DNA of 60,957 nt from a bacterium (GTDB taxonomy: Bacteria; Acidobacteriota; Thermoanaerobaculia; Multivoradales; JAHEKO01). Position 1 is the first letter of the stretch, and every line of letters starts with the position of its first letter. Both the position numbers and the translations under genes were made by a program. The stretch lies in contig JAAENP010000139.1 of NCBI GenBank assembly GCA_024224155.1, positions 1 through 60,957 on the forward strand, in the 5' to 3' direction. Below the pieces are notes generated by a model. It searched no databases. It saw nothing but the letters and a program-made list of their open reading frames with translations, and was not told the origin of the DNA. Positions 1-60,957 of this stretch are shown here, piece after piece.

Positions 1-271
1 CCTTGCCGAAGCCGTACTGCTTCTTCCAGACGTCCATCGAGCCGCTCATGTTCTTTCCGGCGGCGATACAGGCCAGCGCCCGGCCGAACCTAAGACCGAC
101 ATCGTCCTCGCTGGACTTCCCGCCACCCCACCGTGGCGTCTCTTCGATCCGAGCCGCCGGGTCGACGCCGCCCCGATTTGCCGACAATCCCTCGATCGCG
201 AGCTTCACGGCGGGGCCGACGGCAGCCTGAATCATCTCCTGGAGCTTGGTCTGAGTGATTCCTTGTGGCAT
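1..271 (-). CDS. Probable major capsid protein, N-terminal part (cut by window edge)
   Basis: Ninety codons are visible before the reading frame leaves the window. The ATG at 271 follows a GGGAGG ribosome site and lies 15 nt after the protease-scaffold gene. No capsid motif can be seen in this amphipathic N-terminal stretch. The call rests on the portal, protease, capsid order that is standard in HK97-like phages. It could instead be a head decoration protein. Confidence 0.6.
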   Translation of the reverse strand, partial: MPQGITQTKLQEMIQAAVGPAVKLAIEGLSANRGGVDPAARIEETPRWGGGKSSEDDVGLRFGRALACIAAGKNMSGSMDVWKKQYGFGK

Positions 272-286
272 GTGCGTCTTCCTCCC

Positions 287-2185
287 TTAGTTGGGCAGCC
301 GTCCAGCGTGCTCATTGATGGCACTGACGACGGCTTTTGCCGTTGTTTCTGTTATGAGCTGCCCGACCTTGGCCTCCTCGGACTGCTCCTCCTTCTCCGG
401 CTCCGGCTCGTCCTCCACGAAGAAGAGGACCGGCTCCGTGCCCTTCCCGTCCTTCGTCTCGTCCGCCTCCGGCTCCTCTTCCTTGGTCTCCGGCTCCTTC
501 TCGGTGTCCGGCGTTCCGGCGACCTTGATCGCGCCGACCAGCTTCTTGACCAGCTCGGCCATGGCTCGCACCGCCTGGCGCATCTCTGCGAGCTGCACCT
601 CGGTGGTGTCGGCCTCCGCCTCCTTCTCGTCCTTGATGGACGGGAAGTCGAAGTCCTCGTCGTCGGTCTCCTTCGCGGAGACGTCGAAGACCTCCTCGGC
701 CTCCTTGCTCTCGACGTCCTCGGTTCCGGGCTTGGTCTCCTTGGTGTTCAGCTTGACCTCGATGGTTCCCAGCACCGGGGGACCCTTGGCCTTCTCCGGC
801 TCCTTGACCTCGGCCGTCTCGACCTTTTCTGTGGTTTCCTCTGCCACGTCTTCCTCCTTTGTGGAATCCGCCCCCGCAAAGGAGGCGATGATCTCGCCGA
901 CCTCTCTGTCGATCTCGTCCAGGAGCTGGTCCTCCCTGCGGGCCTCGGTCTCCTGGCTCGTGCCTCGCTCGGCGATCTCCTTGGCGAACATCCGGAGCAT
1001 CCTCGCGTACTCGGCCTCGTCCATGTCCTTGAGCGCGATCGGCTCCAGGCCGTACTGCTTCCGGTGGGCGTTGAGGTGGGTGTTCGCGGGCTGCTTGTCG
1101 TCGGAGGGTATGTTCACCCCTCCCCGGGCCCCGTTCAGCGCGGCCAGCGCCGCGTTCGCCCCGCGTAGCACCACGGCGGCGTCGTTCGCCCGGTGGTGCG
1201 GGAGCTTGAGCTGGCCGAACGCGTCCGGCGGCATCTTCTCGGCCCAGGCGTAGTGCCGGGCGATCTGGCTTCTCCGGGTGGCCGACAGGTCGTCGAAGGC
1301 CCCCGTCACCCCGAAGGCGCTCAGCGTGGGCGCGCTCCAGGCCGTGTCCTCGTCGGCCTTCTTGAAGCCGCTCGGGTTGCCCGGCGTGGTCCCCTTGTCG
1401 TCCTCGTTCAAGACCTCGCCCCGCTCCACGACCTCCGCCTCCTGTCCCTGTATCTTCGGGATCTGGATCGTGGCCCGTGCGTTGTTCGCCAGGCGGTAGC
1501 ACGCCTCGAGGTGGTCCCTCGACATCTGCGGCTCGTTCTCCCCCGCGTCCAGCACGCCCTCGGCCCACTTCTTGATGGGAACCAGATCGATGCCCGCGCT
1601 CTTGGCGCCCCGGAGGGCGTCCGCGTTGGCCGGCACGGGCACGATCGAGTGCTCGAGCTTCTCCGTCTTCTTGAAGTCGGCGGCGGACCAGTACAGCCCC
1701 TGCTCGTCCTCGTCCAGCTCCCTCTGCTCCACCTTCTTGGGTAGGAACCCGATCGAGGCGGCGTTCAGAAACGCCGGCGAGCTGGCCAGCATCCGAAAGA
1801 CCGTGTCCCCCAGCGGGTTCATGTCCGCCTCGGTGAACCGGTCGATCGAGAAGCTCTTGAGGTTGTCCTCGCTCCTGAACAGCTTCATGCTCCGGGCGAT
1901 GGGTAGCTGACCCTCGGCGGGGCCGAACCGGCTCCCGTGGGCGAACAAGACGACCGGGTTCTTGCGGTACGCCTTGAGATCGATCCCCTTCTGTCGGATG
2001 ATGTCCCCGTCCCGGTCCACGCTCTCGGCGGAGTAGGCGATCGTCACCTCCCGGCGATCCTGGTTGACTTCCCGCACGCAGAAGTCCACGTCCTTGACCA
2101 GGCCCACGTCGTCCGGCAGCTCGTTGCTGTCCATGTACTGCCGCTTCCAGGCATCAACGCTCATGAAAATGACTTCGTTTGGCAT
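287..2185 (-). CDS. Prohead protease fused to a scaffold-like C-terminus
   Basis: The protein has 632 residues. Residues about 40-195 match the phage prohead serine protease family (S78/U35-like): a VDRDGD segment, the catalytic-type histidine in LFAHG near residue 83 and the serine in EHSIVPVPAN near residue 180. A second module near residues 330-375 (KLPHH, then AALAALNGARGG) is the small conserved block often found behind phage proteases. The remaining 250 residues are very acidic and predicted helical, as in scaffolds. The enzyme should cleave scaffold and capsid N-termini during head maturation. The start at 2185 has a GGGGAGG site; an in-frame ATG at 2164 is less likely. Twelve bases separate it from the portal gene. 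Confidence 0.88.
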   Translation of the reverse strand: MPNEVIFMSVDAWKRQYMDSNELPDDVGLVKDVDFCVREVNQDRREVTIAYSAESVDRDGDIIRQKGIDLKAYRKNPVVLFAHGSRFGPAEGQLPIARSMKLFRSEDNLKSFSIDRFTEADMNPLGDTVFRMLASSPAFLNAASIGFLPKKVEQRELDEDEQGLYWSAADFKKTEKLEHSIVPVPANADALRGAKSAGIDLVPIKKWAEGVLDAGENEPQMSRDHLEACYRLANNARATIQIPKIQGQEAEVVERGEVLNEDDKGTTPGNPSGFKKADEDTAWSAPTLSAFGVTGAFDDLSATRRSQIARHYAWAEKMPPDAFGQLKLPHHRANDAAVVLRGANAALAALNGARGGVNIPSDDKQPANTHLNAHRKQYGLEPIALKDMDEAEYARMLRMFAKEIAERGTSQETEARREDQLLDEIDREVGEIIASFAGADSTKEEDVAEETTEKVETAEVKEPEKAKGPPVLGTIEVKLNTKETKPGTEDVESKEAEEVFDVSAKETDDEDFDFPSIKDEKEAEADTTEVQLAEMRQAVRAMAELVKKLVGAIKVAGTPDTEKEPETKEEEPEADETKDGKGTEPVLFFVEDEPEPEKEEQSEEAKVGQLITETTAKAVVSAINEHAGRLPN

Positions 2186-2197
2186 CGTCCTCCCCTT

Positions 2198-3661
2198 CTA
2201 GGCCATGCGCTCCAGCTGCTCCTCGATGTCCTCCAGGGCGTCCTGGTCGTAGACGAGCCGCGGTCCCGAAGGCAGGGCAGGCGCATCCCCGGCGGACGCC
2301 TGTGGCGCCCCCGGCGTCGCCGCCGGAGCCTGGGCGGGAGGAGCGCCCGCCAGGGACCTCGTCGGGACCAGGTTCTGGGGCACCATGTGCACCTGACCCT
2401 CCCCGTCCGGAAGCGGGTCCTCGCCCTGCCTGATCCTCCACTCGTCCACCTTCAGGGCCCAGGGCGCGATCTGGGCGTATTTCTGCTTCCTCTCCTCGTC
2501 CTCCGCGATCGGCGACTCGTAGTCTAGGATCAGCCGCTCGTCGAACTCCTTGACCAGGTGCTCCTGCATCACGGCCCGCTGAAGCTCCAGCCGCGGCACG
2601 AGCACCCACTTCGAGAAGAGATAGTCGGCCGCGTCTATCGTGGCCCGGTTGCTTTTCTCGATGATCCCCAGGACCTCGGGGGGCACCCCGAACACCTGGA
2701 TCACCATGTTCCGCTCGAACTCGCGTAGCTGGATGAGCTGTAGGCTCTTGAACGACTGCCCCAGCTGCTTCACGTCGATCTTGCGGTTCATGAAGTACAC
2801 CTGGAGCGACTTGAAGAGGCCCCGGTTCTTCTGCTTCCAGTCCGTCTCGAGCCGGCGGGTCTCCCCCTCGTCCATGCCCTCCGCCGTGACCAGGGTCTCG
2901 GGGATGCCCCTGTTGTAGAACTCCATCTTGCTGTGCTTGGCGGCGTACTCGTCGGTCTCGAGCTCGTCTCCGAGCGCGCACGCGGTCCCCGTGCCCCTCT
3001 GATACGGCGTGTGGGGGTCCAGGTCCATGAACCAGACGACCTCGCTCGCGGGGATGGTGTCCTGCCACGTGGAATGGTCGATCTCAAAGACGGGCCGATT
3101 CGGCGTCGGCGTGCTCCGCACCCAGAAAGGAGGGATGGGCCAGAGTCCCGTGACCACCCCGACCCCGTCGCGCTCCTTGACCCAGAACCCCTCGCCGACG
3201 AGGTCCAGGTGGTGCTGGGTCAGCTTCCGTCCGGCCAGCCCGGCCATCATGGGGTTGAAGTTCTCGAGGAGATCGAGCACCGGGTGGTCGACCACCTCCA
3301 CCAGCTCGCCCGAGTATTGCTTCGCCCGGATCATCTTCTTCCGGCGGCGCTGGGACGACTTCTGCATGGCGGCGGTCTTCGCCGAGAGCGCAACCCCGGG
3401 GGCCGCGGTCTCGTAGTACAGGAGCCAGGGGACCGTGGCCGTCGCGTGGCCGATCTTCCCGACCACCGAGCGCAGCCAGGGCAACCGGCTGTAGGCCCTC
3501 AGCAGGTCCTCGACCTGCCTGGACGGCGGGGGGTTTCTCTGCGAGATGACCGAGCTGACCCCGGTCATAAGGGAGTCCCCCTCCCCGGGCAGCTTGCTTA
3601 TGGCCCGAAGCCGGATCTCCCGCCACGCCAGCCGCAGCCGGTCCATCATGGAGACGTTCAT
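2198..3661 (-). CDS. Portal protein, HK97 family
   Basis: The 487-residue product has the length and gene position of phage portals, which form the dodecameric DNA gate at one head vertex and bind terminase. Family-like stretches include PWLRSVVGKIG early on, and a Gln/Ile-rich helix followed by FGVPPEVLGI near residue 330. The C-terminal 60 residues are Pro/Ala-rich and look disordered. The ATG at 3661 has only a weak GGGG-type ribosome site. An ATG at 3649 is the alternative start. A promoter-like box and a terminator lie upstream. Confidence 0.88.
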   Translation of the reverse strand: MNVSMMDRLRLAWREIRLRAISKLPGEGDSLMTGVSSVISQRNPPPSRQVEDLLRAYSRLPWLRSVVGKIGHATATVPWLLYYETAAPGVALSAKTAAMQKSSQRRRKKMIRAKQYSGELVEVVDHPVLDLLENFNPMMAGLAGRKLTQHHLDLVGEGFWVKERDGVGVVTGLWPIPPFWVRSTPTPNRPVFEIDHSTWQDTIPASEVVWFMDLDPHTPYQRGTGTACALGDELETDEYAAKHSKMEFYNRGIPETLVTAEGMDEGETRRLETDWKQKNRGLFKSLQVYFMNRKIDVKQLGQSFKSLQLIQLREFERNMVIQVFGVPPEVLGIIEKSNRATIDAADYLFSKWVLVPRLELQRAVMQEHLVKEFDERLILDYESPIAEDEERKQKYAQIAPWALKVDEWRIRQGEDPLPDGEGQVHMVPQNLVPTRSLAGAPPAQAPAATPGAPQASAGDAPALPSGPRLVYDQDALEDIEEQLERMA

Positions 3662-3699
3662 CGGCCCCGGCCCATCGTAGAAACGCTCATCGTCCCTAG

Positions 3700-3728
3700 A
3701 ACATGCACACGCCGCCGCGTTCCGTCAA
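3700..3728 (-). promoter_or_regulatory. Weak promoter candidate before the portal gene
   Basis: TTGACG at 3728-3723 is followed after 17 bp by CATGTT, a poor -10. The same TTGACGG box recurs at 16903 and 21247. It lies between the terminator at 3767 and the portal start, so it could begin the head operon transcript. Confidence 0.35.
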
Positions 3729-3766
3729 GAACTTTATACGAAGAGGGTGGGATTTGAGTGTCGCGG

Positions 3767-3812
3767 AAAAAGGAGGAGGGGGACGGAAACGCGCTGACCG
3801 CCCCCCTCGAGA
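3767..3812 (-). terminator. Rho-independent terminator
   Basis: On the minus strand an 11-bp GC-rich stem with one mismatch (GAGGGGGGCGG paired with CCGTCCCCCTC, 11-nt loop) is followed by CTCCTTTTT. It would end transcripts from the appendage genes, or the short transcript from the promoter at 3846-3874. Confidence 0.75.
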
Positions 3813-3839
3813 GAGTAGAAACGACGTCTGCGAAGAGAC
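3767..3839 (-). ncRNA. Candidate small RNA between promoter and terminator
   Basis: A strong sigma70 promoter ends at 3846 and an intrinsic terminator ends at 3767, so a transcript of about 70 nt is predicted. It would begin with a small hairpin (CGTCT paired with AGACG) and end in the terminator hairpin, with no reading frame between. It could be a true sRNA, an attenuated leader for the portal operon, or merely a terminator close to a promoter. Confidence 0.4.
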
Positions 3840-3845
3840 GCCCTC

Positions 3846-3874
3846 ATCATAGGGATCGGAAAGCGGTCTGTCAA
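3846..3874 (-). promoter_or_regulatory. Near-consensus sigma70 promoter
   Basis: TTGACA at 3874-3869, exactly 17 bp of spacer, then TATGAT at 3851-3846. The -35 overlaps the stop codon of the BppU-like gene. It points toward the head genes. This is the best bacterial promoter in the window and supports a bacterial host. Confidence 0.75.
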
Positions 3875-4176
3875 ACTATATTTGCGAGCACCGGGAAGTC
3901 CTTGACCTCGCTGGAGTACTTGTACCCCGGCCCCTCCACGTAGGCCTGGATCTCCCAGGTCCCGTGCTGGTCGTAGAAGCCCGCCTCGACCACGTACTGG
4001 ATCTCCCCGTTCGAGCCGTCGTGGACGAAGTCGGCGTCCTTCACGACCGTGGAGTTGTCCTTCTTGCGAAACCGAAGCTCCATCGTCGTGGCGTCGTTGA
4101 TGTCGATCGGGGTCCCATTGCTCGTCAGCGTCACCTGTATGATGCCGCCCTCGTCGCCCACGTATGGCGTGCCCAT
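3871..4176 (-). CDS. Baseplate BppU-N-like / Ig-like phage protein
   Basis: The 101-residue product has the all-beta pattern of the small phage domain related to the BppU N-terminus: a G-x-x-I-x-V-T-L opening, then ATTMELRFRKKD, a central VEYVV-type strand, a GTWEIQAYVEG strand and a terminal DFPVL strand. Such domains occur in baseplate or fibre-associated proteins. The start at 4176 has GGAGG nine bases upstream; a longer open frame to 4212 lacks support. It follows the preceding small gene by one base. Confidence 0.6.
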   Translation of the reverse strand: MGTPYVGDEGGIIQVTLTSNGTPIDINDATTMELRFRKKDNSTVVKDADFVHDGSNGEIQYVVEAGFYDQHGTWEIQAYVEGPGYKYSSEVKDFPVLANIV

Positions 4177-4177
4177 G

Positions 4178-4339
4178 TCAAAGTACCTCCATGTCCAGAT
4201 CCGCCAGGGCACCCACCGGGGCCTCCAGCTCGATCAGGGTGCCCGTCAGCTCCGCCGTGACCTCGACCCGCGCCGCGACCGGAGCAGGCACCTCCACAAG
4301 CGCTCCCACCTCCATGGTCAGCTCCACGATCTCAGGCAC
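4178..4339 (-). CDS. Small Val/Glu-rich protein, unknown
   Basis: A GTG start at 4339 sits behind GAGGAGG with four intervening bases, and the 53-residue frame ends one base before the next ATG. The sequence alternates hydrophobic and Glu/Thr residues (ELTMEVGALVEVPAPV and so on), suggesting beta strands in a repeat. I do not recognise a family. Its place among appendage genes suggests a minor structural protein. Confidence 0.55.
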   Translation of the reverse strand: MPEIVELTMEVGALVEVPAPVAARVEVTAELTGTLIELEAPVGALADLDMEVL

Positions 4340-4348
4340 TTTTCCTCC

Positions 4349-4504
4349 TCAGTGAGTGATCAGCCGGAAGGCGCATTCCTTGGCCACCTCGAGCCGGAAC
4401 CGGACGTACTCCACGACCTTCGCGATGCCCGTGTACAGTCGTCGCGGGGCGAACATCGGCGTCCCGTACAGCGAGAGCGACGTCTTCGGGTTGCCGGCCA
4501 GCAT
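4349..4504 (-). CDS. Small protein, unknown
   Basis: A 51-residue frame begins two bases after the stop of the exported-protein gene, so it is probably translated by coupling. It contains TSLSLYGTPMFAPRRLYTG and a basic, helical C-terminal half. There is no clear ribosome site of its own and no recognised family. A structural role is only inferred from position. Confidence 0.45.
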   Translation of the reverse strand: MLAGNPKTSLSLYGTPMFAPRRLYTGIAKVVEYVRFRLEVAKECAFRLITH

Positions 4505-4508
4505 CGTC

Positions 4509-4994
4509 TCAGTCCAGCATCGCCGAGGCCAGCGCCGCCTCCCCAAGCATATAGAGCGGGTCCTCCAGCATCCTCTCCAGGGACATGAGCCGCAGGCCGC
4601 CCGGCGTCAGGCTGATGACCCGCCCGTACCACTCGTTGCTGGGCCCGGACTCGATCGTCGGCGCCCAGGCCGTGGCCACGCAGTGCCAATCGCCCATCCC
4701 GAGAACAATCGGCCACAGACAGGGGGCCTCGTCCCCCAGGCACTGGACCGACCCCGGCGGGGCCGCGATCTGCCCGACCATGTTCGTCAGCTCGTCCGGG
4801 ACGACCCCCGGCGTCTGCCCGCAGTACATCCTGAACTCCGCAGTCTCTCCGGCCCCCGCCGCCTCGGCCAGCAGGGCCGTCATCTGCTCCGCCGTGTACT
4901 CCCACGTCAAGGAGCTGACCCGGACCACGATGTCCTGGCCGTACGCGGGTGAGAGCGTGATCAACAGAATCGCCAAAAGAGCCAGCTTTTTCAT
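4509..4994 (-). CDS. Secreted protein with Sec signal peptide, unknown
   Basis: The 161-residue precursor opens MKKLALLAILLITLSPAYG, a textbook signal peptide with predicted cleavage after AYG near residue 19. The mature part has three Cys and several Trp but no domain I know. GGGAGG lies nine bases before the ATG at 4994. A phage gene with an intact Sec signal in the appendage region may encode a host-envelope factor (superinfection exclusion, receptor masking) or an acquired moron. Confidence 0.6.
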   Translation of the reverse strand: MKKLALLAILLITLSPAYGQDIVVRVSSLTWEYTAEQMTALLAEAAGAGETAEFRMYCGQTPGVVPDELTNMVGQIAAPPGSVQCLGDEAPCLWPIVLGMGDWHCVATAWAPTIESGPSNEWYGRVISLTPGGLRLMSLERMLEDPLYMLGEAALASAMLD

Positions 4995-5085
4995 CTGGTT
5001 TCCTCCCTGTTCGGACCGGGGCCGAGGACGGTCACCGTCAGGCAACCGCTATCCCCGGACCACCGGCCACCATATAACCTTTTCA

Positions 5086-6627
5086 CTAGACTATGATGAA
5101 GGCCGTTCCGTCAACCGGAATTGCCGGCATGGCCTCCGAAACCGTGAAGCGCCCCCGTCCTCCCACCAGGCTATAGGTCAGGACGACCGCCGGGTTGCGA
5201 AGCAGCTCCGTCGTCAGGAAGACGATCGAGCGCCCCTTGTACACGTTCGCCAGGGCGTCGGTCAGGCTCGTCTCGAACTGGGTCAGCGTGGGGGCGAAGG
5301 CGGCGTCGTCCACGGTCCCGATGATCATGGTGTCCTTGGCCGTGGCCAGGTTCGTCGCCGCCAGCACGCTCGCCGCCAAGGCCTCCGTGTCCGCGCGCAT
5401 CCTGCCGGAGGACAGCGAGGCAGGTATCCTCGACTGCACGTCGACGATCTTGGCGGTCCCGGTCCTGTCGTTCACCGTCATGCCGCTTGAGTTGTCGACG
5501 ACGGTGCAGTCCCCGTAGATCGTCGCGGTCCCGGCCGTGCAGGAGGACTCGAAGGTGATCTGTCCGCCCTTGCTGAAACTCAGCACGATGGCGGTCTCCG
5601 CCCTCGTGATGTTTTGTAGAGTCAGGGCGCCGATCACATCTCCGTCGATAAAGAAGTTTGTCGCGCCGTTCACGTCGATCACCAGGGCGTCCAGGCTGCA
5701 ACCCTTGAAGTTAAAGCCGTAATTGTCCACACCGGCGTCCAGCGTCCAGCTCCAGGAAATTTGACAGCGGGTCAGGTCGCCCGCCTTGCCGACCATCTCG
5801 TAGAGCCAGCAGTCCTCGTAGTATCCGCCGCCTTGGTGAAAGCTGTTGTACCAGTACGTCGCGATGCCCTTGAAGCTAGAGAAGTCTATGCTCACGCCAT
5901 CCGAAACCACGTAGATCGCACGGTGGCTTCCGCCCACGCCCTCGAAGTGGTAGTACTCCATGTCCTGGTCGAGGACGAACTCATAGTAGGACGCCATCAC
6001 GTAGAACGTGCGGAAGCCCATGGCGTCCGCGATGGCCTTGGCGTCGGTCAGGTTGGTGACGGGATCGTCCTTCGTTCCCTTCGGATACGCGGTGCCCGTG
6101 GAGCCGTAATCGACGTTCACCCACACGCCGCCCTCGAACGCCTGGCGCATCTGCGCGGAGCCCGCCGTCCCCAGCGTCGTGTAGCTCGCCAGCTGCCTCG
6201 CCCATACTCCTTGCGCCAGCGCGACGATGTCGGCCCCGGTCAGCAGGTCTCCTCCCGTCTGGATGGCCGCCGGGGCCGTGCTCTGCCGGATCACGACGAA
6301 GGTGTTGGCCGAATCCGCGACGGGGTCCGTGCTCGCCTCGTGCTCGTCCACCGCGATCAGGTTCCCCCCCGTCACCTGGCACATGGTGAACGAGCCGCGG
6401 GCCTCGAACCTCACGCGCCAGTCGATCAGCTTCAGCGAGACGGCGGTCGCCTCCCCGCCCCCCAGGTCGAATTTGCCCGCCGCGTCGCACAGCTTCGGCA
6501 GGTCCATGTTCCGGGGCTCGTCCTCCCATCCCCGGATCTGGTTATATAGATCCTGGACCGTGACCGACACGTCCGGCGCCGCCACTTCTATGATTCTATT
6601 CACACGGTCGAACGTCAGGGTCGCCAT
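5086..6627 (-). CDS. Tail fibre or appendage protein, beta-rich
   Basis: The 513-residue protein begins with a short assembly-type segment (SVTVQDLYNQIRGWEDE) like those that anchor phage neck or tail fibres. It continues with Gly/Asn/Thr-rich beta-strand repeats around residues 170-400 suggestive of a beta-helix, and ends in a compact domain. It is the last gene of the glycan-modification operon, three bases after an O-methyltransferase-like gene, so it is a plausible substrate of that cassette. The exact virion role is not determinable. Confidence 0.6.
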   Translation of the reverse strand: MATLTFDRVNRIIEVAAPDVSVTVQDLYNQIRGWEDEPRNMDLPKLCDAAGKFDLGGGEATAVSLKLIDWRVRFEARGSFTMCQVTGGNLIAVDEHEASTDPVADSANTFVVIRQSTAPAAIQTGGDLLTGADIVALAQGVWARQLASYTTLGTAGSAQMRQAFEGGVWVNVDYGSTGTAYPKGTKDDPVTNLTDAKAIADAMGFRTFYVMASYYEFVLDQDMEYYHFEGVGGSHRAIYVVSDGVSIDFSSFKGIATYWYNSFHQGGGYYEDCWLYEMVGKAGDLTRCQISWSWTLDAGVDNYGFNFKGCSLDALVIDVNGATNFFIDGDVIGALTLQNITRAETAIVLSFSKGGQITFESSCTAGTATIYGDCTVVDNSSGMTVNDRTGTAKIVDVQSRIPASLSSGRMRADTEALAASVLAATNLATAKDTMIIGTVDDAAFAPTLTQFETSLTDALANVYKGRSIVFLTTELLRNPAVVLTYSLVGGRGRFTVSEAMPAIPVDGTAFIIV

Positions 6628-6630
6628 GGC

Positions 6631-7521
6631 TCACTCCTCTTTTTCGTCCTCGTCCTCCGACTCCGGGTCGTCCTCGATCTTGTCCCAGGGGATGATGACC
6701 TCCTCCGCCTCGGAGGTCTCGTCGGCATCCTGGGAGTAGACCCCCGCTGGCGCGACCACCTGCTTCTGCCAGATCCGCTCCCACCAATTCTTGACGACCT
6801 CGAACGGGAAGCGCTCCTCCATGAGCGAGCCCCAGGCCGGCACCTGCCAGTCCTCCATCCGGTTGATGCACTTCCGATGGTGCACCACGTAGAACGGGGC
6901 GCCCACGGCCAGCACGTCGTCCAGGTCCTTCAGGTGGTTGTTCACCTCGTCCGGGTCCAGCTCGCACATCACCTTCGTGGCCACGGCCAGGTCGAACTGG
7001 CCCGTCAGCATCGGAACCCGCTCCTGCGCGAACGTCACCCGCCCCACGTCGATCCCCGTGTTCTCCAGGTAGTAGCGCTGGATCGCCAGCATCGGCGCCA
7101 GGTCCACGATGGTCAGCTCCACCCTCGGAAAGTGCGACAAGATCATCCTGGCCATGCCCCCGTACCCGCCGCCGATCTCCACGACCCTCTTCGCCCGCTT
7201 GAGATACGGCCACAGACGCCAGGCCGACCACGCGAACTCGATCGAGCTCAGGCTGACCTGGCCGATCCCAGGCACGGGGTGGCACCTCGGCTCCCCGAAG
7301 GGGTGCTCCTCGGCCATGCCCCAGAACTCCCGCGGCACCCGGTCCATGAAGGTCTTCAGGTCCACGGGGAACTGCTTGTCGAAGTGCAGCCGGTTTCTCG
7401 GCGGCTTCGAGTTCGCCTGATAGTTCCGGTCCATGTGGCCGGTCGTCCCGTCGCAGCGCATCATGCTCGTGAGGGGCGCTCCGTCCTTCTCCCTCGCCTT
7501 AGGCTCCCAGAACTTGCCCAT
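6631..7521 (-). CDS. Putative sugar O-methyltransferase (SAM-dependent)
   Basis: A Rossmann SAM-binding motif I, VVEIGGGYGGMA near residues 113-124, is followed by an acidic strand end (LTIVDLAP). These features and the 296-residue length fit the putative sugar O-methyltransferase group often found in surface-glycan clusters. The C-terminus is acidic. It is a diverged paralogue of the product of 10079-10897, sharing the EIGGG[YF]GGMAR core. The start at 7521 has GGGGGTGA upstream and lies three bases from the previous stop. Substrate unknown. Confidence 0.65.
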   Translation of the reverse strand: MGKFWEPKAREKDGAPLTSMMRCDGTTGHMDRNYQANSKPPRNRLHFDKQFPVDLKTFMDRVPREFWGMAEEHPFGEPRCHPVPGIGQVSLSSIEFAWSAWRLWPYLKRAKRVVEIGGGYGGMARMILSHFPRVELTIVDLAPMLAIQRYYLENTGIDVGRVTFAQERVPMLTGQFDLAVATKVMCELDPDEVNNHLKDLDDVLAVGAPFYVVHHRKCINRMEDWQVPAWGSLMEERFPFEVVKNWWERIWQKQVVAPAGVYSQDADETSEAEEVIIPWDKIEDDPESEDEDEKEE

Positions 7522-7524
7522 GCA

Positions 7525-8169
7525 TCACCCCCAGAGGGAGTCGAACTCCCGTTTCTCGAACGTCTGCTCCGACGACCGGAGCGACGTGTTCCATGCCTTG
7601 ATTCCCCTCCGCTCCAGCTCCGGCAGGAACTGGGCGAAGAAGTCCTCCTGGACCCGGAAGGCCTGCTTCTTGGGCTTCTTCTCGACGTAGTGCTGGCCGC
7701 TTCTGGCGGCGCCCATCTCCTCCTCCGGGTAGAAGTGGAAGCCCCCCCGGACGTTCAGGTCGAGCCCGACGAAGACGACCTCCTCGTACCCGCAGGACAC
7801 CGCCACCTGAAGCGCGCACGGCCCGCCGCCCGCGATGATCCAGCCGTCCCGAAAGACGTCGTAGTCGTCCGGGAGCCTCGGGAGCCGCTCTTCCCGCCTC
7901 CACTCGGTGCGGCAGTACTTGGCGAGCATCGCGGGGCGAAAGCACCCCTCCAGCCTCACCGCACTGAAGCGGGTCTCCGAGAGCGCCGTCTTCTCCACGA
8001 TCTCCCTCCCCCGCAGCTTCATCAGCTTGCCGTAGGTGAAGACGTGGAACCGGCCCACGAGCGCCAGGTAGGACAAGTTGGTGCCGATCACGTCGCAGTC
8101 GATCCGGGTCAGGTCGTGGTCCCCCACGCTGGGCCCGCCGCACAGGATCACGCACCGCCTATTGGGCAT
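7525..8169 (-). CDS. GxGPS-motif glycosyltransferase-like protein 1
   Basis: The 214-residue protein has an N-terminal nucleotide-binding-like motif CVILCGGPSVGD (residues 6-17), then CDVIGTN, and a later motif ending in VFVGLDLN. This pattern resembles the DUF115 / sialyltransferase-like (GT42) fold used in cell-surface glycosylation, where GxGPSL binds the activated sugar. It is one of four paralogues in this cluster and overlaps the upstream paralogue by 11 nt. Sugar and acceptor are unknown. Confidence 0.5.
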   Translation of the reverse strand: MPNRRCVILCGGPSVGDHDLTRIDCDVIGTNLSYLALVGRFHVFTYGKLMKLRGREIVEKTALSETRFSAVRLEGCFRPAMLAKYCRTEWRREERLPRLPDDYDVFRDGWIIAGGGPCALQVAVSCGYEEVVFVGLDLNVRGGFHFYPEEEMGAARSGQHYVEKKPKKQAFRVQEDFFAQFLPELERRGIKAWNTSLRSSEQTFEKREFDSLWG

Positions 8170-8794
8170 AGAAACCCTCCAGCTCCCCGCGCTCGAAGCA
8201 CGTCAGCGCCGAGTCCGGCGCCAGGTTCAGGACCTTCGGCCCGCCGGCCAGCCGCTCCGCCATCTGTTCCATGATGCTTCGCTGTCGCTGCCTCGTGCTG
8301 TCCCACGAGATGTGCTCCCCCTCCTCGGGGAAGGCGTGGCCGCTTCCGTTGCCCATGTCGTACCCGATCACCCCGATCGTGTAGAACCCCATGTAGGCGG
8401 CGGCCTCCAGCGCGAACTGCCCGCAGAACTGCGCGGAGCTGCCCACGTGGAGCGGGCTCAGGGGCTGCTTCCGCCCCCTCAGTGGCCGGACCCGCACGAC
8501 CTTGACGTCCATCTTCCGGATGGGCCGCTTGTCGAGCTGCTGCTCGGTCCTGGTAATGACGATGCCCTCCGGCCTCCACGCCCCGTCCTCGATCTCGCCC
8601 CAGTAGCAGGACTTCCTCAGGATCACGTGAAACGGCGGGTTGACCAGCCTCCACGTCCGGTGCATGCCGATGACCACGACGTTCGGCTTCAGCCGGTCGA
8701 AGTCCACCAGCTCGAGCGAGGGGCCGTTCCCCAGGAGGAGGCATGTCTCCCCCCTCCTCAGGTCCTTCAGCATCAGTGGGTCTAAGATTTGCAC
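8159..8794 (-). CDS. GxGPS-motif glycosyltransferase-like protein 2
   Basis: This 211-residue paralogue carries CLLLGNGPSLELVD at residues 18-31, VVVIGMHRTW after it, and a second shared motif ending GVIGYDMG. A GTG start at 8794 has GAGGTG eight bases upstream and overlaps the previous gene by 13 nt; the ATG at 8773 is the alternative. The best guess is a DUF115/GT42-like transferase acting on a surface glycan. Confidence 0.5.
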   Translation of the reverse strand: MQILDPLMLKDLRRGETCLLLGNGPSLELVDFDRLKPNVVVIGMHRTWRLVNPPFHVILRKSCYWGEIEDGAWRPEGIVITRTEQQLDKRPIRKMDVKVVRVRPLRGRKQPLSPLHVGSSAQFCGQFALEAAAYMGFYTIGVIGYDMGNGSGHAFPEEGEHISWDSTRQRQRSIMEQMAERLAGGPKVLNLAPDSALTCFERGELEGFYAQ

Positions 8795-9438
8795 GGAAAC
8801 ACCTCGTCGAATGTCGTTTTGCGTGACACGGGATCGCCCGTCTCCGGGTTTGTGTTGATGAGCCGGAGCCCCAGCTTCTCCATCGTCGGCCAGGCCTCCC
8901 GGAGCCAGCGCTGCTGCCAGTCCATGTAGGGCTGGCTCGTCTTCCCTCCCTCGTACCAGTGGAGGCCCCTGTCCAGCCGCAGGTCAAAGCCCGCAAAGAC
9001 GAGCTCCCGAAAGCCGAGGTAGTGGGCCGCCTGGATCGCGCAGGCGACCACGCAGCACAGCACCCACCCCTTCCGGGCAAGGTCCGGCTCGAAGTGGTAG
9101 CCCTCCGCCCGTACGCGCTTCCAGATATGCGTCGTCGGGGTCATGGCTCCCTTGCAGGGGAAGGCCGTCAGCATCAGCCCGGCGGAGACCACCTCGTCCA
9201 GCCTCGGCCCGATCTCCCTCGTCAGGCCCGGGTCAACCATGACGTAGAAGTCCAGGGGAGCGCTCGTGATCCTCCGGTAGGTGCGGTTGGTCCCGATGAT
9301 CGCGCAGTCGGCCCGGAGCAGCACCTCCTCGGGCGGGCAGCTCGGCCCGTCGGCCACGATGAGACAGCGCTCCCCCAGTCGGCAGTCCTTGTAGATCAGC
9401 TCGAAGGCGTCCGGGTCGATGTTCGGGGTCTTCTGCAT
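8782..9438 (-). CDS. GxGPS-motif glycosyltransferase-like protein 3
   Basis: The 218-residue product shows the motif as CLIVADGPS (residues 25-33), with Asp in place of the usual Asn, then CAIIGTNRTY and a late VFAGFDLRLDRG motif. The start overlaps the sulfotransferase stop as TGATG, so translation is coupled. It is a paralogue of its neighbour and of 7525-8169. The changed motif residue may indicate a different donor or a weakened active site. Confidence 0.5.
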   Translation of the reverse strand: MQKTPNIDPDAFELIYKDCRLGERCLIVADGPSCPPEEVLLRADCAIIGTNRTYRRITSAPLDFYVMVDPGLTREIGPRLDEVVSAGLMLTAFPCKGAMTPTTHIWKRVRAEGYHFEPDLARKGWVLCCVVACAIQAAHYLGFRELVFAGFDLRLDRGLHWYEGGKTSQPYMDWQQRWLREAWPTMEKLGLRLINTNPETGDPVSRKTTFDEVFPCKS

Positions 9439-10082
9439 CACGCCGCCAGCTCCTCCACGTGGGGCCTCAGCTTCTCGGCCAGGGCCTCCTCCGAGATCCT
9501 TCCCTGCGAGAAGTCCACGACGACGACCGGGCACGGGAAGCTCCACCTCTTCGAGGGCGTCTGGTAGCTTCCGTCGATCACGGTCCGCATGTTGGTCTCC
9601 AGCTCCCAGTAGAACCGTCGCCAGTACTCCGGGTCGTGCGGCCTCCGGAACCGCGTCATGCTCCGCACGGTCGGCTCCTCCATCCGGAACGTCCTCACGA
9701 CCAGGCGCGGCGCCAGCATCTCCCAGTGCTCCCGCTTGGCTCGGGCCAGCCGCCACTGCTTCACCCCCACCAGGCCCGTGCATCCCTCGTGGACCCGACC
9801 GAACCTTTCCAGCCACGGCACGGTCCCAGGTCTGGAGGCCGCGAAGCGCTCCGTGACCCGCAGCAGCCCCCGCTCCTCGTATCCGCCCACCCTGTAGGGA
9901 TAGCCGCCCGCGACCATCTTCGTCGGCGGGTCGAAGTCGTGGGCCATACATACCCCCAGGAGCTCCTGGAGCACGTAGGCCGTGAAGCTCGTCCCGCTCC
10001 GTCCCGTCCCCACGACCACCACGTCCGGGTGCCTCAGCCCCGCGGCCTCCTGCGTTTCGCGTGCGGTTTCCGTGACTTTCAT
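9438..10082 (-). CDS. Sulfotransferase-like protein
   Basis: VVVVGTGRSGTSF at residues 21-33 is the PAPS 5'-phosphosulfate-binding loop of the P-loop sulfotransferase family (GTxRSGTS). A later RSMTRFRRP stretch could be the 3'-phosphate site. At 214 residues it is short but within range for carbohydrate sulfotransferases. Its start overlaps the previous stop (ATGA). The first 15 residues are encoded by a degenerate 11-bp DNA repeat array and look like an unstructured add-on. Predicted substrate: a sugar on a fibre or host surface. Confidence 0.65.
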   Translation of the reverse strand: MKVTETARETQEAAGLRHPDVVVVGTGRSGTSFTAYVLQELLGVCMAHDFDPPTKMVAGGYPYRVGGYEERGLLRVTERFAASRPGTVPWLERFGRVHEGCTGLVGVKQWRLARAKREHWEMLAPRLVVRTFRMEEPTVRSMTRFRRPHDPEYWRRFYWELETNMRTVIDGSYQTPSKRWSFPCPVVVVDFSQGRISEEALAEKLRPHVEELAA

Positions 10083-10150
10083 GCATCGCCCATGCGTTCG
10101 CCCTGCGTTTTTCCTGCGTTCGCCCTGCGTTTCGCGTGCGTTTCGTGCGA
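10051..10150. repeat. TGCGTTT array, copy 1
   Basis: About ten degenerate copies of TGCGTTTnnnn (mostly 11 or 9 bp apart) cover the junction of two coupled genes. They encode the C-terminus of the upstream methyltransferase and the first residues of the sulfotransferase. The same kind of array recurs near 25.8, 41.2 and 54.4 kb. Confidence 0.8.
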
Positions 10151-10897
10151 TGTCCGCACCGCAAGCACCTCCCACCAATCCGCGTCGCGGTCCGGTTCCA
10201 TCCGAAGCTCCCACCAGTCGTCGTAGGGGAAGCTCGAGGCCGGCACGTTGACCCTCTGGCCGTTCGGGTAGCTGTTCCGGTTCAGGTGGTAGAAGGCTCC
10301 CCCCTCCTCCATCACGTCCTCGATGATGTTGAAGTACTCCTCGACGATCTCCGGGGTCATCTCCGAGAGCGACGCCATGTTGAGCACCAGGTCGAACTCC
10401 TGGCCGTAGAGCATCAGGGTCTCGTCGTACCGGACGAACTCGAACGCTCCCTCCCCCGGGTAGAGCTCGCTCAGGTAGAGTCGTTGCATGTCCAAGCACG
10501 GCTGCCCGTCGACCAGGACGTACCTCTCGACCGGGCCGAGTTGTTCGTTCAGGGTCCGCGCCATCCCGCCGAAGCCCCCGCCTATCTCCAGCACCCTCGG
10601 TCGCTCGGGGGGCAGCCATAGCTGCGTGATTCGGTGCAGGTAGTAGGCCATCTTCAGCGACGTCGCGGTCACGAAGACGCCGAACCTCGTCCGCCCCTCC
10701 GGGTCTCCCACGAGGGAGTCCCGTCTCCACTCCATCGGCACGCCCTCGGCCTCGCATCGGTTCCAGAAGTAGTTGAGCTTGGGTACCCTGGTCTGTATCC
10801 CCCCCATCAGCTCCGCGTCCCGCCTGAAGCAGCGCCAGTCCGTTTTTCGGAAGGCCGCCTCCTTCTTCGCCCAGCAGCGATCCCAGTCGTGCCTCAT
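10079..10897 (-). CDS. Putative sugar O-methyltransferase 2
   Basis: The 272-residue protein has SAM motif I VLEIGGGFGGMA near residues 102-113, then YVLVDGQP, then a long C-terminal domain rich in Tyr and Trp. It is related to the product of 6631-7521. The last 20-odd residues (from THAKRR on) come from the DNA repeat array and are unlike any methyltransferase. ATGA overlaps occur at both ends of the gene. Confidence 0.62.
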   Translation of the reverse strand: MRHDWDRCWAKKEAAFRKTDWRCFRRDAELMGGIQTRVPKLNYFWNRCEAEGVPMEWRRDSLVGDPEGRTRFGVFVTATSLKMAYYLHRITQLWLPPERPRVLEIGGGFGGMARTLNEQLGPVERYVLVDGQPCLDMQRLYLSELYPGEGAFEFVRYDETLMLYGQEFDLVLNMASLSEMTPEIVEEYFNIIEDVMEEGGAFYHLNRNSYPNGQRVNVPASSFPYDDWWELRMEPDRDADWWEVLAVRTSHETHAKRRANAGKTQGERMGDA

Positions 10898-11526
10898 AGC
10901 GGGCTCGCGAAGGGGAAGCAGCGGACCGCCGAGTCCGCGTTCGCGTTGTATATCTCGATCCCCTGGTTGCGGCCCTCCCTCAGCCAGGCCGCCGTCTTTT
11001 CCCACCAGCGCCGATGATGGGCGCGGCTCCCCTTCACCTCGTCATGGTGGTGCCCCTCGTTGTCGTGCTCGTCGATCCCGAGCAGGAAGAACGTCTCGAT
11101 CCCCATGACCAGGCCGCACTGGAGCGCCACCCACGGCACGAACTTGGCCCACGTCCCCTCCCCCAGTTCGTGGTCGAAGCTCTCGTCCCGGGGAACGACC
11201 TTGCGCTTCAGGAAGCAGATCGGCACCTGGAGGGCCTTGCCCTGCGGTTGGGTTCTCCCCTTATGAAGGAAGCTCTCCAGCGTGAACATTCTCTCCACCC
11301 CCGGCACCTGACCCCTGGCAAAGTGCGTCCAGTGAGTATTGGCGATCGCGAAGTGGTAGGGCGAGACCACCTCCGTCCAGGACTTGTTGGTCCCGAACAG
11401 GAGGTGGCGGCGCCCGATCGACTCGAGGCGGCCCGTCCACTTCTTCAGGCTCGGCCCGTTGCCGAGAATGCAGGCCGACTCCCCGTGGTGGAGATCCTGG
11501 ACCTCCTCGATCTCAAATCGCCTCAT
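10894..11526 (-). CDS. GxGPS-motif glycosyltransferase-like protein 4
   Basis: This 210-residue paralogue opens with ACILGNGPSLKKW (residues 19-31), followed by LLFGTNKSW and a late FLLGIDEHDNEG motif. A His-rich HHHDE stretch near residue 168 is particular to this copy and might bind a metal. Start and stop both overlap neighbours as ATGA. The family call is DUF115/GT42-like; its partner enzymes are the neighbouring methyl- and sulfotransferases. Confidence 0.5.
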   Translation of the reverse strand: MRRFEIEEVQDLHHGESACILGNGPSLKKWTGRLESIGRRHLLFGTNKSWTEVVSPYHFAIANTHWTHFARGQVPGVERMFTLESFLHKGRTQPQGKALQVPICFLKRKVVPRDESFDHELGEGTWAKFVPWVALQCGLVMGIETFFLLGIDEHDNEGHHHDEVKGSRAHHRRWWEKTAAWLREGRNQGIEIYNANADSAVRCFPFASPL

Positions 11527-11738
11527 CCTCTCCGGGGCGGCGCTGGGATGACGATCACGGAGCGCTCGGCGTCCCTCGCCCGCTTGAGAAGCTCCTTCTT
11601 GATCTCCATCAGCTCGTTCTTTCGCTGAATGTGGGCGCTCACCGCCTGCTGGAGGCGCACGATGTTGGCGTCCTCGTTCTGCATCGCCACCTCGATGTCC
11701 TCCAGCGAGTAGGTCTTCTGCATCCTGCTCTCTGCCAC
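11523..11738 (-). CDS. Small coiled-coil protein
   Basis: A GTG start at 11738 follows GGGAGGACAA, giving 71 residues. The central part is a heptad-rich helix (NEDANIVRLQQAVSAHI, then ELMEIKKELLKRA) and the end is Pro/Arg-rich. It sits between a large fibre gene and the glycan cassette and overlaps the latter by 4 nt. It may be a fibre chaperone or oligomerisation factor, an inference from position only. Confidence 0.5.
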   Translation of the reverse strand: MAESRMQKTYSLEDIEVAMQNEDANIVRLQQAVSAHIQRKNELMEIKKELLKRARDAERSVIVIPAPPRRG

Positions 11739-11748
11739 TTGTCCTCCC

Positions 11749-14181
11749 TTAGAAAGCGTCCTTGATCGTATCATCGATCCGGGAGGCCGCGACGGTCAAT
11801 CCGTTCGAGCCGATGCTGATGTTCGTGGACTGGTAGGGCTCGATCGGGCTCGCGCCGCTGGAGTACCGCACCCGCGCCAGCACCTGGATCGTGGTGCTGT
11901 AGGTCAGCGTGTTGCTCAGCTCGGTGGCCGTCGCCACTCCGTCCACGTAGGGCACGTAGGCCGTGTCCTCCGCCCCGTTGTAGGCCCGGACCAGGGTGTG
12001 GATCGAGTAGGTGTCCCCGCTCTCCCACTGGCCATCGCCGTTCTGCTCCACCAGGTCGACCGTCACGTTCTCGCCGTCGATGATGCCCGTGATGACCCAG
12101 ATGTCGGTCGAGGTGTCGTTGTAGATCAGGTCCCCGATCTCCACGTCGTCCACGTGGACGAACTCCGCGGCGGAGTCCGTGAGCTGCGTGGTGCTCGTGC
12201 CCCCGGTGTGGCTCCCGTGTATCTCCGTCAGGAGGGTGAACGTCGAGCCGGTCCACGAGGCATATCGGTACCGGTCCTCGATCCCCGCGCTCACGTCGAC
12301 GCATCGGATCACCCCGGCAGCCGGATAGTCTGAATCGATGGCGGCGTCCACCACGATGTCCGGGTCGCCGAGGTTGTTCGCGGCGGCCAGCCCGTGCTGG
12401 TCCTTGACCAGGCTCGTCAGCCCCGCTCCCGTGACCTCCGCGATGAAACCACGATCCCCAGCCACCAGGCCGGAGATGACAATGCTGACCACGTTCGGGG
12501 GCTGCTGCAGGACGCCCAGCGTGTCGGTGAGCTGGTAGTTCTTGGCGTCCCCGGCGGGCACGTTCAGGAGGCTGACCCCCCTGGCGCAGAAGAACACGCC
12601 GCCGGCAAACGTCCCGAACGGCGCGGCGGGCACGGCCACCACCGCCGAGGTGGTCTGGATCTCGGCGTTGCCCGTGCCGGTGTCGTCTATCTCCTCCCCG
12701 GCCACGAAGGTCCCCTTCACGTCCCGGAGGACCAGGTATCCCTCTTCTCCCGTGTCGTAGTCCGACGTGATTATCCCCGTGGCGCCGGACACGTGTCCGA
12801 CCAGCGTCTCCCCCTCCGTGAAGGCCGCGCCTTGGTGGATGTACCGCACCAGCAGCTCGCCGATCGCCGTGTAGAACTCGCCCGCGATGGTCTGGCCCCC
12901 ATCGTCGATGTCGGCGGTCCCTCCCCGGCGCGTGAGATGCTTCGTCCGCTCGTACACCTCAGAGAGATCCTGGGTGTTGCAGTCGATCTGAACCGAGTAG
13001 GGCCGGTTGCCGTTGCCGTTGTTGATGTCCTGGAGGACGTGGCCGAACGTGGCCACGATCGAGGTGTCCAGCGCCGGACCGGCGTTCGCCGGGGCGCCCG
13101 CATCGCAGTAAGAACCGGAGGTCTGCCCCACGACCCCCTCCGCCGCATCGAAGTCGGTCAGGTCCTTTCCGATCAGGTAGTAGGTCAGGACGGGAGATCC
13201 GACGGTCCCTCCGACCGCGGTCACGACCCCCTCCGCTCCGGAGTGCTCGCCGACTATCCTCTCCTCTGCGGTGAAGGTCACGGTGCCGTTGCTGCCCGTG
13301 AAGGTCCGGTTCCCCGTGGTGTTGTTCAGGTCGTCGCCCGAGGAAAGCGGGACGGCACTCCGGCCCCCGGCGCTGACCGTCAGGCTAAAATGCGAGTAGG
13401 TCTTGCTGTACTGGCGGCAGAACACCGTCAGCCTGGCGCCGTCGATCAGGCTGTCGACCTCCTTCACCTTCACCAGCACGTCGATGTGCCCGGCGGAGAC
13501 GTCCAGCACCTTCGTGAAGGTCGAGCTGCGGTTCCACCAGGAGGTCAGCTTCGTCTTGGAGCTGTCCCCGCCCATGAAGTCGGCCTCCTGCATGATGTAG
13601 ATCTCGGACAGATCCTCGATCGTGCCCAGCGTGTACCCGCAGGACCAGAGGGATTCGCCCGTGGCCCAGCCGTCGGTCGTCTCGGTCGTGAAGGCCGTAC
13701 TCGTGCTGGTGCAGCTCTCCGCGTCCTCGAACTGCGCGACGGAGGTGCTTCGGACCCACACGACCCGGCGGGTTGCGTCGGCGTACAAGATCACGCCGGT
13801 CGCCCCGGAGTGCTCCCCCGTCACCGTCTCGCCCCTGTCGGCGTTGGTCGGCGGGTCGGACGAGCCGGAGGTCCAGCGGAGCTGCGTCACCCCGGCGGCC
13901 CCGCTCTTGGTCCACCCCACCGAGGACATGGCGCCTCCGTAGAACGCCTTGTGCGACTCGTCGTCCATGAACCAGCCGTTGATCCAGGTGTAGTCGGTCG
14001 GGGTCGCGGCGCTGATCGGAACCGGGTCGTCCATCTGGGCCGGCTCGTCGAAGAGGTCCTGCAGGTAGGAGTACAGCTCGTTCGAGTGGTAGCGGCTGTC
14101 CGGGATCCCGTCCGTGAAGCCCCCCGTGTACTCCACGGTCTGCCGGGTGTAGTTGACGGTTATGTCATCAGCAATTGCCAT
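11749..14181 (-). CDS. Large phage appendage or tail protein
   Basis: The 810-residue protein has a helical N-terminus (residues 1-60), Trp-rich beta segments, and at least four repeats of a small beta module with the signature GEHSGATGV or GHVSGATGI (residues about 125, 310 and 465). That signature recurs in phage head-tail and fibre proteins. A DUF-type Ig-like region precedes the C-terminus, which ends IDDTIKDAF, the same ending type as the next gene upstream. GGAGG lies seven bases before the ATG at 14181. Confidence 0.62.
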   Translation of the reverse strand: MAIADDITVNYTRQTVEYTGGFTDGIPDSRYHSNELYSYLQDLFDEPAQMDDPVPISAATPTDYTWINGWFMDDESHKAFYGGAMSSVGWTKSGAAGVTQLRWTSGSSDPPTNADRGETVTGEHSGATGVILYADATRRVVWVRSTSVAQFEDAESCTSTSTAFTTETTDGWATGESLWSCGYTLGTIEDLSEIYIMQEADFMGGDSSKTKLTSWWNRSSTFTKVLDVSAGHIDVLVKVKEVDSLIDGARLTVFCRQYSKTYSHFSLTVSAGGRSAVPLSSGDDLNNTTGNRTFTGSNGTVTFTAEERIVGEHSGAEGVVTAVGGTVGSPVLTYYLIGKDLTDFDAAEGVVGQTSGSYCDAGAPANAGPALDTSIVATFGHVLQDINNGNGNRPYSVQIDCNTQDLSEVYERTKHLTRRGGTADIDDGGQTIAGEFYTAIGELLVRYIHQGAAFTEGETLVGHVSGATGIITSDYDTGEEGYLVLRDVKGTFVAGEEIDDTGTGNAEIQTTSAVVAVPAAPFGTFAGGVFFCARGVSLLNVPAGDAKNYQLTDTLGVLQQPPNVVSIVISGLVAGDRGFIAEVTGAGLTSLVKDQHGLAAANNLGDPDIVVDAAIDSDYPAAGVIRCVDVSAGIEDRYRYASWTGSTFTLLTEIHGSHTGGTSTTQLTDSAAEFVHVDDVEIGDLIYNDTSTDIWVITGIIDGENVTVDLVEQNGDGQWESGDTYSIHTLVRAYNGAEDTAYVPYVDGVATATELSNTLTYSTTIQVLARVRYSSGASPIEPYQSTNISIGSNGLTVAASRIDDTIKDAF

Positions 14182-14213
14182 TCTTCTTTCCTCCTATTAA
14201 GACGCCTTCAGAC

Positions 14214-15848
14214 CTAGAACGCGTCGGCCAGGGTGTTCTCGATCAGGCGCACGTTCAGCGTGAACCCGCTCGCTGTGATGGTCCCCGTTCCGTTGAAGGG
14301 GAAGTACTTTGTCGCCCCCGTCGAGGACTTGCGAACTCGAATATAGATGTCCGTGTCGGCGGTATAGTTGAGGCTGGTCGACGCCTCCCCGTGGGGGTCC
14401 GTATCCTGGTTCATGACCTCGGAGTCGTCGCTGACCTCGTACACCGCCACCTGCGCCGTCTCGACCGGATCTCCTTCCTCGTCCGTCACGACGACGTTCA
14501 CGTCCACCGAATTTTGGATTACAACGGTTGCGCCTGCGCTCTTGTAGCTCACGTTCCCGGTCACGTTGGACAGGTTGATCGTCACCGTTCCGCTTAAACG
14601 CTTCACGTGGAGCGTGGAGTCGTTCTCCCCGTTATCGGCGTGGAAGCCCGAGAAGTCGATGTCCCTCAGGGTCATCTCGGTCGGCGTGGCCGTCCCGAAC
14701 TCGATGGCGTGGTGGGCGTTCGCTCCCTTCGAGAACGTCATCCCGTCCAGGTTGCCGTCCGGGTCCAGGTTGCCGTTCCACACGAGCCCGGACGTGTCGG
14801 CCGCCACGGCCGGCGTGAGTACCTGAGTGCCGGTGAAGTCGGCGTCACCGCTGATCGTCATCGCAAGGCACGTGTCGAGGATGTTGTCGGTGAACTCGCC
14901 GTCGGAGGCCGTCCCCGCCCCGCAGCCCGTGAACTTACTCTGCCTCACCCATCGGTTTGCCGAGTCCGAAGGCATGGGGATCGCGTCGGCCCCGTTGAAC
15001 GCGCAGCCGGTGATCTTGAATGTGTTCGGCGTCCCGGTGAAGATGAAGGCGTCTTGCGGGAAGTTCCAGCCGAAGGTCATCGCGGTCCAGGTGATGTTGG
15101 TCGTGCCGCCGGAACTGAAGACCAGCCCGGTGATGTGGTCCTCGTTCGCCCCCTTGAACGACAGCGATTTGTTGTTCTCGTTGACGGTCGTCGTCCCCGT
15201 CCCGCCGTAGCGAAGTTGCCCCGCTGCCTGGAAAGCCGTGGCACCCACCTGGGACATCAGTCCAAAATCCAGCACCTTATCACGAGCAACAAAGTCCTCC
15301 AGCGTGACCGTGTCCGCCGCCGCCTCCATCCAGTTGCCCGACCCGATGATGTCCCAACCGCACACCTTGATGTTATTGCCGCTGCCGTTGTCTGACCGAA
15401 GCGAAATGGTGTCGATGTCAGCCGGGGTAGGCGTTCCGCTGTTCGTGATGTGGGCTTCAGGAGACGGCGTAGGCCATACGCGGCACGCGAACCAACCGCC
15501 GACATTTAACACAATCAACTCAGGAAGAAAATCGTAGTCGACCCAATCCCCTCCATCCTCGACACGAATGCTCCAATAGTCGATGTAGCCCATCTCTGTA
15601 GGACCGGAGAGCCACGTCCAAAACGTCAGCGCCTTGTCCGTCAAGTTGATGTTGATAGCATCTTCCCAATATCCGGCCTTTCCGCTTGGAATCTCAGACT
15701 CCATGCAGCCGGTTCCCTCGCGCCACATCTGAGGGATACTGCCCGATTGGTTGTCCTTCGGGTCAGAGAAGTCGCCTTGACCGGACCAATCGCCTTTGGC
15801 CTCGCACGTATTGTGAGCGGTATAGTCGTCGTCCCAGGTGATCGCCAT
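14214..15848 (-). CDS. Tail fibre / receptor-binding-like protein, beta-helix
   Basis: The 544-residue protein starts with a lectin-like Trp-rich region, then long Asn/Thr/Gly strands (residues 190-430) typical of right-handed beta-helices. Next comes an Ig-like or carboxypeptidase-regulatory-like domain (VVVTDEEGDPVETAQVAVY, residues 450-500), then a short end IENTLADAF. The start overlaps the upstream stop as TGATG. The plain reading is a receptor-binding or depolymerase-like fibre; no catalytic motif is visible. Confidence 0.6.
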   Translation of the reverse strand: MAITWDDDYTAHNTCEAKGDWSGQGDFSDPKDNQSGSIPQMWREGTGCMESEIPSGKAGYWEDAININLTDKALTFWTWLSGPTEMGYIDYWSIRVEDGGDWVDYDFLPELIVLNVGGWFACRVWPTPSPEAHITNSGTPTPADIDTISLRSDNGSGNNIKVCGWDIIGSGNWMEAAADTVTLEDFVARDKVLDFGLMSQVGATAFQAAGQLRYGGTGTTTVNENNKSLSFKGANEDHITGLVFSSGGTTNITWTAMTFGWNFPQDAFIFTGTPNTFKITGCAFNGADAIPMPSDSANRWVRQSKFTGCGAGTASDGEFTDNILDTCLAMTISGDADFTGTQVLTPAVAADTSGLVWNGNLDPDGNLDGMTFSKGANAHHAIEFGTATPTEMTLRDIDFSGFHADNGENDSTLHVKRLSGTVTINLSNVTGNVSYKSAGATVVIQNSVDVNVVVTDEEGDPVETAQVAVYEVSDDSEVMNQDTDPHGEASTSLNYTADTDIYIRVRKSSTGATKYFPFNGTGTITASGFTLNVRLIENTLADAF

Positions 15849-16777
15849 CAGAGCACAACCTGTTCGTCGATGAAGGTTGCCATGCGCGTGTCTCTTTCCG
15901 TGTCGGGATCGGGATTCACGAGGTCGTCGTCCTTGCTCTGCGCGTGCCACGCGCAGGCGGACGCGATAGCGTCCTTGACCTCTTGATCGGTGAGTTCGTC
16001 AAAGCGATTGGCGTCAAGGTGGACCATGAGGGTGTCGTATGACGTCTCAGACTCGACGACGACGTTTACCCAATCGCTCGTGTGGTCGGCTACGCCTAGA
16101 TGTTGGAACATCTTTTTGATCGTGTAGACCTGTCTCGCCTTGAACGCCACGATGACCGCGCAGCAATCGCGAGCCGTCGTGAGCGACAGCGTGGCGCGGC
16201 AATTCCCCGTCGCCGTCAGAGTCTCGTAGGTCTCTTGAAGCGTGACGTTCGAGATGGCCGGAGCGCCCGCCGTCCCGATCCGCTGGCCGATGATATGGCC
16301 GAGGTTTGCGGTCGCTGGAGTGTCGGTGGTTGGTCCGTTGGCCGCGAATGCCGCGATGTGAATCGTGTCCGCTACCGTCGTCGTTTGTGCCGCCCCGGTC
16401 GCGGGAGTGGTCGTGCCGTCTTGCTCGGCTGAGCTCTCCACGTCCTTGGCGCCGGCTTCCGTGATCTGCGTGGCGAACATGGCCCTCTCGGTGATCTCTG
16501 AGGACCACGTTGCCACGATGTCGCGGGAGTTTGAGTGCCTGAGGTAACCCGCCTTCCACAGCGCGACGGTGATCCCGGTTCCGGGGTTGGCCTGCCTTTC
16601 TATCTCGGTCAATTCGCGCTTGCCGTACTTGACGGTCGTAGGCGCGCCAGCGGCGTTGTCGTAAGCGATGCCAACCACCAGGGTGGACCCCCAATCGCAG
16701 GTCACGCCCGTGATGGTAAGACTCGTCCCGCTAACCTTCGTGGCGTTCGTGCCTTTCGCCGTTCGTGTTTGCGCCAC
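15848..16777 (-). CDS. Putative appendage protein, beta-sandwich
   Basis: A GTG at 16777 behind a GGGGGGG stretch gives 309 residues. Residues 1-215 show the alternating Thr/Ala/Gly strand pattern seen in phage and bacterial surface proteins (LTITGVTCDWGSTLVVGIAY). The C-terminal 90 residues are a different, acidic domain. It is the first gene of the appendage operon, with a hairpin and promoter-like box upstream. No family is recognised with confidence. Confidence 0.5.
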   Translation of the reverse strand: MAQTRTAKGTNATKVSGTSLTITGVTCDWGSTLVVGIAYDNAAGAPTTVKYGKRELTEIERQANPGTGITVALWKAGYLRHSNSRDIVATWSSEITERAMFATQITEAGAKDVESSAEQDGTTTPATGAAQTTTVADTIHIAAFAANGPTTDTPATANLGHIIGQRIGTAGAPAISNVTLQETYETLTATGNCRATLSLTTARDCCAVIVAFKARQVYTIKKMFQHLGVADHTSDWVNVVVESETSYDTLMVHLDANRFDELTDQEVKDAIASACAWHAQSKDDDLVNPDPDTERDTRMATFIDEQVVL

Positions 16778-16873
16778 TATTCCCCCCCATTTTGAGCGTG
16801 GAGACTGACCCGGCTTCCGCGCAAGGCGGCGGACCCCACCCGCACCCGATTCGCGGTCTGCGCGATCGCCATG

Positions 16874-16908
16874 GCATAGGCTTGCCACAGAAACGGGCGT
16901 TCCGTCAA
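16874..16908 (-). promoter_or_regulatory. TTGACGG promoter-like box
   Basis: TTGACG at 16908-16903 with the following GAACG is identical to the box before the portal gene. The nearest -10-like element, TATGCC, is 23 bp away, too far for a classic sigma70 promoter. It may be an operator or a non-standard promoter for the appendage genes. Confidence 0.3.
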
Positions 16909-16935
16909 TGACTTTGATAAGAAAGGGGGGTTGGA

Positions 16936-16966
16936 GGCCGCGGGGGACGTGCCGCTCCCCGCGGCC
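16936..16966 (-). terminator. Strong hairpin, probable terminator
   Basis: GGCCGCGGGG pairs perfectly with CCCCGCGGCC around an 11-nt loop. No immediate T tract follows (TCCAACCCCCCTTTCTT), so it may need a factor. It is placed after the small-gene operon and before the appendage operon. Confidence 0.5.
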
Positions 16967-17101
16967 CGCGACGGGCTAGACGCCCGCTACCGGCTTCGAT
17001 CTAATATCATCCGAGGCAGGCCAGAGGGCAGATCTAGGACCCCCGGCTGCGTCGCACGTGCCGGTCGGCGACGAGGGGCATCCCCGCCGCCCGCGAAAGA
17101 C

Positions 17102-17194
17102 TCATAGCGGTGCCGTTCGTAGCGCAAGATAGGCGACGAGCGCGATCAGCGCCACCGCCGCCAGGACCACGATGGCCTGCGTCTTCTTGCTCAT
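17102..17194 (-). CDS. 30-residue single-span membrane peptide
   Basis: The ATG at 17194 overlaps the upstream stop (ATGA). The product is MSKKTQ, a 19-residue hydrophobic helix (AIVVLAAVALIALVAYLAL), then RTAPL, giving a positive-inside single span. Tiny phage membrane peptides can be lysis regulators, spanin-like subunits or host-enzyme modulators; nothing here picks one. Confidence 0.5.
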   Translation of the reverse strand: MSKKTQAIVVLAAVALIALVAYLALRTAPL

Positions 17195-17514
17195 ATCCTG
17201 TCCCCGCTCCCCCCGCACTCCGGGCAGTCGATCGGCTGCACTTGCCCGAGCTTCACGGCCAGGTCCGATCCAGGGGGAAGGGCGAGCCAGGCGATCCAGG
17301 GCTCGCCATCCTCGCTGTTGGCGATCTTGCCGCAGCCCTCGCAGCGGTCGCAGCTCGTGCGAATGCCCTTGAAAATGAACCTGACCGCGTAGGCCCCGCC
17401 CTCATCTTGGAAGCCGACCCTCAGGCCCTCCGGCGGGTCGGTCTCGACCCGAACCAGCTCGCACTCGTCCGGGATGTCCTCCACCAGCTTCTTGAGCTCG
17501 CCGATCGTCGGCAT
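17191..17514 (-). CDS. DnaJ-type zinc-finger small protein
   Basis: The 107-residue protein holds CDRCEGCG near residue 55 and CPECGGSG near residue 97, a split CxxCxGxG pair as in the DnaJ central zinc domain, without a J domain. GAGGAG lies upstream of the ATG at 17514. A second gene nearby (17855-18310) has the same arrangement. Predicted to bind one zinc; role unknown. Confidence 0.5.
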   Translation of the reverse strand: MPTIGELKKLVEDIPDECELVRVETDPPEGLRVGFQDEGGAYAVRFIFKGIRTSCDRCEGCGKIANSEDGEPWIAWLALPPGSDLAVKLGQVQPIDCPECGGSGDRI

Positions 17515-17515
17515 C

Positions 17516-17695
17516 TCATATCTCCTCGTAGTGGAGCATGCCGTTTCTCACCGAGGCCCGGGTCTGGCGCCGCGGCCCCTCCGTCCTGACGTAGCCCGGA
17601 GTCTCCGGGATGATCCGGGCGTTATGCTCCTCGGCCCTCTGCTCCAGCTCCCGGATCCGGCGCCTCTCTGCTTCCCGCTTCTCGTTCTCGTTCAT
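17516..17695 (-). CDS. Small charged protein, unknown
   Basis: GGAGG six bases before the ATG at 17695 supports this 59-residue frame, whose first half is a charged helix (EKREAERRRIRELEQRAEE). It lies inside the 3' end of the next upstream gene by 74 nt. One of the two may be over-extended. No family recognised. Confidence 0.42.
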   Translation of the reverse strand: MNENEKREAERRRIRELEQRAEEHNARIIPETPGYVRTEGPRRQTRASVRNGMLHYEEI

Positions 17696-17858
17696 GTCCC
17701 TCCAGCTCCTCTCTGACTATATCGACCCAATCAAGAAACCACCCCGAGTTGGAGCGGTACGGATCAACCACGAGGCCCGCGTCCTTCCTCTCCCGCAGGT
17801 TGCCCAGAAGCCGCCTGGTTATGCGACCGGAACGGGCGAGCACGTCATCGGTCCTCAT
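17622..17858 (-). CDS. Small protein, unknown
   Basis: The 78-residue frame starts in an ATGA overlap with a GGAGG box 12 bases upstream. Its first 55 residues look folded (VLARSGRITRRLLGNL, then GWFLDWVDIVREELEG). The last 24 residues are Gly/Glu/Arg-rich and overlap the following gene out of frame, so the true stop may have been lost. Confidence 0.45.
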   Translation of the reverse strand: MRTDDVLARSGRITRRLLGNLRERKDAGLVVDPYRSNSGWFLDWVDIVREELEGHEREREAGSREAPDPGAGAEGRGA

Positions 17859-18310
17859 GGCTGGACCTCCTCCTCGTATATCAGATGGAACGGGTCGCCC
17901 TCCGGCTTCCCCTCGTCGTCGACATGGAGCGGCTTCCAGTATCGCTGGCCCTGCAGCTCGCAGCGCGTCGCCTCGTAGGGGCCGACGAAGCCCTGGCCCT
18001 GGACCTCCGGGTGGTTCATGGCCCCCGACACCGTCCTGTAGACCCCAAGCGCGACCGGATGTTCGCCCATATCGAGCCCGTACAGGACGTAGACGTGCCT
18101 CAGCTCCTCCTGGAGGACGACGAACTGCTGCGAGGCCTCCGGCGGTACGGGAAACGGGGGAGGGTCCTCGGTGCTGTGCTCGATCATGCCCTTTCCTTTG
18201 CAGGCCGGGCAGGGGCTCGTGCTGTCCGCGAACGCCGTCCCGAGGTTGCTCCAGGGAACGCGCCCGGTCCCGTTGCACGTTGGGCATATCTCCGTCCAGT
18301 ACCAGCTCAT
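17855..18310 (-). CDS. DnaJ-type zinc-finger protein with C-terminal domain
   Basis: The N-terminus carries CPTCNGTG (residue 9) and CPACKGKG (residue 34), the two knuckles of a DnaJ-like zinc centre. A 100-residue domain follows, with HVYVLYGLDMGEHPVALGVY and a Trp/His-rich end, unlike DnaJ. The full length is 151 residues. ATGA overlaps occur at both ends. It may bind zinc and a peptide or nucleic acid; function not assigned. Confidence 0.52.
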   Translation of the reverse strand: MSWYWTEICPTCNGTGRVPWSNLGTAFADSTSPCPACKGKGMIEHSTEDPPPFPVPPEASQQFVVLQEELRHVYVLYGLDMGEHPVALGVYRTVSGAMNHPEVQGQGFVGPYEATRCELQGQRYWKPLHVDDEGKPEGDPFHLIYEEEVQP

Positions 18311-18561
18311 GGGGTCAGCTCCCCCGTCTCCACGAAGCGCCGCAGCAGCACGATCAGCGCCTCCGCCCTCTCTCGGTCGAGGTGCATCCGGCAGCAGGCG
18401 GGCCCATCTCCAAGATGCCCCTCGTACTCGTTCCGCCCGAGCCAGATCATGTCTTCGGTCGCGACGCTGCTCTTCTGGATCGAGCAGCTCGCCCCGTGGC
18501 AGTCCACGAAGTCGCCACGGTCGAAGCCCCTTTCGGTCTCGGTCATCAAAATGAAGCTCAT
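18307..18561 (-). CDS. Small Cys-containing protein, unknown
   Basis: An 84-residue frame, starting in TGATG with GGAGGTGG before it. It contains four or five Cys and His (DCHGASCSI, then ACCRMHLDRERAEALIVLLRRF), a pattern common in small actinophage proteins of unknown role. A metal site is plausible. Confidence 0.5.
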   Translation of the reverse strand: MSFILMTETERGFDRGDFVDCHGASCSIQKSSVATEDMIWLGRNEYEGHLGDGPACCRMHLDRERAEALIVLLRRFVETGELTP

Positions 18562-18866
18562 CACCACCTCCACCAGCTCACGTCGGCGGTCGGATTCAGG
18601 TAGCTCGCCGCCCTCGTGCAGATCTCGCAGTCCGCCGCCTTGTGCCGGCTCAGGCCCCAGCCAGGTAGTATCGACCCGAGAGCCCCGTCCTCCTTGTCCA
18701 CCCTCATCAGGTGCTGGACCAGCTCCCGGAGCGCCTTGTTCTCCTCCTGGAGCAACTCCATCTCGCGCGCTTTTACATGAAGATCGGCGATGTACTCCTC
18801 GTAATCTGCCGCAGTCGGTTGGCCCATATTGACCGGCCTTGTAGCCCTCGGCCATGTCTGGTTCAT
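18561..18866 (-). CDS. Small coiled-coil protein
   Basis: The 101-residue product has a central heptad helix (YEEYIADLHVKAREMELL, then NKALRELVQHLM) followed by CEICTRAASYLN, one CxxC. The start at 18866 overlaps the upstream stop as ATGA; the ATG at 18827 is an alternative. Likely oligomeric; role unknown. Confidence 0.48.
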   Translation of the reverse strand: MNQTWPRATRPVNMGQPTAADYEEYIADLHVKAREMELLQEENKALRELVQHLMRVDKEDGALGSILPGWGLSRHKAADCEICTRAASYLNPTADVSWWRW

Positions 18867-19384
18867 CTCCACCCCCTCGGCAGCCTGGTCTTCTTGTGGC
18901 CGTCGCTGTACCAGGAGCAGCCGTCCCAGGAGCAGTGCATCCGGTGGTCGGGCTTGGGGCACCCCTTTTGCTCCTCGTCCACCAGCGCCGCGACCGCCTT
19001 CGAGCACATCCTGAACAGCTGCACGGATAAGGAGCTGGTGCCGACCCCGTTCCACGTGCTCTTGATCGTCGTTCCCCCGATCTCTCCGGCCAGCCTCCCC
19101 ACGATCTTCTCGAAGTCCTCCGCCTCGGCCACGGTGATGCACCCCGTGTGAGTATCCGTCTCCAGGTCGTACTTGCTGTTCAGCTGGAGGCCCACGACCG
19201 GCAGGGCGTCCGCTCCGCTCGCCGCGATCCAGAGCCCGCACTCGCCGGCCCTGGCCGTTATCCCGTGGTGCGAGATGAGCGCCCCCCTCCTGTGCCGTCG
19301 GTTGCTCCAGAGCCACTGGAGCCCCGGCCTGAGCCGCCTGGCCACCCACCCTCGAGAACCCGCCACCCGGTTAGTGGACTCCAT
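18863..19384 (-). CDS. Hypothetical protein with basic N-terminus
   Basis: The 173-residue protein begins with an Arg/Trp-rich segment (residues 1-35), then a beta-alpha region with GCITVAEAEDFEKIVGRL, and ends with a Cys/His cluster (CPKPDHRMHCSWDGCSWYSDGH). The C-terminal cluster could hold zinc. GGAGGAGG supports the ATG at 19384. Confidence 0.5.
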   Translation of the reverse strand: MESTNRVAGSRGWVARRLRPGLQWLWSNRRHRRGALISHHGITARAGECGLWIAASGADALPVVGLQLNSKYDLETDTHTGCITVAEAEDFEKIVGRLAGEIGGTTIKSTWNGVGTSSLSVQLFRMCSKAVAALVDEEQKGCPKPDHRMHCSWDGCSWYSDGHKKTRLPRGWR

Positions 19385-19703
19385 GCTTGCCTCCTCCGTC
19401 GTCCCTCTTTCTCGGCCTTATTCCCAGTCCTCTCTCGACCTGAGCCCGACCCTCCCGGATCTTTTCAAGGGCGCGTGCCCGCTCCTTGCGGAAGCCCCTC
19501 TCGTGCTCCTTCAGCCAGTCCTCGGCGCCCTCCGAGATTGGACGCCCCCGGTCCTTCCTGGCCCGTAGCCACTCCGCGCTCATGCGCTCCTCCCTCTGCC
19601 TCCGGTCGGCGTACCGGGCCAGCAGCCAGGCCGAGAGAACAATCGCCGCCGGGAGAGTCAGTACCCCCATCACGTAGATCAGCATCCCCGTCCAGAACGT
19701 CAT
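19371..19703 (-). CDS. Membrane-anchored charged helix protein
   Basis: The N-terminal 30 residues form one transmembrane segment (LIYVMGVLTLPAAIVLSAWL), followed by about 75 residues of highly charged helix and a His-tipped tail. The ATGA start is coupled to the upstream gene. The topology (N-out anchor with basic cytoplasmic helix) resembles small phage inner-membrane proteins or an i-spanin, but no partner is evident. Confidence 0.5.
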   Translation of the reverse strand: MTFWTGMLIYVMGVLTLPAAIVLSAWLLARYADRRQREERMSAEWLRARKDRGRPISEGAEDWLKEHERGFRKERARALEKIREGRAQVERGLGIRPRKRDDGGGKHGVH

Positions 19704-19915
19704 GGCGCCCCCTTCCTCTCCGCGATTATCGCCGCGACCTCTTCCCCGTGTTCTATCACGCAGTCCACGCAGAAGTGGGTCTCCCAGTGAGTGTCCGGCC
19801 TGACCCGCCAGATCTCCCGTATCCCGCAGCGTGAGCAGGTGCAGTAGCACCGCGGCCAGCCCATGGGCTCCTCCGAGAACGACTCCAGGCTCTGGCCTAC
19901 CGTCATCAGCGTCAT
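19700..19915 (-). CDS. Zinc-ribbon small protein
   Basis: The 71-residue product has CYCTCSRCG (residues 23-31) and HFCVDCVIEHGEE, a four-Cys zinc ribbon with an extra Cys. It is coupled by ATGA at both ends. Probably a nucleic-acid or protein-binding accessory factor. Confidence 0.5.
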   Translation of the reverse strand: MTLMTVGQSLESFSEEPMGWPRCYCTCSRCGIREIWRVRPDTHWETHFCVDCVIEHGEEVAAIIAERKGAP

Positions 19916-20175
19916 GGCTCCTCCTTCCGGCGTGCGCCCATCATCTCCAGCTCGATCCGCGCACTTATCGCCAAAAGGGCCTCCTCCCGCATCTTCGCGA
20001 GCGCCCGGTTCACCTTGCACCCCGCGCAGTTCTCCCGGTCGTGGTCGTAGACGATGAGCCCCATGTGCTCCAGCTCCGGTCCCATCTCCTTCGAGACCGG
20101 GATCTCCGATTGGAAGGTCTTGGCCTCGATGACCACCTCGTAGGGTATCCCGTCCTTGCTCTTAACCCGGATCAT
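19912..20175 (-). CDS. Small protein, unknown
   Basis: The 87-residue frame has GGAGG before the ATGA-overlapping start. It opens with beta strands (VKSKDGIPYEVVIEAKTF) and ends in an Ala/Glu/Arg helix. A single CAGC sits in between. No family recognised. Confidence 0.48.
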   Translation of the reverse strand: MIRVKSKDGIPYEVVIEAKTFQSEIPVSKEMGPELEHMGLIVYDHDRENCAGCKVNRALAKMREEALLAISARIELEMMGARRKEEP

Positions 20176-20417
20176 GTCGGGTCCTCCATCGGTAGGCGGT
20201 AGACAAGCCGCGGGCTGTGCGGATACAGCTTCTTGTCCCAGCCCTTGTAATGCCGCCACTTCCTGTTTCTTACCTCCTCGACCGCCTCCGAGATCGCCTC
20301 CTCGCTGTTCCTGGCCCTCAGCTGAACCCGGTCCTCGAACTGCGCCATGGCGAGATGGTTCTCCGACTCGTCGAAGTCGTCCCACTCCACGAACCAGCCT
20401 CGTCTATCGTCCGCCAT
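20172..20417 (-). CDS. Small protein, unknown
   Basis: The 81-residue protein combines WFVEWDDFDESENHLAM with a helix rich in Glu/Arg and the end RLVYRLPMEDPT. The ATG at 20417 overlaps the upstream gene by 14 nt and has GGAGGGG before it. No assignment. Confidence 0.48.
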   Translation of the reverse strand: MADDRRGWFVEWDDFDESENHLAMAQFEDRVQLRARNSEEAISEAVEEVRNRKWRHYKGWDKKLYPHSPRLVYRLPMEDPT

Positions 20418-20871
20418 CGGCGCCCCTCCCCCTTTTTTTAGTTGGGGCTGCACGAACTGAACCGGCCGGCCGCCCCGCGTATCCCCGAAATATGAGTCTT
20501 GCCGCGTAGGTTATGAGCAGGCCGAGCGTCCGTCTCCACCTTGGAACGGACTTCATCTTGGCCCAGAGGTCGAGGTCCTCCATCTCCTCGAGCATCACCA
20601 CGGCCTCCACCAGGTCATTGGGAGGCCAGATCGCGCGCATGGCGCACCACGTGAGCCCCTTGGAGTCCTGCTTGTCCGGCGGGTGCCAGTAGAAGCCGCG
20701 GGCGTCCCCCCAAATCGGCACGCGGGCGTCCATCATCCCCGGCTCGTCGAAGTTCTCCATCACCGAGTCGTAGACGGCTGGGGTCAGCCACGAGGTGCGC
20801 TTCCCCAGGCAGAGGTCCTGAAGCTTCACTCGGTCATAGCGCCTGAGTATCAGCCACTGCTCGAGCCCCAT
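20404..20871 (-). CDS. Hypothetical protein with C-terminal membrane helix
   Basis: 155 residues. The N-terminal two thirds is soluble (Trp/Pro-rich, FYWHPPDKQDSKG). Residues about 115-135 (TLGLLITYAARLIFRGYAG) are a probable membrane helix, then a basic tail follows. It starts two bases after the membrane protein gene upstream. Could be a membrane-associated phage factor; not assigned. Confidence 0.48.
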   Translation of the reverse strand: MGLEQWLILRRYDRVKLQDLCLGKRTSWLTPAVYDSVMENFDEPGMMDARVPIWGDARGFYWHPPDKQDSKGLTWCAMRAIWPPNDLVEAVVMLEEMEDLDLWAKMKSVPRWRRTLGLLITYAARLIFRGYAGRPAGSVRAAPTKKRGRGADGGR

Positions 20872-20872
20872 G

Positions 20873-21193
20873 TCAGAACCCCACCGAGAACTGGAGCCGG
20901 AGCCCCCCGCCGGGCGCCCGCTCCCGCATGCGACTGTAGGCCCGGTAGTTGCTGTAGGCGATCAGGGACCAGCCGGCCGTCGCGGCCACGTAGGTGATGA
21001 TCCGCGCCCGTCGGCTCTTCATCCTTCGCCCCAGCTCGTAGACCGCCAGGGGCGCGACCGTCCCGTAGGCCCATCGGAAGCCCTGGTTCTGCATGAAGGG
21101 GTTGGCCTCGAACCCTCCCCGGGAGAGGGCCATCTCGGTCGTGCCCAGGTCCGCCATCTTCGCCACGTACATCGCGATTAGTAGCCATTTCAT
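20873..21193 (-). CDS. DUF5658-like membrane protein
   Basis: The 106-residue protein has three hydrophobic segments and the motif LGTTEMALSRGGFEANPFM, which matches the D/E-x-x-T...GxxExNP signature of the small DUF5658-type membrane proteins. AGGAGG lies ten bases before the ATG. It is the first gene downstream of a promoter element shared with 30.7 kb. Confidence 0.5.
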   Translation of the reverse strand: MKWLLIAMYVAKMADLGTTEMALSRGGFEANPFMQNQGFRWAYGTVAPLAVYELGRRMKSRRARIITYVAATAGWSLIAYSNYRAYSRMRERAPGGGLRLQFSVGF

Positions 21194-21217
21194 CGTCCCG
21201 TCCTCCTGGCCCGAAAT

Positions 21218-21252
21218 ACTATACAAGACGCATACCACCCCGGGCCCGTCAA
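21218..21252 (-). promoter_or_regulatory. Promoter region with shared 17-bp element
   Basis: GGTATGCGTCTTGTATA (21237-21221) is identical to an element at 30720-30704. It ends in a -10-like TATAGT, and a TTGACG box lies 23 bp further upstream, directly after a stop codon. The next gene starts 25 nt downstream. Confidence 0.5.
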
Positions 21253-21256
21253 GAAC

Positions 21257-21619
21257 TTAGAAGAGGGCGTACAGGAGGTACCTCGCCAGGAGCCCCGCCA
21301 CCGCCCCCGCCAGGAAGAAGCGGAGTCGGCAGTTCTCCTTTCCGCGCCGGAGAGCGCGGATCGTGTCGAGAAAGGATTCGGCGTTGAGGAGGTGGCTCTC
21401 CGTCGCCCGCTCCAGCTCGGCCTCCGCCTTCCGTCGTCTCTCCACCTCCGCGGTGTTCGCCTCGAGGAGCTGCCGGATCCGGGCCCGGAGCTCGGGCACC
21501 CCCGCAAGCTCCTCCCCGAGCGTCCACTCGCCCTGCTCCATCTCCTCGACGAACGTCTCGACCCTGTCCGCTCCCTCCTTCGGCGCTGCCCCCTCGTGCA
21601 GCCCCGTCTTGGCCCTCAC
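21257..21619 (-). CDS. Coiled-coil protein with C-terminal membrane anchor
   Basis: A GTG start in a GTGA overlap gives 120 residues: a long charged helix (residues 15-90), then a terminal hydrophobic stretch FFLAGAVAGLLARYLLYALF. This is a tail-anchored topology. It could be a holin partner, a spanin-like or nucleoid-tethering protein; undecided. Confidence 0.5.
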   Translation of the reverse strand: MRAKTGLHEGAAPKEGADRVETFVEEMEQGEWTLGEELAGVPELRARIRQLLEANTAEVERRRKAEAELERATESHLLNAESFLDTIRALRRGKENCRLRFFLAGAVAGLLARYLLYALF

Positions 21620-22410
21620 TTCTTCACCTTGTAGAACGCGACCACCTTGCGCGCCTGCTCCATCGCCAGGGCGAACGCCACCCCCCGGCCCCAGCATTTG
21701 TCCGGGTCCTGGGGCGCCAGGGCGTCTCCCAGGGCGTTGGCCATGTCCTCCACCTTGTAGACCAGCGCCAGGGCCTCGTCCCTCTTCAGCATCGAGAGGA
21801 CGCCCATGATCATCAGGATGGGCTTGGTCTTCTTCGTCCCCTTGGTCTTGAGGAGCAGGACCTCTGCCATCTTCCGGTTGTCGTAGATCATGTCCGCCAT
21901 GACGTCCTTGCTCGGCTTGTGGTTCTCCTCGGCGGCCAGCCTGGCCCGGGCGATCATGCCCTCCTGGGGCGTGTGCTTCCGCCCGCTTCTCCTCGCGGCC
22001 AGGTCCCTCGCCGACTGCGGCGTTCCCCTGTCCAGGAAGGGCGCCACCGCCGCCGGGCACCCGCGGCTGACCCGCATCGGGATGGTCATCTCCGAGTACA
22101 CGATGGCCCAGAGCCGGTTCTGCCCCGTCAGGATGTTGCCGTGCTCGTCCAGGTCTATCCCCTGGGAGTGAAAGACCCACTCGTGCCGCCCCATCATCCC
22201 GGCGTAGTCCTCCACCCGGTTCCAGTTGACCGGTCGGTTGTTCTTGTTCTTTTGGAGCATCTCCTGCGCCATCTCCGGCGTGATCATGACCGTCTCGGTC
22301 GTCAGCGCCGGGGTGTCGTGGGTCAGCCGGTGCGCGTCCTTCGAATCGAGCGCCCTACGCAGCGCCCTTCCCTTGACCCTTTCCTTTGCCTTTTCCGCCG
22401 TTGCTCTCAT
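21616..22410 (-). CDS. ParB/sulfiredoxin-fold-like protein (DNA-binding type)
   Basis: The 264-residue product has the ParB-like signature of actinophage proteins: VNWNRVEDYAGMM, then GNILTGQNRLWAI, then PFLDRGTPQSARDLA. The GQxRL element corresponds to the GxxR nucleotide loop of the ParB/Srx fold. A helical C-terminal domain follows. It overlaps its upstream neighbour by 56 nt. Two more ParB-like proteins lie at 41.4-42.7 kb. Possible roles are CTP-dependent DNA binding, nuclease or partition. Confidence 0.58.
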   Translation of the reverse strand: MRATAEKAKERVKGRALRRALDSKDAHRLTHDTPALTTETVMITPEMAQEMLQKNKNNRPVNWNRVEDYAGMMGRHEWVFHSQGIDLDEHGNILTGQNRLWAIVYSEMTIPMRVSRGCPAAVAPFLDRGTPQSARDLAARRSGRKHTPQEGMIARARLAAEENHKPSKDVMADMIYDNRKMAEVLLLKTKGTKKTKPILMIMGVLSMLKRDEALALVYKVEDMANALGDALAPQDPDKCWGRGVAFALAMEQARKVVAFYKVKK

Positions 22411-23008
22411 CTTTCGCCTCCTCCTCGTCCGGCTCCGCGACAGCCAGTCGCAGGGCCGCATCACACATCGCATCCAGGACCCCCTGCTGCTTCAGGTCCT
22501 GAAACTCCCAGCACAGCTCCACGAACCGCTGGAGCCGCTCCATCTCGGTAGTGTAGTCCTTCTCCAGGAAGAACTTGCGCACGTCCTTCAGCACCTGGAG
22601 GGCCTGGCCCAGCTCCGAGGTGACCGTCATGCGGGCCGCCCGTATCTCCTTGGCCTGCTCCATCAGCAGGGGCCGCACCTCCTCCGAGAGCGTCCGCACC
22701 TGATTGTAGGCCCTCTCCATGAACTCCCGGGCCTCCGTGGCCTCCTTCGTCACCGCCTCCAGCATCTTCTCGTTTTGCTCCATCTCCCACCCCACAACGA
22801 TGTAGATCTCCTCCAGGTTCATCTTCGCCAGGGGCATGGCCCGATTCATCGTCTTTGGGTCCACGCCCCGTCGTGTCTCTAGCTCCATCCTCAGCAAGGA
22901 GGCCGAGACGTTGAAGGGGCCAAGCGGCTTCGACTTGAACCCCGGCAGCCTCCCGCGGATGTATCGCTCGCACTCGCTCTTGCCGGGCTGAATGACCTGG
23001 CGCGTCAT
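22355..23008 (-). CDS. Helical phage protein, tandem paralogue A
   Basis: The 217-residue protein is mostly helical with a Gly/Lys-rich tail (GGKGKGKGQGKG). Residues about 135-165 (LKDVRKFFLEKDYTTEME) align with LRDLRRFFLGKTYSRELG in the next gene upstream, and both open with ERYIR-R-L. They are diverged duplicates. Coupled by ATGA. No known family. Confidence 0.5.
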   Translation of the reverse strand: MTRQVIQPGKSECERYIRGRLPGFKSKPLGPFNVSASLLRMELETRRGVDPKTMNRAMPLAKMNLEEIYIVVGWEMEQNEKMLEAVTKEATEAREFMERAYNQVRTLSEEVRPLLMEQAKEIRAARMTVTSELGQALQVLKDVRKFFLEKDYTTEMERLQRFVELCWEFQDLKQQGVLDAMCDAALRLAVAEPDEEEAKDESNGGKGKGKGQGKGAA

Positions 23009-23523
23009 CGGCCCCGCAGCGCCCGTGCCGTGGGCGCCATCCTCCGTAGCTCCCTCGCCAGTACGGACACGCGCTCCATCTGGCCCAGCTCCCGGGAGTA
23101 GGTCTTGCCCAGGAAGAAGCGCCTCAGGTCCCGGAGCGTCGGCAGCTCCGTGCCCAACGCCGCCCCGTCCGCCACCGTTTCGACGATGTGGTCGGTGCAG
23201 CGCCCGAGGGGCTTCTTCCACGCCGCCCAGGTCGCGGCCAGCTTGGCCGTCTCCCCGATGGTGACCTTCTTCAGGTCCATCAGCTCGGCGACCCAGCACT
23301 TCACGAGCAACGTGTACCTCTCCAACAGCACGCCCATGCCGACGACCTTCTGCTCGAGCTCGATCTGCTCCCTTGACTTCAGGGCCGACGGCTCGTACCA
23401 GTTCCACAGCTCGTCCCACGGCCCGACCGAGTCCTTCCTCCTCGTCCGCAGGCGCTCGCGGATGTACCTCTCCTCCTCCGTCCATCGCCGCTTGCTGTGC
23501 TGGTCGAACTCTCTGAGGGTCAT
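23005..23523 (-). CDS. Helical phage protein, tandem paralogue B
   Basis: 172 residues, helical, sharing an N-terminal ERYIRERL and a central LRDLRRFFLGKTYSRE block with the adjacent gene. It lacks the glycine-lysine tail. Both may form a hetero-oligomer. The start at 23523 has GGAGCGAG upstream. Confidence 0.5.
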   Translation of the reverse strand: MTLREFDQHSKRRWTEEERYIRERLRTRRKDSVGPWDELWNWYEPSALKSREQIELEQKVVGMGVLLERYTLLVKCWVAELMDLKKVTIGETAKLAATWAAWKKPLGRCTDHIVETVADGAALGTELPTLRDLRRFFLGKTYSRELGQMERVSVLARELRRMAPTARALRGR

Positions 23524-23543
23524 GGCATCTCGCTCCGTTTGTT

Positions 23544-23756
23544 TCAGTTGGACTCCTCCTCCGTCGACACCAGCTCGTCCCCGATTCCCCGCCGGAGGAC
23601 CAGCTCCCGGTCCGTCTCCCTGTAGGTCACGGCGAAGGTCCGCTCCCCCCGCTGCATGTTGGCCAGGCAGACCTGCACGTCCTCGCAGATGAAACGGTCT
23701 TCTCCCTTCTCGTCGGTTATCACGTACATCAGCATCGTCACCTCCGCCTCGCTCAT
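23544..23756 (-). CDS. Small beta-rich protein, unknown
   Basis: The 70-residue product has strands VTMLMYVITDEKG, RFICEDVQVCLANM and TFAVTYRETD, and an acidic end. Coupled by ATGA to the previous gene. No family recognised. Confidence 0.48.
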   Translation of the reverse strand: MSEAEVTMLMYVITDEKGEDRFICEDVQVCLANMQRGERTFAVTYRETDRELVLRRGIGDELVSTEEESN

Positions 23757-24181
23757 GATGAGCCGTCCTCCGCCTCGCCCTCGTACGCCTCGATCACCTT
23801 CATGCCCTCCTCGACCGCCCTCGCGATCTCCGTGATGTCCACGGTCGTTAGTACCGTCCCCACCATGCGCACCCCGCGAACCGCGTCGGCCTTCCACTGC
23901 GTCGGCTCGACGTGCCCCGTTGCGATCGGCCCGTGAACGAACCGCTCGACGGCGTCCTCGATGTTTCGGATCGCCCCCGTCAGCTCCCTTGAGTGGCTGC
24001 ACACGCACGGCACCTGGCCCTCCCTCTCGGGCTCCACCAGCACCTGTAGTTGCTTCCACTCCTCGTCCGTGAACTCCCCGGTCCTGTCCTCCGGCAGCAA
24101 GAACTCCCGTCCCGCGCTGTGCCCCACGTGGTCGATGTACTTTCTCAGCAGACGCAGGGTCTCGAACACCTTGTCGCTCAT
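23753..24181 (-). CDS. Hypothetical protein, unknown
   Basis: 142 residues, mainly helical, with CVCSH near residue 60 and an acidic C-terminus. It is coupled at both ends. The segment LTGAIRNIEDAVERFVHG is amphipathic. I cannot name a family. Confidence 0.48.
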   Translation of the reverse strand: MSDKVFETLRLLRKYIDHVGHSAGREFLLPEDRTGEFTDEEWKQLQVLVEPEREGQVPCVCSHSRELTGAIRNIEDAVERFVHGPIATGHVEPTQWKADAVRGVRMVGTVLTTVDITEIARAVEEGMKVIEAYEGEAEDGSS

Positions 24182-24369
24182 CCTCCACCCCTCATCCTCA
24201 GCATCACGTCCGAGAGCGGCGTGGTCTGGTTGTTGGTCGCCGACTCCACGAGCACCCTGGTCGTGATGCACCTCAGCAGCAGCTCGTAGCAGTCGCGGCA
24301 GATCCTCTCGTCGCCGTACCGGGCCATAGGATTCGGCTTCCCGCACCCCTTACAGTCCAGATAGATCAT
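24178..24369 (-). CDS. Zinc-ribbon small protein
   Basis: The 63-residue protein opens with CKGCGKPNPMARYGDERICR, a classic CxxC-x(n)-CxxC ribbon, then a helix and a Gly/Arg tail. GAGGGGGG precedes the ATG at 24369. Likely a small DNA- or protein-binding factor. Confidence 0.52.
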   Translation of the reverse strand: MIYLDCKGCGKPNPMARYGDERICRDCYELLLRCITTRVLVESATNNQTTPLSDVMLRMRGGG

Positions 24370-24378
24370 CAGCCCCCC

Positions 24379-24699
24379 TCAGTCCTCGAAGTGCTCGATG
24401 ATCGGCTCCGTCGGGGCGATCGACCCCCCGATGGCCTCGTAGCCAGACAGGCCCACCGCGACCCTCACCTCTCCGGTCTCCAGCCCCACCAGCACCCACT
24501 CCCCGTGCCGCACTCGGTACTTGAACCAGCCGGGATGCGTGGCGTACCAGAACTCGGTGCCCCGGCTCCGTATGTACGGATAGACCAGCTGCTCGTCCTC
24601 GTCCAGGACCCTCTTGCTCCCGGCCTCAAGCGCCAGGAACAGATCTCGGTCGAACTGGACCGCCGCCCACGTCGTCTCCAGCCTCTCGATCACCCTCAT
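24379..24699 (-). CDS. Small protein, unknown
   Basis: 106 residues with Trp/Tyr-rich strands (TEFWYATHPGWFKYRVRHG, then EWVLVGLETGEVRVAVG) that suggest a small beta barrel, and a Pro-Thr-Glu end. GGGAGGG precedes the ATGA start. Not assigned. Confidence 0.48.
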   Translation of the reverse strand: MRVIERLETTWAAVQFDRDLFLALEAGSKRVLDEDEQLVYPYIRSRGTEFWYATHPGWFKYRVRHGEWVLVGLETGEVRVAVGLSGYEAIGGSIAPTEPIIEHFED

Positions 24700-24887
24700 C
24701 GCGCACCCTCCCAGTACAGCCGCCGGAACATGGCCCGCGTCTTGCGGTCGTGCTCCGGCTCCTTGGCGGGCTCCCTGTGGCCGCAGCGCTTGCACTCCAG
24801 GCCCCGTCGGTACGGGTTGCGCTCGACGTAGGTCACCCAGAAGTGAGTCCCGTTCTCCGTCTTCGGACACCTCGGCGTATCGCCCAT
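24696..24887 (-). CDS. Zinc-ribbon small protein next to the DNA methyltransferase
   Basis: 63 residues. CPKTENGTHFW and CKRCGHREPA give a loose four-ligand zinc site. The start overlaps the cytosine methyltransferase stop as TGATG, so the two are co-translated. It might supply a DNA-contact module missing from the short methyltransferase; this is speculation. Confidence 0.5.
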   Translation of the reverse strand: MGDTPRCPKTENGTHFWVTYVERNPYRRGLECKRCGHREPAKEPEHDRKTRAMFRRLYWEGAR

Positions 24888-25756
24888 CAGAACAGCGCCC
24901 CCTGCTTCTTGTCCTCGGCCTCTTCCTTCGGCGCGTTCTTGACGACCCGGTCCCTCTTCTTGCCGGCCCCGCGCTTGATCATCGCCCGGTCGTCGCCGCC
25001 CATGATCTCGTGGAGCGCCTTGTACTCCCCGAAGTCGCCCCGCTCGAGGATCCGGCAGACCTCGTCCAGGACCGTTCCCCCGTCCACGGTCGGCATGTTG
25101 ATAATCCCGGGCACGTTCTCCATGCACATGGTCCGGGGCTGCATCTCCGTGACGAGTCTGGCGAACTCGAAGGTCAGGTTGTTGCGGGGGTCGGCCACCT
25201 CCCGCTTGCCCGCCGAGGAGTAGCCCTGGCACGGCGGCCCCCCGACCACCAGGTCGAGCTCGCCCCGGGCCATCCCGATCGAGTCGAGTATCCGCTTCCC
25301 CGTCAGCTTGGAGGCGTCTCCGAACCAGTACACGGGCACCCCGTGCCAGCCCGGCGGCGACCACTCCTCCCGGCGGTTCGAGCCCGAGACCGACGTCACC
25401 TCGTACAGCTCGACCCCCTCCCCGAAGAGGCCCGCCTGTCCGCCGTCCTTCGGCTTCTTGATGATGTTCCTTTCCATCCAGGTCTCCAGCCGCTCCTCGT
25501 CCTCCGGCTCCACGTATCGGATGTCCACCCTGTCCGCCCCCAGGTTGGTCAGGTACGTGACCAGGCAGTTCTCGTCATTGTCGACCGCCGCCACCACGTG
25601 GAAGCCCGCCTCCAGGAGCCCCAGGCTGAAGCCCCCGGCCCCGGAGAACAGGTCCACGGCGGTCAGCCTCTTGGTCAGGTGGGCCGGCACCGCCAGCCCC
25701 GAGGGCAACACGTCCCAGCTATCGTCGAATCTCTCCGCCGTCTCGATCAGGCCCAT
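24887..25756 (-). CDS. DNA (cytosine-5) methyltransferase, short form
   Basis: The 289-residue enzyme shows motif I DLFSGAGGFS (residues 35-44), motif IV GGPPCQGYS with the catalytic Cys near 176, and motif VI ENVPG near 213. An unusual 60-residue insertion between motifs II and IV contains KKPKDGGQAGLFGEG. After motif VI only about 70 residues remain, with no visible target-recognition domain and no motif VIII (QRRxR), IX or X. It is either a compact divergent enzyme or an inactive remnant. The start at 25756 has GGGAGGAG. Confidence 0.8.
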   Translation of the reverse strand: MGLIETAERFDDSWDVLPSGLAVPAHLTKRLTAVDLFSGAGGFSLGLLEAGFHVVAAVDNDENCLVTYLTNLGADRVDIRYVEPEDEERLETWMERNIIKKPKDGGQAGLFGEGVELYEVTSVSGSNRREEWSPPGWHGVPVYWFGDASKLTGKRILDSIGMARGELDLVVGGPPCQGYSSAGKREVADPRNNLTFEFARLVTEMQPRTMCMENVPGIINMPTVDGGTVLDEVCRILERGDFGEYKALHEIMGGDDRAMIKRGAGKKRDRVVKNAPKEEAEDKKQGALF

Positions 25757-25785
25757 GGTCTCCTCCCGTTCATGCGCCCCGTTCA

Positions 25786-25895
25786 TGCGTCTTGCGTGCG
25801 TTTCCTGCAATCTGTGCGTTCGCCCGTGCAGTTTAGCTGCGTTTTTGGTGCGGTTTCCCGTGCGTTTCGTGCGTTTGTGCGTTTTGCGTGCGTCG
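25786..25895. repeat. TGCGTTT array, copy 2
   Basis: About eleven degenerate TGCGTTTnnn units, 8-12 bp apart. They encode the last 20 residues of the DUF5131 gene and fill the gap to the methyltransferase start. Like copy 1, the array sits at a gene junction. Confidence 0.8.
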
Positions 25896-26831
25896 TCCGG
25901 GCGGTTCCAGATACTCCCTCACCCTCAGCTCCCCCGGCCACTCCCCCGGGTGGCCCCCCTCGGAGTTGTGCGCGTAGCGACCCAGGTCCCCGCCGTTGCT
26001 CCGGGCCCAGGCCGTCCCCATCTGCTTCATGAAGAACGGGACGCCCGCCTGTCGGCACTGGTCCCGAAGGTCCCGGAACCAGCCCGGGTCCGAGGGCCTC
26101 GCGTACGGCCCGCTCTCCCCCCCGGCGATCACCCAGTCGAGGCTCGGTCCCTCCACGCACTCACCCTCATGCGGATGCTTTTCCCAGCATGTCTGCCAGA
26201 CCGATGCGCTGAGATCCAATGGGTCGAGCAGCGGCTCCGCGGAGATGAACCGGCGCGCCGCCGGCGTCTCCAGGAGAATCGGGATCCGACGGTCCGCCTC
26301 CCGCTGTCCCTCGGTCGACACCCCGAGCCATACGTTCGGGAGCGGCCACTCCACGTCGTACCGGATCCCGCGGTTCCGCGCCCGGAAGGTCCCGTCCTTC
26401 AGGACCGATGCCCACTCCCTGGCTCGCAGCTCGATCTCCGTCCTCGCGCTGACCTTGATCCCCCCGCCCGCCAGGAACCTCCGCATCGCCTCCGGCCTCT
26501 TCGTGAGCACCTGGAAGGTGTGCCAGTGGGCCACCGCCATGACCCCGAAGACGTCCGCGACGAAGCCGACCGGCAGCTGCTCGTGGAACAGGTCCCCCAT
26601 CGAGCAGACGAAGACCCGCCTCGGCTCGTACCACCGGAAGGGCGCCGTCAGCGTGTATGGGTGGACGCGGAGGTTCGTCTGGACGTTCTCCGGCGTCCAG
26701 GGCTTCCACTCCCTCCGGACGTTTCTCTTCGACTGGCGCTCCGCGTAGCAGTTCAGGCACCCGGGGCTCACCTTCGAGCACCCCGTGGCCGGGTTCCAGG
26801 TCTCGTCCGTCCATTCAATCTTGGAACTCAC
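25833..26831 (-). CDS. DUF5131 (phage Gp37/Gp68) family protein
   Basis: 332 residues from a GTG start with AAGGTGATCC before it. The N-terminus is typical: IEWTDETWNPATGCSKVSPG with the Cys set C18, C25, C28 (CxxxSxGCxNCYA), then FVCSMGDLFHE and VLTKRPE. The family is related to radical-SAM / photoproduct-lyase-like proteins and is common in phages. The role is unknown, though nucleic-acid repair or modification is suspected. The last 20 residues derive from a DNA repeat array. It overlaps its upstream neighbour by 17 nt. Confidence 0.85.
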   Translation of the reverse strand: MSSKIEWTDETWNPATGCSKVSPGCLNCYAERQSKRNVRREWKPWTPENVQTNLRVHPYTLTAPFRWYEPRRVFVCSMGDLFHEQLPVGFVADVFGVMAVAHWHTFQVLTKRPEAMRRFLAGGGIKVSARTEIELRAREWASVLKDGTFRARNRGIRYDVEWPLPNVWLGVSTEGQREADRRIPILLETPAARRFISAEPLLDPLDLSASVWQTCWEKHPHEGECVEGPSLDWVIAGGESGPYARPSDPGWFRDLRDQCRQAGVPFFMKQMGTAWARSNGGDLGRYAHNSEGGHPGEWPGELRVREYLEPPGRRTQNAQTHETHGKPHQKRS

Positions 26832-26967
26832 GGATCACCTTCCAATCGGGGAGAAACCCCTTCATCTCGAGCCACGTATACAGATCGTGCGTCGCCTCCA
26901 GGGCCTCATCGCGATCCTGTTCTTGGATGGCTCGAAGGAGCTTTCTCAGTGCCTCATTTGGATCCAT
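26815..26967 (-). CDS. Small 'MDPNE' phage protein
   Basis: 50 residues: MDPNEALRKLLRAI, a charged helix, then LYTWLEMKGFLPDW. This small module (DPN start, WL-x-x-GF end) is frequent in actinophage-like genomes and is of unknown role. The same module is fused to another domain in 56553-56951. AGGAGG precedes the ATG. Confidence 0.6.
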   Translation of the reverse strand: MDPNEALRKLLRAIQEQDRDEALEATHDLYTWLEMKGFLPDWKVIREFQD

Positions 26968-27097
26968 CGTCTTTCCTCCTTGTTCTCGGGTCCTCCGGCC
27001 CCCCGAGCTTCGCGGCCCCGCCGACCAGCATGGCGAGCCCGAGGACGAAGACGGCGACAAGCAAGAGAAACAGCGCCGCCCAAAAGACGTCCATCAT
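26954..27097 (-). CDS. 47-residue membrane peptide
   Basis: It starts in a TGATG overlap: MMDVFWAALFLLLVAVFVLG, then LAMLVGG, then a polar tail GPEDPRTRRKDDGSK. One clear transmembrane helix. The 3' end overlaps the next gene's start. Function unknown. Confidence 0.5.
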   Translation of the reverse strand: MMDVFWAALFLLLVAVFVLGLAMLVGGAAKLGGPEDPRTRRKDDGSK

Positions 27098-27450
27098 CAC
27101 CGGCTCCCCCAGTTCTTAGCCAGCCACCCCTGGACCCACTCCTCGACCTGCTTCTCGCTCAGCTCGAAGTCCGCGCCCCTGTCCAGCGGCTCGATCATCT
27201 CTCGCTTGAACGCCTGATAGAACTCCGGCAGGGGCCTCTCGTCCCCCATGTGGTCCTCGAGTATCGATAGGGCCAGCTCGGCGGGTCCGCTCCCTCCGTA
27301 GCCCCAGGCGAAGCCATCCGGGGAGTGCTTCCCCCTCCAGGTCAGCGGTCGCTTCTCCTCTTTCCCGGCCTCGTCCGTCTCCACGGCGTGGACGACGTAG
27401 ACCTCGCCGCCGGACCCGAACAGCTTCTTGGTTCCCCGGTATACCTTCAT
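27097..27450 (-). CDS. DUF6166 family phage protein
   Basis: 117 residues with the hallmark FAWGYGGSGPAELALSIL followed by EFYQAFKREMIEPL. These match the small DUF6166 proteins of phages and mobile elements. Function is unknown. The start is coupled as TGATG and the length is normal for the family. Confidence 0.7.
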   Translation of the reverse strand: MKVYRGTKKLFGSGGEVYVVHAVETDEAGKEEKRPLTWRGKHSPDGFAWGYGGSGPAELALSILEDHMGDERPLPEFYQAFKREMIEPLDRGADFELSEKQVEEWVQGWLAKNWGSR

Positions 27451-27824
27451 CAGAGCACCCCCGCCTTCTCCAGGATCGCCTGGAGGCCCGCGATCTCCTC
27501 CTTCGCCACCTCGACAACCTTCCGGATCGCATTCTCCGGGGTGTCTCCAGGCTCGCACCAGCGCTCGCCGGGACTATCCGGCTCACCTAAAATTGCGATG
27601 TAGCCTGAGCCTGCCGGATGAACCTCCAGTCCGCCTCGCCTCGCGCAGTAGCGCCAGCCGACGTTCTCCCAGATTCGGGGCTTCCAGTCCTCTCCGAGAC
27701 TCCTCGCCAGCCTCTCTCCTCGGCTGACCGCTAGCTCGTATTGGACCCGAGTACATCCGAATCCGCAGGCCGGAGAGCAATAGATCGTCCTGCGCCACCT
27801 CGGCTTCCGGCTAAGCTCCTTCAC
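27450..27824 (-). CDS. Conserved phage protein with CSPACGxGC motif
   Basis: A GTG start in a GTGA overlap behind GGGGGAGG gives 124 residues. YCSPACGFGCTRVQYELA, then WKPRIWENVGW, then YIAILGEPDSPGERW form a pattern I recognise from unnamed phage proteins. The four Cys may bind zinc. No biochemical role is known to me. Confidence 0.58.
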   Translation of the reverse strand: MKELSRKPRWRRTIYCSPACGFGCTRVQYELAVSRGERLARSLGEDWKPRIWENVGWRYCARRGGLEVHPAGSGYIAILGEPDSPGERWCEPGDTPENAIRKVVEVAKEEIAGLQAILEKAGVL

Positions 27825-28414
27825 GGCCTCCCCCTTCCCCGGACCGATCCCGCGATCTCGCGCTTCATCTTCCGCCGCATGTCGCGCTCGAGGTCGTCGA
27901 CGTCCCCGGTGTAGTGGCCCATCTCTCCCCTGGTCACGCTCGGGGCCACCCCGTCGACCTCCGAGAAGAGGTCCTCGCGCTCGGGGAACAGCTCCCGGAA
28001 CAGCCGGAAGTAGAGTGCGCATCCGACGCGGGTCGGCACGGCCACGAGGGAGGTCTCGGCCACGAGCCCGATCATCTCCGCCCGGGTCGGCTCCCGAAGG
28101 TCCTCGCCCTCCACGACCCGGCGCAGGATCTCCTTGCAGTGCGCCGGGTAGAGCCGGTCCTCCCGCCCCCGGAGATAGGTCGTCGGGGTAAGCGCCAGGA
28201 AAGACTCCTTCAGGACCGGCGCGAGAAGCGGGTTCTCCTCCTGCGCCAGGGCGATCTCAGCCTCCGCCACCTCCATCAGCCGAAAGGTCTCGATCGTCCT
28301 CGACGCCACCTCCGGGCCCATCAGGTTCGCGAGCGCCTCCTTCATCGGCGTGGGTGGCGCGGGGCCGGTCCCATCGCTTCTTGCTGTCCGCAGCCTCTCC
28401 ACTTGTTCGCCCAT
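27821..28414 (-). CDS. Hypothetical protein, unknown
   Basis: 197 residues, helical, with a conserved-looking centre (FLALTPTTYLRGREDRLYPA, then LVAVPTRVGCALYFRLF) and a basic end. A strong GAGGAGGAG site supports the ATG at 28414, although the upstream frame runs 158 nt into it. No family recognised. Confidence 0.52.
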   Translation of the reverse strand: MGEQVERLRTARSDGTGPAPPTPMKEALANLMGPEVASRTIETFRLMEVAEAEIALAQEENPLLAPVLKESFLALTPTTYLRGREDRLYPAHCKEILRRVVEGEDLREPTRAEMIGLVAETSLVAVPTRVGCALYFRLFRELFPEREDLFSEVDGVAPSVTRGEMGHYTGDVDDLERDMRRKMKREIAGSVRGRGRP

Positions 28415-28760
28415 CGTCTCTCCTCCTCCTCTTCCAGAACTCCCACCAGCGGGGCAGCTTCTCCACCACGTTCAGGTGGTCGTCGGCCACCAGCAGCAGG
28501 GCCGCGATGCCGACCAGGTCCGTCGAGCGCAGGTCGTCCAGCTTTTCCCAGCGGGCCGTCTTGTACTCGCCCTTCCTCTCGTCCCAGCTCTGCACCTTGA
28601 GCGCCACATTGCAGGGCTCGAGCCAGATCTCCTCCGAGCCCTCGATGTGTTCCAGCCTCATCCGGGCGCCGGACGGCAGGGCCGCCTCCAGCACCTCGAC
28701 CACGCCCTCCCTGTGACCGGCGATGTACCAGCCGTCTCCGCACTCTTCGATCTTCGGCAT
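28257..28760 (-). CDS. Hypothetical protein, possibly read-through at its end
   Basis: Residues 1-115 look folded (DGWYIAGHREGVVEVLEAAL, then EEIWLEPCNVALKVQSW). The last 50 residues are Arg/Gly/Asp-rich and overlap the next gene by 158 nt, suggesting a lost stop codon. The track-length product is 167 residues. Not assigned. Confidence 0.48.
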   Translation of the reverse strand: MPKIEECGDGWYIAGHREGVVEVLEAALPSGARMRLEHIEGSEEIWLEPCNVALKVQSWDERKGEYKTARWEKLDDLRSTDLVGIAALLLVADDHLNVVEKLPRWWEFWKRRRRDDGRTSGEAADSKKRWDRPRATHADEGGAREPDGPGGGVEDDRDLSADGGGGG

Positions 28761-28771
28761 GTCGTCCTCCC

Positions 28772-29059
28772 TCACAGCAGCCCCAGCCGCCCCGCCAGGC
28801 AGGCGCCGAGACCGATCCCGCACGTCGCGGCGGCGGCCAATAAGGCGATCCCGATCAGGAGGTCTCTCTTCGTCTCCAGCTCCTGGACCCGAACCTCCAG
28901 CTCCTCGTCCATCTCCCTCTCGAACGTCGCCAGGTCCACCGCCTTGCCGTCGATGCGATACTCCACCAGGCCGGGGAGCGTGATCGGCGGCTCCTTCGTG
29001 AAGACAAAGTCGTCCAGGGTGGTCTCGAAGACGCGCCCGCTTGCCCCGACGAACCTCAT
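28772..29059 (-). CDS. Tail-anchored small membrane protein
   Basis: 95 residues: an N-terminal beta part, a charged helix (EREMDEELEVRVQELETKRD), then a hydrophobic Gly/Ala/Cys segment (LLIGIALLAAAATCGIGLG) to the end. One membrane span at the C-terminus. GAGGAGG lies upstream. Role unknown. Confidence 0.5.
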   Translation of the reverse strand: MRFVGASGRVFETTLDDFVFTKEPPITLPGLVEYRIDGKAVDLATFEREMDEELEVRVQELETKRDLLIGIALLAAAATCGIGLGACLAGRLGLL

Positions 29060-29072
29060 GGCCTTGGCCTCC

Positions 29073-29402
29073 TCACGATACTTGATGGACGACCATCCCC
29101 GTGACCAAGTGCCAAGGGATCAGGTACAGCCGCCAGCAGTTTTCGTCGATGTGGCCGTCCCCGTCGTAGAACCAGATCCCGGCGTCCGTGATGTCCTTGA
29201 TCCCGCAGAAGCGATCTATGCCCGGAACCCCGCGATGTAGATGTAGCTCCACCAGGGCCACGTACTCGAAGTGCCAGTCCTTCTGGCGTAGGCGTTGGGA
29301 GATGGTCGTGGTTGCCACGTGCCCTGGATCTCGCCAGCCTCCGCCGAGGGCCTCCTTGTGACACAGGGTCTGCATCACCTCTTTCGCTGTTTCTTCATTC
29401 AC
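29073..29402 (-). CDS. Small protein, unknown
   Basis: A GTG at 29402 gives 109 residues with Trp/Tyr/Asp motifs (IWFYDGDGHIDENCWRLYLI). It overlaps the upstream gene by 8 nt. It looks like a compact soluble domain; no family recognised. Confidence 0.48.
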   Translation of the reverse strand: MNEETAKEVMQTLCHKEALGGGWRDPGHVATTTISQRLRQKDWHFEYVALVELHLHRGVPGIDRFCGIKDITDAGIWFYDGDGHIDENCWRLYLIPWHLVTGMVVHQVS

Positions 29403-29595
29403 GGCTCTTTGCGCCTCCCTTCAGGAACGGGATCTCCCGTCGCCGCCCGCAACGCAAGCACACCTCGACCACGACCAGTGCCAGGTAGAGGTTCGGGTCC
29501 TTCCCGTCGTTGAACTCCAGCCGGTCGACGAGGACCGTCCTTGGCCCCCTCTCCCGGTAGACCCGGTCGTGCCGGCAGCGGCTTCGCTTCGTCAC
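29395..29595 (-). CDS. Small zinc-binding-like protein
   Basis: 66 residues from a GTG in a GTGA overlap. CRHDRVY and EVCLRCGRRREIPF supply Cys/His ligands; the centre (NLYLALVVVEV) is strand-like. This is similar in plan to small phage zinc proteins. Role unknown. Confidence 0.48.
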   Translation of the reverse strand: MTKRSRCRHDRVYRERGPRTVLVDRLEFNDGKDPNLYLALVVVEVCLRCGRRREIPFLKGGAKSRE

Positions 29596-29783
29596 CCCCG
29601 CGCCCTCCGTATCTCGATCATGGTCTTCTCCAGGGCGGTGCTGTTGAAGTCGACCGCTCTCCGCAGGTCCTCCAGCTGCTCGGCGATGGCCCGCAGGGCC
29701 TCGACCTTGCAGTAGTCCATCATGTGCTGGGCCTGGCCAGCCGGGTCGTCCGAGCTAGGCGTCTCCGTCCACTCGATCGCCAT
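29592..29783 (-). CDS. Small helical protein, unknown
   Basis: 63 residues: a WTETP start and a long helix containing DYCKVEALRAIAEQLEDLRR. It starts in a TGATG overlap with GGAGGAG upstream. Not assigned. Confidence 0.5.
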   Translation of the reverse strand: MAIEWTETPSSDDPAGQAQHMMDYCKVEALRAIAEQLEDLRRAVDFNSTALEKTMIEIRRARG

Positions 29784-29962
29784 CAGCTCTCCTCCTGCCT
29801 CGGCCTGGTCGCCTCCACCACGGAGCCCTCCGGCGCGGGCCGGGTCGGCTTCCCGCACTCGTGCTGCGGACGGTAGGCCGTGTCGGTCCCGTGCTCGTCC
29901 TCCCACTCGCACCCGGAGCAGTAGTTGCGCTCCAGCTGCACCAGCAGATGCTCGTCCTTCAT
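29783..29962 (-). CDS. Small Cys/His protein, unknown
   Basis: GGAGGAC supports the ATG at 29962; 59 residues with NYCSGCEWEDEHGTDTAYRP and QHECGKPTRPAP, a possible zinc site. The stop overlaps the next start. No family recognised. Confidence 0.5.
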   Translation of the reverse strand: MKDEHLLVQLERNYCSGCEWEDEHGTDTAYRPQHECGKPTRPAPEGSVVEATRPRQEES

Positions 29963-29975
29963 CGGTCCGTCCTCC

Positions 29976-30215
29976 TCAGTCGTTGAAGACCGTCAGCGCA
30001 AAGCGCCCGTCGCGGGTGCGGTAGTTGAAGCCTCCGAGGTCGCCGTGGTTGTCGATCCTCGCGCCGCGGAAAAAGAGGTAGCCCTCGTTCCGGTCGTCCA
30101 GAACGGCGATGGTCTGCGGCCAGTCGCCGGGGGCCAGCCCGACGTCGCTCGCCTCGGTCACCAGCCCCCGATTCCCCTTCATCAGATCCACCTGAGACTT
30201 GTTGACTACGTACAT
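29976..30215 (-). CDS. Small beta-rich protein, unknown
   Basis: 79 residues ending GGFNYRTRDGRFALTVFND, all strand-like. GGAGAGG precedes the ATG at 30215. Soluble; role unknown. Confidence 0.48.
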   Translation of the reverse strand: MYVVNKSQVDLMKGNRGLVTEASDVGLAPGDWPQTIAVLDDRNEGYLFFRGARIDNHGDLGGFNYRTRDGRFALTVFND

Positions 30216-30364
30216 CGTCCTCTCCTCTCCCCAAAGAAAGTCGCCTGCTTCCTGGGAAAGCCCAGGGGCGCCGAGGTGGCTCCTCCGTCGCCGGTTACGG
30301 TGCGCTCTGGCCCGCTCGGCTTGTCGGTAGCCCCCCGACACTCCTCGACTCTCCCGTGGTTCAT
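30206..30364 (-). CDS. Small protein, unknown
   Basis: 52 residues, polar and Gly/Thr-rich (TDKPSGPERTVTGDGGATSA). AGGGGAAACGAG precedes the ATG at 30364. It overlaps the next start by 10 nt. It may be only a leader-type frame. Confidence 0.35.
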   Translation of the reverse strand: MNHGRVEECRGATDKPSGPERTVTGDGGATSAPLGFPRKQATFFGERRGRCT

Positions 30365-30374
30365 CTCGTTTCCC

Positions 30375-30653
30375 CTACGAATTGCCGTTGATCGCGTCCA
30401 GCTTCGCCAGCGCGTTGGCCAGGTCCACCCGAACCGCCTCGAGCTGCGCCACGCTGTCCCACGCCACCGCGTGGTCCCGGGTCTCGTCCAGCCCGTCCTT
30501 GATCTCGTCCGCCATCACGCTCAGCTCCCTCGCCTTGGTGTGGAAGTTGGTCGCTCGTATCCGTCGCTGTTCCCTCCGCGACTTCCGGGCCTCCATCAGG
30601 TCGTGATGAAGTGAGTTGCTGCTTGTTCCGCTGTTCCCGATTGTCTTTGCCAT
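30375..30653 (-). CDS. Small coiled-coil protein
   Basis: The ATG at 30653 has AAGGAGA nine bases upstream, better than the ATG at 30689 that lies inside the promoter. The 92-residue product is a charged helix (MEARKSRREQRRIRATN, then ELSVMADEIKDGL, then LANALAKLDAI). It is the first gene after the AT-rich regulatory region. Oligomeric, perhaps DNA-associated. Confidence 0.5.
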   Translation of the reverse strand: MAKTIGNSGTSSNSLHHDLMEARKSRREQRRIRATNFHTKARELSVMADEIKDGLDETRDHAVAWDSVAQLEAVRVDLANALAKLDAINGNS

Positions 30654-30703
30654 CGCCCTGTCTCCTTTTGCTTTGTTTTCCCTTGTCATAATGGAATATT
30701 ACA

Positions 30704-30720
30704 TATACAAGACGCATACC
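30704..30720 (-). promoter_or_regulatory. 17-bp promoter-like element, second copy
   Basis: GGTATGCGTCTTGTATA is identical to 21237-21221. Downstream lies TAATAT, which with TTCTGG 17 bp upstream could be a weak -35/-10 pair. It would drive the leftward small-gene operon starting at 30653. Confidence 0.5.
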
Positions 30721-30985
30721 AGAATCGGGCGAGCTGGCGGAAATATTTTCTCGTTCGTCGGCAAGCACTTAGCGAGATCGGGGGTGCGGGAAGGGAGAGG
30801 AGACCTACCAGATTTTGTCGGTCGGTAACAGATTTTGTCGGCCGAGGCGTGCCGCCAAGTCCCTCGCCGTCCAGCCACTTAGCGAGACATTTCAGTATTA
30901 AACGAATCCGCCATCTCAAAATTAAACGATCGGCGATTTTCGTTAAGATATTAAATGCGTTTCTGGCTCTTGCGCGCACGACTAC

Positions 30986-30993
30986 TTATATAA
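30986..30993 (-). promoter_or_regulatory. TTATATAA promoter box
   Basis: One of five TTATATAA boxes in otherwise GC-rich DNA, preceded by TGA as in an extended -10 (TGATTATATAAG). TTGAGG lies 18 bp upstream. It would read into the AT-rich repeat region. Confidence 0.4.
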
Positions 30994-31040
30994 TCATGCG
31001 CCCCTGGCGCACCTCAAGGATAAAATCTAGAGGACGGCGG

Positions 31041-31793
31041 CTAGTCCGGGCACTGGACGGCGGCGGACCGTCCGTCGCATCTCCCCGCGTAGCTCGGGGG
31101 ACACCCCTCCGGGCCAGGAAAGCGCCCGTACATCTGGGTCTCCTCCGTCGCCCACTCCACGCAGACCTGGTGACATTGCGGCGTGTATAGGAAGACCCAG
31201 CCCCACTTGATGCACTTCCGCTCCGGGTCGCACCACTTCTCCGGCTCGGGGATCGTCGTGGTGGTGGTGACGCAGCTCCGGTTCCCCGTGTCGGCCTCCA
31301 GGAGCTCGAGTCCGGGGTAGTCCTGTCCCCACCGGTAGGTCTCGGGGCACGTGACCGGCTTGGTCTCGCGCGGGTCGTTCTCCCGGAGAACGTCCCACTG
31401 AAAGAAGCAGGCCAGCTCCCGGGACAGCAGCGCCCCGGTGTTGGGCTGGATGACCTTCCTCTTGGTCCGGCGGTAGAGCGTCTGCAGGGCGGTCCGGCAG
31501 TCCTCCGTCTCCCCGCAGTCGTAGCTACAGAGAAGCACGGCCACCGGCTCGGGCGTGGTGTTGGTCACGCGGGCGTGGATCGCGCCGTCGTGGCGGCTGG
31601 TCGACACCTCGAGCAGGCCGGTCGGCCCGGACCCGGCGGGCTGGGTCGCGGCAGGCTCCGTCTCCTCCGGCGTGGGCGCCTCGACCCCGGTGGGCGTCGT
31701 CTGCCGCGAGTCCAGGCACGCGGACCCGAAGATGGCCAGCAGCGGCGGAATAGCGATCATCAGGTAGGCTAGAAGCAGATTGAGTCGTCTCAT
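31041..31793 (-). CDS. Exported, probably lipid-anchored Cys-rich protein
   Basis: 250 residues. The N-terminus MRRLNLLLAYLMIAIPPLLA then IFGSAC is a signal peptide ending in a lipobox-like SAC (the -3 position is Gly, so imperfect). A Thr/Pro/Glu linker follows (residues 30-60), then a mature domain with about ten Cys, likely disulfide-bonded outside the cytoplasm. Such phage lipoproteins often block superinfection or change the host surface. GGAGGGG precedes the ATG. Confidence 0.6.
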   Translation of the reverse strand: MRRLNLLLAYLMIAIPPLLAIFGSACLDSRQTTPTGVEAPTPEETEPAATQPAGSGPTGLLEVSTSRHDGAIHARVTNTTPEPVAVLLCSYDCGETEDCRTALQTLYRRTKRKVIQPNTGALLSRELACFFQWDVLRENDPRETKPVTCPETYRWGQDYPGLELLEADTGNRSCVTTTTTIPEPEKWCDPERKCIKWGWVFLYTPQCHQVCVEWATEETQMYGRFPGPEGCPPSYAGRCDGRSAAVQCPD

Positions 31794-31820
31794 GGTCCCC
31801 TCCCTCCCTGGCGGTAGTGA

Positions 31821-31847
31821 ATACTACAGGTCAGGGGGTTTCGTCAA
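31821..31847 (-). promoter_or_regulatory. Promoter candidate for the lipoprotein gene
   Basis: TTGACG overlaps the upstream stop codon; TAGTAT follows after 15 bp. Spacing is short for sigma70. The lipoprotein start is about 28 nt downstream, and the two together look like a moron-type unit. Confidence 0.35.
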
Positions 31848-32176
31848 GGAAGGATCAGCGGGGACGGCTTCTTGTCCAGCTCGTGGCCATCCGTATCGGA
31901 CTTTTTGATCAGGCCGGCCTTGACCATCTCCTTGACCGTCATCTCCTCGTATCGGTCGAGGCCACTCCGCTTGCACACGGTCTTCCGGCCCGGGGGCGGC
32001 TTGACTCCCTGGGGCGGCTTCTTCTCCGGGGGGATCAGGATCCGCAGATAGGAAGGCGGGACCCCGTTGATGTTGTACCAGATGTTTCGCCCGCTCAGGA
32101 GGCGGATGCGAACGCAGCCCGTCCTTGCCGAGGCCGCGGTCGTCCGCTGGTGCGGCAGTCTGCGTTTTCGGCTCAT
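31844..32176 (-). CDS. Hypothetical basic protein
   Basis: 110 residues, Lys/Pro/Arg-rich (LIPPEKKPPQGVKPPPGRK) with YEEMTVKEMVKAGLIKKSDT near the end resembling a short helix-turn-helix or binding motif. ATGA overlap with the Tat-signal gene. Role unknown. Confidence 0.45.
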   Translation of the reverse strand: MSRKRRLPHQRTTAASARTGCVRIRLLSGRNIWYNINGVPPSYLRILIPPEKKPPQGVKPPPGRKTVCKRSGLDRYEEMTVKEMVKAGLIKKSDTDGHELDKKPSPLILP

Positions 32177-32700
32177 GCTCTCCCCCCCACGCGATAGATC
32201 GGTGGCCTCGGCTTGAGGTAGACCCTCATCTCGGGATAGCCGCTGGGCGACTCGGTCCCCTCCTCCGCCGAGAGCCGAGTGATGTATCCGTACATCTCGA
32301 CGGAGTCGTAGTCCCTCTCGATCCAGAACTCCACCTTGCGGCGCCTCTTCATGATGTTGAGCAGCTGCCGCGCCCGGCGGTCGCCCCACCAGAGCACCAT
32401 CTCCACCTCGTCGTGAACCGGAACGGTCTGGAAGGACAGCTCGTCCACGTCGCAGCGTTGCACGGTCGGCCCCACGACCTCCCGGAGCCGGTGCGACTTC
32501 CCGTCGATCTTGCACTTCGCCCAGTGCCGCGGCACCGGCCCATCGTGGCCGGGCTTCGGGCTCCGCTTAGGCGCAGAGGACGCAGGAGCAGGCTCCGACG
32601 TAGATTGCGGGGGCGGCTCGGGCGCCTTCCATCTGAGTGCTGCCCAGGCGGCAGCCGTACCGCCGCTCAGCCTCTTCATGAACGATCGTCTGTTCAGCAT
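32173..32700 (-). CDS. Exported protein with twin-arginine-like signal
   Basis: 175 residues. MLNRRSFMKRLSGGTAAAWA matches the Tat signature (RRxFxK) followed by a mild hydrophobic stretch. A Pro/Ser linker leads to a beta-rich domain (EMVLWWGDRRARQLLNIM). A phage-encoded Tat substrate would be unusual. The ATG at 32700 has GAGGGG upstream and lies 131 nt inside the preceding frame. Confidence 0.5.
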   Translation of the reverse strand: MLNRRSFMKRLSGGTAAAWAALRWKAPEPPPQSTSEPAPASSAPKRSPKPGHDGPVPRHWAKCKIDGKSHRLREVVGPTVQRCDVDELSFQTVPVHDEVEMVLWWGDRRARQLLNIMKRRRKVEFWIERDYDSVEMYGYITRLSAEEGTESPSGYPEMRVYLKPRPPIYRVGGRA

Positions 32701-32830
32701 AGTGTCCCCTCAGGTAACATCGGCAGCGCAGCTCCCAGTTCGGCCCTTGGTACACGACCACCCGGCACTCCTCGTGTCGGCCCCCCTGGCACGGCCCGCA
32801 GGTCGCCAGCAGAAGTTCTTGGTCTATCAT
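32567..32830 (-). CDS. Cys-rich phage protein, possibly read-through
   Basis: Residues 10-55 (TCGPCQGGRHEECRVVVYQG, then ELRCRCYLRGHY) follow a pattern I recognise from small actinophage zinc proteins. The last 30 residues overlap the Tat-signal gene out of frame and may be an extension after loss of the stop. 87 residues in all. An operator-like palindrome lies 35 nt upstream. Confidence 0.5.
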   Translation of the reverse strand: MIDQELLLATCGPCQGGRHEECRVVVYQGPNWELRCRCYLRGHYAEQTIVHEEAERRYGCRLGSTQMEGARAAPAIYVGACSCVLCA

Positions 32831-32864
32831 GGATTTGCCCTCTGACCGCCATGTTACCCCCGAT

Positions 32865-32881
32865 CCTAGTATAAGTCTAGG
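32865..32881 (-). promoter_or_regulatory. Palindrome over a -10-like box
   Basis: CCTAG-(7)-CTAGG is a perfect inverted repeat whose loop contains TATACT on the minus strand. It could be a repressor site on a promoter for the Cys-rich protein gene or a small hairpin. No good -35 is visible. Confidence 0.3.
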
Positions 32882-32884
32882 CGC

Positions 32885-33436
32885 TCAAAGCGGCTCTGGC
32901 GCCGCCGGGTCGTTCAGAAAGTGATTCCGCACGCTCCTCTCCCACTGCCCCAGAAAGCAGTTGAACTCCTCCCGCGTCAGCTCCGGGATCCTCGGCTCCG
33001 GCACCTCGTTCCACCTCTCGCGCCAGCCGTCCGGGATGAGGACCACGACCCAGCCCGGCGTCCTCATCACGTACGCGTCGTCTTCCGCGAACATGGAGAA
33101 CCAGATCCCGTACTTTGGCATGCGCGGTTCCAGCTCGGCGAAGGTCGCCGCGATGTCCCGTAGCTTCTCCATGGTCAGCGGCTCCTTGCTCGGGATCTCG
33201 TTTTTCTGTCGCCGGAGCCTCACCTCGCGAAGGTGGTCCGCCCACTCCTGCTCGGACATGCAGCGACGCTCGCCCAGGACGAAGACCTCGGCCAGCTTGT
33301 CCCAGTCGTGCCGCTCCTCGACCGGCCCCTCCTTCTCGTCCCATCGGTTGACGACCACGGTGTTGGTCTCGTCTCCGAGCTCCATCACGTGGTCGTGGCC
33401 GCCCTTCTCGCTCGGCGGCAGCGTCAGCATTCGCAC
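32885..33436 (-). CDS. Hypothetical protein, unknown
   Basis: 183 residues from GTG at 33436 with GGGAGG upstream. It contains ELGDETNTVVVNRWDEKEG, a helical centre, WVVVLIPDGWRERW, and an acidic end. Soluble. No family recognised. Confidence 0.48.
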   Translation of the reverse strand: MRMLTLPPSEKGGHDHVMELGDETNTVVVNRWDEKEGPVEERHDWDKLAEVFVLGERRCMSEQEWADHLREVRLRRQKNEIPSKEPLTMEKLRDIAATFAELEPRMPKYGIWFSMFAEDDAYVMRTPGWVVVLIPDGWRERWNEVPEPRIPELTREEFNCFLGQWERSVRNHFLNDPAAPEPL

Positions 33437-33449
33437 ATCGCGCCTCCCT

Positions 33450-33722
33450 TCATCCTTCCGCCTCCTTGTACTCCACCGCCGTGACCGCCTGCGCGATCAC
33501 CCGCCGCCAGACGGCGCCCCTGCGCATGATCGCAAACCACAGCTCCCCGTCCCGCTCGAAGTAGGGGGTGATTGCCTCGCAAGAATGAACCCCCTGTGCC
33601 GAGACGAAGACCTTCCCCACCATGTAGTCGAACGTGTCGCCCGCGCCGAGCAGCTGGTGGATCGGCCTCTCGTCCTCCGTGATCAGCGCGAACGTCTTAT
33701 CTGTGACCACCGCTTCCTCCAT
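33450..33722 (-). CDS. Small protein, unknown
   Basis: 90 residues. A GTG at 33710 behind GGAGG is an alternative start. DERPIHQLLGAGDTFDYMVG and ITPYFERDGELWFAIMRRG look like a compact alpha-beta fold. Not assigned. Confidence 0.48.
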   Translation of the reverse strand: MEEAVVTDKTFALITEDERPIHQLLGAGDTFDYMVGKVFVSAQGVHSCEAITPYFERDGELWFAIMRRGAVWRRVIAQAVTAVEYKEAEG

Positions 33723-33915
33723 CCCCGTATCGCCAGGTCGCGTCGTAAAGCGCCTGGCCGTACAGCCTCCCGTCCTCGTACAAGATCCGGAGCGTGTCGT
33801 GGCTCAGCACCCCGACCGAGACCGCCTGGGCCATGGACTTGCTGCCCTCCGGCGCCAGAAGGCGTCCCTCCCGGCCCGGCACCCAGTCGTACCGGGTCCG
33901 AATATCCTTGGTCAC
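33697..33915 (-). CDS. Small protein, unknown
   Basis: GTG start in a GTGA overlap; 72 residues with RTRYDWVPGREGRLLAP and LRILYEDGRLYGQALYDATW. It lies two genes downstream of the terminase. Role unknown. Confidence 0.45.
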   Translation of the reverse strand: MTKDIRTRYDWVPGREGRLLAPEGSKSMAQAVSVGVLSHDTLRILYEDGRLYGQALYDATWRYGDGGSGGHR

Positions 33916-34019
33916 GCGGGCTCCGCGTGCTTTCCGTCGTCCGTTCCATGGCACCGATCCTCGCCGAAGCACCGAATGCAATCGCCGCAGGCCTCGCAAT
34001 AGCGGCAGCCGTCCGTCAC
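33912..34019 (-). CDS. 35-residue six-Cys peptide
   Basis: GTG in a GTGA overlap with terL. The product VTDGCRYCEACGDCIRC then FGEDRCHGTDD has six Cys in 22 residues plus one His, enough for one or two zinc ions. It is too short for most annotation cut-offs. Its coupling to the terminase suggests a packaging accessory or merely operon position. Confidence 0.45.
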   Translation of the reverse strand: MTDGCRYCEACGDCIRCFGEDRCHGTDDGKHAEPA

Positions 34020-35266
34020 CAGAGCCTCGCCGCCAGCGGGGCGTTCAGGAGGCCGTAGGCCGCGAGCGCCGCCGCGATCACGCAATCGTCGTGCATCCCC
34101 TCCGGCGCGTTGTAGCGGATGTTCCCCGCCTTCGTCATCTCGAACCCGAACGAGATCAGCTCGTTGTACATCACCGCCCCGTCCTCGTCCGACGGGATCA
34201 GGATGTCCAGGTTGTTCAGCGCGATCGCCAGGCCGTCGATGAGCGGAATCTTCCTCGCCCCCGTCTCCACGCCCTCGATCCTCAGCCCCTCCCTCTCCAG
34301 GTCCTGGACGATCGGCAGGCCGACCCCGCTCTGGTCCACGAAAAAGCGGGGCCTGCCCGTCTCCTGCGAGATCATGTGCAGGCGCTCCTTCGTGTTGGGC
34401 CACGGGAGCTGGAACCGGCTTATCCCCGTGGGGTGCCCGTGCCTGCACACCCCGTACGCGACCGTGAAGTCCACCCGAAACCCCAGGTCCACCCCCACGC
34501 AGAACGTCGGGTGGTTGCAGTACCCGCTTGTGTTGGGGAACATCATCTGGGCGGCGAGCTGGGCCTCCTTGACCTTCTGGAAGACCTCCCCCTCGTCCGT
34601 CCTCAAGAACTCCGCGAATATCTCCTGCTTGACCAGCCGCGGCACCAGGTCCTGCATCACCGACCGGAGCTCGCTCTCTTCCAGCCACGGGTTCTCGAAC
34701 GAGGGTCCCCCGAACGAGGCGTAGCTCGGATACTCGGGGTCCTTCCCGTAGGCCCATACCTTGTGGAACCAGTTGTGCCCCTTTGGCGTTCCCGAGAAGA
34801 GGGCCGGGCCCTTGAAGTCCATGAGTGCCGGTCGCAGCGACTCGCTCCAGACCCTCTCGTCGACGATGCCGGCCTCGTCGATCCAGACCCACCTCAGACC
34901 CTCGGCCACCAGGTTCTCCGGCTTCTCGGCCGTCTTGAACTCGATGCGGACGTGGCCCATGTCCATGGCGTCCGGGGCGCGCTCCGTCCCGATCATCTTC
35001 GTGATCCAGCCCTTCGGGGCCAGGCGCTCGAACTTCCGCCAGACGGGTCGGGCCACCTTGTAGGTCGGCGCCACGTACCAGCCGATGGAGGGGCTGACCC
35101 TCTCCACCTGGTCGCGTCTCGCCTTTTCCAGTGCCCACCATACGCCGAACTCGCTCTTTCCCCACCGCCTCCCGGCGGCTATGGTCTTGAATCTTGCCTC
35201 GCTCTCCCACGCGTCGATCTGTCCCTCGTGGAGACGGATGTCGAGCGCGCCCCCCAGCCTCGCCAT
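34016..35266 (-). CDS. terL: Terminase large subunit
   Basis: 416 residues. Packaging ATPase: Walker A AAGRRWGKS near residues 30-38, Walker B WVWIDEAG near 126-133, coupling motif FSGTPKG near 157. RNase-H-like nuclease: GVDLG near 258, FVDQSGVGLP near 310 and HDDCVIAAAL near 394 supply the acidic residues. It cuts and pumps phage DNA into the prohead through the portal. It starts three bases after terS. Full length. Confidence 0.95.
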   Translation of the reverse strand: MARLGGALDIRLHEGQIDAWESEARFKTIAAGRRWGKSEFGVWWALEKARRDQVERVSPSIGWYVAPTYKVARPVWRKFERLAPKGWITKMIGTERAPDAMDMGHVRIEFKTAEKPENLVAEGLRWVWIDEAGIVDERVWSESLRPALMDFKGPALFSGTPKGHNWFHKVWAYGKDPEYPSYASFGGPSFENPWLEESELRSVMQDLVPRLVKQEIFAEFLRTDEGEVFQKVKEAQLAAQMMFPNTSGYCNHPTFCVGVDLGFRVDFTVAYGVCRHGHPTGISRFQLPWPNTKERLHMISQETGRPRFFVDQSGVGLPIVQDLEREGLRIEGVETGARKIPLIDGLAIALNNLDILIPSDEDGAVMYNELISFGFEMTKAGNIRYNAPEGMHDDCVIAAALAAYGLLNAPLAARLW

Positions 35267-35269
35267 GGC

Positions 35270-35860
35270 CTAGTCTTTGGGGCGCAGGTCCTCTGGGATC
35301 TCCCGCTTCTTGACGACCGTGATCCGAAGCTCGGTCGGTCCTCCCTCCGGGGTCGTCAGCTCGGTCCTGATCTTGCGGCCCCACTTCTCCGGGTCCACGG
35401 CCTCGAGGTAGCGTGCCGATGCCTGCCAGCACGGCGCCTGTGCCGGCCTCAGGAGGTGGGGCTGTCCGTCCTTGTCCAGGAGGAGCTTTCCCTTCTCGTC
35501 CCTCAGGTACTCGGCCTCCGCCCCGAGGCCCGCCCGCTGTATGTTGGTCGCGTGGGCGGCCTGGTTGTCGGCGCGGGCCTGCCTGACCTCCCGGACCAGC
35601 TGCACGAAGACCTCCTCGCCCCGCTTGGAGCGTACCAGCCCCCGGGCCTCCATCCTCTCCAGCTCGTCCTCGCCCCGCCCCAGCCAGTTGTAGAGCGAGC
35701 GCTCGGAGTACCCCAGCGACTCGATGGCCTGCTTGTTGTAGTGCACCTGGCGGACCTTCTGGCATATGCGCTCCACCAGCTCGGGCGTCAGCGAGTGCCG
35801 ACGCCCGATCGACCTCTTCCTCTTGGCCGGTGCCCCCTTCTGCTTCTCCTTCTTCGCCAT
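35270..35860 (-). CDS. terS: Terminase small subunit
   Basis: 196 residues with an N-terminal Lys/Arg tail, then a helix-turn-helix-like region (LTPELVERICQKVRQVHYNK, then SLGYSERSLYNWL). Next come a helical oligomerisation part and a strand-rich end. It should recognise the packaging site and load TerL. Directly upstream of terL. AAGGCGAGG supports the ATG. The 41-bp repeat array about 550 bp upstream is a candidate pac site. Confidence 0.85.
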   Translation of the reverse strand: MAKKEKQKGAPAKRKRSIGRRHSLTPELVERICQKVRQVHYNKQAIESLGYSERSLYNWLGRGEDELERMEARGLVRSKRGEEVFVQLVREVRQARADNQAAHATNIQRAGLGAEAEYLRDEKGKLLLDKDGQPHLLRPAQAPCWQASARYLEAVDPEKWGRKIRTELTTPEGGPTELRITVVKKREIPEDLRPKD

Positions 35861-35887
35861 CCTCGCCTTTCCGGCGGCGGCCCCGTG

Positions 35888-36304
35888 TTAGAAAGGAACG
35901 TCGTCCGTCTCTTCCGGACCCGCCGCCTGTGCCCCGTCCGGATGGACGGGCTGCTCGACCCGGGCGTTCGGCCCGCCCTTGCTGCCGAGCATCAGCATCG
36001 TGTCGACGTTGACCTCCGTGGTCTGTCGCTTGTTCCCGGACTTGTCCTCCCACTCGCGGGTCTGGAGCCGTCCCTCGAAGTAGATCTGGTCGCCCTTGTG
36101 CAGGTACTTCTCGGCGATCTCGCCGACCTTGTTCCACAGCACGCAGCGCACCCACTCGACGCGCTCCTGCTTCTCCCCGTCCTTGGTCCACTGCTCGTTG
36201 ACCGCGACGGAGCAGTTGGCCACGCAGGTCCCGCTCCGGGTGTATCGGATGTCCGGGTCGCGTCCCAGGTTTCCGATGATCTGTACCTTGTTTAGTCCTC
36301 GCAT
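35888..36304 (-). CDS. ssb: Single-stranded DNA-binding protein
   Basis: 138 residues: OB fold opening LNKVQIIGNLGRDPDIRYT, strand VEWVRCVLWNKVGEIAEKYL, EGRLQTREWEDKSG, then a Gly/Pro linker and the acidic tip DDVPF that binds partner proteins in bacterial SSBs. It coats ssDNA in phage replication and recombination. A TTATATAA promoter box lies 23 bp before the start and AGGAGG nine bases before it. Confidence 0.95.
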   Translation of the reverse strand: MRGLNKVQIIGNLGRDPDIRYTRSGTCVANCSVAVNEQWTKDGEKQERVEWVRCVLWNKVGEIAEKYLHKGDQIYFEGRLQTREWEDKSGNKRQTTEVNVDTMLMLGSKGGPNARVEQPVHPDGAQAAGPEETDDVPF

Positions 36305-36326
36305 TGTCGTCTACCTCCTCGCATGA

Positions 36327-36334
36327 TTATATAA
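36327..36334 (-). promoter_or_regulatory. TTATATAA promoter box of ssb
   Basis: TGGTTATATAATC lies just upstream of AGGAGG and the ssb start, so transcription must begin between the box and the ribosome site. That spacing fits a bacterial -10 rather than an archaeal TATA box. A TTCTGGAAAAA stretch about 30 bp upstream is shared with the promoter at 53093. Confidence 0.6.
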
Positions 36335-36401
36335 CCAGGCGGCGCGCTTTCCGCCCCTCTTTTTCCAGAAACCCCTCCCGGGCTCCCGGGTCTCCGGCTC
36401 T

Positions 36402-36620
36402 CCGTACGACGCGACCTTTCAAGAACGGGGCCTCCCCGCTCTCTGTACGACGCGCTGCTTCGGAAAAGGGCTTCTCCGGCCCCCCGAATGACGGGCCCTT
36501 TCAACGCCGGTCCTCCCCCGCTTTCTGTATGACGCCGCTTTTCACGAACGGCTCCCCCGGTTCCCTGTATGAAGCGAGTTTCCAACGACCGGCCCTTCCT
36601 CCCCCATGTACGACGCAGCT
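36402..36620. repeat. Six 41-bp phased tandem repeats
   Basis: The core GTAYGACGC starts at 36404, 36445, 36486, 36527, 36567 and 36608, steps of 41, 41, 41, 40 and 41. Between cores each unit carries a CTTTCAAnAACGG-like block and a C-rich segment. There is no gene. The step is close to four DNA turns, so a protein would bind all copies on one face. Confidence 0.85.
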
Positions 36621-36627
36621 CCAATGC

Positions 36628-37206
36628 TCATCGGTCCAAGAAAGCCAGGAACTCCCCGCGGGTCTCCGGCTCCGTCCGAAAAGAGCCCAGCATGCACGAG
36701 GTCACCATGTCCCCCTCGGAGCGGATGCCCCTCATGTGCATGCAGGTGTGCATGGCCCGGATCACGACCCCGACGCCTCCCGGGGCCAGGCCCTCCTCGA
36801 TCGCCAGGGCGATCTCCCTCGTCAGCCGCTCCTGGATCTGGAGTCGCTGCGAGAGGCAGCGAACGAGGCGCGGTATCTTCGAGAGCCCGACCACCTTCCC
36901 CTGCGGCAGGTAGCCCACGTGCGCCACCCCGTGGAACGGCAGCAGGTGGTGCTCGCATAGGCTCCCGACCGGCACGTCCTTGACCACGACCATCTCGTCG
37001 TAGTCGGCCTCGAATTGCTTCTTCAGGATGTCCCCCGGCTCGCTCAGGTAGCCCTCCGTCATCTCGTGGAGCATCCGGACCACCCTGTCCGGCGTGTCCT
37101 TCAGGCCGTCCGAGTCCACGTCCAGCCCGAGCTCGAGCATCACCTCCCGGATGTGGTTCTTGGCGGCCACGCTCGGCCCCACCCTGAACCCGTCCTTGAG
37201 CCTCAT
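36628..37206 (-). CDS. folE: GTP cyclohydrolase I
   Basis: 192 residues. Zinc and substrate motifs are intact: [16 protein letters not shown] near residue 84, [20 protein letters not shown] near 108, and [10 protein letters not shown] near 151 with the second Cys ligand. It converts GTP to dihydroneopterin triphosphate, the first step to 7-deazaguanines. ATGA overlap with queE. It is the last gene of the DNA-modification cassette. Confidence 0.95.
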
Positions 37207-37835
37207 CGTATCCCCCATCCCTTGTGCTGCTGCACCGACAGCCGCCATCCCCACGGCCCGGGCCGGTCCTCCGGGTTGCGCTTCACCTGCTCCAGGCACC
37301 ACGCCAGGTTGTCGGGTGGCAGCACGTCCCCCTCGAACGCCGGGCTCGCGTAGAGCATAGGCACCTTCGTCCCGTTGTGGGGTATCTTCTCCGGCAGCCG
37401 CAGCCCGGGGACGAGGACGTAGCGGATCTCGTCCGCGTCCCAGACCGCGATCTGGTCGTCGTCCGTCTTGGGCGACATCGCGATCCAGTCGATCCCGTCC
37501 GGAAGGTGCCTCGTCCCGTTGGTCTCCACCGCCACCGCCCAGCCGTCGCCGTGGAAGCGGTCGACCAGCTCCTGGTCGAGCTGGAGGGCGGGCTCCCCTC
37601 CCGTGAAGAGGACCCACCGACAGCCGTACCCCAGGCCGCGGGCCGCCCGCACGATGTAGTCGCCGGTCATCGGCTTGCCCCCCGAGAAGTCCGTGTCGCA
37701 GTCGAAGCCCTCGTCGAAGATCGCGCAGTCGAGGTTACACCCCGCGAACCGGACGAAGACGTTTGCCGTCCCCGCCCTCGCCCCCTCCCCCTGGAGGGAG
37801 TAGAAGATCTCCTTCACCGTGTAGCTCTGCATCAT
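37203..37835 (-). CDS. queE: 7-carboxy-7-deazaguanine synthase (radical SAM)
   Basis: About 210 residues with [20 protein letters not shown] then RFAGCNLDC (C33, C37) and FDCDTDF (C46). The iron-sulfur Cys spacing is Cx3Cx8C, a variant of the usual radical-SAM CxxxCxxC that occurs in some QueE groups. FTGGEP and ETNGT are the SAM and substrate loops. It converts carboxytetrahydropterin to CDG. ATGs at 37835 and 37832 are both possible after GGAGG. Confidence 0.92.
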
Positions 37836-37948
37836 GCCTCCATCCCAGTGGCAGGAGTCCCTGCCGTTCGTGCTCGGCCGGCTGTCCCGTGGCGTGGTTC
37901 GCCCCGCCGCAAGAGCATCGGCACCTCCGGCTCGTGGCGCCCCTGCAT
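37832..37948 (-). CDS. Possible 38-residue peptide
   Basis: The frame ends in an ATGA overlap with queE and is rich in Arg/Gly/Thr. No strong ribosome site and no family. It may only serve to carry ribosomes to queE. Confidence 0.3.
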   Translation of the reverse strand: MQGRHEPEVPMLLRRGEPRHGTAGRARTAGTPATGMEA

Positions 37949-37954
37949 CTCGAG

Positions 37955-38347
37955 CTACAGGCCATCGCTCTCCGGCTCCTCCTCCTCTTCCAGCTCGAAC
38001 AAGGAGGCCAGCTTGTCCCAGTACCTCGCCGCATCGTCGCCGTAAGGCTCCTCCCGGTTCTTGTACAGCCAGTCCAGGATCCAGGTCATCTGCCAGCCTG
38101 GCGTCTGAATCTGAATGTCGTCCAGGGGAATCGCCTCCTTCTCCTCGTCGAAGGAAGCGAAGGACTCGTGCTCGAAGACCGCCATCAGGCCACCGGCGGC
38201 CGGCAGCGCTTGCACGAACTTGGCCCCCTTCGGCAGTCCCCTCACGATCCGGTAGGGATGCCGCCACTCCCTCCCCTTGTCCTCGGTCAGCCACCGAGAA
38301 AGGAGCGGCCCCGTGAAGATGTAGCCCTTCCTCCTGACCCGAGCCAT
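37955..38347 (-). CDS. Hypothetical protein, unknown
   Basis: 130 residues: YIFTGPLLSRWLTEDKGREW, then IVRGLPKGAKFVQALPAAGG, WILDWLYKNREEPYGDDAA, and an acidic tail. It sits within the deazaguanine cassette but has no enzyme motif. Perhaps a small accessory or an inserted gene. Confidence 0.48.
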   Translation of the reverse strand: MARVRRKGYIFTGPLLSRWLTEDKGREWRHPYRIVRGLPKGAKFVQALPAAGGLMAVFEHESFASFDEEKEAIPLDDIQIQTPGWQMTWILDWLYKNREEPYGDDAARYWDKLASLFELEEEEEPESDGL

Positions 38348-38351
38348 CGGC

Positions 38352-38876
38352 CTACGATCCGATCTGGTCGGCCGCTCCCGACTCCTCGTCCTCGGGCGGC
38401 TCGCTGTCCTTGCCCGGCTCCGCGTCCTCCGCTTCCTCCTCCGGCTCCTCGAGGTCGTCCTCGTCTTCCTGATGCTCGCGCTCCATCCGCTTGGTCTCCT
38501 CCTCCACGCGGTCAAGGACCTCCTCGATCTGCATCTGGCGGTCCTCGTCGGTCAGGGGCCGCATCTCCACGATCTCCCCCGTGTCCGTCCGCACGATCTC
38601 GACCTTCGAGTTGTCCTCCGCCACCACGGCGCGCACCTCCACGGTCCCGACCTCGACCCCCTTGCGCACGGCCCGGGCGAGGGCCTTGATCCGCAGCCGG
38701 TGGTGCGTGACGTCGTCCTTCAGGGCGTCGACCTGCACCTTGGTCCTCCTCTTGACGTCGTCGATCTCCCCCTCCAGCTTGGCGGCCTGAAGCGCCACCA
38801 GCGCCAGGGTCCGTCCCCTCTCCGCGATCTCCGCCTCGTTCAGCGTGATCGGTAGCTCGAGCGTGTAGTTTCTCAT
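38352..38876 (-). CDS. Coiled-coil acidic phage protein
   Basis: 174 residues: an N-terminal charged helix (LQAAKLEGEIDDVKRRTKVQ), then VEIVRTDTGEIVEMRPLTDED, a block found in unnamed phage proteins, then a very acidic C-terminus. Likely oligomeric. It separates queE from queD. Function unknown. GGGAGG supports the ATG at 38876. Confidence 0.52.
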   Translation of the reverse strand: MRNYTLELPITLNEAEIAERGRTLALVALQAAKLEGEIDDVKRRTKVQVDALKDDVTHHRLRIKALARAVRKGVEVGTVEVRAVVAEDNSKVEIVRTDTGEIVEMRPLTDEDRQMQIEEVLDRVEEETKRMEREHQEDEDDLEEPEEEAEDAEPGKDSEPPEDEESGAADQIGS

Positions 38877-38901
38877 CCCACTTCCTCCCTTGATTTGGCT
38901 T

Positions 38902-39294
38902 TTATGGTCGTCTGCCCGACGTGTACGAGCAGCGGTTCCCCTCCGTCTCCTGCACCTCCACCTCCCGAAGCCAGCACCCCTGGTATTGGTTCGTGGTCAG
39001 GGCGTCCTGGAGCCATTCGAAGATGTACTTCGCCAGCATCTCCGAGGTCGGGTAGAAGTTCAGCTCCTCGTTGAGGTTGGTGTGGTCCAGCGGCTCGACC
39101 ACCTCCCTCATGAGCGCACCCAGTTCGCCGTAGTCGATCAGCATCCCCTCCTTGGGTCCGCCCCGGCAGAGCCTCTCCCCCTCCACGGTTACCCGGACCA
39201 GCCAGGAGTGGCCGTGCGGGTTGGAGCATTGGCCGTCGTGCTTGGTCAGGCAGTGGGCCGCCTCGAACCTCATCTCCTTGGTCACCGAGTACAT
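38902..39294 (-). CDS. queD: 6-carboxytetrahydropterin synthase
   Basis: 130 residues. FEAAHCL (H14), catalytic-type Cys in GQCSNPHGHSW (C23) with zinc ligands H27 and H29, and PLDHTNLNE near residue 88. It converts dihydroneopterin triphosphate to carboxytetrahydropterin, between FolE and QueE. It overlaps queF by 13 nt. Confidence 0.94.
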   Translation of the reverse strand: MYSVTKEMRFEAAHCLTKHDGQCSNPHGHSWLVRVTVEGERLCRGGPKEGMLIDYGELGALMREVVEPLDHTNLNEELNFYPTSEMLAKYIFEWLQDALTTNQYQGCWLREVEVQETEGNRCSYTSGRRP

Positions 39295-39731
39295 GGCTTC
39301 TTCTCCTTGGCGGCGAGCTTCGTCCTGCCCACGGGATCGGGAAGCAGCTTAGTCGCCCTAAGCCTGATCCCCCCCCGCGACTTGAAGGTCCCCGTCACCT
39401 CCACCCACACCGGCTCGAGCCTCTTGAACAGCCCGAGGGCGATCTCCGCCACCAGGCGCTCGTCGAAGCTCTCCCTCGTCCGGAAGCCCATCAGGTACAG
39501 CTTGAGGCTCTTGGTCTCCAGCAGCCTCTCGAACGGCCGGTAGGTGATCTTCAGGTGCCCGAAGTCCGGCTGGCTCGTCACCGGGCAGATGTGCGTGAAC
39601 TCGTCCGTCTCGAACGAAACGACTGGCGGGCGCGTCCCCATCATCTGCTCGTCCCAGTTGAACGCGTCCAGCTCACTTGCCGCCAGCGGCTTGTTCGTCT
39701 GCCTTCCCAGATACTTGGTCGTTTGCTCCAT
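39282..39731 (-). CDS. queF: preQ0 nitrile reductase (unimodular QueF)
   Basis: 149 residues. FTHICPVTSQPDFG carries the thioimide-forming Cys (C49) and Asp (D56); ETKSLKLYL at 72-80 is the substrate/NADPH signature of true nitrile reductases. This predicts preQ1 rather than preQ0 or the amidine made by QueF-like enzymes. GGAGGG supports the ATG at 39731, which lies 59 nt inside the dpdA frame. Confidence 0.93.
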   Translation of the reverse strand: MEQTTKYLGRQTNKPLAASELDAFNWDEQMMGTRPPVVSFETDEFTHICPVTSQPDFGHLKITYRPFERLLETKSLKLYLMGFRTRESFDERLVAEIALGLFKRLEPVWVEVTGTFKSRGGIRLRATKLLPDPVGRTKLAAKEKKPCTR

Positions 39732-40443
39732 CGAGCTCCCTCCTCCATCTCCACGCGACCTCATCCTGAAGTCGCTGATACGCGTCCACCTCGGGCCTAA
39801 GATCCCGGTGCCCCTGTATTGGCAGCCGGCCCCTGAAAGACATCGTCCACGTGCCCCAGGCGCTCGGCGCCCTCGTCCAGGTCGCCGTGTCCGCCGTCTC
39901 GAACGGGAACGTGAGCAGCATCCTCCTCGAGACCCAGCCGAAGGAATGGTATCGCATCGGCCAGTGCCGCGAGAAGCAGCCCTCCAGGTACCTCATCGAA
40001 TCCGGCACCGGCTCCCCGAACCGGCAAGACAGCCCCACCTTCCGGAAGTGCCGGGCGTACTCGTCCAGCAGCTCCAGCGACTCCCCGATGTGGTGCACCG
40101 GGAAGGCCGGCGAGCCGTTCTCCTTCATCCGGAGCGCGTTCTCCAGCGAGCGCTGCGGGTCACCGATCGCGTCCAGCGCCACGGCCTCGTCCCAGAACGG
40201 GCTCTTGCTCTCCTCCGTCAGCGCCTCCATGTCGATCTCCTTGCCGCTGCACCACGCGCTGTAGGCCCCCGAGTCCAGCATCCAGCATCGGGGCCGGATC
40301 TCGTGCTTGGCGATCAGGTTTCTCATCCCCTGCAGGTAGGGGAACGCCACCAGCATCCCCATCCGCAGCTCGTCCCACCGGCCCCTCATCTCCCGAAATG
40401 TCTTCGCGGCCCCCGGATTGCTGGCCAGGTAGAGCAGCGTCAT
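39673..40443 (-). CDS. dpdA: DpdA-like 7-deazaguanine DNA transglycosylase
   Basis: 256 residues with TGT-like motifs: MLDSGAYSAWCSGKEID near residues 55-71 (first catalytic Asp), VALDAIGD near 88-95 (second Asp), HHIGESLELLDEYA and VGLSCRFGE. It fits the phage DpdA group, which swaps guanine in DNA for a deazaguanine base. ATGA-coupled to queC. The last 20 residues overlap queF. In this cassette the expected product is dPreQ1 in phage DNA. Confidence 0.85.
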   Translation of the reverse strand: MTLLYLASNPGAAKTFREMRGRWDELRMGMLVAFPYLQGMRNLIAKHEIRPRCWMLDSGAYSAWCSGKEIDMEALTEESKSPFWDEAVALDAIGDPQRSLENALRMKENGSPAFPVHHIGESLELLDEYARHFRKVGLSCRFGEPVPDSMRYLEGCFSRHWPMRYHSFGWVSRRMLLTFPFETADTATWTRAPSAWGTWTMSFRGRLPIQGHRDLRPEVDAYQRLQDEVAWRWRRELDGANDQVSGKADEQAAGGK

Positions 40444-41114
40444 CTGGCGTACCTCGTCGGGTCCCCGGAGTCGGCCAGGCCGAAGGCCTCCCGCCTCTCC
40501 GTGCAGGTCCCGCACCTTCCGCAATGAAGATCCCCTCCCTCGTAGCAGCTGTACGTCAGCTCCCACGGCACCCTCAGCCTGTCGCCCTCCCGGACGATGT
40601 CGGCCTTGGTCATCGCGGAGAACGGCGTCAGGAGCATGAGCGGCTCGTAGTGGGCCACCGCCAGCACGCCCCGCATGGCCTCGATGAACCCCGGGCGGCA
40701 GTCCGGGTAGATGGCGTGGTCGCCCGCGTGCGCGGCGTAGGCCAGCATCCTCTTCCCCCAGGCAAAGCAGTAGCCCGCCGCCACCGACAGCAAGATCATG
40801 TTCCGGTTCGGCACGACCGTCTCCTTCATGCTCGCGTCCTGGTAGTGCCCGTGCGGCACCGCCACCCCGTCGTCCGTGAGCGCGCTGCCCCGGAGGCAGT
40901 CCCGGATCTCCGACAGGTCTACCACCTCGTGGGGCACCCGGGCGGCCTCGCACACGAGCGCCGCGTGCTCCAGCTCCCGCCGGTGCCGCTGCCCGTAGTC
41001 GAAGCTCAGCGCCTCCAGGCGGCGACCGTCCGGCATCTTTTCCAGCATCCAGTAGAGCAGCGTCGTCGAGTCCATCCCGCCGCTCAGTATCACCACGGCC
41101 CCGCCCTCTTCCAT
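40440..41114 (-). CDS. queC: 7-cyano-7-deazaguanine (preQ0) synthase
   Basis: 224 residues. PP-loop LSGGMDSTTLL at 10-20 binds ATP; SFDYGQRHRRELEHA and VPNRNMILLSVAAGY are family signatures; LHCGRCGTCTERREAF near the end is the zinc site. It turns CDG into preQ0. It is the first gene of the cassette, with GGAGGTAG before the ATG and a repeat array upstream. Confidence 0.95.
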   Translation of the reverse strand: MEEGGAVVILSGGMDSTTLLYWMLEKMPDGRRLEALSFDYGQRHRRELEHAALVCEAARVPHEVVDLSEIRDCLRGSALTDDGVAVPHGHYQDASMKETVVPNRNMILLSVAAGYCFAWGKRMLAYAAHAGDHAIYPDCRPGFIEAMRGVLAVAHYEPLMLLTPFSAMTKADIVREGDRLRVPWELTYSCYEGGDLHCGRCGTCTERREAFGLADSGDPTRYAR

Positions 41115-41167
41115 CTCGTCTACCTCCCTCCCCGCATCGTCCCGGAGACGCCCGGGGTCGCGGGGGT

Positions 41168-41355
41168 CGATGTAAGCGATGTAAGACGATGCGATCTCTC
41201 CCCTGCGTTTTGCCCTGCGTTTTTCATGCGTTTCGTGCCCTTTGTGCGTCTTGCCCTGCGTTTTCCGTGCGTTTGCCCTGCGTCGTGCCTTGCGTCCGGG
41301 TCGGCGGGGGAGCCGGGGGTCGCCGGGGTCGTAGGGACCGATGTAAGCGATGCGA
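41168..41355. repeat. GATGTAAGC repeats flanking an array
   Basis: Nine-base units GATGTAAGC / GATGTAAGA / GATGCGATC occur at about 41168-41194 and again at 41339-41355, bracketing the TGCGTTT array. The same unit recurs at 60385. Part of a 240-bp gene-free gap. Confidence 0.6.
41204..41298. repeat. TGCGTTT array, copy 3
   Basis: About nine degenerate TGCGTTTnnnn units, 9-12 bp apart, in the gap between queC and a ParB-like gene. Unlike copies 1 and 2 it is wholly intergenic. Confidence 0.8.
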
Positions 41356-42015
41356 TCAAGCCAGGAAGTTCAGGCATATCAGCTCCACCGCGCGGCCCTC
41401 CCGGATCTCCGGGTCGCGCTCCGAGCAGCGCACCTCGAGGACCGCCGCCTCGATCACGTTCCGCTCCGCCACGGTCAGCCGGATGGGCGCCGACATCGGC
41501 ACGGAAGGTCCCCCCTCCCCGCCTCCCCCGGAGGCCGTCGTCGTCCCCGGCACGTATGAGCTGGTCGTCGGGGGCGTCCACGTTCCCGAGGACAGGAAGG
41601 CCTTGATCTCGTAGCCCTCCCAGAGCTGCGCCGGCTCCAGCATCCCGGCATCGTTCAGGCTCCTCATGCTCCGCTCCAGCTCGTCCAGGTTCCACCCCGA
41701 CAGCTCCGCCGTCCGGTTGTCCCGCAGCATGTACAGCCGCTGCTGGCCCTCCTCGTCGATGTCGCTTATCACGGCGGCCACGTGGTCCCACTCCAGGAGC
41801 AGGGCCGCGTCCAGCGTCCCCTCCCCCGCCAGCAGCACCAGGTCGTCCTTCTCCCGGGCCACCACGATCGGCGTCTGCTGTCCGTGCTCGTTGAGCGACA
41901 GCGACAGCGCCCTCACGTCCGGCTTGCCGTGCTTCCTGACGTTGTGCTTATTCGGGCGGACCAGCCTGGTCTCCACCAGCAGCTCCTTCAGAGCCCGGTT
42001 CCCCTTCCATCTCAT
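41356..42015 (-). CDS. ParB-like protein 1
   Basis: 219 residues. LVRPNKHNVRKHG, LNEHGQQTPIVVAREKDDLV, LAGEGTLDAALLLEWDHVAA then ISDIDEEGQQRLYMLRDN form a ParB N-domain-like block (GxxT/R nucleotide loop, here GEGTL). The C-terminus has a Gly/Ser linker and a helical domain. It is a paralogue of the next gene. It may bind DNA or act as a CTPase or nuclease; phage ParB-like proteins often accompany DNA-modifying enzymes. Confidence 0.7.
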   Translation of the reverse strand: MRWKGNRALKELLVETRLVRPNKHNVRKHGKPDVRALSLSLNEHGQQTPIVVAREKDDLVLLAGEGTLDAALLLEWDHVAAVISDIDEEGQQRLYMLRDNRTAELSGWNLDELERSMRSLNDAGMLEPAQLWEGYEIKAFLSSGTWTPPTTSSYVPGTTTASGGGGEGGPSVPMSAPIRLTVAERNVIEAAVLEVRCSERDPEIREGRAVELICLNFLA

Positions 42016-42652
42016 CCTGGTTCCTCGCTTCCACGACGAAGACGCGGCAGATCGCGCCGATCACCGCGCCCTCCGAGTGCTCTTGCTTCTCGTCCCCGAG
42101 CTCCTCCCGCATCTTTGCCACGGCCCGGTCGACGACCTCCCTCTCCCCGGTGGTCAGCATGAGCGGTGCCCCCCGCTCCGCCGCCTCCCGGTCCTTCCTC
42201 TCCTTCATCTCCCAGTCCGCCTCGATCAGCGCCGACAGCTCGCTCGGCTCCCAGAGCCCCGTCTCCTCGAGCGCCAGGCCGTGGTCCCTCTTCAGGGCCT
42301 GCAGCTCGCGCGACAGCCTCTCGAGGTGCCACGACGACAGCTCGGCCAGGCGGTTGTCCCGGATCATGTACAGCGTCCGCTCGTTCTCCTCGTCGATGTC
42401 CGTGACCACCGCCGAGAGGTGGGTCCAGCCCAGCGAGCGGGCCGCCAGAAGGCGCCCCTCGCCGACGAGGAGCATGCCCCCCGGCTTCACGACGATCGGC
42501 TTCTGCTGCCCGTGTTCGTCCAGAGAGCGGGCGGTCGCGTCCACGTCCCGCTGGGTGTGCAGCCTGGCGTTCCGCGGGTTCGTGACGATCCCCTCGATCG
42601 GGGTCAGCCACCGCCGCAGGTCCCGGCTCCCCTTCCAGACCTTCTTGGTCAT
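41948..42652 (-). CDS. ParB-like protein 2
   Basis: 234 residues with IEGIVTNPRNARLHTQRDVD, LDEHGQQKPIVVKPGGMLLV, GEGRLLAARSLGWTHLSAVV and TDIDEENERTLYMIRDNRLA, a textbook ParB/Srx-type N-domain including GxxR. A helical C-domain follows. About half of the N-domain is identical to its neighbour. Start in an ATGA overlap; its 3' end overlaps the neighbour by 68 nt. Confidence 0.75.
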   Translation of the reverse strand: MTKKVWKGSRDLRRWLTPIEGIVTNPRNARLHTQRDVDATARSLDEHGQQKPIVVKPGGMLLVGEGRLLAARSLGWTHLSAVVTDIDEENERTLYMIRDNRLAELSSWHLERLSRELQALKRDHGLALEETGLWEPSELSALIEADWEMKERKDREAAERGAPLMLTTGEREVVDRAVAKMREELGDEKQEHSEGAVIGAICRVFVVEARNQDEMEGEPGSEGAAGGDQAGPPE

Positions 42653-43368
42653 CCCCGCTCCCTCTTCGACCTGTGCCTCAGCCGACGCTCGGCGTCCCCC
42701 CACGGCGTCCCCGTCTGGAGCATGACCATGCTGCCGTTCCCGTTGGGGTAGTCCCCCACCCGGAACAGCCGTCCGTGGTAGAGCAGCGACCGCTCGAGGA
42801 CGGCCTTCACCATGGCGCGCTCGTTCCCCTCGTTGTACTTCAGGTTCCGCCCGCTCGGATGCGGGACGGCCACCCGCCAAGGGCGGTCGAGCGGGCCCGG
42901 CTCCTCCCAATTGTAGTTGGGGCGGACGAACCCCACGGCGTCGCAGACCCGGCGGCCCAGGAAGATCACGGGGTCGCCTCGAAACTCGAAGCCCTCCGCC
43001 ATCACCTTCAGCGTCGACATCCGGGGCGACTTCTCCCCCGCCCAGTGCTTGAGCAGGTTCACCCGGTCGAACAGGCACAGGAAGGTCTCGTAGGTCACCC
43101 CCAGGATGGCGCACAGCACCCACGCCGGCCTCGCCGACAGCGGCCCGTGCGGTCCCTCCCCCGTCTTGGGCGGCCACTCCCCCACCAGGAGCGGCTTCGT
43201 CTCCATCAGGCGGGGCCGGGCCCCGTCCATGATCTCCACCCTCGAGCCGGGGTCCGTCGGACCGTACCACCCCGACAGGCTCGGCAGCATCGGTTGTTGT
43301 TCGTCGCTCATCTTGATCGCTCCATCCAGCCTCTCGGCCATCACCTCGATCGCGGCCATCCGCCTCAT
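42649..43368 (-). CDS. Uracil-DNA-glycosylase-fold-like protein
   Basis: 239 residues. VIFLGRRVCDAVGF and VAVPHPSGRNLKYNEGNERA resemble the core strand and the HPSxxN loop of the UDG superfamily as seen in phage glycosylase-like proteins. The N-terminal water-activating motif is not obvious. It might excise or handle a modified base, which suits its place beside the DNA-modification cassette. The ATG at 43368 overlaps the upstream stop; 43311 with GGAGCG is the alternative. Confidence 0.45.
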   Translation of the reverse strand: MRRMAAIEVMAERLDGAIKMSDEQQPMLPSLSGWYGPTDPGSRVEIMDGARPRLMETKPLLVGEWPPKTGEGPHGPLSARPAWVLCAILGVTYETFLCLFDRVNLLKHWAGEKSPRMSTLKVMAEGFEFRGDPVIFLGRRVCDAVGFVRPNYNWEEPGPLDRPWRVAVPHPSGRNLKYNEGNERAMVKAVLERSLLYHGRLFRVGDYPNGNGSMVMLQTGTPWGDAERRLRHRSKRERG

Positions 43369-43874
43369 TGCAGCACCGGCCACCTCAGTCCCGCGAACAG
43401 GCTGCGGATCACCTGGGTCAGCATCACGGTGACAGACGGGCCGACCTCCCTCTTCATCCGGACGGCCTTTTCCCTGTCCTCGACGTACACCTCCGCCGCC
43501 GTCTCCTTGCGGTTCACGGCGAAGACGGCGGCCCCCCTGACCGGCCCCTTCTGCTCTCCCTCCGCGCCCTTGTCCTTCGGCTCCAGCATGACCGATATGC
43601 CCACCACGACCACCGCGTTGCCCGCCGCTATCCGGGCCTGGATCCTGCTCCGGGTCGTCTGCATGAAGGTGTCCAGCGTGGTCCTGCTCGAGAGCGCCAT
43701 GGTCTCGACGTCGACCAGCTCGCCGATTCCCCCCTGCATGGTCGCCACCATGGCGAGCGCCTCGCCCCCCTTTTTCTGCGCCGCCAGCATCTTCTCCCCG
43801 AGTCGGCCCATGCCCCGCCGCATGAGCGGCAGCTCCAGGTCGCCCGGGCTAATCCCGCCCTTGATCAGTCTCAT
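43365..43874 (-). CDS. Hypothetical protein, unknown
   Basis: 169 residues: a helical N-terminus with MGRLGEKMLAAQKKGGEAL, a Val-rich strand (GNAVVVVGISVMLEP), and RGAAVFAVNRKETAAEVYVE. Mixed alpha-beta. It starts 26 nt inside the rusA frame. Not assigned. Confidence 0.48.
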   Translation of the reverse strand: MRLIKGGISPGDLELPLMRRGMGRLGEKMLAAQKKGGEALAMVATMQGGIGELVDVETMALSSRTTLDTFMQTTRSRIQARIAAGNAVVVVGISVMLEPKDKGAEGEQKGPVRGAAVFAVNRKETAAEVYVEDREKAVRMKREVGPSVTVMLTQVIRSLFAGLRWPVLQ

Positions 43875-44295
43875 GCCTCACCCGCTCCTTGACCTTCCAG
43901 CCCTTCAGCCGGACGACCTGCATGTCGTTTTTGACCGCCCCGCCGTGCTGGAGCGCCTCCATCACCAGCTTGCTCAGGTTGTCCACGTCGGCGTGGCCTG
44001 TGTCCCAGTGGCCCGGCCGCACCTGCTCGACGAGGATCTCCGTCCGTCCGTGTCCCTGTCCGCGTCCGCCCTCCGCCTTCGGCCTGGCGAACGTGAACGA
44101 CACGTCGACCCGAACCGGCAAGGTCGGGTCCCAGTCCGGCAGCCTCCGCACGGCGCCCTGGACCAGCAGCGTCAGCTCGCGGAGCGCCCGCTTGGACTGG
44201 GGCGTCCCTGCCCCCTTCGGGTTGGACTTGCTTTGGAAGCTCGGCCTCGCGTAGGCTATCGGCCTCCCCTCCATCGAGATCCGCAGCCCCCTCAC
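43849..44295 (-). CDS. RusA-family Holliday junction resolvase
   Basis: 148 residues from a GTG in a GTGA overlap. The RusA signature is present: HADVDNLSKLVMEAL (D103, D105, N106, K109) and VKNDMQVVRL with D124, plus a Lys/Arg-rich start. It resolves recombination or replication junctions before packaging. Length is normal. Confidence 0.85.
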   Translation of the reverse strand: MRGLRISMEGRPIAYARPSFQSKSNPKGAGTPQSKRALRELTLLVQGAVRRLPDWDPTLPVRVDVSFTFARPKAEGGRGQGHGRTEILVEQVRPGHWDTGHADVDNLSKLVMEALQHGGAVKNDMQVVRLKGWKVKERVRHETDQGRD

Positions 44296-44963
44296 CAATC
44301 CACCTCGCCGCTGTCCTTCGGGGACCGCCCCTGCCTGCCACCTCGCCGTCCCCTCGGCAGGCCCATGGTCTTGTAGAACCTCCTCTTGCCGTCCCCCTTC
44401 TCGCAGGAGCACATCCGGACCGTGTCCATCTCCTTGTAGGAGACCCCGTCCTTGCTAACGAGGGTCACGCCCTCGTGGAAGGTGAAGCCCGTTCCCCGGC
44501 ACCCGCACCCCGGCGGCGGCGGCTTTGGGAAGAGCCTCTCCCTCAGCTCCCGGAGCCTCTTCCTCCGCTGAACGTGGTCCTCGCTCTCCCGCTCCTCGAT
44601 CACGGCCTTCGCCCAGGTATCCATGTTTTGGCGCATCTTGTCCATCTCGGCCTCGCTCACCCCCACCTCGGCCGCATCGAGGAGAACCCTCGGATCCAGC
44701 GCCGTGCGGTAGAGCTCCACGCATCCCGCCATGACCCCGGCCAATCGCAAGAGAGGCTTCTTCCTGGCCTCGGCCTCCTTCGCCCGCTCCTCGCGCCGCC
44801 GAAACTCCAGCTCATCCTGGCCCTGCACGTTCTCGACCAGCTCGGGCTCCAGTACCACGGACGACGAGGGCACCAGGGCCCTGGACTCCTCCTCCTTGAC
44901 ATCCTCCTTGGCCTCCGCTCGTCGCTGCTCCAGCAGCAGCTCCTCCCGCTCCTTCGGGTTCAC
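44292..44963 (-). CDS. Replication-region protein with C-terminal zinc motif
   Basis: 223 residues from GTG at 44963. A charged helical body (residues 1-150) leads to PPPGCGCRGTGFTFHEGV and RMCSCEKGDGKRRFYKTMG, a CxC...CxC zinc site with the tail seen in some helicase-loader-like phage proteins. No AAA motif is present. It follows the DUF1376-type gene and could be a primosome accessory. Confidence 0.5.
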   Translation of the reverse strand: MNPKEREELLLEQRRAEAKEDVKEEESRALVPSSSVVLEPELVENVQGQDELEFRRREERAKEAEARKKPLLRLAGVMAGCVELYRTALDPRVLLDAAEVGVSEAEMDKMRQNMDTWAKAVIEERESEDHVQRRKRLRELRERLFPKPPPPGCGCRGTGFTFHEGVTLVSKDGVSYKEMDTVRMCSCEKGDGKRRFYKTMGLPRGRRGGRQGRSPKDSGEVDW

Positions 44964-45373
44964 GACCTGATCGCCTTCCTCACCCAGTTGGTGAGCCAGA
45001 CTTCCAGCCCGGCGCTCTTGCGCCTGTCCTCGCTCCTGTACTTGCTGCGCGGATGCATCTTCAGCCAGTTCTCGGCCTTGGAGATCTCTCCCTTCAGCCA
45101 CTCGAGCGAAACGGTGAACTCCTTCGACAGATGCGTCCGAAACGACCTCGGCACCAGGAGCATGTCGCCGTCGAAGGTCACCTCCCGCAAGGGGGTCGGC
45201 TCCGCCTTCTTCTCCTCCGGAAACCAGCTAGAGGAGGCTTTCTTGGCCGCCCTCCGGAGCAGCCTCTGGTCCGTCGGGCTCAGCAGCTCCAGTATCATCC
45301 CCGCCAGCTCCTCCGGCTTCCCCTCGATCTCCGCCGTCATCACCTCCCCGACCTTGTTTACCGCTATCCGCAT
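44960..45373 (-). CDS. Replication-region helper, shares a domain with its neighbour
   Basis: 137 residues. The C-terminal part (KGEISKAENWLKMHP, then LEVWLTNWVRKAI) matches a block in the larger upstream protein (KGEMVKATRWLVKNP, then LDLYLHNWMEKAL). It therefore looks like a duplicated C-terminal module. Its first 146 nt overlap the upstream frame. Strong ribosome site. Confidence 0.5.
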   Translation of the reverse strand: MRIAVNKVGEVMTAEIEGKPEELAGMILELLSPTDQRLLRRAAKKASSSWFPEEKKAEPTPLREVTFDGDMLLVPRSFRTHLSKEFTVSLEWLKGEISKAENWLKMHPRSKYRSEDRRKSAGLEVWLTNWVRKAIRS

Positions 45374-46289
45374 CGTCCTCTCCTCTCTCCTTCTTTCCCA
45401 CCGGGCACCACATCGAGTGGTCCGGCAGGGTCTCTCGGCAGGATCTGCACCACTTGCTGGACGGCTCGACGGGAGGGGTCGGTCGGCTCGTGATCTCCTC
45501 CTCCTCCTCCATCGCCTCCCTGTCCTCGAGCGCCTTCTCCATCCAGTTGTGGAGGTACAGGTCCAGTCGGCTCCGGGTCCCCCGACGCTTCGGGTTCTTG
45601 ACCAGCCACCGGGTGGCCTTGACCATCTCCCCCTTGATCTCGTCCTTCGAGAAATGGCGCTTCCAGCAGGTAAGAAACTCCTCCTTGAACGACTTGCTGG
45701 CGTCCAGCTTCTGGTCTTCCTTGTTCCACTTCACCCTTCCCGTGACGGCCGTGGGCTTGGGTGCGGCGTCGGGAGGCCCGTAGGGCGCTCCCGTACCTCC
45801 CCCCTCAATAGAAGCAAGATCTTTCTTAATATCTCTCTTGATCTTACTACCTCCATCTAGATCTGAGTATGAATATGGATCGTTGGACGCTCGTTCAACG
45901 CTCGTTGAGCGTTCGTTGGACGCTCGTTCAACGCTCGTTCCCTTCTTCCGTGCCTCGGCAGAGCGCTTCCCGGCCCTCCTGCGCTGCGCGTAGAGCCTGC
46001 TCACGCGCTCCCTTTCCCTTTCTAGTCTTGGGTTTGAGAGCCCGGCCCCGTTCTTCTCCCAGCAGTCGGTCAGGGGGTACTTCCAGACCGCGGCGAACTT
46101 CCTCCGCGAGTACCGGATCAGCGACCCGATCTTCTCGGGTTCGGTTGGTAGCGCACCCAGATCCCACGAGGCCTCCAGCATCCGTCGGTAGGCCAGGTCC
46201 TGGTCGTCCGTCATGGCCTGGACCCGGGGGTCCGCGTTGTAGTCGTACAGCCACCACGGCATGTAGGGGTACTTGCCCTTGGTGCTCAT
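45228..46289 (-). CDS. Replication initiator-like protein (DUF1376/YdaU type)
   Basis: 353 residues. The N-terminus YPYMPWWLYDYNADPRVQAM and then LAYRRMLEASWDLGALP match DUF1376 (YdaU-like) winged-helix replication proteins. Around residues 115-140 an 11-residue repeat (ERASNERSTSV) is encoded by DNA iterons. The helper-shared module and a CxxC...C zinc knuckle follow; the last 48 residues overlap the next gene and look like read-through. Probably binds the origin inside its own gene. Confidence 0.68.
   Translation of the reverse strand: MSTKGKYPYMPWWLYDYNADPRVQAMTDDQDLAYRRMLEASWDLGALPTEPEKIGSLIRYSRRKFAAVWKYPLTDCWEKNGAGLSNPRLERERERVSRLYAQRRRAGKRSAEARKKGTSVERASNERSTSVERASNDPYSYSDLDGGSKIKRDIKKDLASIEGGGTGAPYGPPDAAPKPTAVTGRVKWNKEDQKLDASKSFKEEFLTCWKRHFSKDEIKGEMVKATRWLVKNPKRRGTRSRLDLYLHNWMEKALEDREAMEEEEEITSRPTPPVEPSSKWCRSCRETLPDHSMWCPVGKKERGEDDADSGKQGRGGDDGGDRGEAGGAGGDDTGAAEPDGPEAAPEGGQESLL
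45805..45945. other. Candidate replication origin: iterons plus AT-rich stretch
   Basis: Five 11-bp tandem units beginning GTT (for example GTTGGACGCTC, GTTCAACGCTC) run from 45882 to 45936, with a 33-bp super-period. Next to them, 45807-45880 is clearly AT-rich. Iterons beside an AT-rich element inside the replication gene is the layout of the lambda origin in gene O. Confidence 0.55.
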
Positions 46290-46410
46290 CGTCGTCTCGT
46301 TTCTGCTGGCAAGCGGCCTCTCCTCTCGATGGGAAAGCCGGGTAGCTCCTCCCTGCTACGGAACGGCTTGCCCGGCTCCCGGCGTCGGGCGGTCTCCCGC
46401 CCGTCGTTCC
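46290..46410 (-). promoter_or_regulatory. Structured 5' leader of the replication gene
   Basis: About 115 nt between the promoter box and the start. It contains CGGGCGG-GAGA-CCGCCCG, an AGCCGGG/CCCGGCT stem followed by TTTCCC, and GTAGC/GCTAC closing over AGGGAGGA. This could be an attenuator or a translational switch. Confidence 0.45.
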
Positions 46411-46415
46411 CGTAC

Positions 46416-46423
46416 TTATATAA
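46416..46423 (-). promoter_or_regulatory. TTATATAA promoter box of the replication operon
   Basis: TGTGATTATATAAG with TTGATA upstream: 18 bp of spacer if TATAAG is the -10. Close in form to the box at 30986. Confidence 0.55.
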
Positions 46424-46440
46424 TCACAGCACGACCCGTA

Positions 46441-46713
46441 TCAACTCTTTTTTTTATAGAACGAGATCGCCCGCCGTGCGCACCCGGCGCAGAAGAGATG
46501 AGTCACCAGGACGAGGTCGGGCACGCCGTCCTCGTTCGTGACCACCTTCCACTTCATCCCCTCCCAGGCGTTGCGCTCGGTCAGCTTCTTGCCGCACTTG
46601 AAGCACGGGGTCTGGTACTCGTAGGCCCGGGTCCTCTTCGCCCGCGTCTCGGCGCAGACGGGGACCTTGACGAAGAACGGTCCCGGCATCGGCGGGATGT
46701 CTTCGGGGGGCAT
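46441..46713 (-). CDS. Zinc-finger protein, unknown
   Basis: 90 residues. TPCFKCGKKLTERNAWEG and LFCAGCARRAISFYKKK form a four-Cys zinc finger. It begins just after the HNH-like gene stop without an obvious ribosome site. Possibly a nuclease accessory. Confidence 0.5.
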   Translation of the reverse strand: MPPEDIPPMPGPFFVKVPVCAETRAKRTRAYEYQTPCFKCGKKLTERNAWEGMKWKVVTNEDGVPDLVLVTHLFCAGCARRAISFYKKKS

Positions 46714-46714
46714 G

Positions 46715-47026
46715 CTATGGATGCGCCTCGAGATGGCAGGGGCGGCACATCCACTCCACCAGCAAGGGACTCGTGTGGTCCGGGTGGTGCTTCTCCGCTC
46801 GTTCGGTCCCGCAGCGGCAGCACGGCTTCCGCTGTATAAGCCCGCGCCTCTGGTAGACATTTGCGTATGCTCGCGCCCGGACCTTCGTCCGCTGGGGCTC
46901 CGGCAGATGAAGGTATCCCGCGGGCAGTCCCCTCCGCCGTTCCCGCATATAGCTCGCGTGGCACGACCTGCAGTACGCCTGTCCCGGCCTGTCCCCCTCC
47001 TCCCCACAGCGCGAGCAGCGTTTCAC
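46715..47026 (-). CDS. HNH-like zinc endonuclease
   Basis: 103 residues from GTG in a GTGA overlap. Two zinc knuckles (CSRCGEEGDRPGQAYCRSCH; CCRCG...CRPCH) and EKHHPDHTSPLLVEWMCRPC, with the HH...DH...L-V-W-x-C-x-x-CH pattern of small phage HNH proteins. Probably a homing-type or packaging-associated nuclease. Confidence 0.65.
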   Translation of the reverse strand: MKRCSRCGEEGDRPGQAYCRSCHASYMRERRRGLPAGYLHLPEPQRTKVRARAYANVYQRRGLIQRKPCCRCGTERAEKHHPDHTSPLLVEWMCRPCHLEAHP

Positions 47027-47340
47027 GCCGACCGGCCCTTGGCGTAGTTGCGCTCGGCCCGGTCGTCCTTCGTCAGGACGCCGTTCTTGTGTCTCCTCGA
47101 GTGCTCCTCCCTGGCCGCGCAAGCCCCACAGAGGCCCCCGATCGTGGCCGCCACCAGCCTCCGGCACCTGGAGCACCTCTCGGAGTAGACGGAGCCGCTC
47201 TCGTCCGGCCCGCAGATCCGGTTCCCGCAGGCATCGCATCTCCCCCTCTTGAAGAGCCGGATCTCCCCGCACCGCACGCATCTTCTCAGCTCCTCCGACG
47301 TCCCCAGCGTGCCGACCACCGGCCCCGTCTCGGCGGCCAT
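47023..47340 (-). CDS. Multi-zinc-knuckle protein
   Basis: 105 residues with four CxxC pairs: CVRCGE, CDACGNRIC, CSRCRR and CGACAA, enough for two zinc ions. Basic tail. TGATG-coupled. The role is presumably nucleic-acid binding. Confidence 0.52.
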   Translation of the reverse strand: MAAETGPVVGTLGTSEELRRCVRCGEIRLFKRGRCDACGNRICGPDESGSVYSERCSRCRRLVAATIGGLCGACAAREEHSRRHKNGVLTKDDRAERNYAKGRSA

Positions 47341-47564
47341 CAGCTCGCCGCCTTTCTCTGCCTCTCCGCCAGCTCGTGGCCCCATCTCCTCTGGCCCCCG
47401 CACGCCCGGCACTTGTACCAGAGGTCGACGCTCGTCTCGAGCTCCCACCCGCACGACCGCCTCACTCGTTCGTGAAGAACCTGCTCGTGGGAGTAGTCGT
47501 GGACGGTCGCCGTCCTGCAGAACCGGCAGTTCAGCCGCGCCCGCGCTGTCCTCACCTTGTCCAT
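47340..47564 (-). CDS. Zinc-ribbon protein
   Basis: 74 residues: LNCRFCRTATVHDYSHEQ and YKCRACGGQRRWGHE. A ribbon of CxxC pairs 40 residues apart. GGAGGGG precedes the ATG. Accessory, function unknown. Confidence 0.52.
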   Translation of the reverse strand: MDKVRTARARLNCRFCRTATVHDYSHEQVLHERVRRSCGWELETSVDLWYKCRACGGQRRWGHELAERQRKAAS

Positions 47565-47568
47565 GTTC

Positions 47569-47781
47569 TCACCCCTCCTCGAAGTACTCGAAGATCTCCT
47601 TGCTTATCAGATTCAGGCGCTTGCGCTCGGACAGCCCCTCAAGAGACGTGGTCAGGTTGCTCCGCGTCAGCAGCATGCGGGCCTCCAAGAGGTCGGTCGC
47701 CAGCCTGGCCACCAGGTCGTCCTTGTCCTTGCCCTTGCAGGAATCGACCAGCATCTCCAGCTCGACACCCCAGATCCTCAT
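47569..47781 (-). CDS. Small helical protein, unknown
   Basis: 70 residues, acidic-basic helices (KDDLVARLATDLLEARMLL, then LSERKRLNLISKEIFEYF). GGAGGAG upstream. No family recognised. Confidence 0.48.
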   Translation of the reverse strand: MRIWGVELEMLVDSCKGKDKDDLVARLATDLLEARMLLTRSNLTTSLEGLSERKRLNLISKEIFEYFEEG

Positions 47782-47792
47782 CGCTCCTCCTC

Positions 47793-48092
47793 TCAGGCGT
47801 ACGAGACGCAGGCCCCGGCGCAGTCCGCCCGCCACAGGAGCCGCTCCTCGACGCTCAGGTTCCCCTTGGTGCCGTCCCTGACATAGACGGCCACCCACGG
47901 AACGTGCCCGCCCTGTCCGGCCTCCCGGTAAACGACGATCCTGGTTATCATGCAGGGGTCCTCTCTTCCGTCCGGGGCGGCGATCCGTATCTCATGCCCC
48001 ACCCTGAAGATCCTCTCCTCGTCGTCGCTAATGCGCCAGCTGACGCTCTGGATCCATCCCTCGTCGTCCAGCATCGAGCACGGCTTTTCCAT
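47793..48092 (-). CDS. Small protein, unknown
   Basis: 99 residues, beta-rich (VSWRISDDEERIFRVGHEI, then WVAVYVRDGTKGNLSV). Ends in a Cys-containing tail. Not assigned. Confidence 0.48.
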   Translation of the reverse strand: MEKPCSMLDDEGWIQSVSWRISDDEERIFRVGHEIRIAAPDGREDPCMITRIVVYREAGQGGHVPWVAVYVRDGTKGNLSVEERLLWRADCAGACVSYA

Positions 48093-48101
48093 CTCGGCCC
48101 C

Positions 48102-48359
48102 CTATCTCTCGCCCGTCGTCTCGCCCGTGCAATACGGGCACGGCGGATTGATGTGGCACGAGCACCCCCCGGGCTTCTCGCCGAAGTACTCCCCCATCGC
48201 CGCGTCCAGCTCCTTGCTGCCCTCCGGGTCGAAGGTCCGGTCGTAGCGCCGTCGTCCCTCGTCCATCTTCGCCCAGACCTTCTCGCGTAGCTTCCGGGTG
48301 CATTCGCCGCAGTAGCCGTACCCGGAGGCGTCTGGAGTGCATCCGCACGGCAGCCTCAT
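48102..48359 (-). CDS. Small Cys-rich protein
   Basis: 85 residues. LPCGCTPDASGYGYCGECTR at the start and CSCHINPPCPYCTGET at the end give two possible zinc sites, with a charged helix between. Unknown role. Confidence 0.5.
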   Translation of the reverse strand: MRLPCGCTPDASGYGYCGECTRKLREKVWAKMDEGRRRYDRTFDPEGSKELDAAMGEYFGEKPGGCSCHINPPCPYCTGETTGER

Positions 48360-48360
48360 C

Positions 48361-48711
48361 TCATGCCCTCCCGGCTCCGGGTCGCTTTTTCTGCTTCAGG
48401 CCCTTCGCGGCCATCTGGAGCAGCCTCAGCGCCGGCTCCCTTTCCGCGCCGCACAAGAGCCTGGCGGCCTCGAGGGCGAAGATGGTCTCCGGCCTGGTCT
48501 CGAAGTCGCAGCACCCGATCCAGAAGTCCTGCTTGTCCTCCTCGTTCCACCAGCTTTTGGCGTAGGCGTGTGCCTCCGCCTCCATGTCCAGCTCCTCGGG
48601 CGGCACCGTGATGTTGCCGAAGCCGTCGCCCGGAGCCTTTGGCCTGTAGCGGGCCTCCCTGCACATGCAGCGATAGGCCTCCTTGATCTGCTCCCTGACC
48701 TCCCTGTTCAT
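48361..48711 (-). CDS. Hypothetical protein, unknown
   Basis: 116 residues, helical: REQIKEAYRCMCREARYRP, a middle with KSWWNEEDKQDFWIGCCDFE, and a Lys-rich end. It resembles unnamed phage proteins of this size; no firm match. Confidence 0.48.
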   Translation of the reverse strand: MNREVREQIKEAYRCMCREARYRPKAPGDGFGNITVPPEELDMEAEAHAYAKSWWNEEDKQDFWIGCCDFETRPETIFALEAARLLCGAEREPALRLLQMAAKGLKQKKRPGAGRA

Positions 48712-48923
48712 GCTCCCTCGCTTTTAAGATGCCCGCGCTGCCGGTATGAACCTTTACGGCGAGTCACGCCAACAGCACGGGCTCCTCGCGGTCTGGCTCT
48801 CGGCGGCGGCAACCCGTCGTGAAAGACACCGCCGAACCGCGAGCTGTACTCCTGCGGCGGCCCCTGGCCGAAGTTGGGGGGTATACGACCATGGGGCGGC
48901 CTCGTGGGTCGGACCTCGGACAC
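48708..48923 (-). CDS. Possible small protein
   Basis: A 71-residue frame from GTG ends in an ATGA overlap with the next gene. It is Pro/Gly/Arg-rich and has no clear ribosome site. The DNA here is less GC-rich than its surroundings. It may instead be a leader. Confidence 0.28.
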   Translation of the reverse strand: MSEVRPTRPPHGRIPPNFGQGPPQEYSSRFGGVFHDGLPPPRARPRGARAVGVTRRKGSYRQRGHLKSEGA

Positions 48924-48945
48924 CGCAGGAAGCAGAAACCATTGT

Positions 48946-49683
48946 TTATTCTTGGACGTTGGCGCAAATAGCCCAAACCCGCAGGGTTGCTTTCTGGCTT
49001 GTGCCAGGACGTTCGTCGGCCCTCATCCCTCTTGCCGCCCAAGACCAGACGCCTTGTAACTGGTCCGGCCAGCTATCTATGACCGCCCCTATCGCCGGAA
49101 GTGTGGTACCAGGTGGAGTAGTGACGCTCATCGTGGCGCCCCCTCCAAGTATCTTTTTTGGAAAGGGACACCATGCCCTACCGAAAATTTGGTCATAGGT
49201 CTGTAGGTCGAATACGGTGTATGAGGCATAGACAACCTCGTATCCGGGTAGTCCTGACCCTGCGGGTCCAGGCTCTCCGGGTGGTCCTTGTTCGCCGGGT
49301 GGTCCCTGTGGACCAATAGGACCGGGCGCCCCATCTGCCCCAGGCTCTCCCGGCGGACCAGACTCTCCCGGTTCCCCCTGTGGCCCCGTTGGACCTTCCG
49401 GCCCTGTAGGACCCAGCGTGAACTCGGCGATCGCCCCGTCCGTCTCGAACACGTACGCCCCGGGCTCCGTCTCCAAGAACTCCACGACGATCAGCTCCGG
49501 TGATTCGCTGAGGACCGTCGTCGGCACCCCGTCGATCAGTACCACTTTCTCATCCTCAAACGTGGCCCCGTGAATATAGGCTCGTTGCAGGTCGGCGTCC
49601 ACCTCGATCCGGTGAATCGGTGGTTGGGCAAAAGCCGTCGAGGCCATCGCCAAGATCATTAGAAAAAAACATGGTCTCTTCAT
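48946..49683 (-). CDS. Exported collagen-like protein
   Basis: 245 residues. Signal peptide [19 protein letters not shown] with cleavage before QPP. Residues 20-90 form a beta domain ([20 protein letters not shown]). About 17 Gly-x-y triplets follow (residues 92-143: [12 protein letters not shown] and so on). The C-terminal domain ends [12 protein letters not shown], a type seen in bacterial secreted collagens. Codon use and GC look lower than neighbours, so it is probably acquired. Role could be host-surface or virion decoration. Confidence 0.7.
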
Positions 49684-49704
49684 CGTCTCTCCTCTCCTGT
49701 TAAG

Positions 49705-50184
49705 TTAGAAATGGTCCTGTTCCGGGACCTCGACGCGCTTCGATAGCACAGCCCCCGAGCCCGGAAGCCAGCGGCCCCCTCTCTTATCGAGGCACCGGCC
49801 GCAATACAAGACCCGTTCCCAGACGCGGCCCGAGCTCCCCGGCGGGGTCGTCATCACGTGGCGCGTCCCGCACCTCCCGCAGTGGAGGACCTGCCTCCTC
49901 CAGACCACCTGTAGCTCGTCGTGCCGCAACGCGTTGGCCTCCGCCTGGGCCGCGAGGCCAATCCGGACGTGGTAGGTAGGCGACAGCTCGTGCTCGCTGA
50001 AGTACAGGCTCTCCCCGGCGTCCATCTGGCAGATCCTCAGCTTCCGCCTAAGGTCCCGGCGTCGGTTCGCCTCCTTCTTGCTCACGTACCACTCGTAAGG
50101 CAGGCCGCAGGCCATCGCCCGCAGGATCGTCTCGATCTCCCATCCCGTCAGCAGCGTGCCGGCCTCCCCGGTATCGTGGATCAT
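49705..50184 (-). CDS. Zinc-ribbon protein
   Basis: 159 residues: a helical N-terminal half, then LHCGRCGTRHVMTTPPGSSG and LYCGRCLDKRGGRWLPG, a CxxC-CxxC ribbon, and an acidic tail. ATGA overlap. Function unknown; nucleic-acid binding is likely. Confidence 0.55.
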   Translation of the reverse strand: MIHDTGEAGTLLTGWEIETILRAMACGLPYEWYVSKKEANRRRDLRRKLRICQMDAGESLYFSEHELSPTYHVRIGLAAQAEANALRHDELQVVWRRQVLHCGRCGTRHVMTTPPGSSGRVWERVLYCGRCLDKRGGRWLPGSGAVLSKRVEVPEQDHF

Positions 50185-50330
50185 CTCAGCTTCCCTCGCC
50201 GGATAACATAGAATCCCCGGCGTAGCCGCATCGCCCGCCGATCCCTCCTCGTGTACAGGTAGGCCCGGAAGGCGCCCTCCCTGGAGAAGCAGAAGTCGAA
50301 CAGCACAACGGCTATCAGCAGCTCGATCAT
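50181..50330 (-). CDS. Small membrane-like peptide
   Basis: 49 residues: MIELLIAVVLFDFCFSREG then an Arg-rich tail. One short hydrophobic N-terminus followed by basic residues; possibly membrane-attached. ATGA overlaps at both ends. Confidence 0.45.
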   Translation of the reverse strand: MIELLIAVVLFDFCFSREGAFRAYLYTRRDRRAMRLRRGFYVIRRGKLR

Positions 50331-50596
50331 CGGTCTTTCTCTCTCCCGTCCTCCGGCTCGTAGCAGTCCTTCGGCCCAGGTTTCTGGAAGCAGCAGATCA
50401 CCCCCTCGATCGTTCCGTGTAGCTTGCACCGCTGGAAGTAGTCCGACCGCTTCCGGTCCGAGTGCTCGGAGCTGGAGCACGTGTCCCAGTAGCTGAGCGA
50501 CCGCTTCCAGAATCGGATCGTCGGGTCGGTCCTCATCCTGGCGATTCGGCAGCCGGTCTGCTTGGTATGAAAGTCGAGGTGCTGGCAGGGGATCAT
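50327..50596 (-). CDS. Cys-rich protein, paralogue A
   Basis: 89 residues. PCQHLDFHTKQTGCRI, RFWKR, QRCKLHGTIEGVICCFQKPG and YEPED. It is clearly related to 51692-51955. Six or seven conserved Cys/His suggest zinc or, less likely, disulfides. Unknown function. Confidence 0.52.
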   Translation of the reverse strand: MIPCQHLDFHTKQTGCRIARMRTDPTIRFWKRSLSYWDTCSSSEHSDRKRSDYFQRCKLHGTIEGVICCFQKPGPKDCYEPEDGREKDR

Positions 50597-50979
50597 CTCT
50601 TCCCCTCGTATATGTATCTGAGCCCATTCTCGAAAGCCTTCGCCAGCTCGCCGAATCCGCCTTCGATAGACGCCCCGATCGTGTGGCCCGCCCCTTCGAT
50701 GGCCTCCGCGAGACCCTCCAGCCCCTCCTTGTGCACCTTGCCGTGGGCCTCGATCGCCCCCATCGGCGTGCACGCATCGCCGTTTCCGAGATCCCTGACA
50801 GACCGAGCTAGTCCCTCAATGGCTCCGCCGATCTGACCCGTCGTGTCCACGATGTTGAGAACCCGATCCTCTTGCCCGGAGACGAAACTGCTCTTGACCG
50901 GATAGGCCTTCCGCAGCTTGTCGATCGCCTCCGCCACCGCAAAGAGTCCCCTTTCGATGTCTCCACCTTCACCGCCCAT
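50593..50979 (-). CDS. Hypothetical helical protein
   Basis: 128 residues, helical with Gly hinges (GQIGGAIEGLARSVRDLGNG, then GASIEGGFGELAKAFENGL). Amphipathic repeats could associate with membranes or oligomerise. GGAGAGG upstream. Not assigned. Confidence 0.48.
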   Translation of the reverse strand: MGGEGGDIERGLFAVAEAIDKLRKAYPVKSSFVSGQEDRVLNIVDTTGQIGGAIEGLARSVRDLGNGDACTPMGAIEAHGKVHKEGLEGLAEAIEGAGHTIGASIEGGFGELAKAFENGLRYIYEGKR

Positions 50980-51229
50980 CGCCCCTCTCCTCTCTCTTCT
51001 TGAGATAGTCCCTGAACTGCTGCTGCTGCTCCTCCCAGAGGCCCTGATTCCACTTCCTGGCATCAGGGTCCCGAAGCTCGGGAACGGCGTCGAGAGCGGC
51101 GACCAGCTTCGTGATCGCCGCGTACTGATAGAGCTCCCTGTCCTCCCGGTTCTTCGCGCCCTCCGCCTTCTGGCAGTGAGCCAGCGCCTCCCCCGCGTTC
51201 TTGAGGATGCGGTCGGCGGGTGAGGTCAT
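50969..51229 (-). CDS. Small helical protein, unknown
   Basis: 86 residues: NAGEALAHCQKAEGAKNRED, then AITKLVAALDAVPEL, then NQGLWEEQQQQFRDYLKKRE. A helical bundle. The ATG at 51229 overlaps the previous stop; 51235 is the alternative. Confidence 0.5.
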   Translation of the reverse strand: MTSPADRILKNAGEALAHCQKAEGAKNREDRELYQYAAITKLVAALDAVPELRDPDARKWNQGLWEEQQQQFRDYLKKREERGDGR

Positions 51230-51702
51230 CGCCATTCCCCGGTCCCGTCACGCCACATGATGATCGGGTTGTACTCCCGGGCAACCAGCTCCTGCCCGTC
51301 GCTCAGCTCGAGTGCTACCTCGCAAGAAAGGATCGTCCCCGGCATCGCCCCTTTAGGAAGAGACGGGGCGCGCTTCCGGGCGCCGCGCACCTCGGCGAAG
51401 TACGGGGCCTTGTCGGGAAGATAGACCCTGTCCCCCACCTTCACGGCGCCATAGGTCGAGGGCACGAGCGCCGGTCCGTCCGGCTTCTCCCACTCCTTCG
51501 GCGTGTAGCACTTGTCCAGAACGAACGGACGCACCTCGAAGGCGTGGTAGTTGTCTCGCTCCGCCGCCTTCGCCTCCCTCATGCCTTCGATCGCCAGCTC
51601 CTTCGTGGAGAACACCCCGCCGATCCCCTGGTCGTGAATGCCGATCCTCACGACCACGTGTAGCCTCTCCGGGGGCCGGACCTCCTCGGTCTTAGTCTCC
51701 AT
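51226..51702 (-). CDS. Hypothetical protein, unknown
   Basis: 158 residues: LHVVVRIGIHDQGIGGVFST, then VKVGDRVYLPDKAPYFAEV and a C-terminal strand set (GTILSCEVALELSDGQELVA). Two small beta domains. ATGA and overlapping neighbours. No family recognised. Confidence 0.48.
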   Translation of the reverse strand: METKTEEVRPPERLHVVVRIGIHDQGIGGVFSTKELAIEGMREAKAAERDNYHAFEVRPFVLDKCYTPKEWEKPDGPALVPSTYGAVKVGDRVYLPDKAPYFAEVRGARKRAPSLPKGAMPGTILSCEVALELSDGQELVAREYNPIIMWRDGTGEWR

Positions 51703-51955
51703 CGGTCTTCTCCTCCGGCTCGTGGCACCGCATCGGCCCGGGCGGCTGGTAGCAGTCAAAGATGGAGTTGATCCGGCCCCGGAGCTTGCAGAACTGGACG
51801 TTCCGCGGGTTCTCCTCGTTCCCCGGCCCCTCGGTCCAGGTCGGGCCGCGCTCCCAGTAGCGCACCCCACTCTCGCCGAGTATCCCCGACGGGGCCTCCT
51901 GGATCGTGCAGTCGGTATAGTCGCCGTCGTAGTCTAAGTGCTTGCAGGGCTTCAT
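51692..51955 (-). CDS. Cys-rich protein, paralogue B
   Basis: 87 residues. PCKHLDYDGDYTDCTI, RYWERG, QFCKLRGRINSIFDCYQPPG and CHEPEEKTDG align with 50327-50596 position by position at the Cys residues. GGGGAGG precedes the TGATG start. Unknown function. Confidence 0.52.
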   Translation of the reverse strand: MKPCKHLDYDGDYTDCTIQEAPSGILGESGVRYWERGPTWTEGPGNEENPRNVQFCKLRGRINSIFDCYQPPGPMRCHEPEEKTDGD

Positions 51956-52143
51956 CACCTCACCTCCCCGGTGAATCGAGCCTCCTCGCGCTGCGCCTCG
52001 AGGACCTCGATCGCGAGCTTCTTCTCGGCCAGGTCCTGGAGCAGGGCCCGGATGCGGACGAGGTGCTTCCGCCCGTACGGACATGTCTCCGGGTCGGTGC
52101 ATCCGTGGGGACAAGATAGGTACCAGCCCCGGTCGCCGCTCAT
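51955..52143 (-). CDS. Small zinc-site protein
   Basis: 62 residues: YLSCPHGCTDPETCPYGRKH then a charged helix. Three Cys and two His in 17 residues suggest a zinc knuckle. ATGA start, TGATG end. Role unknown. Confidence 0.5.
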   Translation of the reverse strand: MSGDRGWYLSCPHGCTDPETCPYGRKHLVRIRALLQDLAEKKLAIEVLEAQREEARFTGEVR

Positions 52144-52253
52144 CGCCGCCCCTCCGTCCTTGCCAGATGCCGGAGACGGAGGACGAGCGCGAGCAGCACC
52201 ACGACACAGCACGCGCCGAATCCGAGAACGAAGCAGAACAAACAGCCCGTCAT
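52140..52253 (-). CDS. 37-residue membrane peptide
   Basis: MTGCLFCFVLGFGACCVVVL then LALVLRLRHLARTEGRR: one hydrophobic segment with four Cys, basic tail. ATGA at both ends. Below usual size limits but well placed. Unknown role. Confidence 0.45.
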   Translation of the reverse strand: MTGCLFCFVLGFGACCVVVLLALVLRLRHLARTEGRR

Positions 52254-53071
52254 CGCCGCCGCCGAACCGCCGTCGACTCGTCCTCGACCCACTTCACGCC
52301 GGGCACCTCGATCTGGCCGTCCGTCTTCTTGCCGTACTCGGCCAGCGCCTTCATGTTCAGCTGCCAGTACGCCGCCGGCACGATCCGCGCCTGTCCCTGC
52401 GCCAGGGCGGCCTTGTTGTAGTGCTCGACCGCCCGGCCGAGCAAGATGTTCTGGAGCCGCTCGTCCACCTCCGGCACCTTCACGATCTTGACGTGGGCCC
52501 CGGTCGGGGTCGCTATCGTTGGAGCCACGTCCATGACCAGGGGCGGCATCGTCAGCTCGGTCTGGTCCCGGAGCTCGGCGGCCTCCTCGGGGAGGCCCTT
52601 CTTCTCCAGCTTCTTGGCCTCCTTCTCCTGGGCGTCCTTGTGCGCCTGGATCTTCTTCAGCTCGTCGTTCCGGCGCTTCTGCGCCTCCTCCTCCGCCTTC
52701 CGTCGCTCCTCCCGTCGCCAGCCCACGCACCGGTCGTCCAGCGCCTTCTTGCCCCGCATGATGGCGTCCAGGGGCGCCTGGAAGAAGGCGACCCACTTCT
52801 TGCGCGCCTTCTCGATGCTGCGCTTGGCGTCGGCGATCGGCTCCAGGAGGTCGTCTCGTATCTCCTCGATCTCCCTCTTCTTGGTCTGGAGCTGGATCAG
52901 CATCTCGGTCGCCGTGTCGTGGGTGACCTGGTCGGCCACGACCATCGCCGCGCTCTCGTCCACCAGGTCGTTGGCCGACATGATGGCGGCCTTGTGCTCC
53001 TGGGTGATCTTGGTGCTCGTGCCCTTGGCCTTGAGCTGCTCCGTCGTCTCGGTCGTCGCGTTCTCTTGCAT
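52250..53071 (-). CDS. Conserved coiled-coil phage protein
   Basis: 273 residues: a long charged coiled coil (residues 40-165), then an alpha-beta C-terminus with VPAAYWQLNMKALAEYGKKT and IEVPGVKWVEDES. I recognise the plan (coil plus LN-x-x-A...PGV...E) from an unnamed phage family located near recombination genes; the molecular role is unknown. A TTATATAA promoter and GGAGGAG precede it. Confidence 0.6.
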   Translation of the reverse strand: MQENATTETTEQLKAKGTSTKITQEHKAAIMSANDLVDESAAMVVADQVTHDTATEMLIQLQTKKREIEEIRDDLLEPIADAKRSIEKARKKWVAFFQAPLDAIMRGKKALDDRCVGWRREERRKAEEEAQKRRNDELKKIQAHKDAQEKEAKKLEKKGLPEEAAELRDQTELTMPPLVMDVAPTIATPTGAHVKIVKVPEVDERLQNILLGRAVEHYNKAALAQGQARIVPAAYWQLNMKALAEYGKKTDGQIEVPGVKWVEDESTAVRRRR

Positions 53072-53092
53072 CGTCGTCTCCTCCTTGGATCC

Positions 53093-53100
53093 TTATATAA
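53093..53100 (-). promoter_or_regulatory. TTATATAA promoter box
   Basis: ATGGTTATATAAGG, 22 bp before the start at 53071 with GGAGGAG between. Upstream shares TTCTGGAAAAA with the ssb promoter, at a distance about 2 bp different. Confidence 0.55.
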
Positions 53101-53139
53101 CCATGCCGTCGGATCGCGGTCCAGCTTTTTTTCCAGAAC

Positions 53140-53571
53140 TCAGAGGCCCAGCCGCTTGCACGTCGCCCGATAGAGCGCGTCCCCCTCCTCGCCGGGGAAC
53201 AGAGCCGCGATCGCCTCGTTGAATCGCTCGCACTCGTCGGTCGACCAGTGGGTGGAGTCCTTGCTGTTCTGGCACCGGATCAGCGCCTCCCTGGCCTTGT
53301 CCAGGTTGTCGAAGAACTCCTCCAGATGTGGCTCGAGGTGCTTCTCCATGATGTCCACCATGTTCAGGCCGGACGGCCAGTCGTTGTCCCCGAACCGCGC
53401 GCATATCCGCCGTAGCGTGTCGACCGCCTCGCTCCGCTGCTTGATAAGCGCCATCCGCGTCCGGGTCGGCCCCTCGTCCATGACCATCACGGCCTCCCGG
53501 ATCATCGTCCGGGCCACGCTCCTCTGCCCCAGCTCGTAGCTCCTCTCGTCGATCTCCTCGTGCTTGCTCAC
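53140..53571 (-). CDS. Hypothetical helical protein
   Basis: 143 residues from GTG in a GTGA overlap. Helices such as VARTMIREAVMVMDEG and MEKHLEPHLEEFFDNLDKA, with NSKDSTHWSTDECERFNEAI near the end. Its stop lies 40 nt before the next promoter. No family recognised. Confidence 0.5.
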   Translation of the reverse strand: MSKHEEIDERSYELGQRSVARTMIREAVMVMDEGPTRTRMALIKQRSEAVDTLRRICARFGDNDWPSGLNMVDIMEKHLEPHLEEFFDNLDKAREALIRCQNSKDSTHWSTDECERFNEAIAALFPGEEGDALYRATCKRLGL

Positions 53572-53849
53572 CGCCACAGCCTCCTCCTTCCCTGGTTCTC
53601 GATCTCCCCGTGCCAGTTCTTGGGGCACTTCGAGCACCCGCTTTTCGCCCGGGCCGGGTTGTTGATCGCGATGACCAGGGTCTCCCGCCCCATCTCCTTC
53701 TGGAGCGCCCGCCCGGCCTTCTCGCCGTGGTGTCGCTCCACGATGAACACCTGCTTGGTGGTGTTCGTCTTGATCTCCTCCAGCCACTCCGCCCCGTAGA
53801 GCTCGAGGCCGGGGAAGAAGGCCGTCGCGAAGTTGAAGTCCTCGCTCAT
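53568..53849 (-). CDS. Small protein, unknown
   Basis: 93 residues with INNPARAKSGCSKCPKNWHG, a single CxxC...H. N-terminal strands FATAFFPGLELYGAEWLEEI. Coupled by ATGA. Not assigned. Confidence 0.48.
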   Translation of the reverse strand: MSEDFNFATAFFPGLELYGAEWLEEIKTNTTKQVFIVERHHGEKAGRALQKEMGRETLVIAINNPARAKSGCSKCPKNWHGEIENQGRRRLWR

Positions 53850-54061
53850 CGCTCGACCTCCTCCTTCCCGTCGTGCCCGTGCATCCACGCCACATGTCCG
53901 CGGCGGTCGCGCATTCGCTGCCAGGCCGCCGTGAATATATCGGCGATCTTGGTCAGCTCGTCCCTGGTAAAGTCCCCCGCCGGCAGCTCCACCATCTGCC
54001 CCGCAAGCCGCACGGTCTCCCGCTTGTCGCTGTAGCTTTTCACCCAGATCTCCTCGCTCAT
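53846..54061 (-). CDS. Small 'SYSD' phage module
   Basis: 71 residues: EIWVKSYSDKRETVRLAGQ, LPAGDFTRDELTKIADIFTA, then RDRRGHVAWMHGHDG. The same module forms the C-terminal half of 56553-56951. Function unknown; a conserved RGH...GHD end may be functional. Confidence 0.52.
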   Translation of the reverse strand: MSEEIWVKSYSDKRETVRLAGQMVELPAGDFTRDELTKIADIFTAAWQRMRDRRGHVAWMHGHDGKEEVER

Positions 54062-54333
54062 CGTCGTCTCCCCTCCTGCTGCCGGAACACCTTGATCAGC
54101 TCCCGGCACGTGACCGGCCTGGCCCCCAGGCGGAGCGCCTCCCGCCTCTTCGACTGGCAGAGGTCGTAGTGTGGCCAGCGTCTGTCCCGCACGTCCCAGG
54201 AGCCCTGGAACCACTCGGGCTGCAGGCCCAGCCGCCGCGCCATCCTCTCCAGCTCGCCCCTGGTGTCCGCCGCCATGTGGGACAGAAGCATTCTCCCCCA
54301 CGGATTCCGGGCGTCGTCGACGTAGACGGCCAT
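54058..54333 (-). CDS. DUF4031 family protein
   Basis: 91 residues opening MAVYVDDARNPWGRMLLSHM and containing WFQG, PHYDLCQSKRREALRLGARP. This matches the small DUF4031 family found in bacteria and phages, function unknown. GGAGGAGG precedes the ATG. Confidence 0.75.
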   Translation of the reverse strand: MAVYVDDARNPWGRMLLSHMAADTRGELERMARRLGLQPEWFQGSWDVRDRRWPHYDLCQSKRREALRLGARPVTCRELIKVFRQQEGRRR

Positions 54334-54355
54334 CAGCCCTCCTCCCCTGGTCTCC

Positions 54356-54440
54356 TGTGCGTTTCGTGCGTTAGCCCTGCAATCGCCCTGCGGTTTTTGT
54401 GCAATCGCCCTGCGTTTTCCGTGCGTTTCGTGCGTTTATG
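54356..54440. repeat. TGCGTTT array, copy 4
   Basis: Eight degenerate units (TGCGTTTCG, TGCAATCGCCC, TGCGTTTTCCG and so on), 9-11 bp apart, filling a 100-bp gap between two genes. The array just reaches the end of the upstream gene. Confidence 0.8.
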
Positions 54441-54768
54441 CACTGCTCGGTGCGTCCTCGTCCTCGGCCCACTCGGCCAGCCTCTTCTGCTCGAACCAAT
54501 GCCGGGCGGCCTCCTCGACCGCCTCCCGCGGGCCGTATCCCTCCCGTTCCAGCGCCTGGCACCGGCCCATCAGCCAGGCGTCGGGGATGTCCTCAAGTCC
54601 GCGCATACAGGCGAACCCCCTTTCGTGGTGGTAGGCGTCGTGGAGGGCTAGCTCCATGCACGCCAGGGTGTCCTCCCGAACGACCTCCAGCATCCGGTCG
54701 TAAGGCCAGCTCTTGATCAGCCTCAAGTTGATCGGGATCTCCATCACCAGCTTTCCATGTCTCGCCAT
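54436..54768 (-). CDS. Hypothetical protein, unknown
   Basis: 110 residues, helical: MEIPINLRLIKSWPYDRMLE, then CMELALHDAYHHERGFACM and an acidic end. It starts two bases after the previous stop. Not assigned. Confidence 0.48.
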   Translation of the reverse strand: MARHGKLVMEIPINLRLIKSWPYDRMLEVVREDTLACMELALHDAYHHERGFACMRGLEDIPDAWLMGRCQALEREGYGPREAVEEAARHWFEQKRLAEWAEDEDAPSSA

Positions 54769-54769
54769 G

Positions 54770-55057
54770 TCAGTCGTACCCCTCCTCCCCCATCAGCGCC
54801 TTGCCCGCCGTTAGCTGCCTCATCGTCCAGAACGGGGCACAGCACATGTAGCCCTGGACCCTCATCGACCCAGGTTCGCTATGAAACTCGGCGCACCGTC
54901 GGCAGAGGTCACGGTCGCAGACCGCGCAGACGTTCGGCGCCACCCTCCCGCAGAAGAAGCAGCGGTCGCCACGCCGCCAAGACCGGTACCAGTTCGTGAC
55001 TCGATGGCGGCCCGGCAGGTTCCACAAGATAAGGGCGATTCGGCTTCGTATCCCCAT
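54770..55057 (-). CDS. B-box-like zinc-finger protein
   Basis: 95 residues. CFFCGRVAPNVCAVCDRDLC then RRCAEFH gives six Cys and one His in the spacing of a small B-box or MYND-like zinc knuckle; the rest is a hydrophobic or basic flank. TGATG start. Likely protein-interaction role; not proven. Confidence 0.52.
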   Translation of the reverse strand: MGIRSRIALILWNLPGRHRVTNWYRSWRRGDRCFFCGRVAPNVCAVCDRDLCRRCAEFHSEPGSMRVQGYMCCAPFWTMRQLTAGKALMGEEGYD

Positions 55058-55251
55058 CAGCCCACCTCGCACTCGCCGGACTCGGCGATCTCCCGGTCCT
55101 CGTCCTCCCAGCCCCGTCGCCAGCCCTCATGCCGCTTAGCCGATCTCGAGTCCGCCCGGTAGGGGTTGTCCCCCAGGTCGGCCCGTCGCTGCCTGGCTTT
55201 CCGACCTCGCTTGTACGCATCGCCCTCGTGCGAGCCCTTGCTTTTCGTCAT
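55057..55251 (-). CDS. Ribosome-modulation-factor-like small protein
   Basis: 64 residues: AYKRGRKARQRRADLGDNPY then RHEGWRRGWEDEDREIAESG. The Y-x-x-G-x-x-A...NPY...W-x-x-GW pattern is that of Rmf/CrpP-like small proteins, some of which bind ribosomes. A phage copy may alter host translation. The assignment is by pattern only. Confidence 0.5.
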   Translation of the reverse strand: MTKSKGSHEGDAYKRGRKARQRRADLGDNPYRADSRSAKRHEGWRRGWEDEDREIAESGECEVG

Positions 55252-55583
55252 TGGTCCTCCACCGCTAATATCTCGGCGGCCTCCCTGAGCTCGGGGTCCA
55301 TCGCCGCCAGAGCACGCTCGCATGACATCCCCTCCTTGCGGAGGTTCTGGAATACCTCCTGGGCCTTCTCGGACTGCTTCTCGGTGACGATCTCTTGCCA
55401 GATCCGGTCCTCGAACTCGGCCCGGCACTCCTGCGAGCAGACCTTCTTCCTGACCCGCCCTTTCTTGTCTTTCGCCACCAGGCAGGGGCCGCCCTTGCGG
55501 ATCGGCGTCTTGCACTCCGAGCACCGGGTAGCACCGCCGGAGAACTCGTACTCGAAGTCGCTCCGGCTCCCGATCAACGCCAC
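55248..55583 (-). CDS. Zinc-binding small protein
   Basis: 111 residues from GTG with GGAGGAG upstream. TRCSECKTPIRKGGPCLVAK and KKVCSQECRAEFEDRIW supply four or five Cys as in HNH-like or MYM zinc modules; no nuclease His-Asn-His is seen. Function unknown. Confidence 0.52.
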   Translation of the reverse strand: MALIGSRSDFEYEFSGGATRCSECKTPIRKGGPCLVAKDKKGRVRKKVCSQECRAEFEDRIWQEIVTEKQSEKAQEVFQNLRKEGMSCERALAAMDPELREAAEILAVEDQ

Positions 55584-55584
55584 C

Positions 55585-55992
55585 TTACTCCTCCGGCTCC
55601 GGCCCCGCCGCCGGGTTGCGATAGGAGCTGATCTCGATCTTCGGCAGAGGCGAGCGTACATTGGTCTCTCTCGGCGGGTGCTCGTGCGGCAGGAAGCGGT
55701 TGACCTTGCACCAGGAGCCGATCAAGGTTCGCAGTTCACGCCCTACGCCAATCGACTCTTCGTAGACCGCAGAGCTATCGCCCCATGGCAGCAGGCCCGG
55801 ATACTTCTTGACCAAGATCGCCAGGATGTGGTCGGCCGTCATGGCCCCGCTACGGCTATCGCTCGCCAGGGGGAGCGTCTTCCCCCTCGCCGGGTCCGTC
55901 TCCTCCTTCAGCTGCCCCAGCGAGATCGTCGCCGCCTTGAGCTGGAGCTCCAGGTCCCGGGCGATCTTCATCAGCCTTTCGTCTCTCCTCAT
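55585..55992 (-). CDS. Hypothetical protein, unknown
   Basis: 135 residues: a helix (LMKIARDLELQLKAATISLG), then MTADHILAILVKKYPGLLPW, a region with GVGRELRTLIGSWCKVNRFL. Possible winged-helix-like region. GAGGAGG supports the ATG. Not assigned. Confidence 0.48.
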   Translation of the reverse strand: MRRDERLMKIARDLELQLKAATISLGQLKEETDPARGKTLPLASDSRSGAMTADHILAILVKKYPGLLPWGDSSAVYEESIGVGRELRTLIGSWCKVNRFLPHEHPPRETNVRSPLPKIEISSYRNPAAGPEPEE

Positions 55993-56065
55993 CGCCTCTC
56001 CTCCTCACCTTTCGCGCAAACCGCGCCAGTTGCTCGAGCGTTGGCCTCGGTATCTCGTCAGGCAC
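55856..56065 (-). CDS. Possible small basic protein
   Basis: A GTG frame of 69 residues whose first 25 look folded (DEIPRPTLEQLARFARKVRR). The rest is Gly/Asp/Arg-rich and overlaps the next gene by 137 nt. Probably a lost-stop extension or a short real peptide. Confidence 0.33.
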   Translation of the reverse strand: MPDEIPRPTLEQLARFARKVRRRGDEERRKADEDRPGPGAPAQGGDDLAGAAEGGDGPGEGEDAPPGER

Positions 56066-56098
56066 CGATCATGATCTTGCTCCCAGCCGATCGCCCGT

Positions 56099-56542
56099 TC
56101 ACTTCCCCATCATCTTGTTGGCGTCGGAGATCGCCCCCTTGAGCAGGCTCCCGAACTCCCGCACGGCGCCCTTCTCCCCCCCTCGCTGCTCCCTCGTCCA
56201 CGCACAGTGCGGATAGCGAAGGCCGTCCGTCCCGCCCTTCCGGTAATGCTCGCAGCGACGGCAGTGCGACCCCGGCACGAACCACTGGACGGGCCGCTTC
56301 TCCCTGGCGTACCGGGGAAAGCCCCGCCCCGCCTCCGGGTTGGGGCAGTGGACCCCCTGGCCCTTTGTCAGCGTCATCGGGAGGCCGTCCGCGTCCTTGC
56401 TCTTGAGCGCCTTTCCTTCCCCTCCGCCCACCAGCGCCACCCTGCTCTCCGGCGGGTCGAAGCTCCAGTGCGCGCCCGTGAACCGGATGCGCCCGTTGCT
56501 CATCTCCAGCTGCTCCTTGAATATCCTGTCCAGCAAGCTCAT
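56099..56542 (-). CDS. Hypothetical protein with Cys cluster
   Basis: 147 residues. SHCRRCEHYRKGGTDGLRYP then HCAWTRE forms a possible zinc site in the C-terminal half; an earlier GVHCPNPEAGRGFP adds Cys. The N-terminus is beta-like. GGAGGAG upstream. Unknown role. Confidence 0.5.
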   Translation of the reverse strand: MSLLDRIFKEQLEMSNGRIRFTGAHWSFDPPESRVALVGGGEGKALKSKDADGLPMTLTKGQGVHCPNPEAGRGFPRYAREKRPVQWFVPGSHCRRCEHYRKGGTDGLRYPHCAWTREQRGGEKGAVREFGSLLKGAISDANKMMGK

Positions 56543-56552
56543 GGTCTCCTCC

Positions 56553-56951
56553 TCAGTCGTGCCCCCGGCGATACTCCAGGTGTCCCCGCTTCTCGATAGC
56601 CCGGAGACTGGCCCGCTCGAACACCGCTGCCAGCTCGCGGAGGTCGTCCAGCGTGTACCACCCCGGCGGCATGAGCATCTTCCAGCCCTCGATCGACGCG
56701 TCGTTCGGACGGTCGCTGTAGCTTCGCAGCACGACCTTCTCGTCCTTCTTCGGGGGCGGCTCCAGCTCGGGCGAGTTGCGGAGCGACTGCCAGGGCGAGA
56801 ACCCCCCCTTGTTCAGCCACTCGTCCAGCTCCCAGAACTTCTCGACCATGTTCGCCGCGTCCCGCGTGTCCACTCCGAGGCCGCACTCCATGTCGTTCCG
56901 GGCTCGGGCCGCCGCCGTCCTCAGCTCCTCCAGGCATTCGTTCGGATCCAT
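56553..56951 (-). CDS. Fusion of the 'MDPNE' and 'SYSD' modules
   Basis: 132 residues. Residues 1-50 (MDPNECLEELRTAAARARND through DEWLNKGGFSPWQ) match the whole of the small gene at 26815-26967. Residues 70-132 (LRSYSDRPNDASIEG, YTLDDLRELAAVFER, KRGHLEYRRGHD) match 53846-54061. The start at 56951 has GGGGGAC; the ATG at 56963 is possible. The fusion predicts that the two separate proteins interact. Confidence 0.6.
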   Translation of the reverse strand: MDPNECLEELRTAAARARNDMECGLGVDTRDAANMVEKFWELDEWLNKGGFSPWQSLRNSPELEPPPKKDEKVVLRSYSDRPNDASIEGWKMLMPPGWYTLDDLRELAAVFERASLRAIEKRGHLEYRRGHD

Positions 56952-56964
56952 CTCGTCCCCCATG

Positions 56965-57561
56965 TCACGACTTCGGCTTCTTCCCGGGCACGATCTCCCA
57001 GATGTTCTCCAGGGCTTCCGACGGCGTCTCCTGCATGCGTCCCGTCTTGCGCACCAGGCCCAGGTTCTTCAGGTCCGTCAGCCGGGGCGAGATCCTGAAC
57101 TTGTTGCCGTCGTGCCCCCGGCTCCCCATGAACCCCGACAGCTCCTCCGCCCCGGCCTCGCCGCCTATCGCCACCAGCTCCCCGTAGACCAGGGCCATCT
57201 TGCGCCCCAGCTTCGCCTTGTTCTTGCGATAGGTCTCGATCGAGACCACGTCCATCTCGTGGACCGGATGGCGACCGTCCGCCGGCTTCCGGAACAGGTC
57301 GCCCTGGTCGCCCCCCTTCTCCCGCCTCGCCATCTCCACCAGCTCGTCCCGGATCTCCTTCTTCCTGGCCGTGTCCGACGCGGAGTCGCCCTCCAGAAAC
57401 ACCGGCTTGACCACGACCACGTCCTTGCGGAGGTAGCCCCGTAACCCGATCACGTCGCGCACGTACTCCCAGTCGGTGCTCGGCACCCTGTTCTCGCGCG
57501 CCCATCTCGCCGCCAGCGTCGAATTGCCGGCGACGATGAGTCTCCGTCTCTTTTTGCTCAC
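56965..57561 (-). CDS. Hypothetical protein with winged-helix-like C-terminus
   Basis: 198 residues from GTG in GTGA. LIVAGNSTLAARWARENRVP, then WEYVRDVIGLRGYLRKDVVV, an alpha-beta start, and a C-terminal FRISPRLTDLKNLGLVRKTG that resembles a winged helix recognition region. Possibly a phage DNA-binding regulator; not assigned. Confidence 0.5.
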   Translation of the reverse strand: MSKKRRRLIVAGNSTLAARWARENRVPSTDWEYVRDVIGLRGYLRKDVVVVKPVFLEGDSASDTARKKEIRDELVEMARREKGGDQGDLFRKPADGRHPVHEMDVVSIETYRKNKAKLGRKMALVYGELVAIGGEAGAEELSGFMGSRGHDGNKFRISPRLTDLKNLGLVRKTGRMQETPSEALENIWEIVPGKKPKS

Positions 57562-57965
57562 TCTCCGTCCTCCTCCCTGACCTTCTTGCACCACAGCTCG
57601 TTGGCCGCGTTATAGTTCTCCGGCCCCAGGCTCCCGGGGCCGTACGCCGCCAGCTCCCAGGCCTCCGAGAAGGCCGCCGCCTTGCCGCAGAAGTAGTTGT
57701 ACTGCCAATCGATGAGATACCGATTCGCCAGGTCCGCCCCCGTCATGGCCTCCAGCTCTCGTCTCTTCAGGCCCAGCGCCAGGTCCGCCCCCGTCAGCGG
57801 CTGTCCGGTCGGCCTCGGGCCCTTCAAGGAGATCCCCCGAAAGACCTTCTCCCCGTCTGTCTCCTCCATCGTCACGCCCGGAAGCTTGAGGAGCTCCCTC
57901 TCGAAGCAGTCCGAGCACAGGGGCATGTCCTTGGTCTCCTCGTTGCACACCCTGCAGTTGCTCAT
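57558..57965 (-). CDS. Hypothetical protein with N-terminal zinc pair
   Basis: 135 residues. CRVCNEETKDMPLCSDCFER at the start is a zinc ribbon; then LTGADLALGLKRRELEAM and a Trp/Tyr-rich end. ATGA at both ends. Upstream of it lies the exonuclease gene group. Role unknown. Confidence 0.5.
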   Translation of the reverse strand: MSNCRVCNEETKDMPLCSDCFERELLKLPGVTMEETDGEKVFRGISLKGPRPTGQPLTGADLALGLKRRELEAMTGADLANRYLIDWQYNYFCGKAAAFSEAWELAAYGPGSLGPENYNAANELWCKKVREEDGE

Positions 57966-58273
57966 AGTCTTTCCCGCGAAGCGACCTGGAGCCCAAGCGG
58001 AGAGACGTATCCCATCGATTCGGGGAGCCTCCGCGCCTCGTCCCAGTCGCTCTGGATGGCCCGGCGAGCCATCATGTCGTTGACCGCCGCGCATCGGTCG
58101 GCCAGTCCCTCCGCCGCCGCACAGAGACGACAGATCATCTCTCCCGTCCTCCTCGACCGGGCGTTCGCATAGAGCGGAGCGACCAGCCGCATCACCTCTT
58201 CATGTGTAAGCCCGCCCCGATACCTCCCCGAGCAGTGCGGACAGAGCTTCTTTCCGAAACGTATCTTTCTCAC
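57962..58273 (-). CDS. Zinc-ribbon protein following the exonuclease
   Basis: 103 residues from GTG in GTGA. KLCPHCSGRYRGGLTHEEVM and MICRLCAAAEGLADRCAAV provide CxxC pairs and a Cys. Helical tail. Coupled to the exonuclease; maybe an accessory subunit. Confidence 0.5.
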   Translation of the reverse strand: MRKIRFGKKLCPHCSGRYRGGLTHEEVMRLVAPLYANARSRRTGEMICRLCAAAEGLADRCAAVNDMMARRAIQSDWDEARRLPESMGYVSPLGLQVASRERL

Positions 58274-58905
58274 AGCATCCCCCCGGCCTCCGCGGCCTTG
58301 AAGCAGTTGAGGGCCGACAGGAAGACCGCCCAGTCCCCCGGCTTGCTCATCCCCACGTACCGCCACTTGTCCCGGCCCTTTCCGTTCAGGTGGAGCACGC
58401 ATCGCCTGAAGACCAGGCGGTCCCTCTTCATCTCCCGCCAGGCCCGGAGATAGCCCGCCGTCTGCCACCCCGCCATGTCCGTCTGGAGCTGTCCCGACTT
58501 GATGTCCACCAGGTGGGCCGTCTTCTCCTCCGGCACATTGCCGCAGAGGTCGCCCCGCCCGGCGTAGCCGTACCGCTGCGAGACCACCAGGAACTCCGTA
58601 TCGGTCGGCCGGAAGCCGGTCACCCTCATGAAGTCCCGGAACTGCTCGATGTACGGCTCCAGCTCCTCGTCCACCGAGGCCGGGTCGAGCTCGCGCCCCT
58701 TCGCCATCCAGTAGCACGCCGTGTGGATCGCCCGGCCCTTGTTCCGGGCGTGAACCACGTGGGCGGCGTCCATGTCGTACCGGACCCACTCCCGGTTGTG
58801 GAACACCCACCCCAGGGCCGTGGTCACGGAGGGGTAGGTTCGCCCCCCGTTCCCCACGTACCAGCGCAGGCCGTCCCGCGTCTCCCGCACGCTCTCCAGG
58901 TTCAT
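58270..58905 (-). CDS. PD-(D/E)XK exonuclease (RecB/Cas4-like)
   Basis: 211 residues. GRAIHTACY near 58, GYAGRGDLCG with D119, HLVDIKSGQ with D134 and K136, and QTAGYLRAW near 148 are the RecB-type nuclease motifs. It should resect dsDNA ends to feed the adjacent annealing protein. GAGGAGC precedes the ATG. Length is normal for phage recombination exonucleases. Confidence 0.82.
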   Translation of the reverse strand: MNLESVRETRDGLRWYVGNGGRTYPSVTTALGWVFHNREWVRYDMDAAHVVHARNKGRAIHTACYWMAKGRELDPASVDEELEPYIEQFRDFMRVTGFRPTDTEFLVVSQRYGYAGRGDLCGNVPEEKTAHLVDIKSGQLQTDMAGWQTAGYLRAWREMKRDRLVFRRCVLHLNGKGRDKWRYVGMSKPGDWAVFLSALNCFKAAEAGGML

Positions 58906-58920
58906 GAGGCCCGCTCCTCG

Positions 58921-60009
58921 CTACTCATCGAACAGCCCCGCGGGGGCATAGACGGTCGGCTCCTGGTCCTCGTCCTTCGGCGGCGGCGGCTCGTCCTTCG
59001 GCGGCGGCTCGTCCAGGTTGACCACGGGCGGCTCCTCGAGCTGCGGAGGATCCTCATCCTCCGGCGCCTTGCCCTCCCAGACCTGCGTGCCTATGCCCTC
59101 CGGCGCCTTGCCCTTCTCCCCCTCGGGCGGCTTGTCCTCCTTGGCCCCTTCCGGCTTTGGCTCCGGCTCCTTGACCGGCTCCGGCTCCCGCACGGTCGCC
59201 CCGAACACCTGGCCGACCTGCGTCTCCCCGCCCTCGATCGCCGAGAGCAGCCCCCGCATCCGTCCGGCGTCCTCCTGGGTCCACTCGTCCATCGTCCGGC
59301 CCATGTGCTCCTCGAGCATCTCCGCCGAGACCCGGATCACCGCGAAGGCGTCCAGGATCTTCTTGACCGCCTTCTTGGAGAGCTTCCGGTTCGGCTGCTT
59401 GCCCACGACCAGCAGCTTGGCCTCCCTCCAGTACCGCTCCAGGATGGCCTCCGGCACGCCGTCCCGGACCACGTTCCGCCAGGCCTTGCTCACCCCGGCC
59501 TGGAAGATCTGCATCTCCATCTGCGGGTCCATGGAGCTGAGGAGCTTCACCTGGCCGCCCCACTTCACCCGCTTCAGCAGGCGCAGCCCCCTCGTCGCCG
59601 AGAAGTTGGTCTCGAAGTCCATGAAGCGCCCCTCCAGGTCCCAGTACTCGTCGGTCTCGTCCGACACCCGGACCCCGGCGGTGCAGTTGCCCCAGCACCG
59701 GGACACGACGCGGGTCGCCCCCACGCTGGCCCCCTCGATCCGGATGCAGCTCTCGCACGTCTTGCCCGGGGCGTGCGTGCAGCCCTTCCCCTTGCGGGGG
59801 ATGGAGTAGTACCCCTTCTCCGCCAGCTCGGGGAACGCCTTCAGCTCGGCGATCGCCGTCTCCATCGCCACCGCCGGGTTGCGCCGATGCACGACCGCGA
59901 TCTTGCGCATCTGGTCGTGCTCCACCGCGATCACGTCGGCGCCCCTCGTGATCAGCTCGGCCGCCACCGACCCCATGTCGTTGCGAGCATCCTTGTTTTG
60001 GTTTACCAT
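58921..60009 (-). CDS. Putative ssDNA annealing / recombination protein
   Basis: 362 residues. KGYYSIPRKGKGCTHA, VVSRCWGNCTAGVRV, LEGRFMDFETNFSATRGL and MQIFQAGVSKAWRNVVRDGV are blocks of a conserved phage family usually encoded beside an exonuclease. A RecT-like annealing role is inferred from that pairing, not from a motif. The last 85 residues are Pro/Glu-rich and disordered, like a protein-recruitment tail. It sits 15 bp upstream of the exonuclease. Confidence 0.55.
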   Translation of the reverse strand: MVNQNKDARNDMGSVAAELITRGADVIAVEHDQMRKIAVVHRRNPAVAMETAIAELKAFPELAEKGYYSIPRKGKGCTHAPGKTCESCIRIEGASVGATRVVSRCWGNCTAGVRVSDETDEYWDLEGRFMDFETNFSATRGLRLLKRVKWGGQVKLLSSMDPQMEMQIFQAGVSKAWRNVVRDGVPEAILERYWREAKLLVVGKQPNRKLSKKAVKKILDAFAVIRVSAEMLEEHMGRTMDEWTQEDAGRMRGLLSAIEGGETQVGQVFGATVREPEPVKEPEPKPEGAKEDKPPEGEKGKAPEGIGTQVWEGKAPEDEDPPQLEEPPVVNLDEPPPKDEPPPPKDEDQEPTVYAPAGLFDE

Positions 60010-60070
60010 GTGATTGCCTACTCCTTTCGATACCGGCGTCGGGTTCAGCCCCCGGCGCCATTTTTCTTGG

Positions 60071-60265
60071 TTAGACGGCGCCCCGACGCTCGTCCCCCTC
60101 CCCGTTTCTGATTCGCGGTCTGGCTCTGGGCATCGTCGTCTTCTGTCGCTCCGTGGCCCAGTAGGGCGAGATGCACTTCGGACACCTCTTGGGTCTCGGC
60201 ACCCGGGGCGTCCAGGTCCAGCCGCACCGCCTGCATCGGCGCTCCTCTCGCTTGCCCTTGTCCAT
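60071..60265 (-). CDS. Zinc-ribbon small protein, first gene of the early operon
   Basis: 64 residues: RRCRRCGWTWTPRVPRPKRC then PKCISPYWATER, a ribbon of the type C-x-x-CGxxW-x-PR...CPKC-x-SPYW common in phages and mobile elements. AAGGAG supports the ATG at 60265, 60 nt after a TTATATAA box. Likely binds nucleic acid. Confidence 0.6.
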   Translation of the reverse strand: MDKGKREERRCRRCGWTWTPRVPRPKRCPKCISPYWATERQKTTMPRARPRIRNGEGDERRGAV

Positions 60266-60325
60266 GCTCTCCTTCCTGCGGCCCCGAAACAACCCGCAAT
60301 GGGGCAGCATTTTACGTCCCGTTCA

Positions 60326-60333
60326 TTATATAA
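60326..60333 (-). promoter_or_regulatory. TTATATAA promoter box of the early operon
   Basis: GATCCTTATATAATG; with TATAAT as -10 the -35 is TTGTGG at 18 bp. The nearby terminator ends just upstream, isolating this operon from the repeat-rich end. Confidence 0.6.
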
Positions 60334-60350
60334 GGATCTCCTCCGCCCCC

Positions 60351-60382
60351 ACAAGATAAAAAAAGACCAGAGGTCGCCTGGT
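60351..60382 (-). terminator. Rho-independent terminator
   Basis: On the minus strand ACCAG...CTGGT (or GACC-TCT-GGTC) is followed by CTTTTTTTATC. The stem is short but the T run is good. It would stop transcripts entering from the right end. Confidence 0.6.
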
Positions 60383-60384
60383 GA

Positions 60385-60414
60385 CGATGTAAGCGATGCA
60401 AGCGATGTAAGCGT
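60385..60414. repeat. GATGTAAGC triple repeat
   Basis: Three 9-bp units (GATGTAAGC, GATGCAAGC, GATGTAAGC). The same unit occurs twice around 41.2-41.35 kb. Confidence 0.65.
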
Positions 60415-60467
60415 GCCCACCGAAACCCCACGAATCAGGCCCCGTTTGGGTCGGCACGCCTCCCGCT

Positions 60468-60708
60468 GGTACGAGATACCGCGGCTTGGGCGCTCACCCG
60501 GTACCAGATAGGCGGTACGAGATAACGCGGCTTGGATGCTCGGGCGGTACGAGATAGGCGGTACGAGATGTCCGCAGCGGATTCTCGCCAGGTACAAGAT
60601 GTGGGCAGCCGGTTTTAGAGGTACGAGATCTCCGCAGCGGATCTTGGCCTGGCACAACATAGGGGCCACGAGATACCGCGGCTTGGAAGCTCGGGAGGCA
60701 CAACATAG
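60468..60708. repeat. GGTACGAGAT degenerate array
   Basis: About ten units of GGTACGAGAT and variants, several joined to either CGCGGCTTGG or TCCGCAGCGGAT, giving a mosaic of two composite repeats. No gene lies in 60266-60957 that I can support. Confidence 0.7.
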
Positions 60709-60776
60709 AGGCGGGCCGTCCTGGTCCTCCTCCCACCCGGCGCCCTTTGACGAGCCTGACGCCCGTTGACGGCCCC

Positions 60777-60957
60777 AAAAGCCCCCCATTTTCGCCCCCC
60801 CACCCCCCCCCCCACCCCCCCCCACCTCCCAACCCCACGCCCCCCCCCCCCACCCCCCCCCCCCCCCCCACACTCCCCCACCCCCCCCCCCACCCCCCCC
60901 CACCTCCCCACCCCACCTCCCCCCACCCCCCACCCCCTCCCACCCCCCCCCCCCCCC
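60777..60957. other. C-rich low-complexity end
   Basis: Almost pure runs of C broken by A or T. It encodes nothing, and its frames read as Gly/Trp/Val repeats on the minus strand. Likely a sequencing or assembly artefact at a contig end, though a natural G-rich terminus cannot be excluded. Confidence 0.6.

Follow-up and report, generated by a model that had tools for sequence, protein, structure and literature searches.

Seven overlapping genes on a phage contig look, from their families and setting, like a phage cassette for glycan decoration, co-transcribed with virion genes and most likely modifying a virion protein; we hold this interpretation with slightly better than even confidence. 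The run occupies positions 6631-11526 on the minus strand of the window, as we call the whole 60,957-nucleotide stretch of DNA that was analysed, and lies about 3 kb from a portal gene. Adjacent ORFs share 1-13 bases, except for 3-base gaps on both sides of MT2, and the third-position GC of all seven (0.88-0.95) is coding-like. They are transcribed in the order GX-A, MT1, ST-like (P0004), GX-B, GX-C, GX-D and MT2. Coordinates, overlaps and neighbours agree with the original prediction of a seven-gene overlapping run in a virion-gene region. Its placement between large fibre genes is plausible; the ORFs on either side are large and virion-type, but those of 810, 544 and 513 aa returned no match in family searches. 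The features are as follows.

11749..14181, minus strand: 810 aa virion-type (fibre-like) protein, an ORF upstream of the cassette, called fibre-like from its size, composition and position
11523..11738, minus strand: 71 aa heptad-rich small protein, with a 4-base overlap with GX-A
10894..11526, minus strand: GX-A, GT42/DUF115-superfamily glycosyltransferase-like protein (motifs ILGNGPSL, GTNKS and GID; phrog_4603; profiles A1/A3 lead to CstII)
10079..10897, minus strand: MT1, putative NanM-type SAM-dependent sugar O-methyltransferase (motif EIGGGFGGM; TIGR04371)
9438..10082, minus strand: P0004 (ST-like), sulfotransferase-like P-loop protein, so named from motifs alone (VVVGTGRSGTS; RTFRMEEPTVRSMTRF)
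8782..9438, minus strand: GX-B, GxGPS protein (motifs VADGPS, GTNRT and GFD; phrog_4603)
8159..8794, minus strand: GX-C, GxGPS protein (motifs LGNGPSL, GMHRT and GYD; phrog_4603; predicted structure)
7525..8169, minus strand: GX-D, GxGPS protein (motifs LCGGPS, GTNLS and GLD; phrog_4603; pairs with GX-B in the tree)
6631..7521, minus strand: MT2, putative NanM-type sugar O-methyltransferase (motif EIGGGYGGM; TIGR04371)
5086..6627, minus strand: 513 aa virion-type (fibre-like) protein, an ORF downstream of the cassette
3871..4212, minus strand: protein with a BppU N-terminal domain (PF10651, E 1e-9; phrog_257 minor tail protein), a baseplate/receptor-binding context
2198..3661, minus strand: portal protein (phrog_2662, E 1.9e-58), which puts the cassette in a virion module

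The 810 aa protein has a single relative; it lies on a viral contig of 188 kb, and its neighbourhood matched none of three profiles under a simple gene calling that performed poorly there. The portal, P0006 and P0007 have at best distant relatives, and no close ones, in the phage and viral collections. Some 25 kb from the cassette, the contig carries GTP cyclohydrolase I and QueD together with QueC, which fit preQ0 synthesis, and the phage also encodes a C5 cytosine methylase.

The GxGPS Proteins

Among all window ORFs of at least 150 aa, the hydrophobic-GxGPS motif is found in exactly GX-A to GX-D. These are true homologues with pairwise identities of 20-25%, and a profile search of the 5.7 Mb assembly recovered all four and no others; GX-B, a member of the 28-member GxGPS profile (A3), scores E 7.8e-45 against it within its own genome. 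In a tree, GX-B and GX-D pair up. Recent duplication as the source of the copies was ruled out by the low identity, the long branches and the failure of the four to form one clade. By sequence comparison, they are paralogues that have diverged within a single phage family.

All four match phrog_4603, named 'alpha-2;3-sialyltransferase' (E 6.6e-8, 0.0015, 5e-11 and 4e-5 for GX-A to GX-D). Against solved structures, A3 reaches the GT42 enzymes CstII (E 2e-8) and Cst-I (7.5e-6), the P. multocida sialyltransferase at 1e-5 (9c08, 1.1e-5) and Maf (E 0.005), whereas HPPK structures are not reached even at E 1. The nearest Pfam model, MptE-like (PF01973), stays below its cut-off, with 21.2, 17.6, 23.1 and 12.0 bits against a gathering score of 34.6. 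The donor-binding residues of CstII are N9, N31, T131, S132 and D154. In the alignments, GxGPS and a D154-type Asp are retained in all four window proteins and an N31-type Asn in three (GX-C has H instead), while a T131/S132-type pair is not evident. The A3/CstII alignment ends ahead of His188, the catalytic residue of GT42 sialyltransferases, which use CMP-sialic acid. Sialyltransferase activity was considered and no claim is made for it; we do not class the proteins as sialyltransferases proper.

An AlphaFold2 model of GX-C (pLDDT 75.6, pTM 0.78) matches Maf at Z 15.6 over 195 residues and CstII at Z 11.6 over 182 residues, and also archaeal HPPK (8sd5, Z 11.7) and thiamin pyrophosphokinase (Z 8.9), where unrelated rows score about 4. 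The alignments to Maf, HPPK and CstII span 160-195 residues. In a Foldseek search against the PDB, nothing but GT42 sialyltransferases fell under E 0.001 (CstII, 3.8e-5). Profile and fold bear out the naming of four glycosyltransferase-like proteins, and the structural check that had been proposed gave matches of the Maf/CstII type, though HPPK has the same fold. The window proteins share with Campylobacter CstII (GT42) and Magnetospirillum Maf (DUF115) the fold, the GxGPS loop, the GxD motif and, in three of four, the N31-type asparagine. They differ in being shorter (about 210 aa; Maf is far longer, with 632 residues in 5mu5) and in their altered T131/S132-type residues.

The Methyltransferases and P0004

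Against TIGR04371 (NanM putative sugar O-methyltransferase), MT1 scores 73.8 bits and MT2 56.6 bits, both above the curated cut-off of 44 bits. The expectation of two sugar methyltransferase-like proteins is upheld, and both are putative sugar O-methyltransferases of the NanM type. In bacteria, related genes are found in surface-polysaccharide clusters, alongside NDP-sugar genes and GT1/GT2 glycosyltransferases.

Near its N-terminus, P0004 carries the 5'-phosphosulfate loop GxxRSGT[ST] as GTGRSGTS (residues 25-32), followed by a 3'-phosphate-type R...S stretch, RTFRMEEPTVRS. The sulfotransferase Pfam models (PF13469/PF00685) gave no match up to E 1, nor was there a PHROG, family or PDB match. 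A profile of 25 sulfotransferases gives E 0.09, an hhalign comparison with Sulfotransfer_3 proteins covers the P-loop only (28 residues, prob 66%), and the single-sequence structure model (pLDDT 32) was unusable for a fold search. Relatives are absent from the viral, phage and genome collections; 455 bacterial genomes of the same order and phylum yielded weak, chance-like matches only, and neither a two-row query joining P0004 to the sulfotransferase of an IMG/VR phage (L006) nor a search of P0004 against genome contigs gave matches. Of the assignment as PAPS-type sulfotransferase-like, the motifs stand, whereas no family, profile, structure or relative backs it. P0004 is unconfirmed as a sulfotransferase, and this counts against our best explanation. 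It is a serious possibility, though not our expectation, that P0004 is some other P-loop enzyme or a degenerate copy, leaving the glycan unsulfated, as the empty family searches, the marginal profile score, the missing relatives and the poor model would suggest. However, its loop has the typical sulfotransferase pattern, and across the window ORFs and those of the first 23 viral loci, it recurs only in one curated Sulfotransfer_3 protein, present as two near-identical records. The R...S stretch downstream also argues for a sulfotransferase, as do two other phages with genuine sulfotransferases close to GxGPS genes.

Relatives in Other Phages

The A3 profile detects pmgO (E 1e-36) and pmgP (1e-17) of P1, PMG1_0008 of a D3-like phage (2e-39) and gp516 of CcrSC (1.5e-62), the last being itself a profile member (L021). 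In P1, the two genes stand in tandem among the pmg genes and are labelled 'putative morphogenetic function'. The gene of the D3-like Pseudomonas phage PMG1 is flanked by the major head protein and the head-tail adaptor, that of Caulobacter phage CcrSC comes right after tail-fibre genes, and that of Brevundimonas phage Papperlapapp follows tail and lectin-like genes. In IMG/VR, the portal-to-GxGPS distance is about 0.5-4 kb in six of the seven records with a detected portal; a search of phages with one GxGPS relative (L009) gave no match. PMG1, IME307 and CcrSC each place a methyltransferase no more than about 3 kb from the GxGPS gene, with a GT9-like protein also nearby in CcrSC, and two IMG/VR phages (L006 and L008) combine one GxGPS gene with several curated sulfotransferases.

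The P1, D3-like and CcrSC genes (PHROG 4603) thus resemble those of the window in family and virion-gene setting, in the tandem arrangement of P1 and in the nearby methyltransferase of PMG1 and CcrSC. These phages carry one or two GxGPS genes in contrast to four, the methyltransferases of PMG1 and CcrSC match Methyltransf_23 and not NanM at E 0.001, unlike those of the window, and no sulfotransferase-like gene is annotated there. L006 and L008 share with the window a GxGPS gene and a sulfotransferase on one phage contig, also with a GT2 glycosyltransferase, but their sulfotransferases are curated Sulfotransfer_3 members scattered along the contig in several copies, the GxGPS gene is single and there is no NanM methyltransferase. 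The original prediction was unaware of any earlier phage system with such a set, and in this it goes too far. GxGPS, methyltransferase and further glycosyltransferase-like genes are already known together beside virion genes in sequenced phages (CcrSC, PMG1/D3-like, IME307), P1 has two GxGPS genes, and the two IMG/VR phages pair GxGPS with sulfotransferases; what holds is that four GxGPS paralogues, two NanM-type methyltransferases and a sulfotransferase-like protein in one run were not found elsewhere. A literature search on phage sulfotransferase-glycosyltransferase cassettes, with most subscription journals outside its reach, found nothing relevant. The window holds the richest GxGPS version found in this analysis, and the comparison suggests that the cassette is a more elaborate version of what P1, D3 and others already show.

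A Proposed Virion Glycan and Its Alternatives

Families, fold, gene layout and the recurrence beside virion genes in other phages are observed; the scheme that follows, from the enzymes' activity and donors to the sequence of steps, the addition of sulfate and the virion as target, is inferred. The GxGPS proteins, of the GT42/DUF115 superfamily, would draw on the host's nucleotide sugars to make or lengthen a short glycan, probably with one transferase per linkage because the paralogues are old and divergent. MT1 and MT2 would O-methylate its sugars to leave it methyl-capped, and P0004 may add sulfate with host PAPS as donor. The likeliest acceptor would be a concurrently made virion protein, for instance an adjoining large fibre-like protein, or else a component of capsid or tail; the flanking 'fibre' genes belong to no recognised family, and where the genes lie is not enough to identify the acceptor. 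Since the contig has no integrase match, late virion modification fits better than lysogenic conversion. Of the methylated, sulfated glycan on fibres or host surface that had been predicted, glycan as the common substrate class and methylation agree with the families, while sulfation rests on motifs. Immune evasion found no support: the contig is binned with an uncultured bacterium, and nothing ties it to an immune system.

Phage enzymes glycosylate the capsid and tail tube of mycobacteriophages (PMC12363180, PMC12619734), with Che8, Corndog and Myrna resembling our proposal in this (PMC12363180). Unlike the glycan proposed here, theirs have no methylation or sulfation reported in the literature covered. 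Chlorovirus PBCV-1 (A064R, A061L) likewise uses its own glycosyltransferases and two O-methyltransferases to build a methyl-capped capsid glycan (PMC9614988). It differs in being an algal virus with other transferase families, and PMC9614988 mentions no sulfotransferase. In P1, pmgO and pmgP were not needed in a laboratory screen (PMC10695390), so no phenotype links its GxGPS genes to virions.

It is possible, if somewhat unlikely, that the target is instead on the host surface, where the cassette would change O-antigen, capsule or an S-layer sugar in the course of infection, for instance against superinfection or the loss of progeny on debris. The polysaccharide clusters around bacterial MT1/MT2 relatives would fit, as would Maf, a DUF115 relative that acts on bacterial flagellin, and Synechococcus phage Sf-FS3, where a NanM-type methyltransferase belongs to an extended sugar cluster that also encodes fucosyltransferases and a UDP-glucose dehydrogenase. 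However, the seven genes include no recognised membrane-embedded transferase, flippase or polymerase, and the cassette lies inside a virion module, with comparable genes in unrelated phages and no integrase match on the contig.

We regard as improbable that the GxGPS proteins are nucleotide- or pterin-binding enzymes (HPPK/MptE-like) or non-catalytic morphogenesis proteins. Their profile leads to GT42 and Maf and not to HPPK, their genes are co-located with sugar methyltransferases, and GTP cyclohydrolase I and QueD, which with the MptE-like Pfam model and the shared fold could point to pterins, lie far off beside QueC; the morphogenesis version draws on the label of the P1 relatives. Even so, the partly kept GT42 donor-contact positions and the occurrence of the fold in HPPK-type kinases count against our best explanation. 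Hypermodified phage DNA as the substrate that the cassette glycosylates and methylates is highly improbable, although DNA-modifying phage glycosyltransferases exist according to Pyle 2024, as cited in PMC12619734, and this phage encodes a C5 cytosine methylase besides its preQ0 genes. The preQ0 genes alone explain a deazaguanine modification, the family that MT1 and MT2 match is one of sugar enzymes from polysaccharide clusters, and the cassette lies by virion genes. Moreover, P1 and D3-like phages, which are not known to have a hypermodified base, carry members of the GxGPS family.

A bolder version of virion decoration would make the cassette a complete pathway for a methylated, sulfated fibre oligosaccharide, the first sulfated phage virion glycan, and the GxGPS proteins, including those of P1 and D3, widespread and overlooked virion glycosyltransferases; we consider this doubtful. 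If the GxGPS family does decorate virions, a single testable function would cover the two P1 genes so far known as 'putative morphogenetic' and those named 'alpha-2,3-sialyltransferase' in D3-like and Caulobacter phages, and phage virion glycosylation would be much commoner than its few proven cases. The window would then be the place to learn to what extent phages make glycans of their own.

Phage contig and gene run

The window spans one entire contig of a metagenome-assembled genome of 5.7 Mb (576 contigs), and all 108 genes selected by a simple gene call are on the minus strand. From its portal, terminase subunits and BppU_N protein, it is a phage contig.

2198-3661, minus strand, portal
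3871-4212, minus strand, BppU_N protein
34016-35266, minus strand, terminase large subunit
35270-35860, minus strand, terminase small subunit

Because tyrosine or serine recombinase matches are absent from the contig, as are repeats at its ends, it carries no sign of lysogeny. The phage sequence may be incomplete. An ORF beginning MPQGITQTKLQEM (1-287, minus strand), cut by the contig end directly after a protease-like ORF, could be the major capsid gene. At the other end (about 60800-60957, minus strand) lies a long G-rich low-complexity stretch, possibly an assembly artefact. A preQ0 gene set (36628-41114, minus strand) suggests deazaguanine DNA modification, and at 24887-26831 (minus strand) a DUF5131 protein adjoins a C5 cytosine methylase.

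36628-37206, minus strand, GTP cyclohydrolase I (preQ0 pathway)
37203-37832, minus strand, radical SAM QueE-like (preQ0 pathway)
38902-39294, minus strand, QueD/PTPS (preQ0 pathway)
39673-40443, minus strand, queuine tRNA-ribosyltransferase-like protein (PHROG 887)
40440-41114, minus strand, QueC (preQ0 pathway)

In transcription order, genes for an 810 aa virion-type protein and a 71 aa heptad-rich protein come first, followed by those for GX-A, the methyltransferase MT1, the sulfotransferase-like protein, GX-B, GX-C, GX-D, the methyltransferase MT2 and a 513 aa virion-type protein. Between the 71 aa protein gene and GX-D, each gene overlaps the next by 1-13 bases; MT2 has a 3-base gap to each neighbour, and third-position GC of the cassette genes is 0.88-0.95. 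The cassette is a tightly packed gene run, probably translationally coupled, and not ORFs in line by chance.

Families of the cassette proteins

The GxGPS proteins GX-A to GX-D share 20-25% identity. Each matches PHROG 4603 ('alpha-2,3-sialyltransferase'; E 5e-11 to 0.0015), and all four score below the Pfam MptE-like cut-off. In a tree they fall in one poorly supported part together with three viral sequences; GX-B pairs with GX-D, and every branch is long. A 28-member GxGPS profile run against PDB sequences found first the Campylobacter sialyltransferase CstII (2e-8), then Cst-I, a Pasteurella sialyltransferase and the DUF115 protein Maf; up to E 1 it matched no structure of HPPK, a pyrophosphokinase of the same fold. 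With a GX-C AlphaFold2 model from this alignment (pLDDT 75.6, pTM 0.78), VIA-align placed Maf first (Z 15.6), followed by M. jannaschii HPPK (11.7) and CstII (11.6); PDB matches in Foldseek at E < 0.001 were GT42 enzymes only. Fold alone cannot separate a glycosyltransferase from a pyrophosphokinase, and the sequence profile favours the former. The profile match to CstII and the fold match to Maf and CstII, shared with HPPK, uphold the original prediction of glycosyltransferase-like proteins.

Compared with CstII at its donor-contact positions, all four proteins have the GxGPS loop and GxD aspartate and three have the N31-type asparagine; no T131/S132 pair is evident, and the alignment does not cover the His188 region. 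Since these positions are partly kept and the His188 region is unaligned, we describe the proteins as glycosyltransferase-like members of the GT42/DUF115 superfamily, not as sialyltransferases.

MT1 and MT2 (METHYLTRANSFERASES) reach 73.8 and 56.6 bits against TIGR04371 (NanM, 'putative sugar O-methyltransferase'; curated cut-off 44 bits), in agreement with their proposed role as sugar methyltransferases. Gene neighbourhoods of three bacterial relatives were inspected: in a Sideroxydans MAG the neighbours are a nucleotidyltransferase, a GDP-mannose-dehydratase-like enzyme, a DegT aminotransferase and GT1/GT2 glycosyltransferases; glycosyltransferases also lie near the genes of the two further relatives. 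The large sugar cluster of Synechococcus phage Sf-FS3 includes one such methyltransferase.

The remaining protein (9438-10082, minus strand) has a sulfotransferase-type GTGRSGTS loop, together with what could be a 3'-phosphate stretch. Across the window's ORFs and those of the first 23 viral loci, the loop pattern recurs only in the curated sulfotransferase of two IMG/VR phage contigs (3300017989_000306, 3300029258_001641), which carry a GxGPS gene and several Sulfotransfer_3 matches, to our knowledge unusual for a phage contig. A profile of 25 sulfotransferases gave E 0.09, hhalign with sulfotransferases aligned the loop only, and one-sequence structure prediction returned no usable model. 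The predicted sulfotransferase character is thus backed by the loop and the 3'-phosphate stretch, but not by family libraries (no match), by relatives (none in viral, phage or genome collections) or by alignment beyond the loop; the protein is hypothetically a sulfotransferase.

Other phages and the likely product

Scanning IMG/VR with an alignment of the four GxGPS proteins yielded 20 phage loci, and a search with one IMG/VR member found 73 isolate/reference records (24-39% identity among the matches listed). Seven IMG/VR records have a phrog_12 portal, and in six of them the GxGPS gene lies within about 0.5-4 kb of it. In PMG1 the GxGPS gene has the major head protein on one side and the head-tail adaptor on the other, and a methyltransferase lies 2 kb further; in CcrSC it follows two tail genes, and after it come three unannotated proteins, then a methyltransferase and a GT9-like protein. 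Another viral contig (L003, 9902-15876) holds two GxGPS genes, a GT2, two further transferase-like proteins, a radical SAM protein and an APS-kinase-domain plus cytidylyltransferase-like protein. In phage P1 (locus positions 3974-5160), pmgO and pmgP, an overlapping tandem labelled 'putative morphogenetic', both belong to the GxGPS/GT42-like family (1e-36 and 1e-17); both were nonessential in a CRISPRi screen (PMC10695390) and, as that paper cites it, in a deletion survey.

Families, fold, gene layout and recurrent association with virion genes are observed. The cassette would most likely build a short glycan on a virion protein, to which methyl caps and perhaps sulfate would be added; its activity, donors, step order, acceptor and sulfation we infer. 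Glycosylation of mycobacteriophage capsids and tail tubes (PMC12363180, PMC12619734) and the methyl-capped capsid glycan of PBCV-1 (PMC9614988) are precedents. The main rival is that the cassette modifies the host surface instead of the virion.

A cassette of this general kind is already known, so the claim that no described phage system has this combination holds only for the exact gene set: four GxGPS paralogues, two NanM methyltransferases and a sulfotransferase-like gene were found together nowhere else in the collections searched. Most usefully, the whole GxGPS family can be put to laboratory tests in P1 and D3-like phages.
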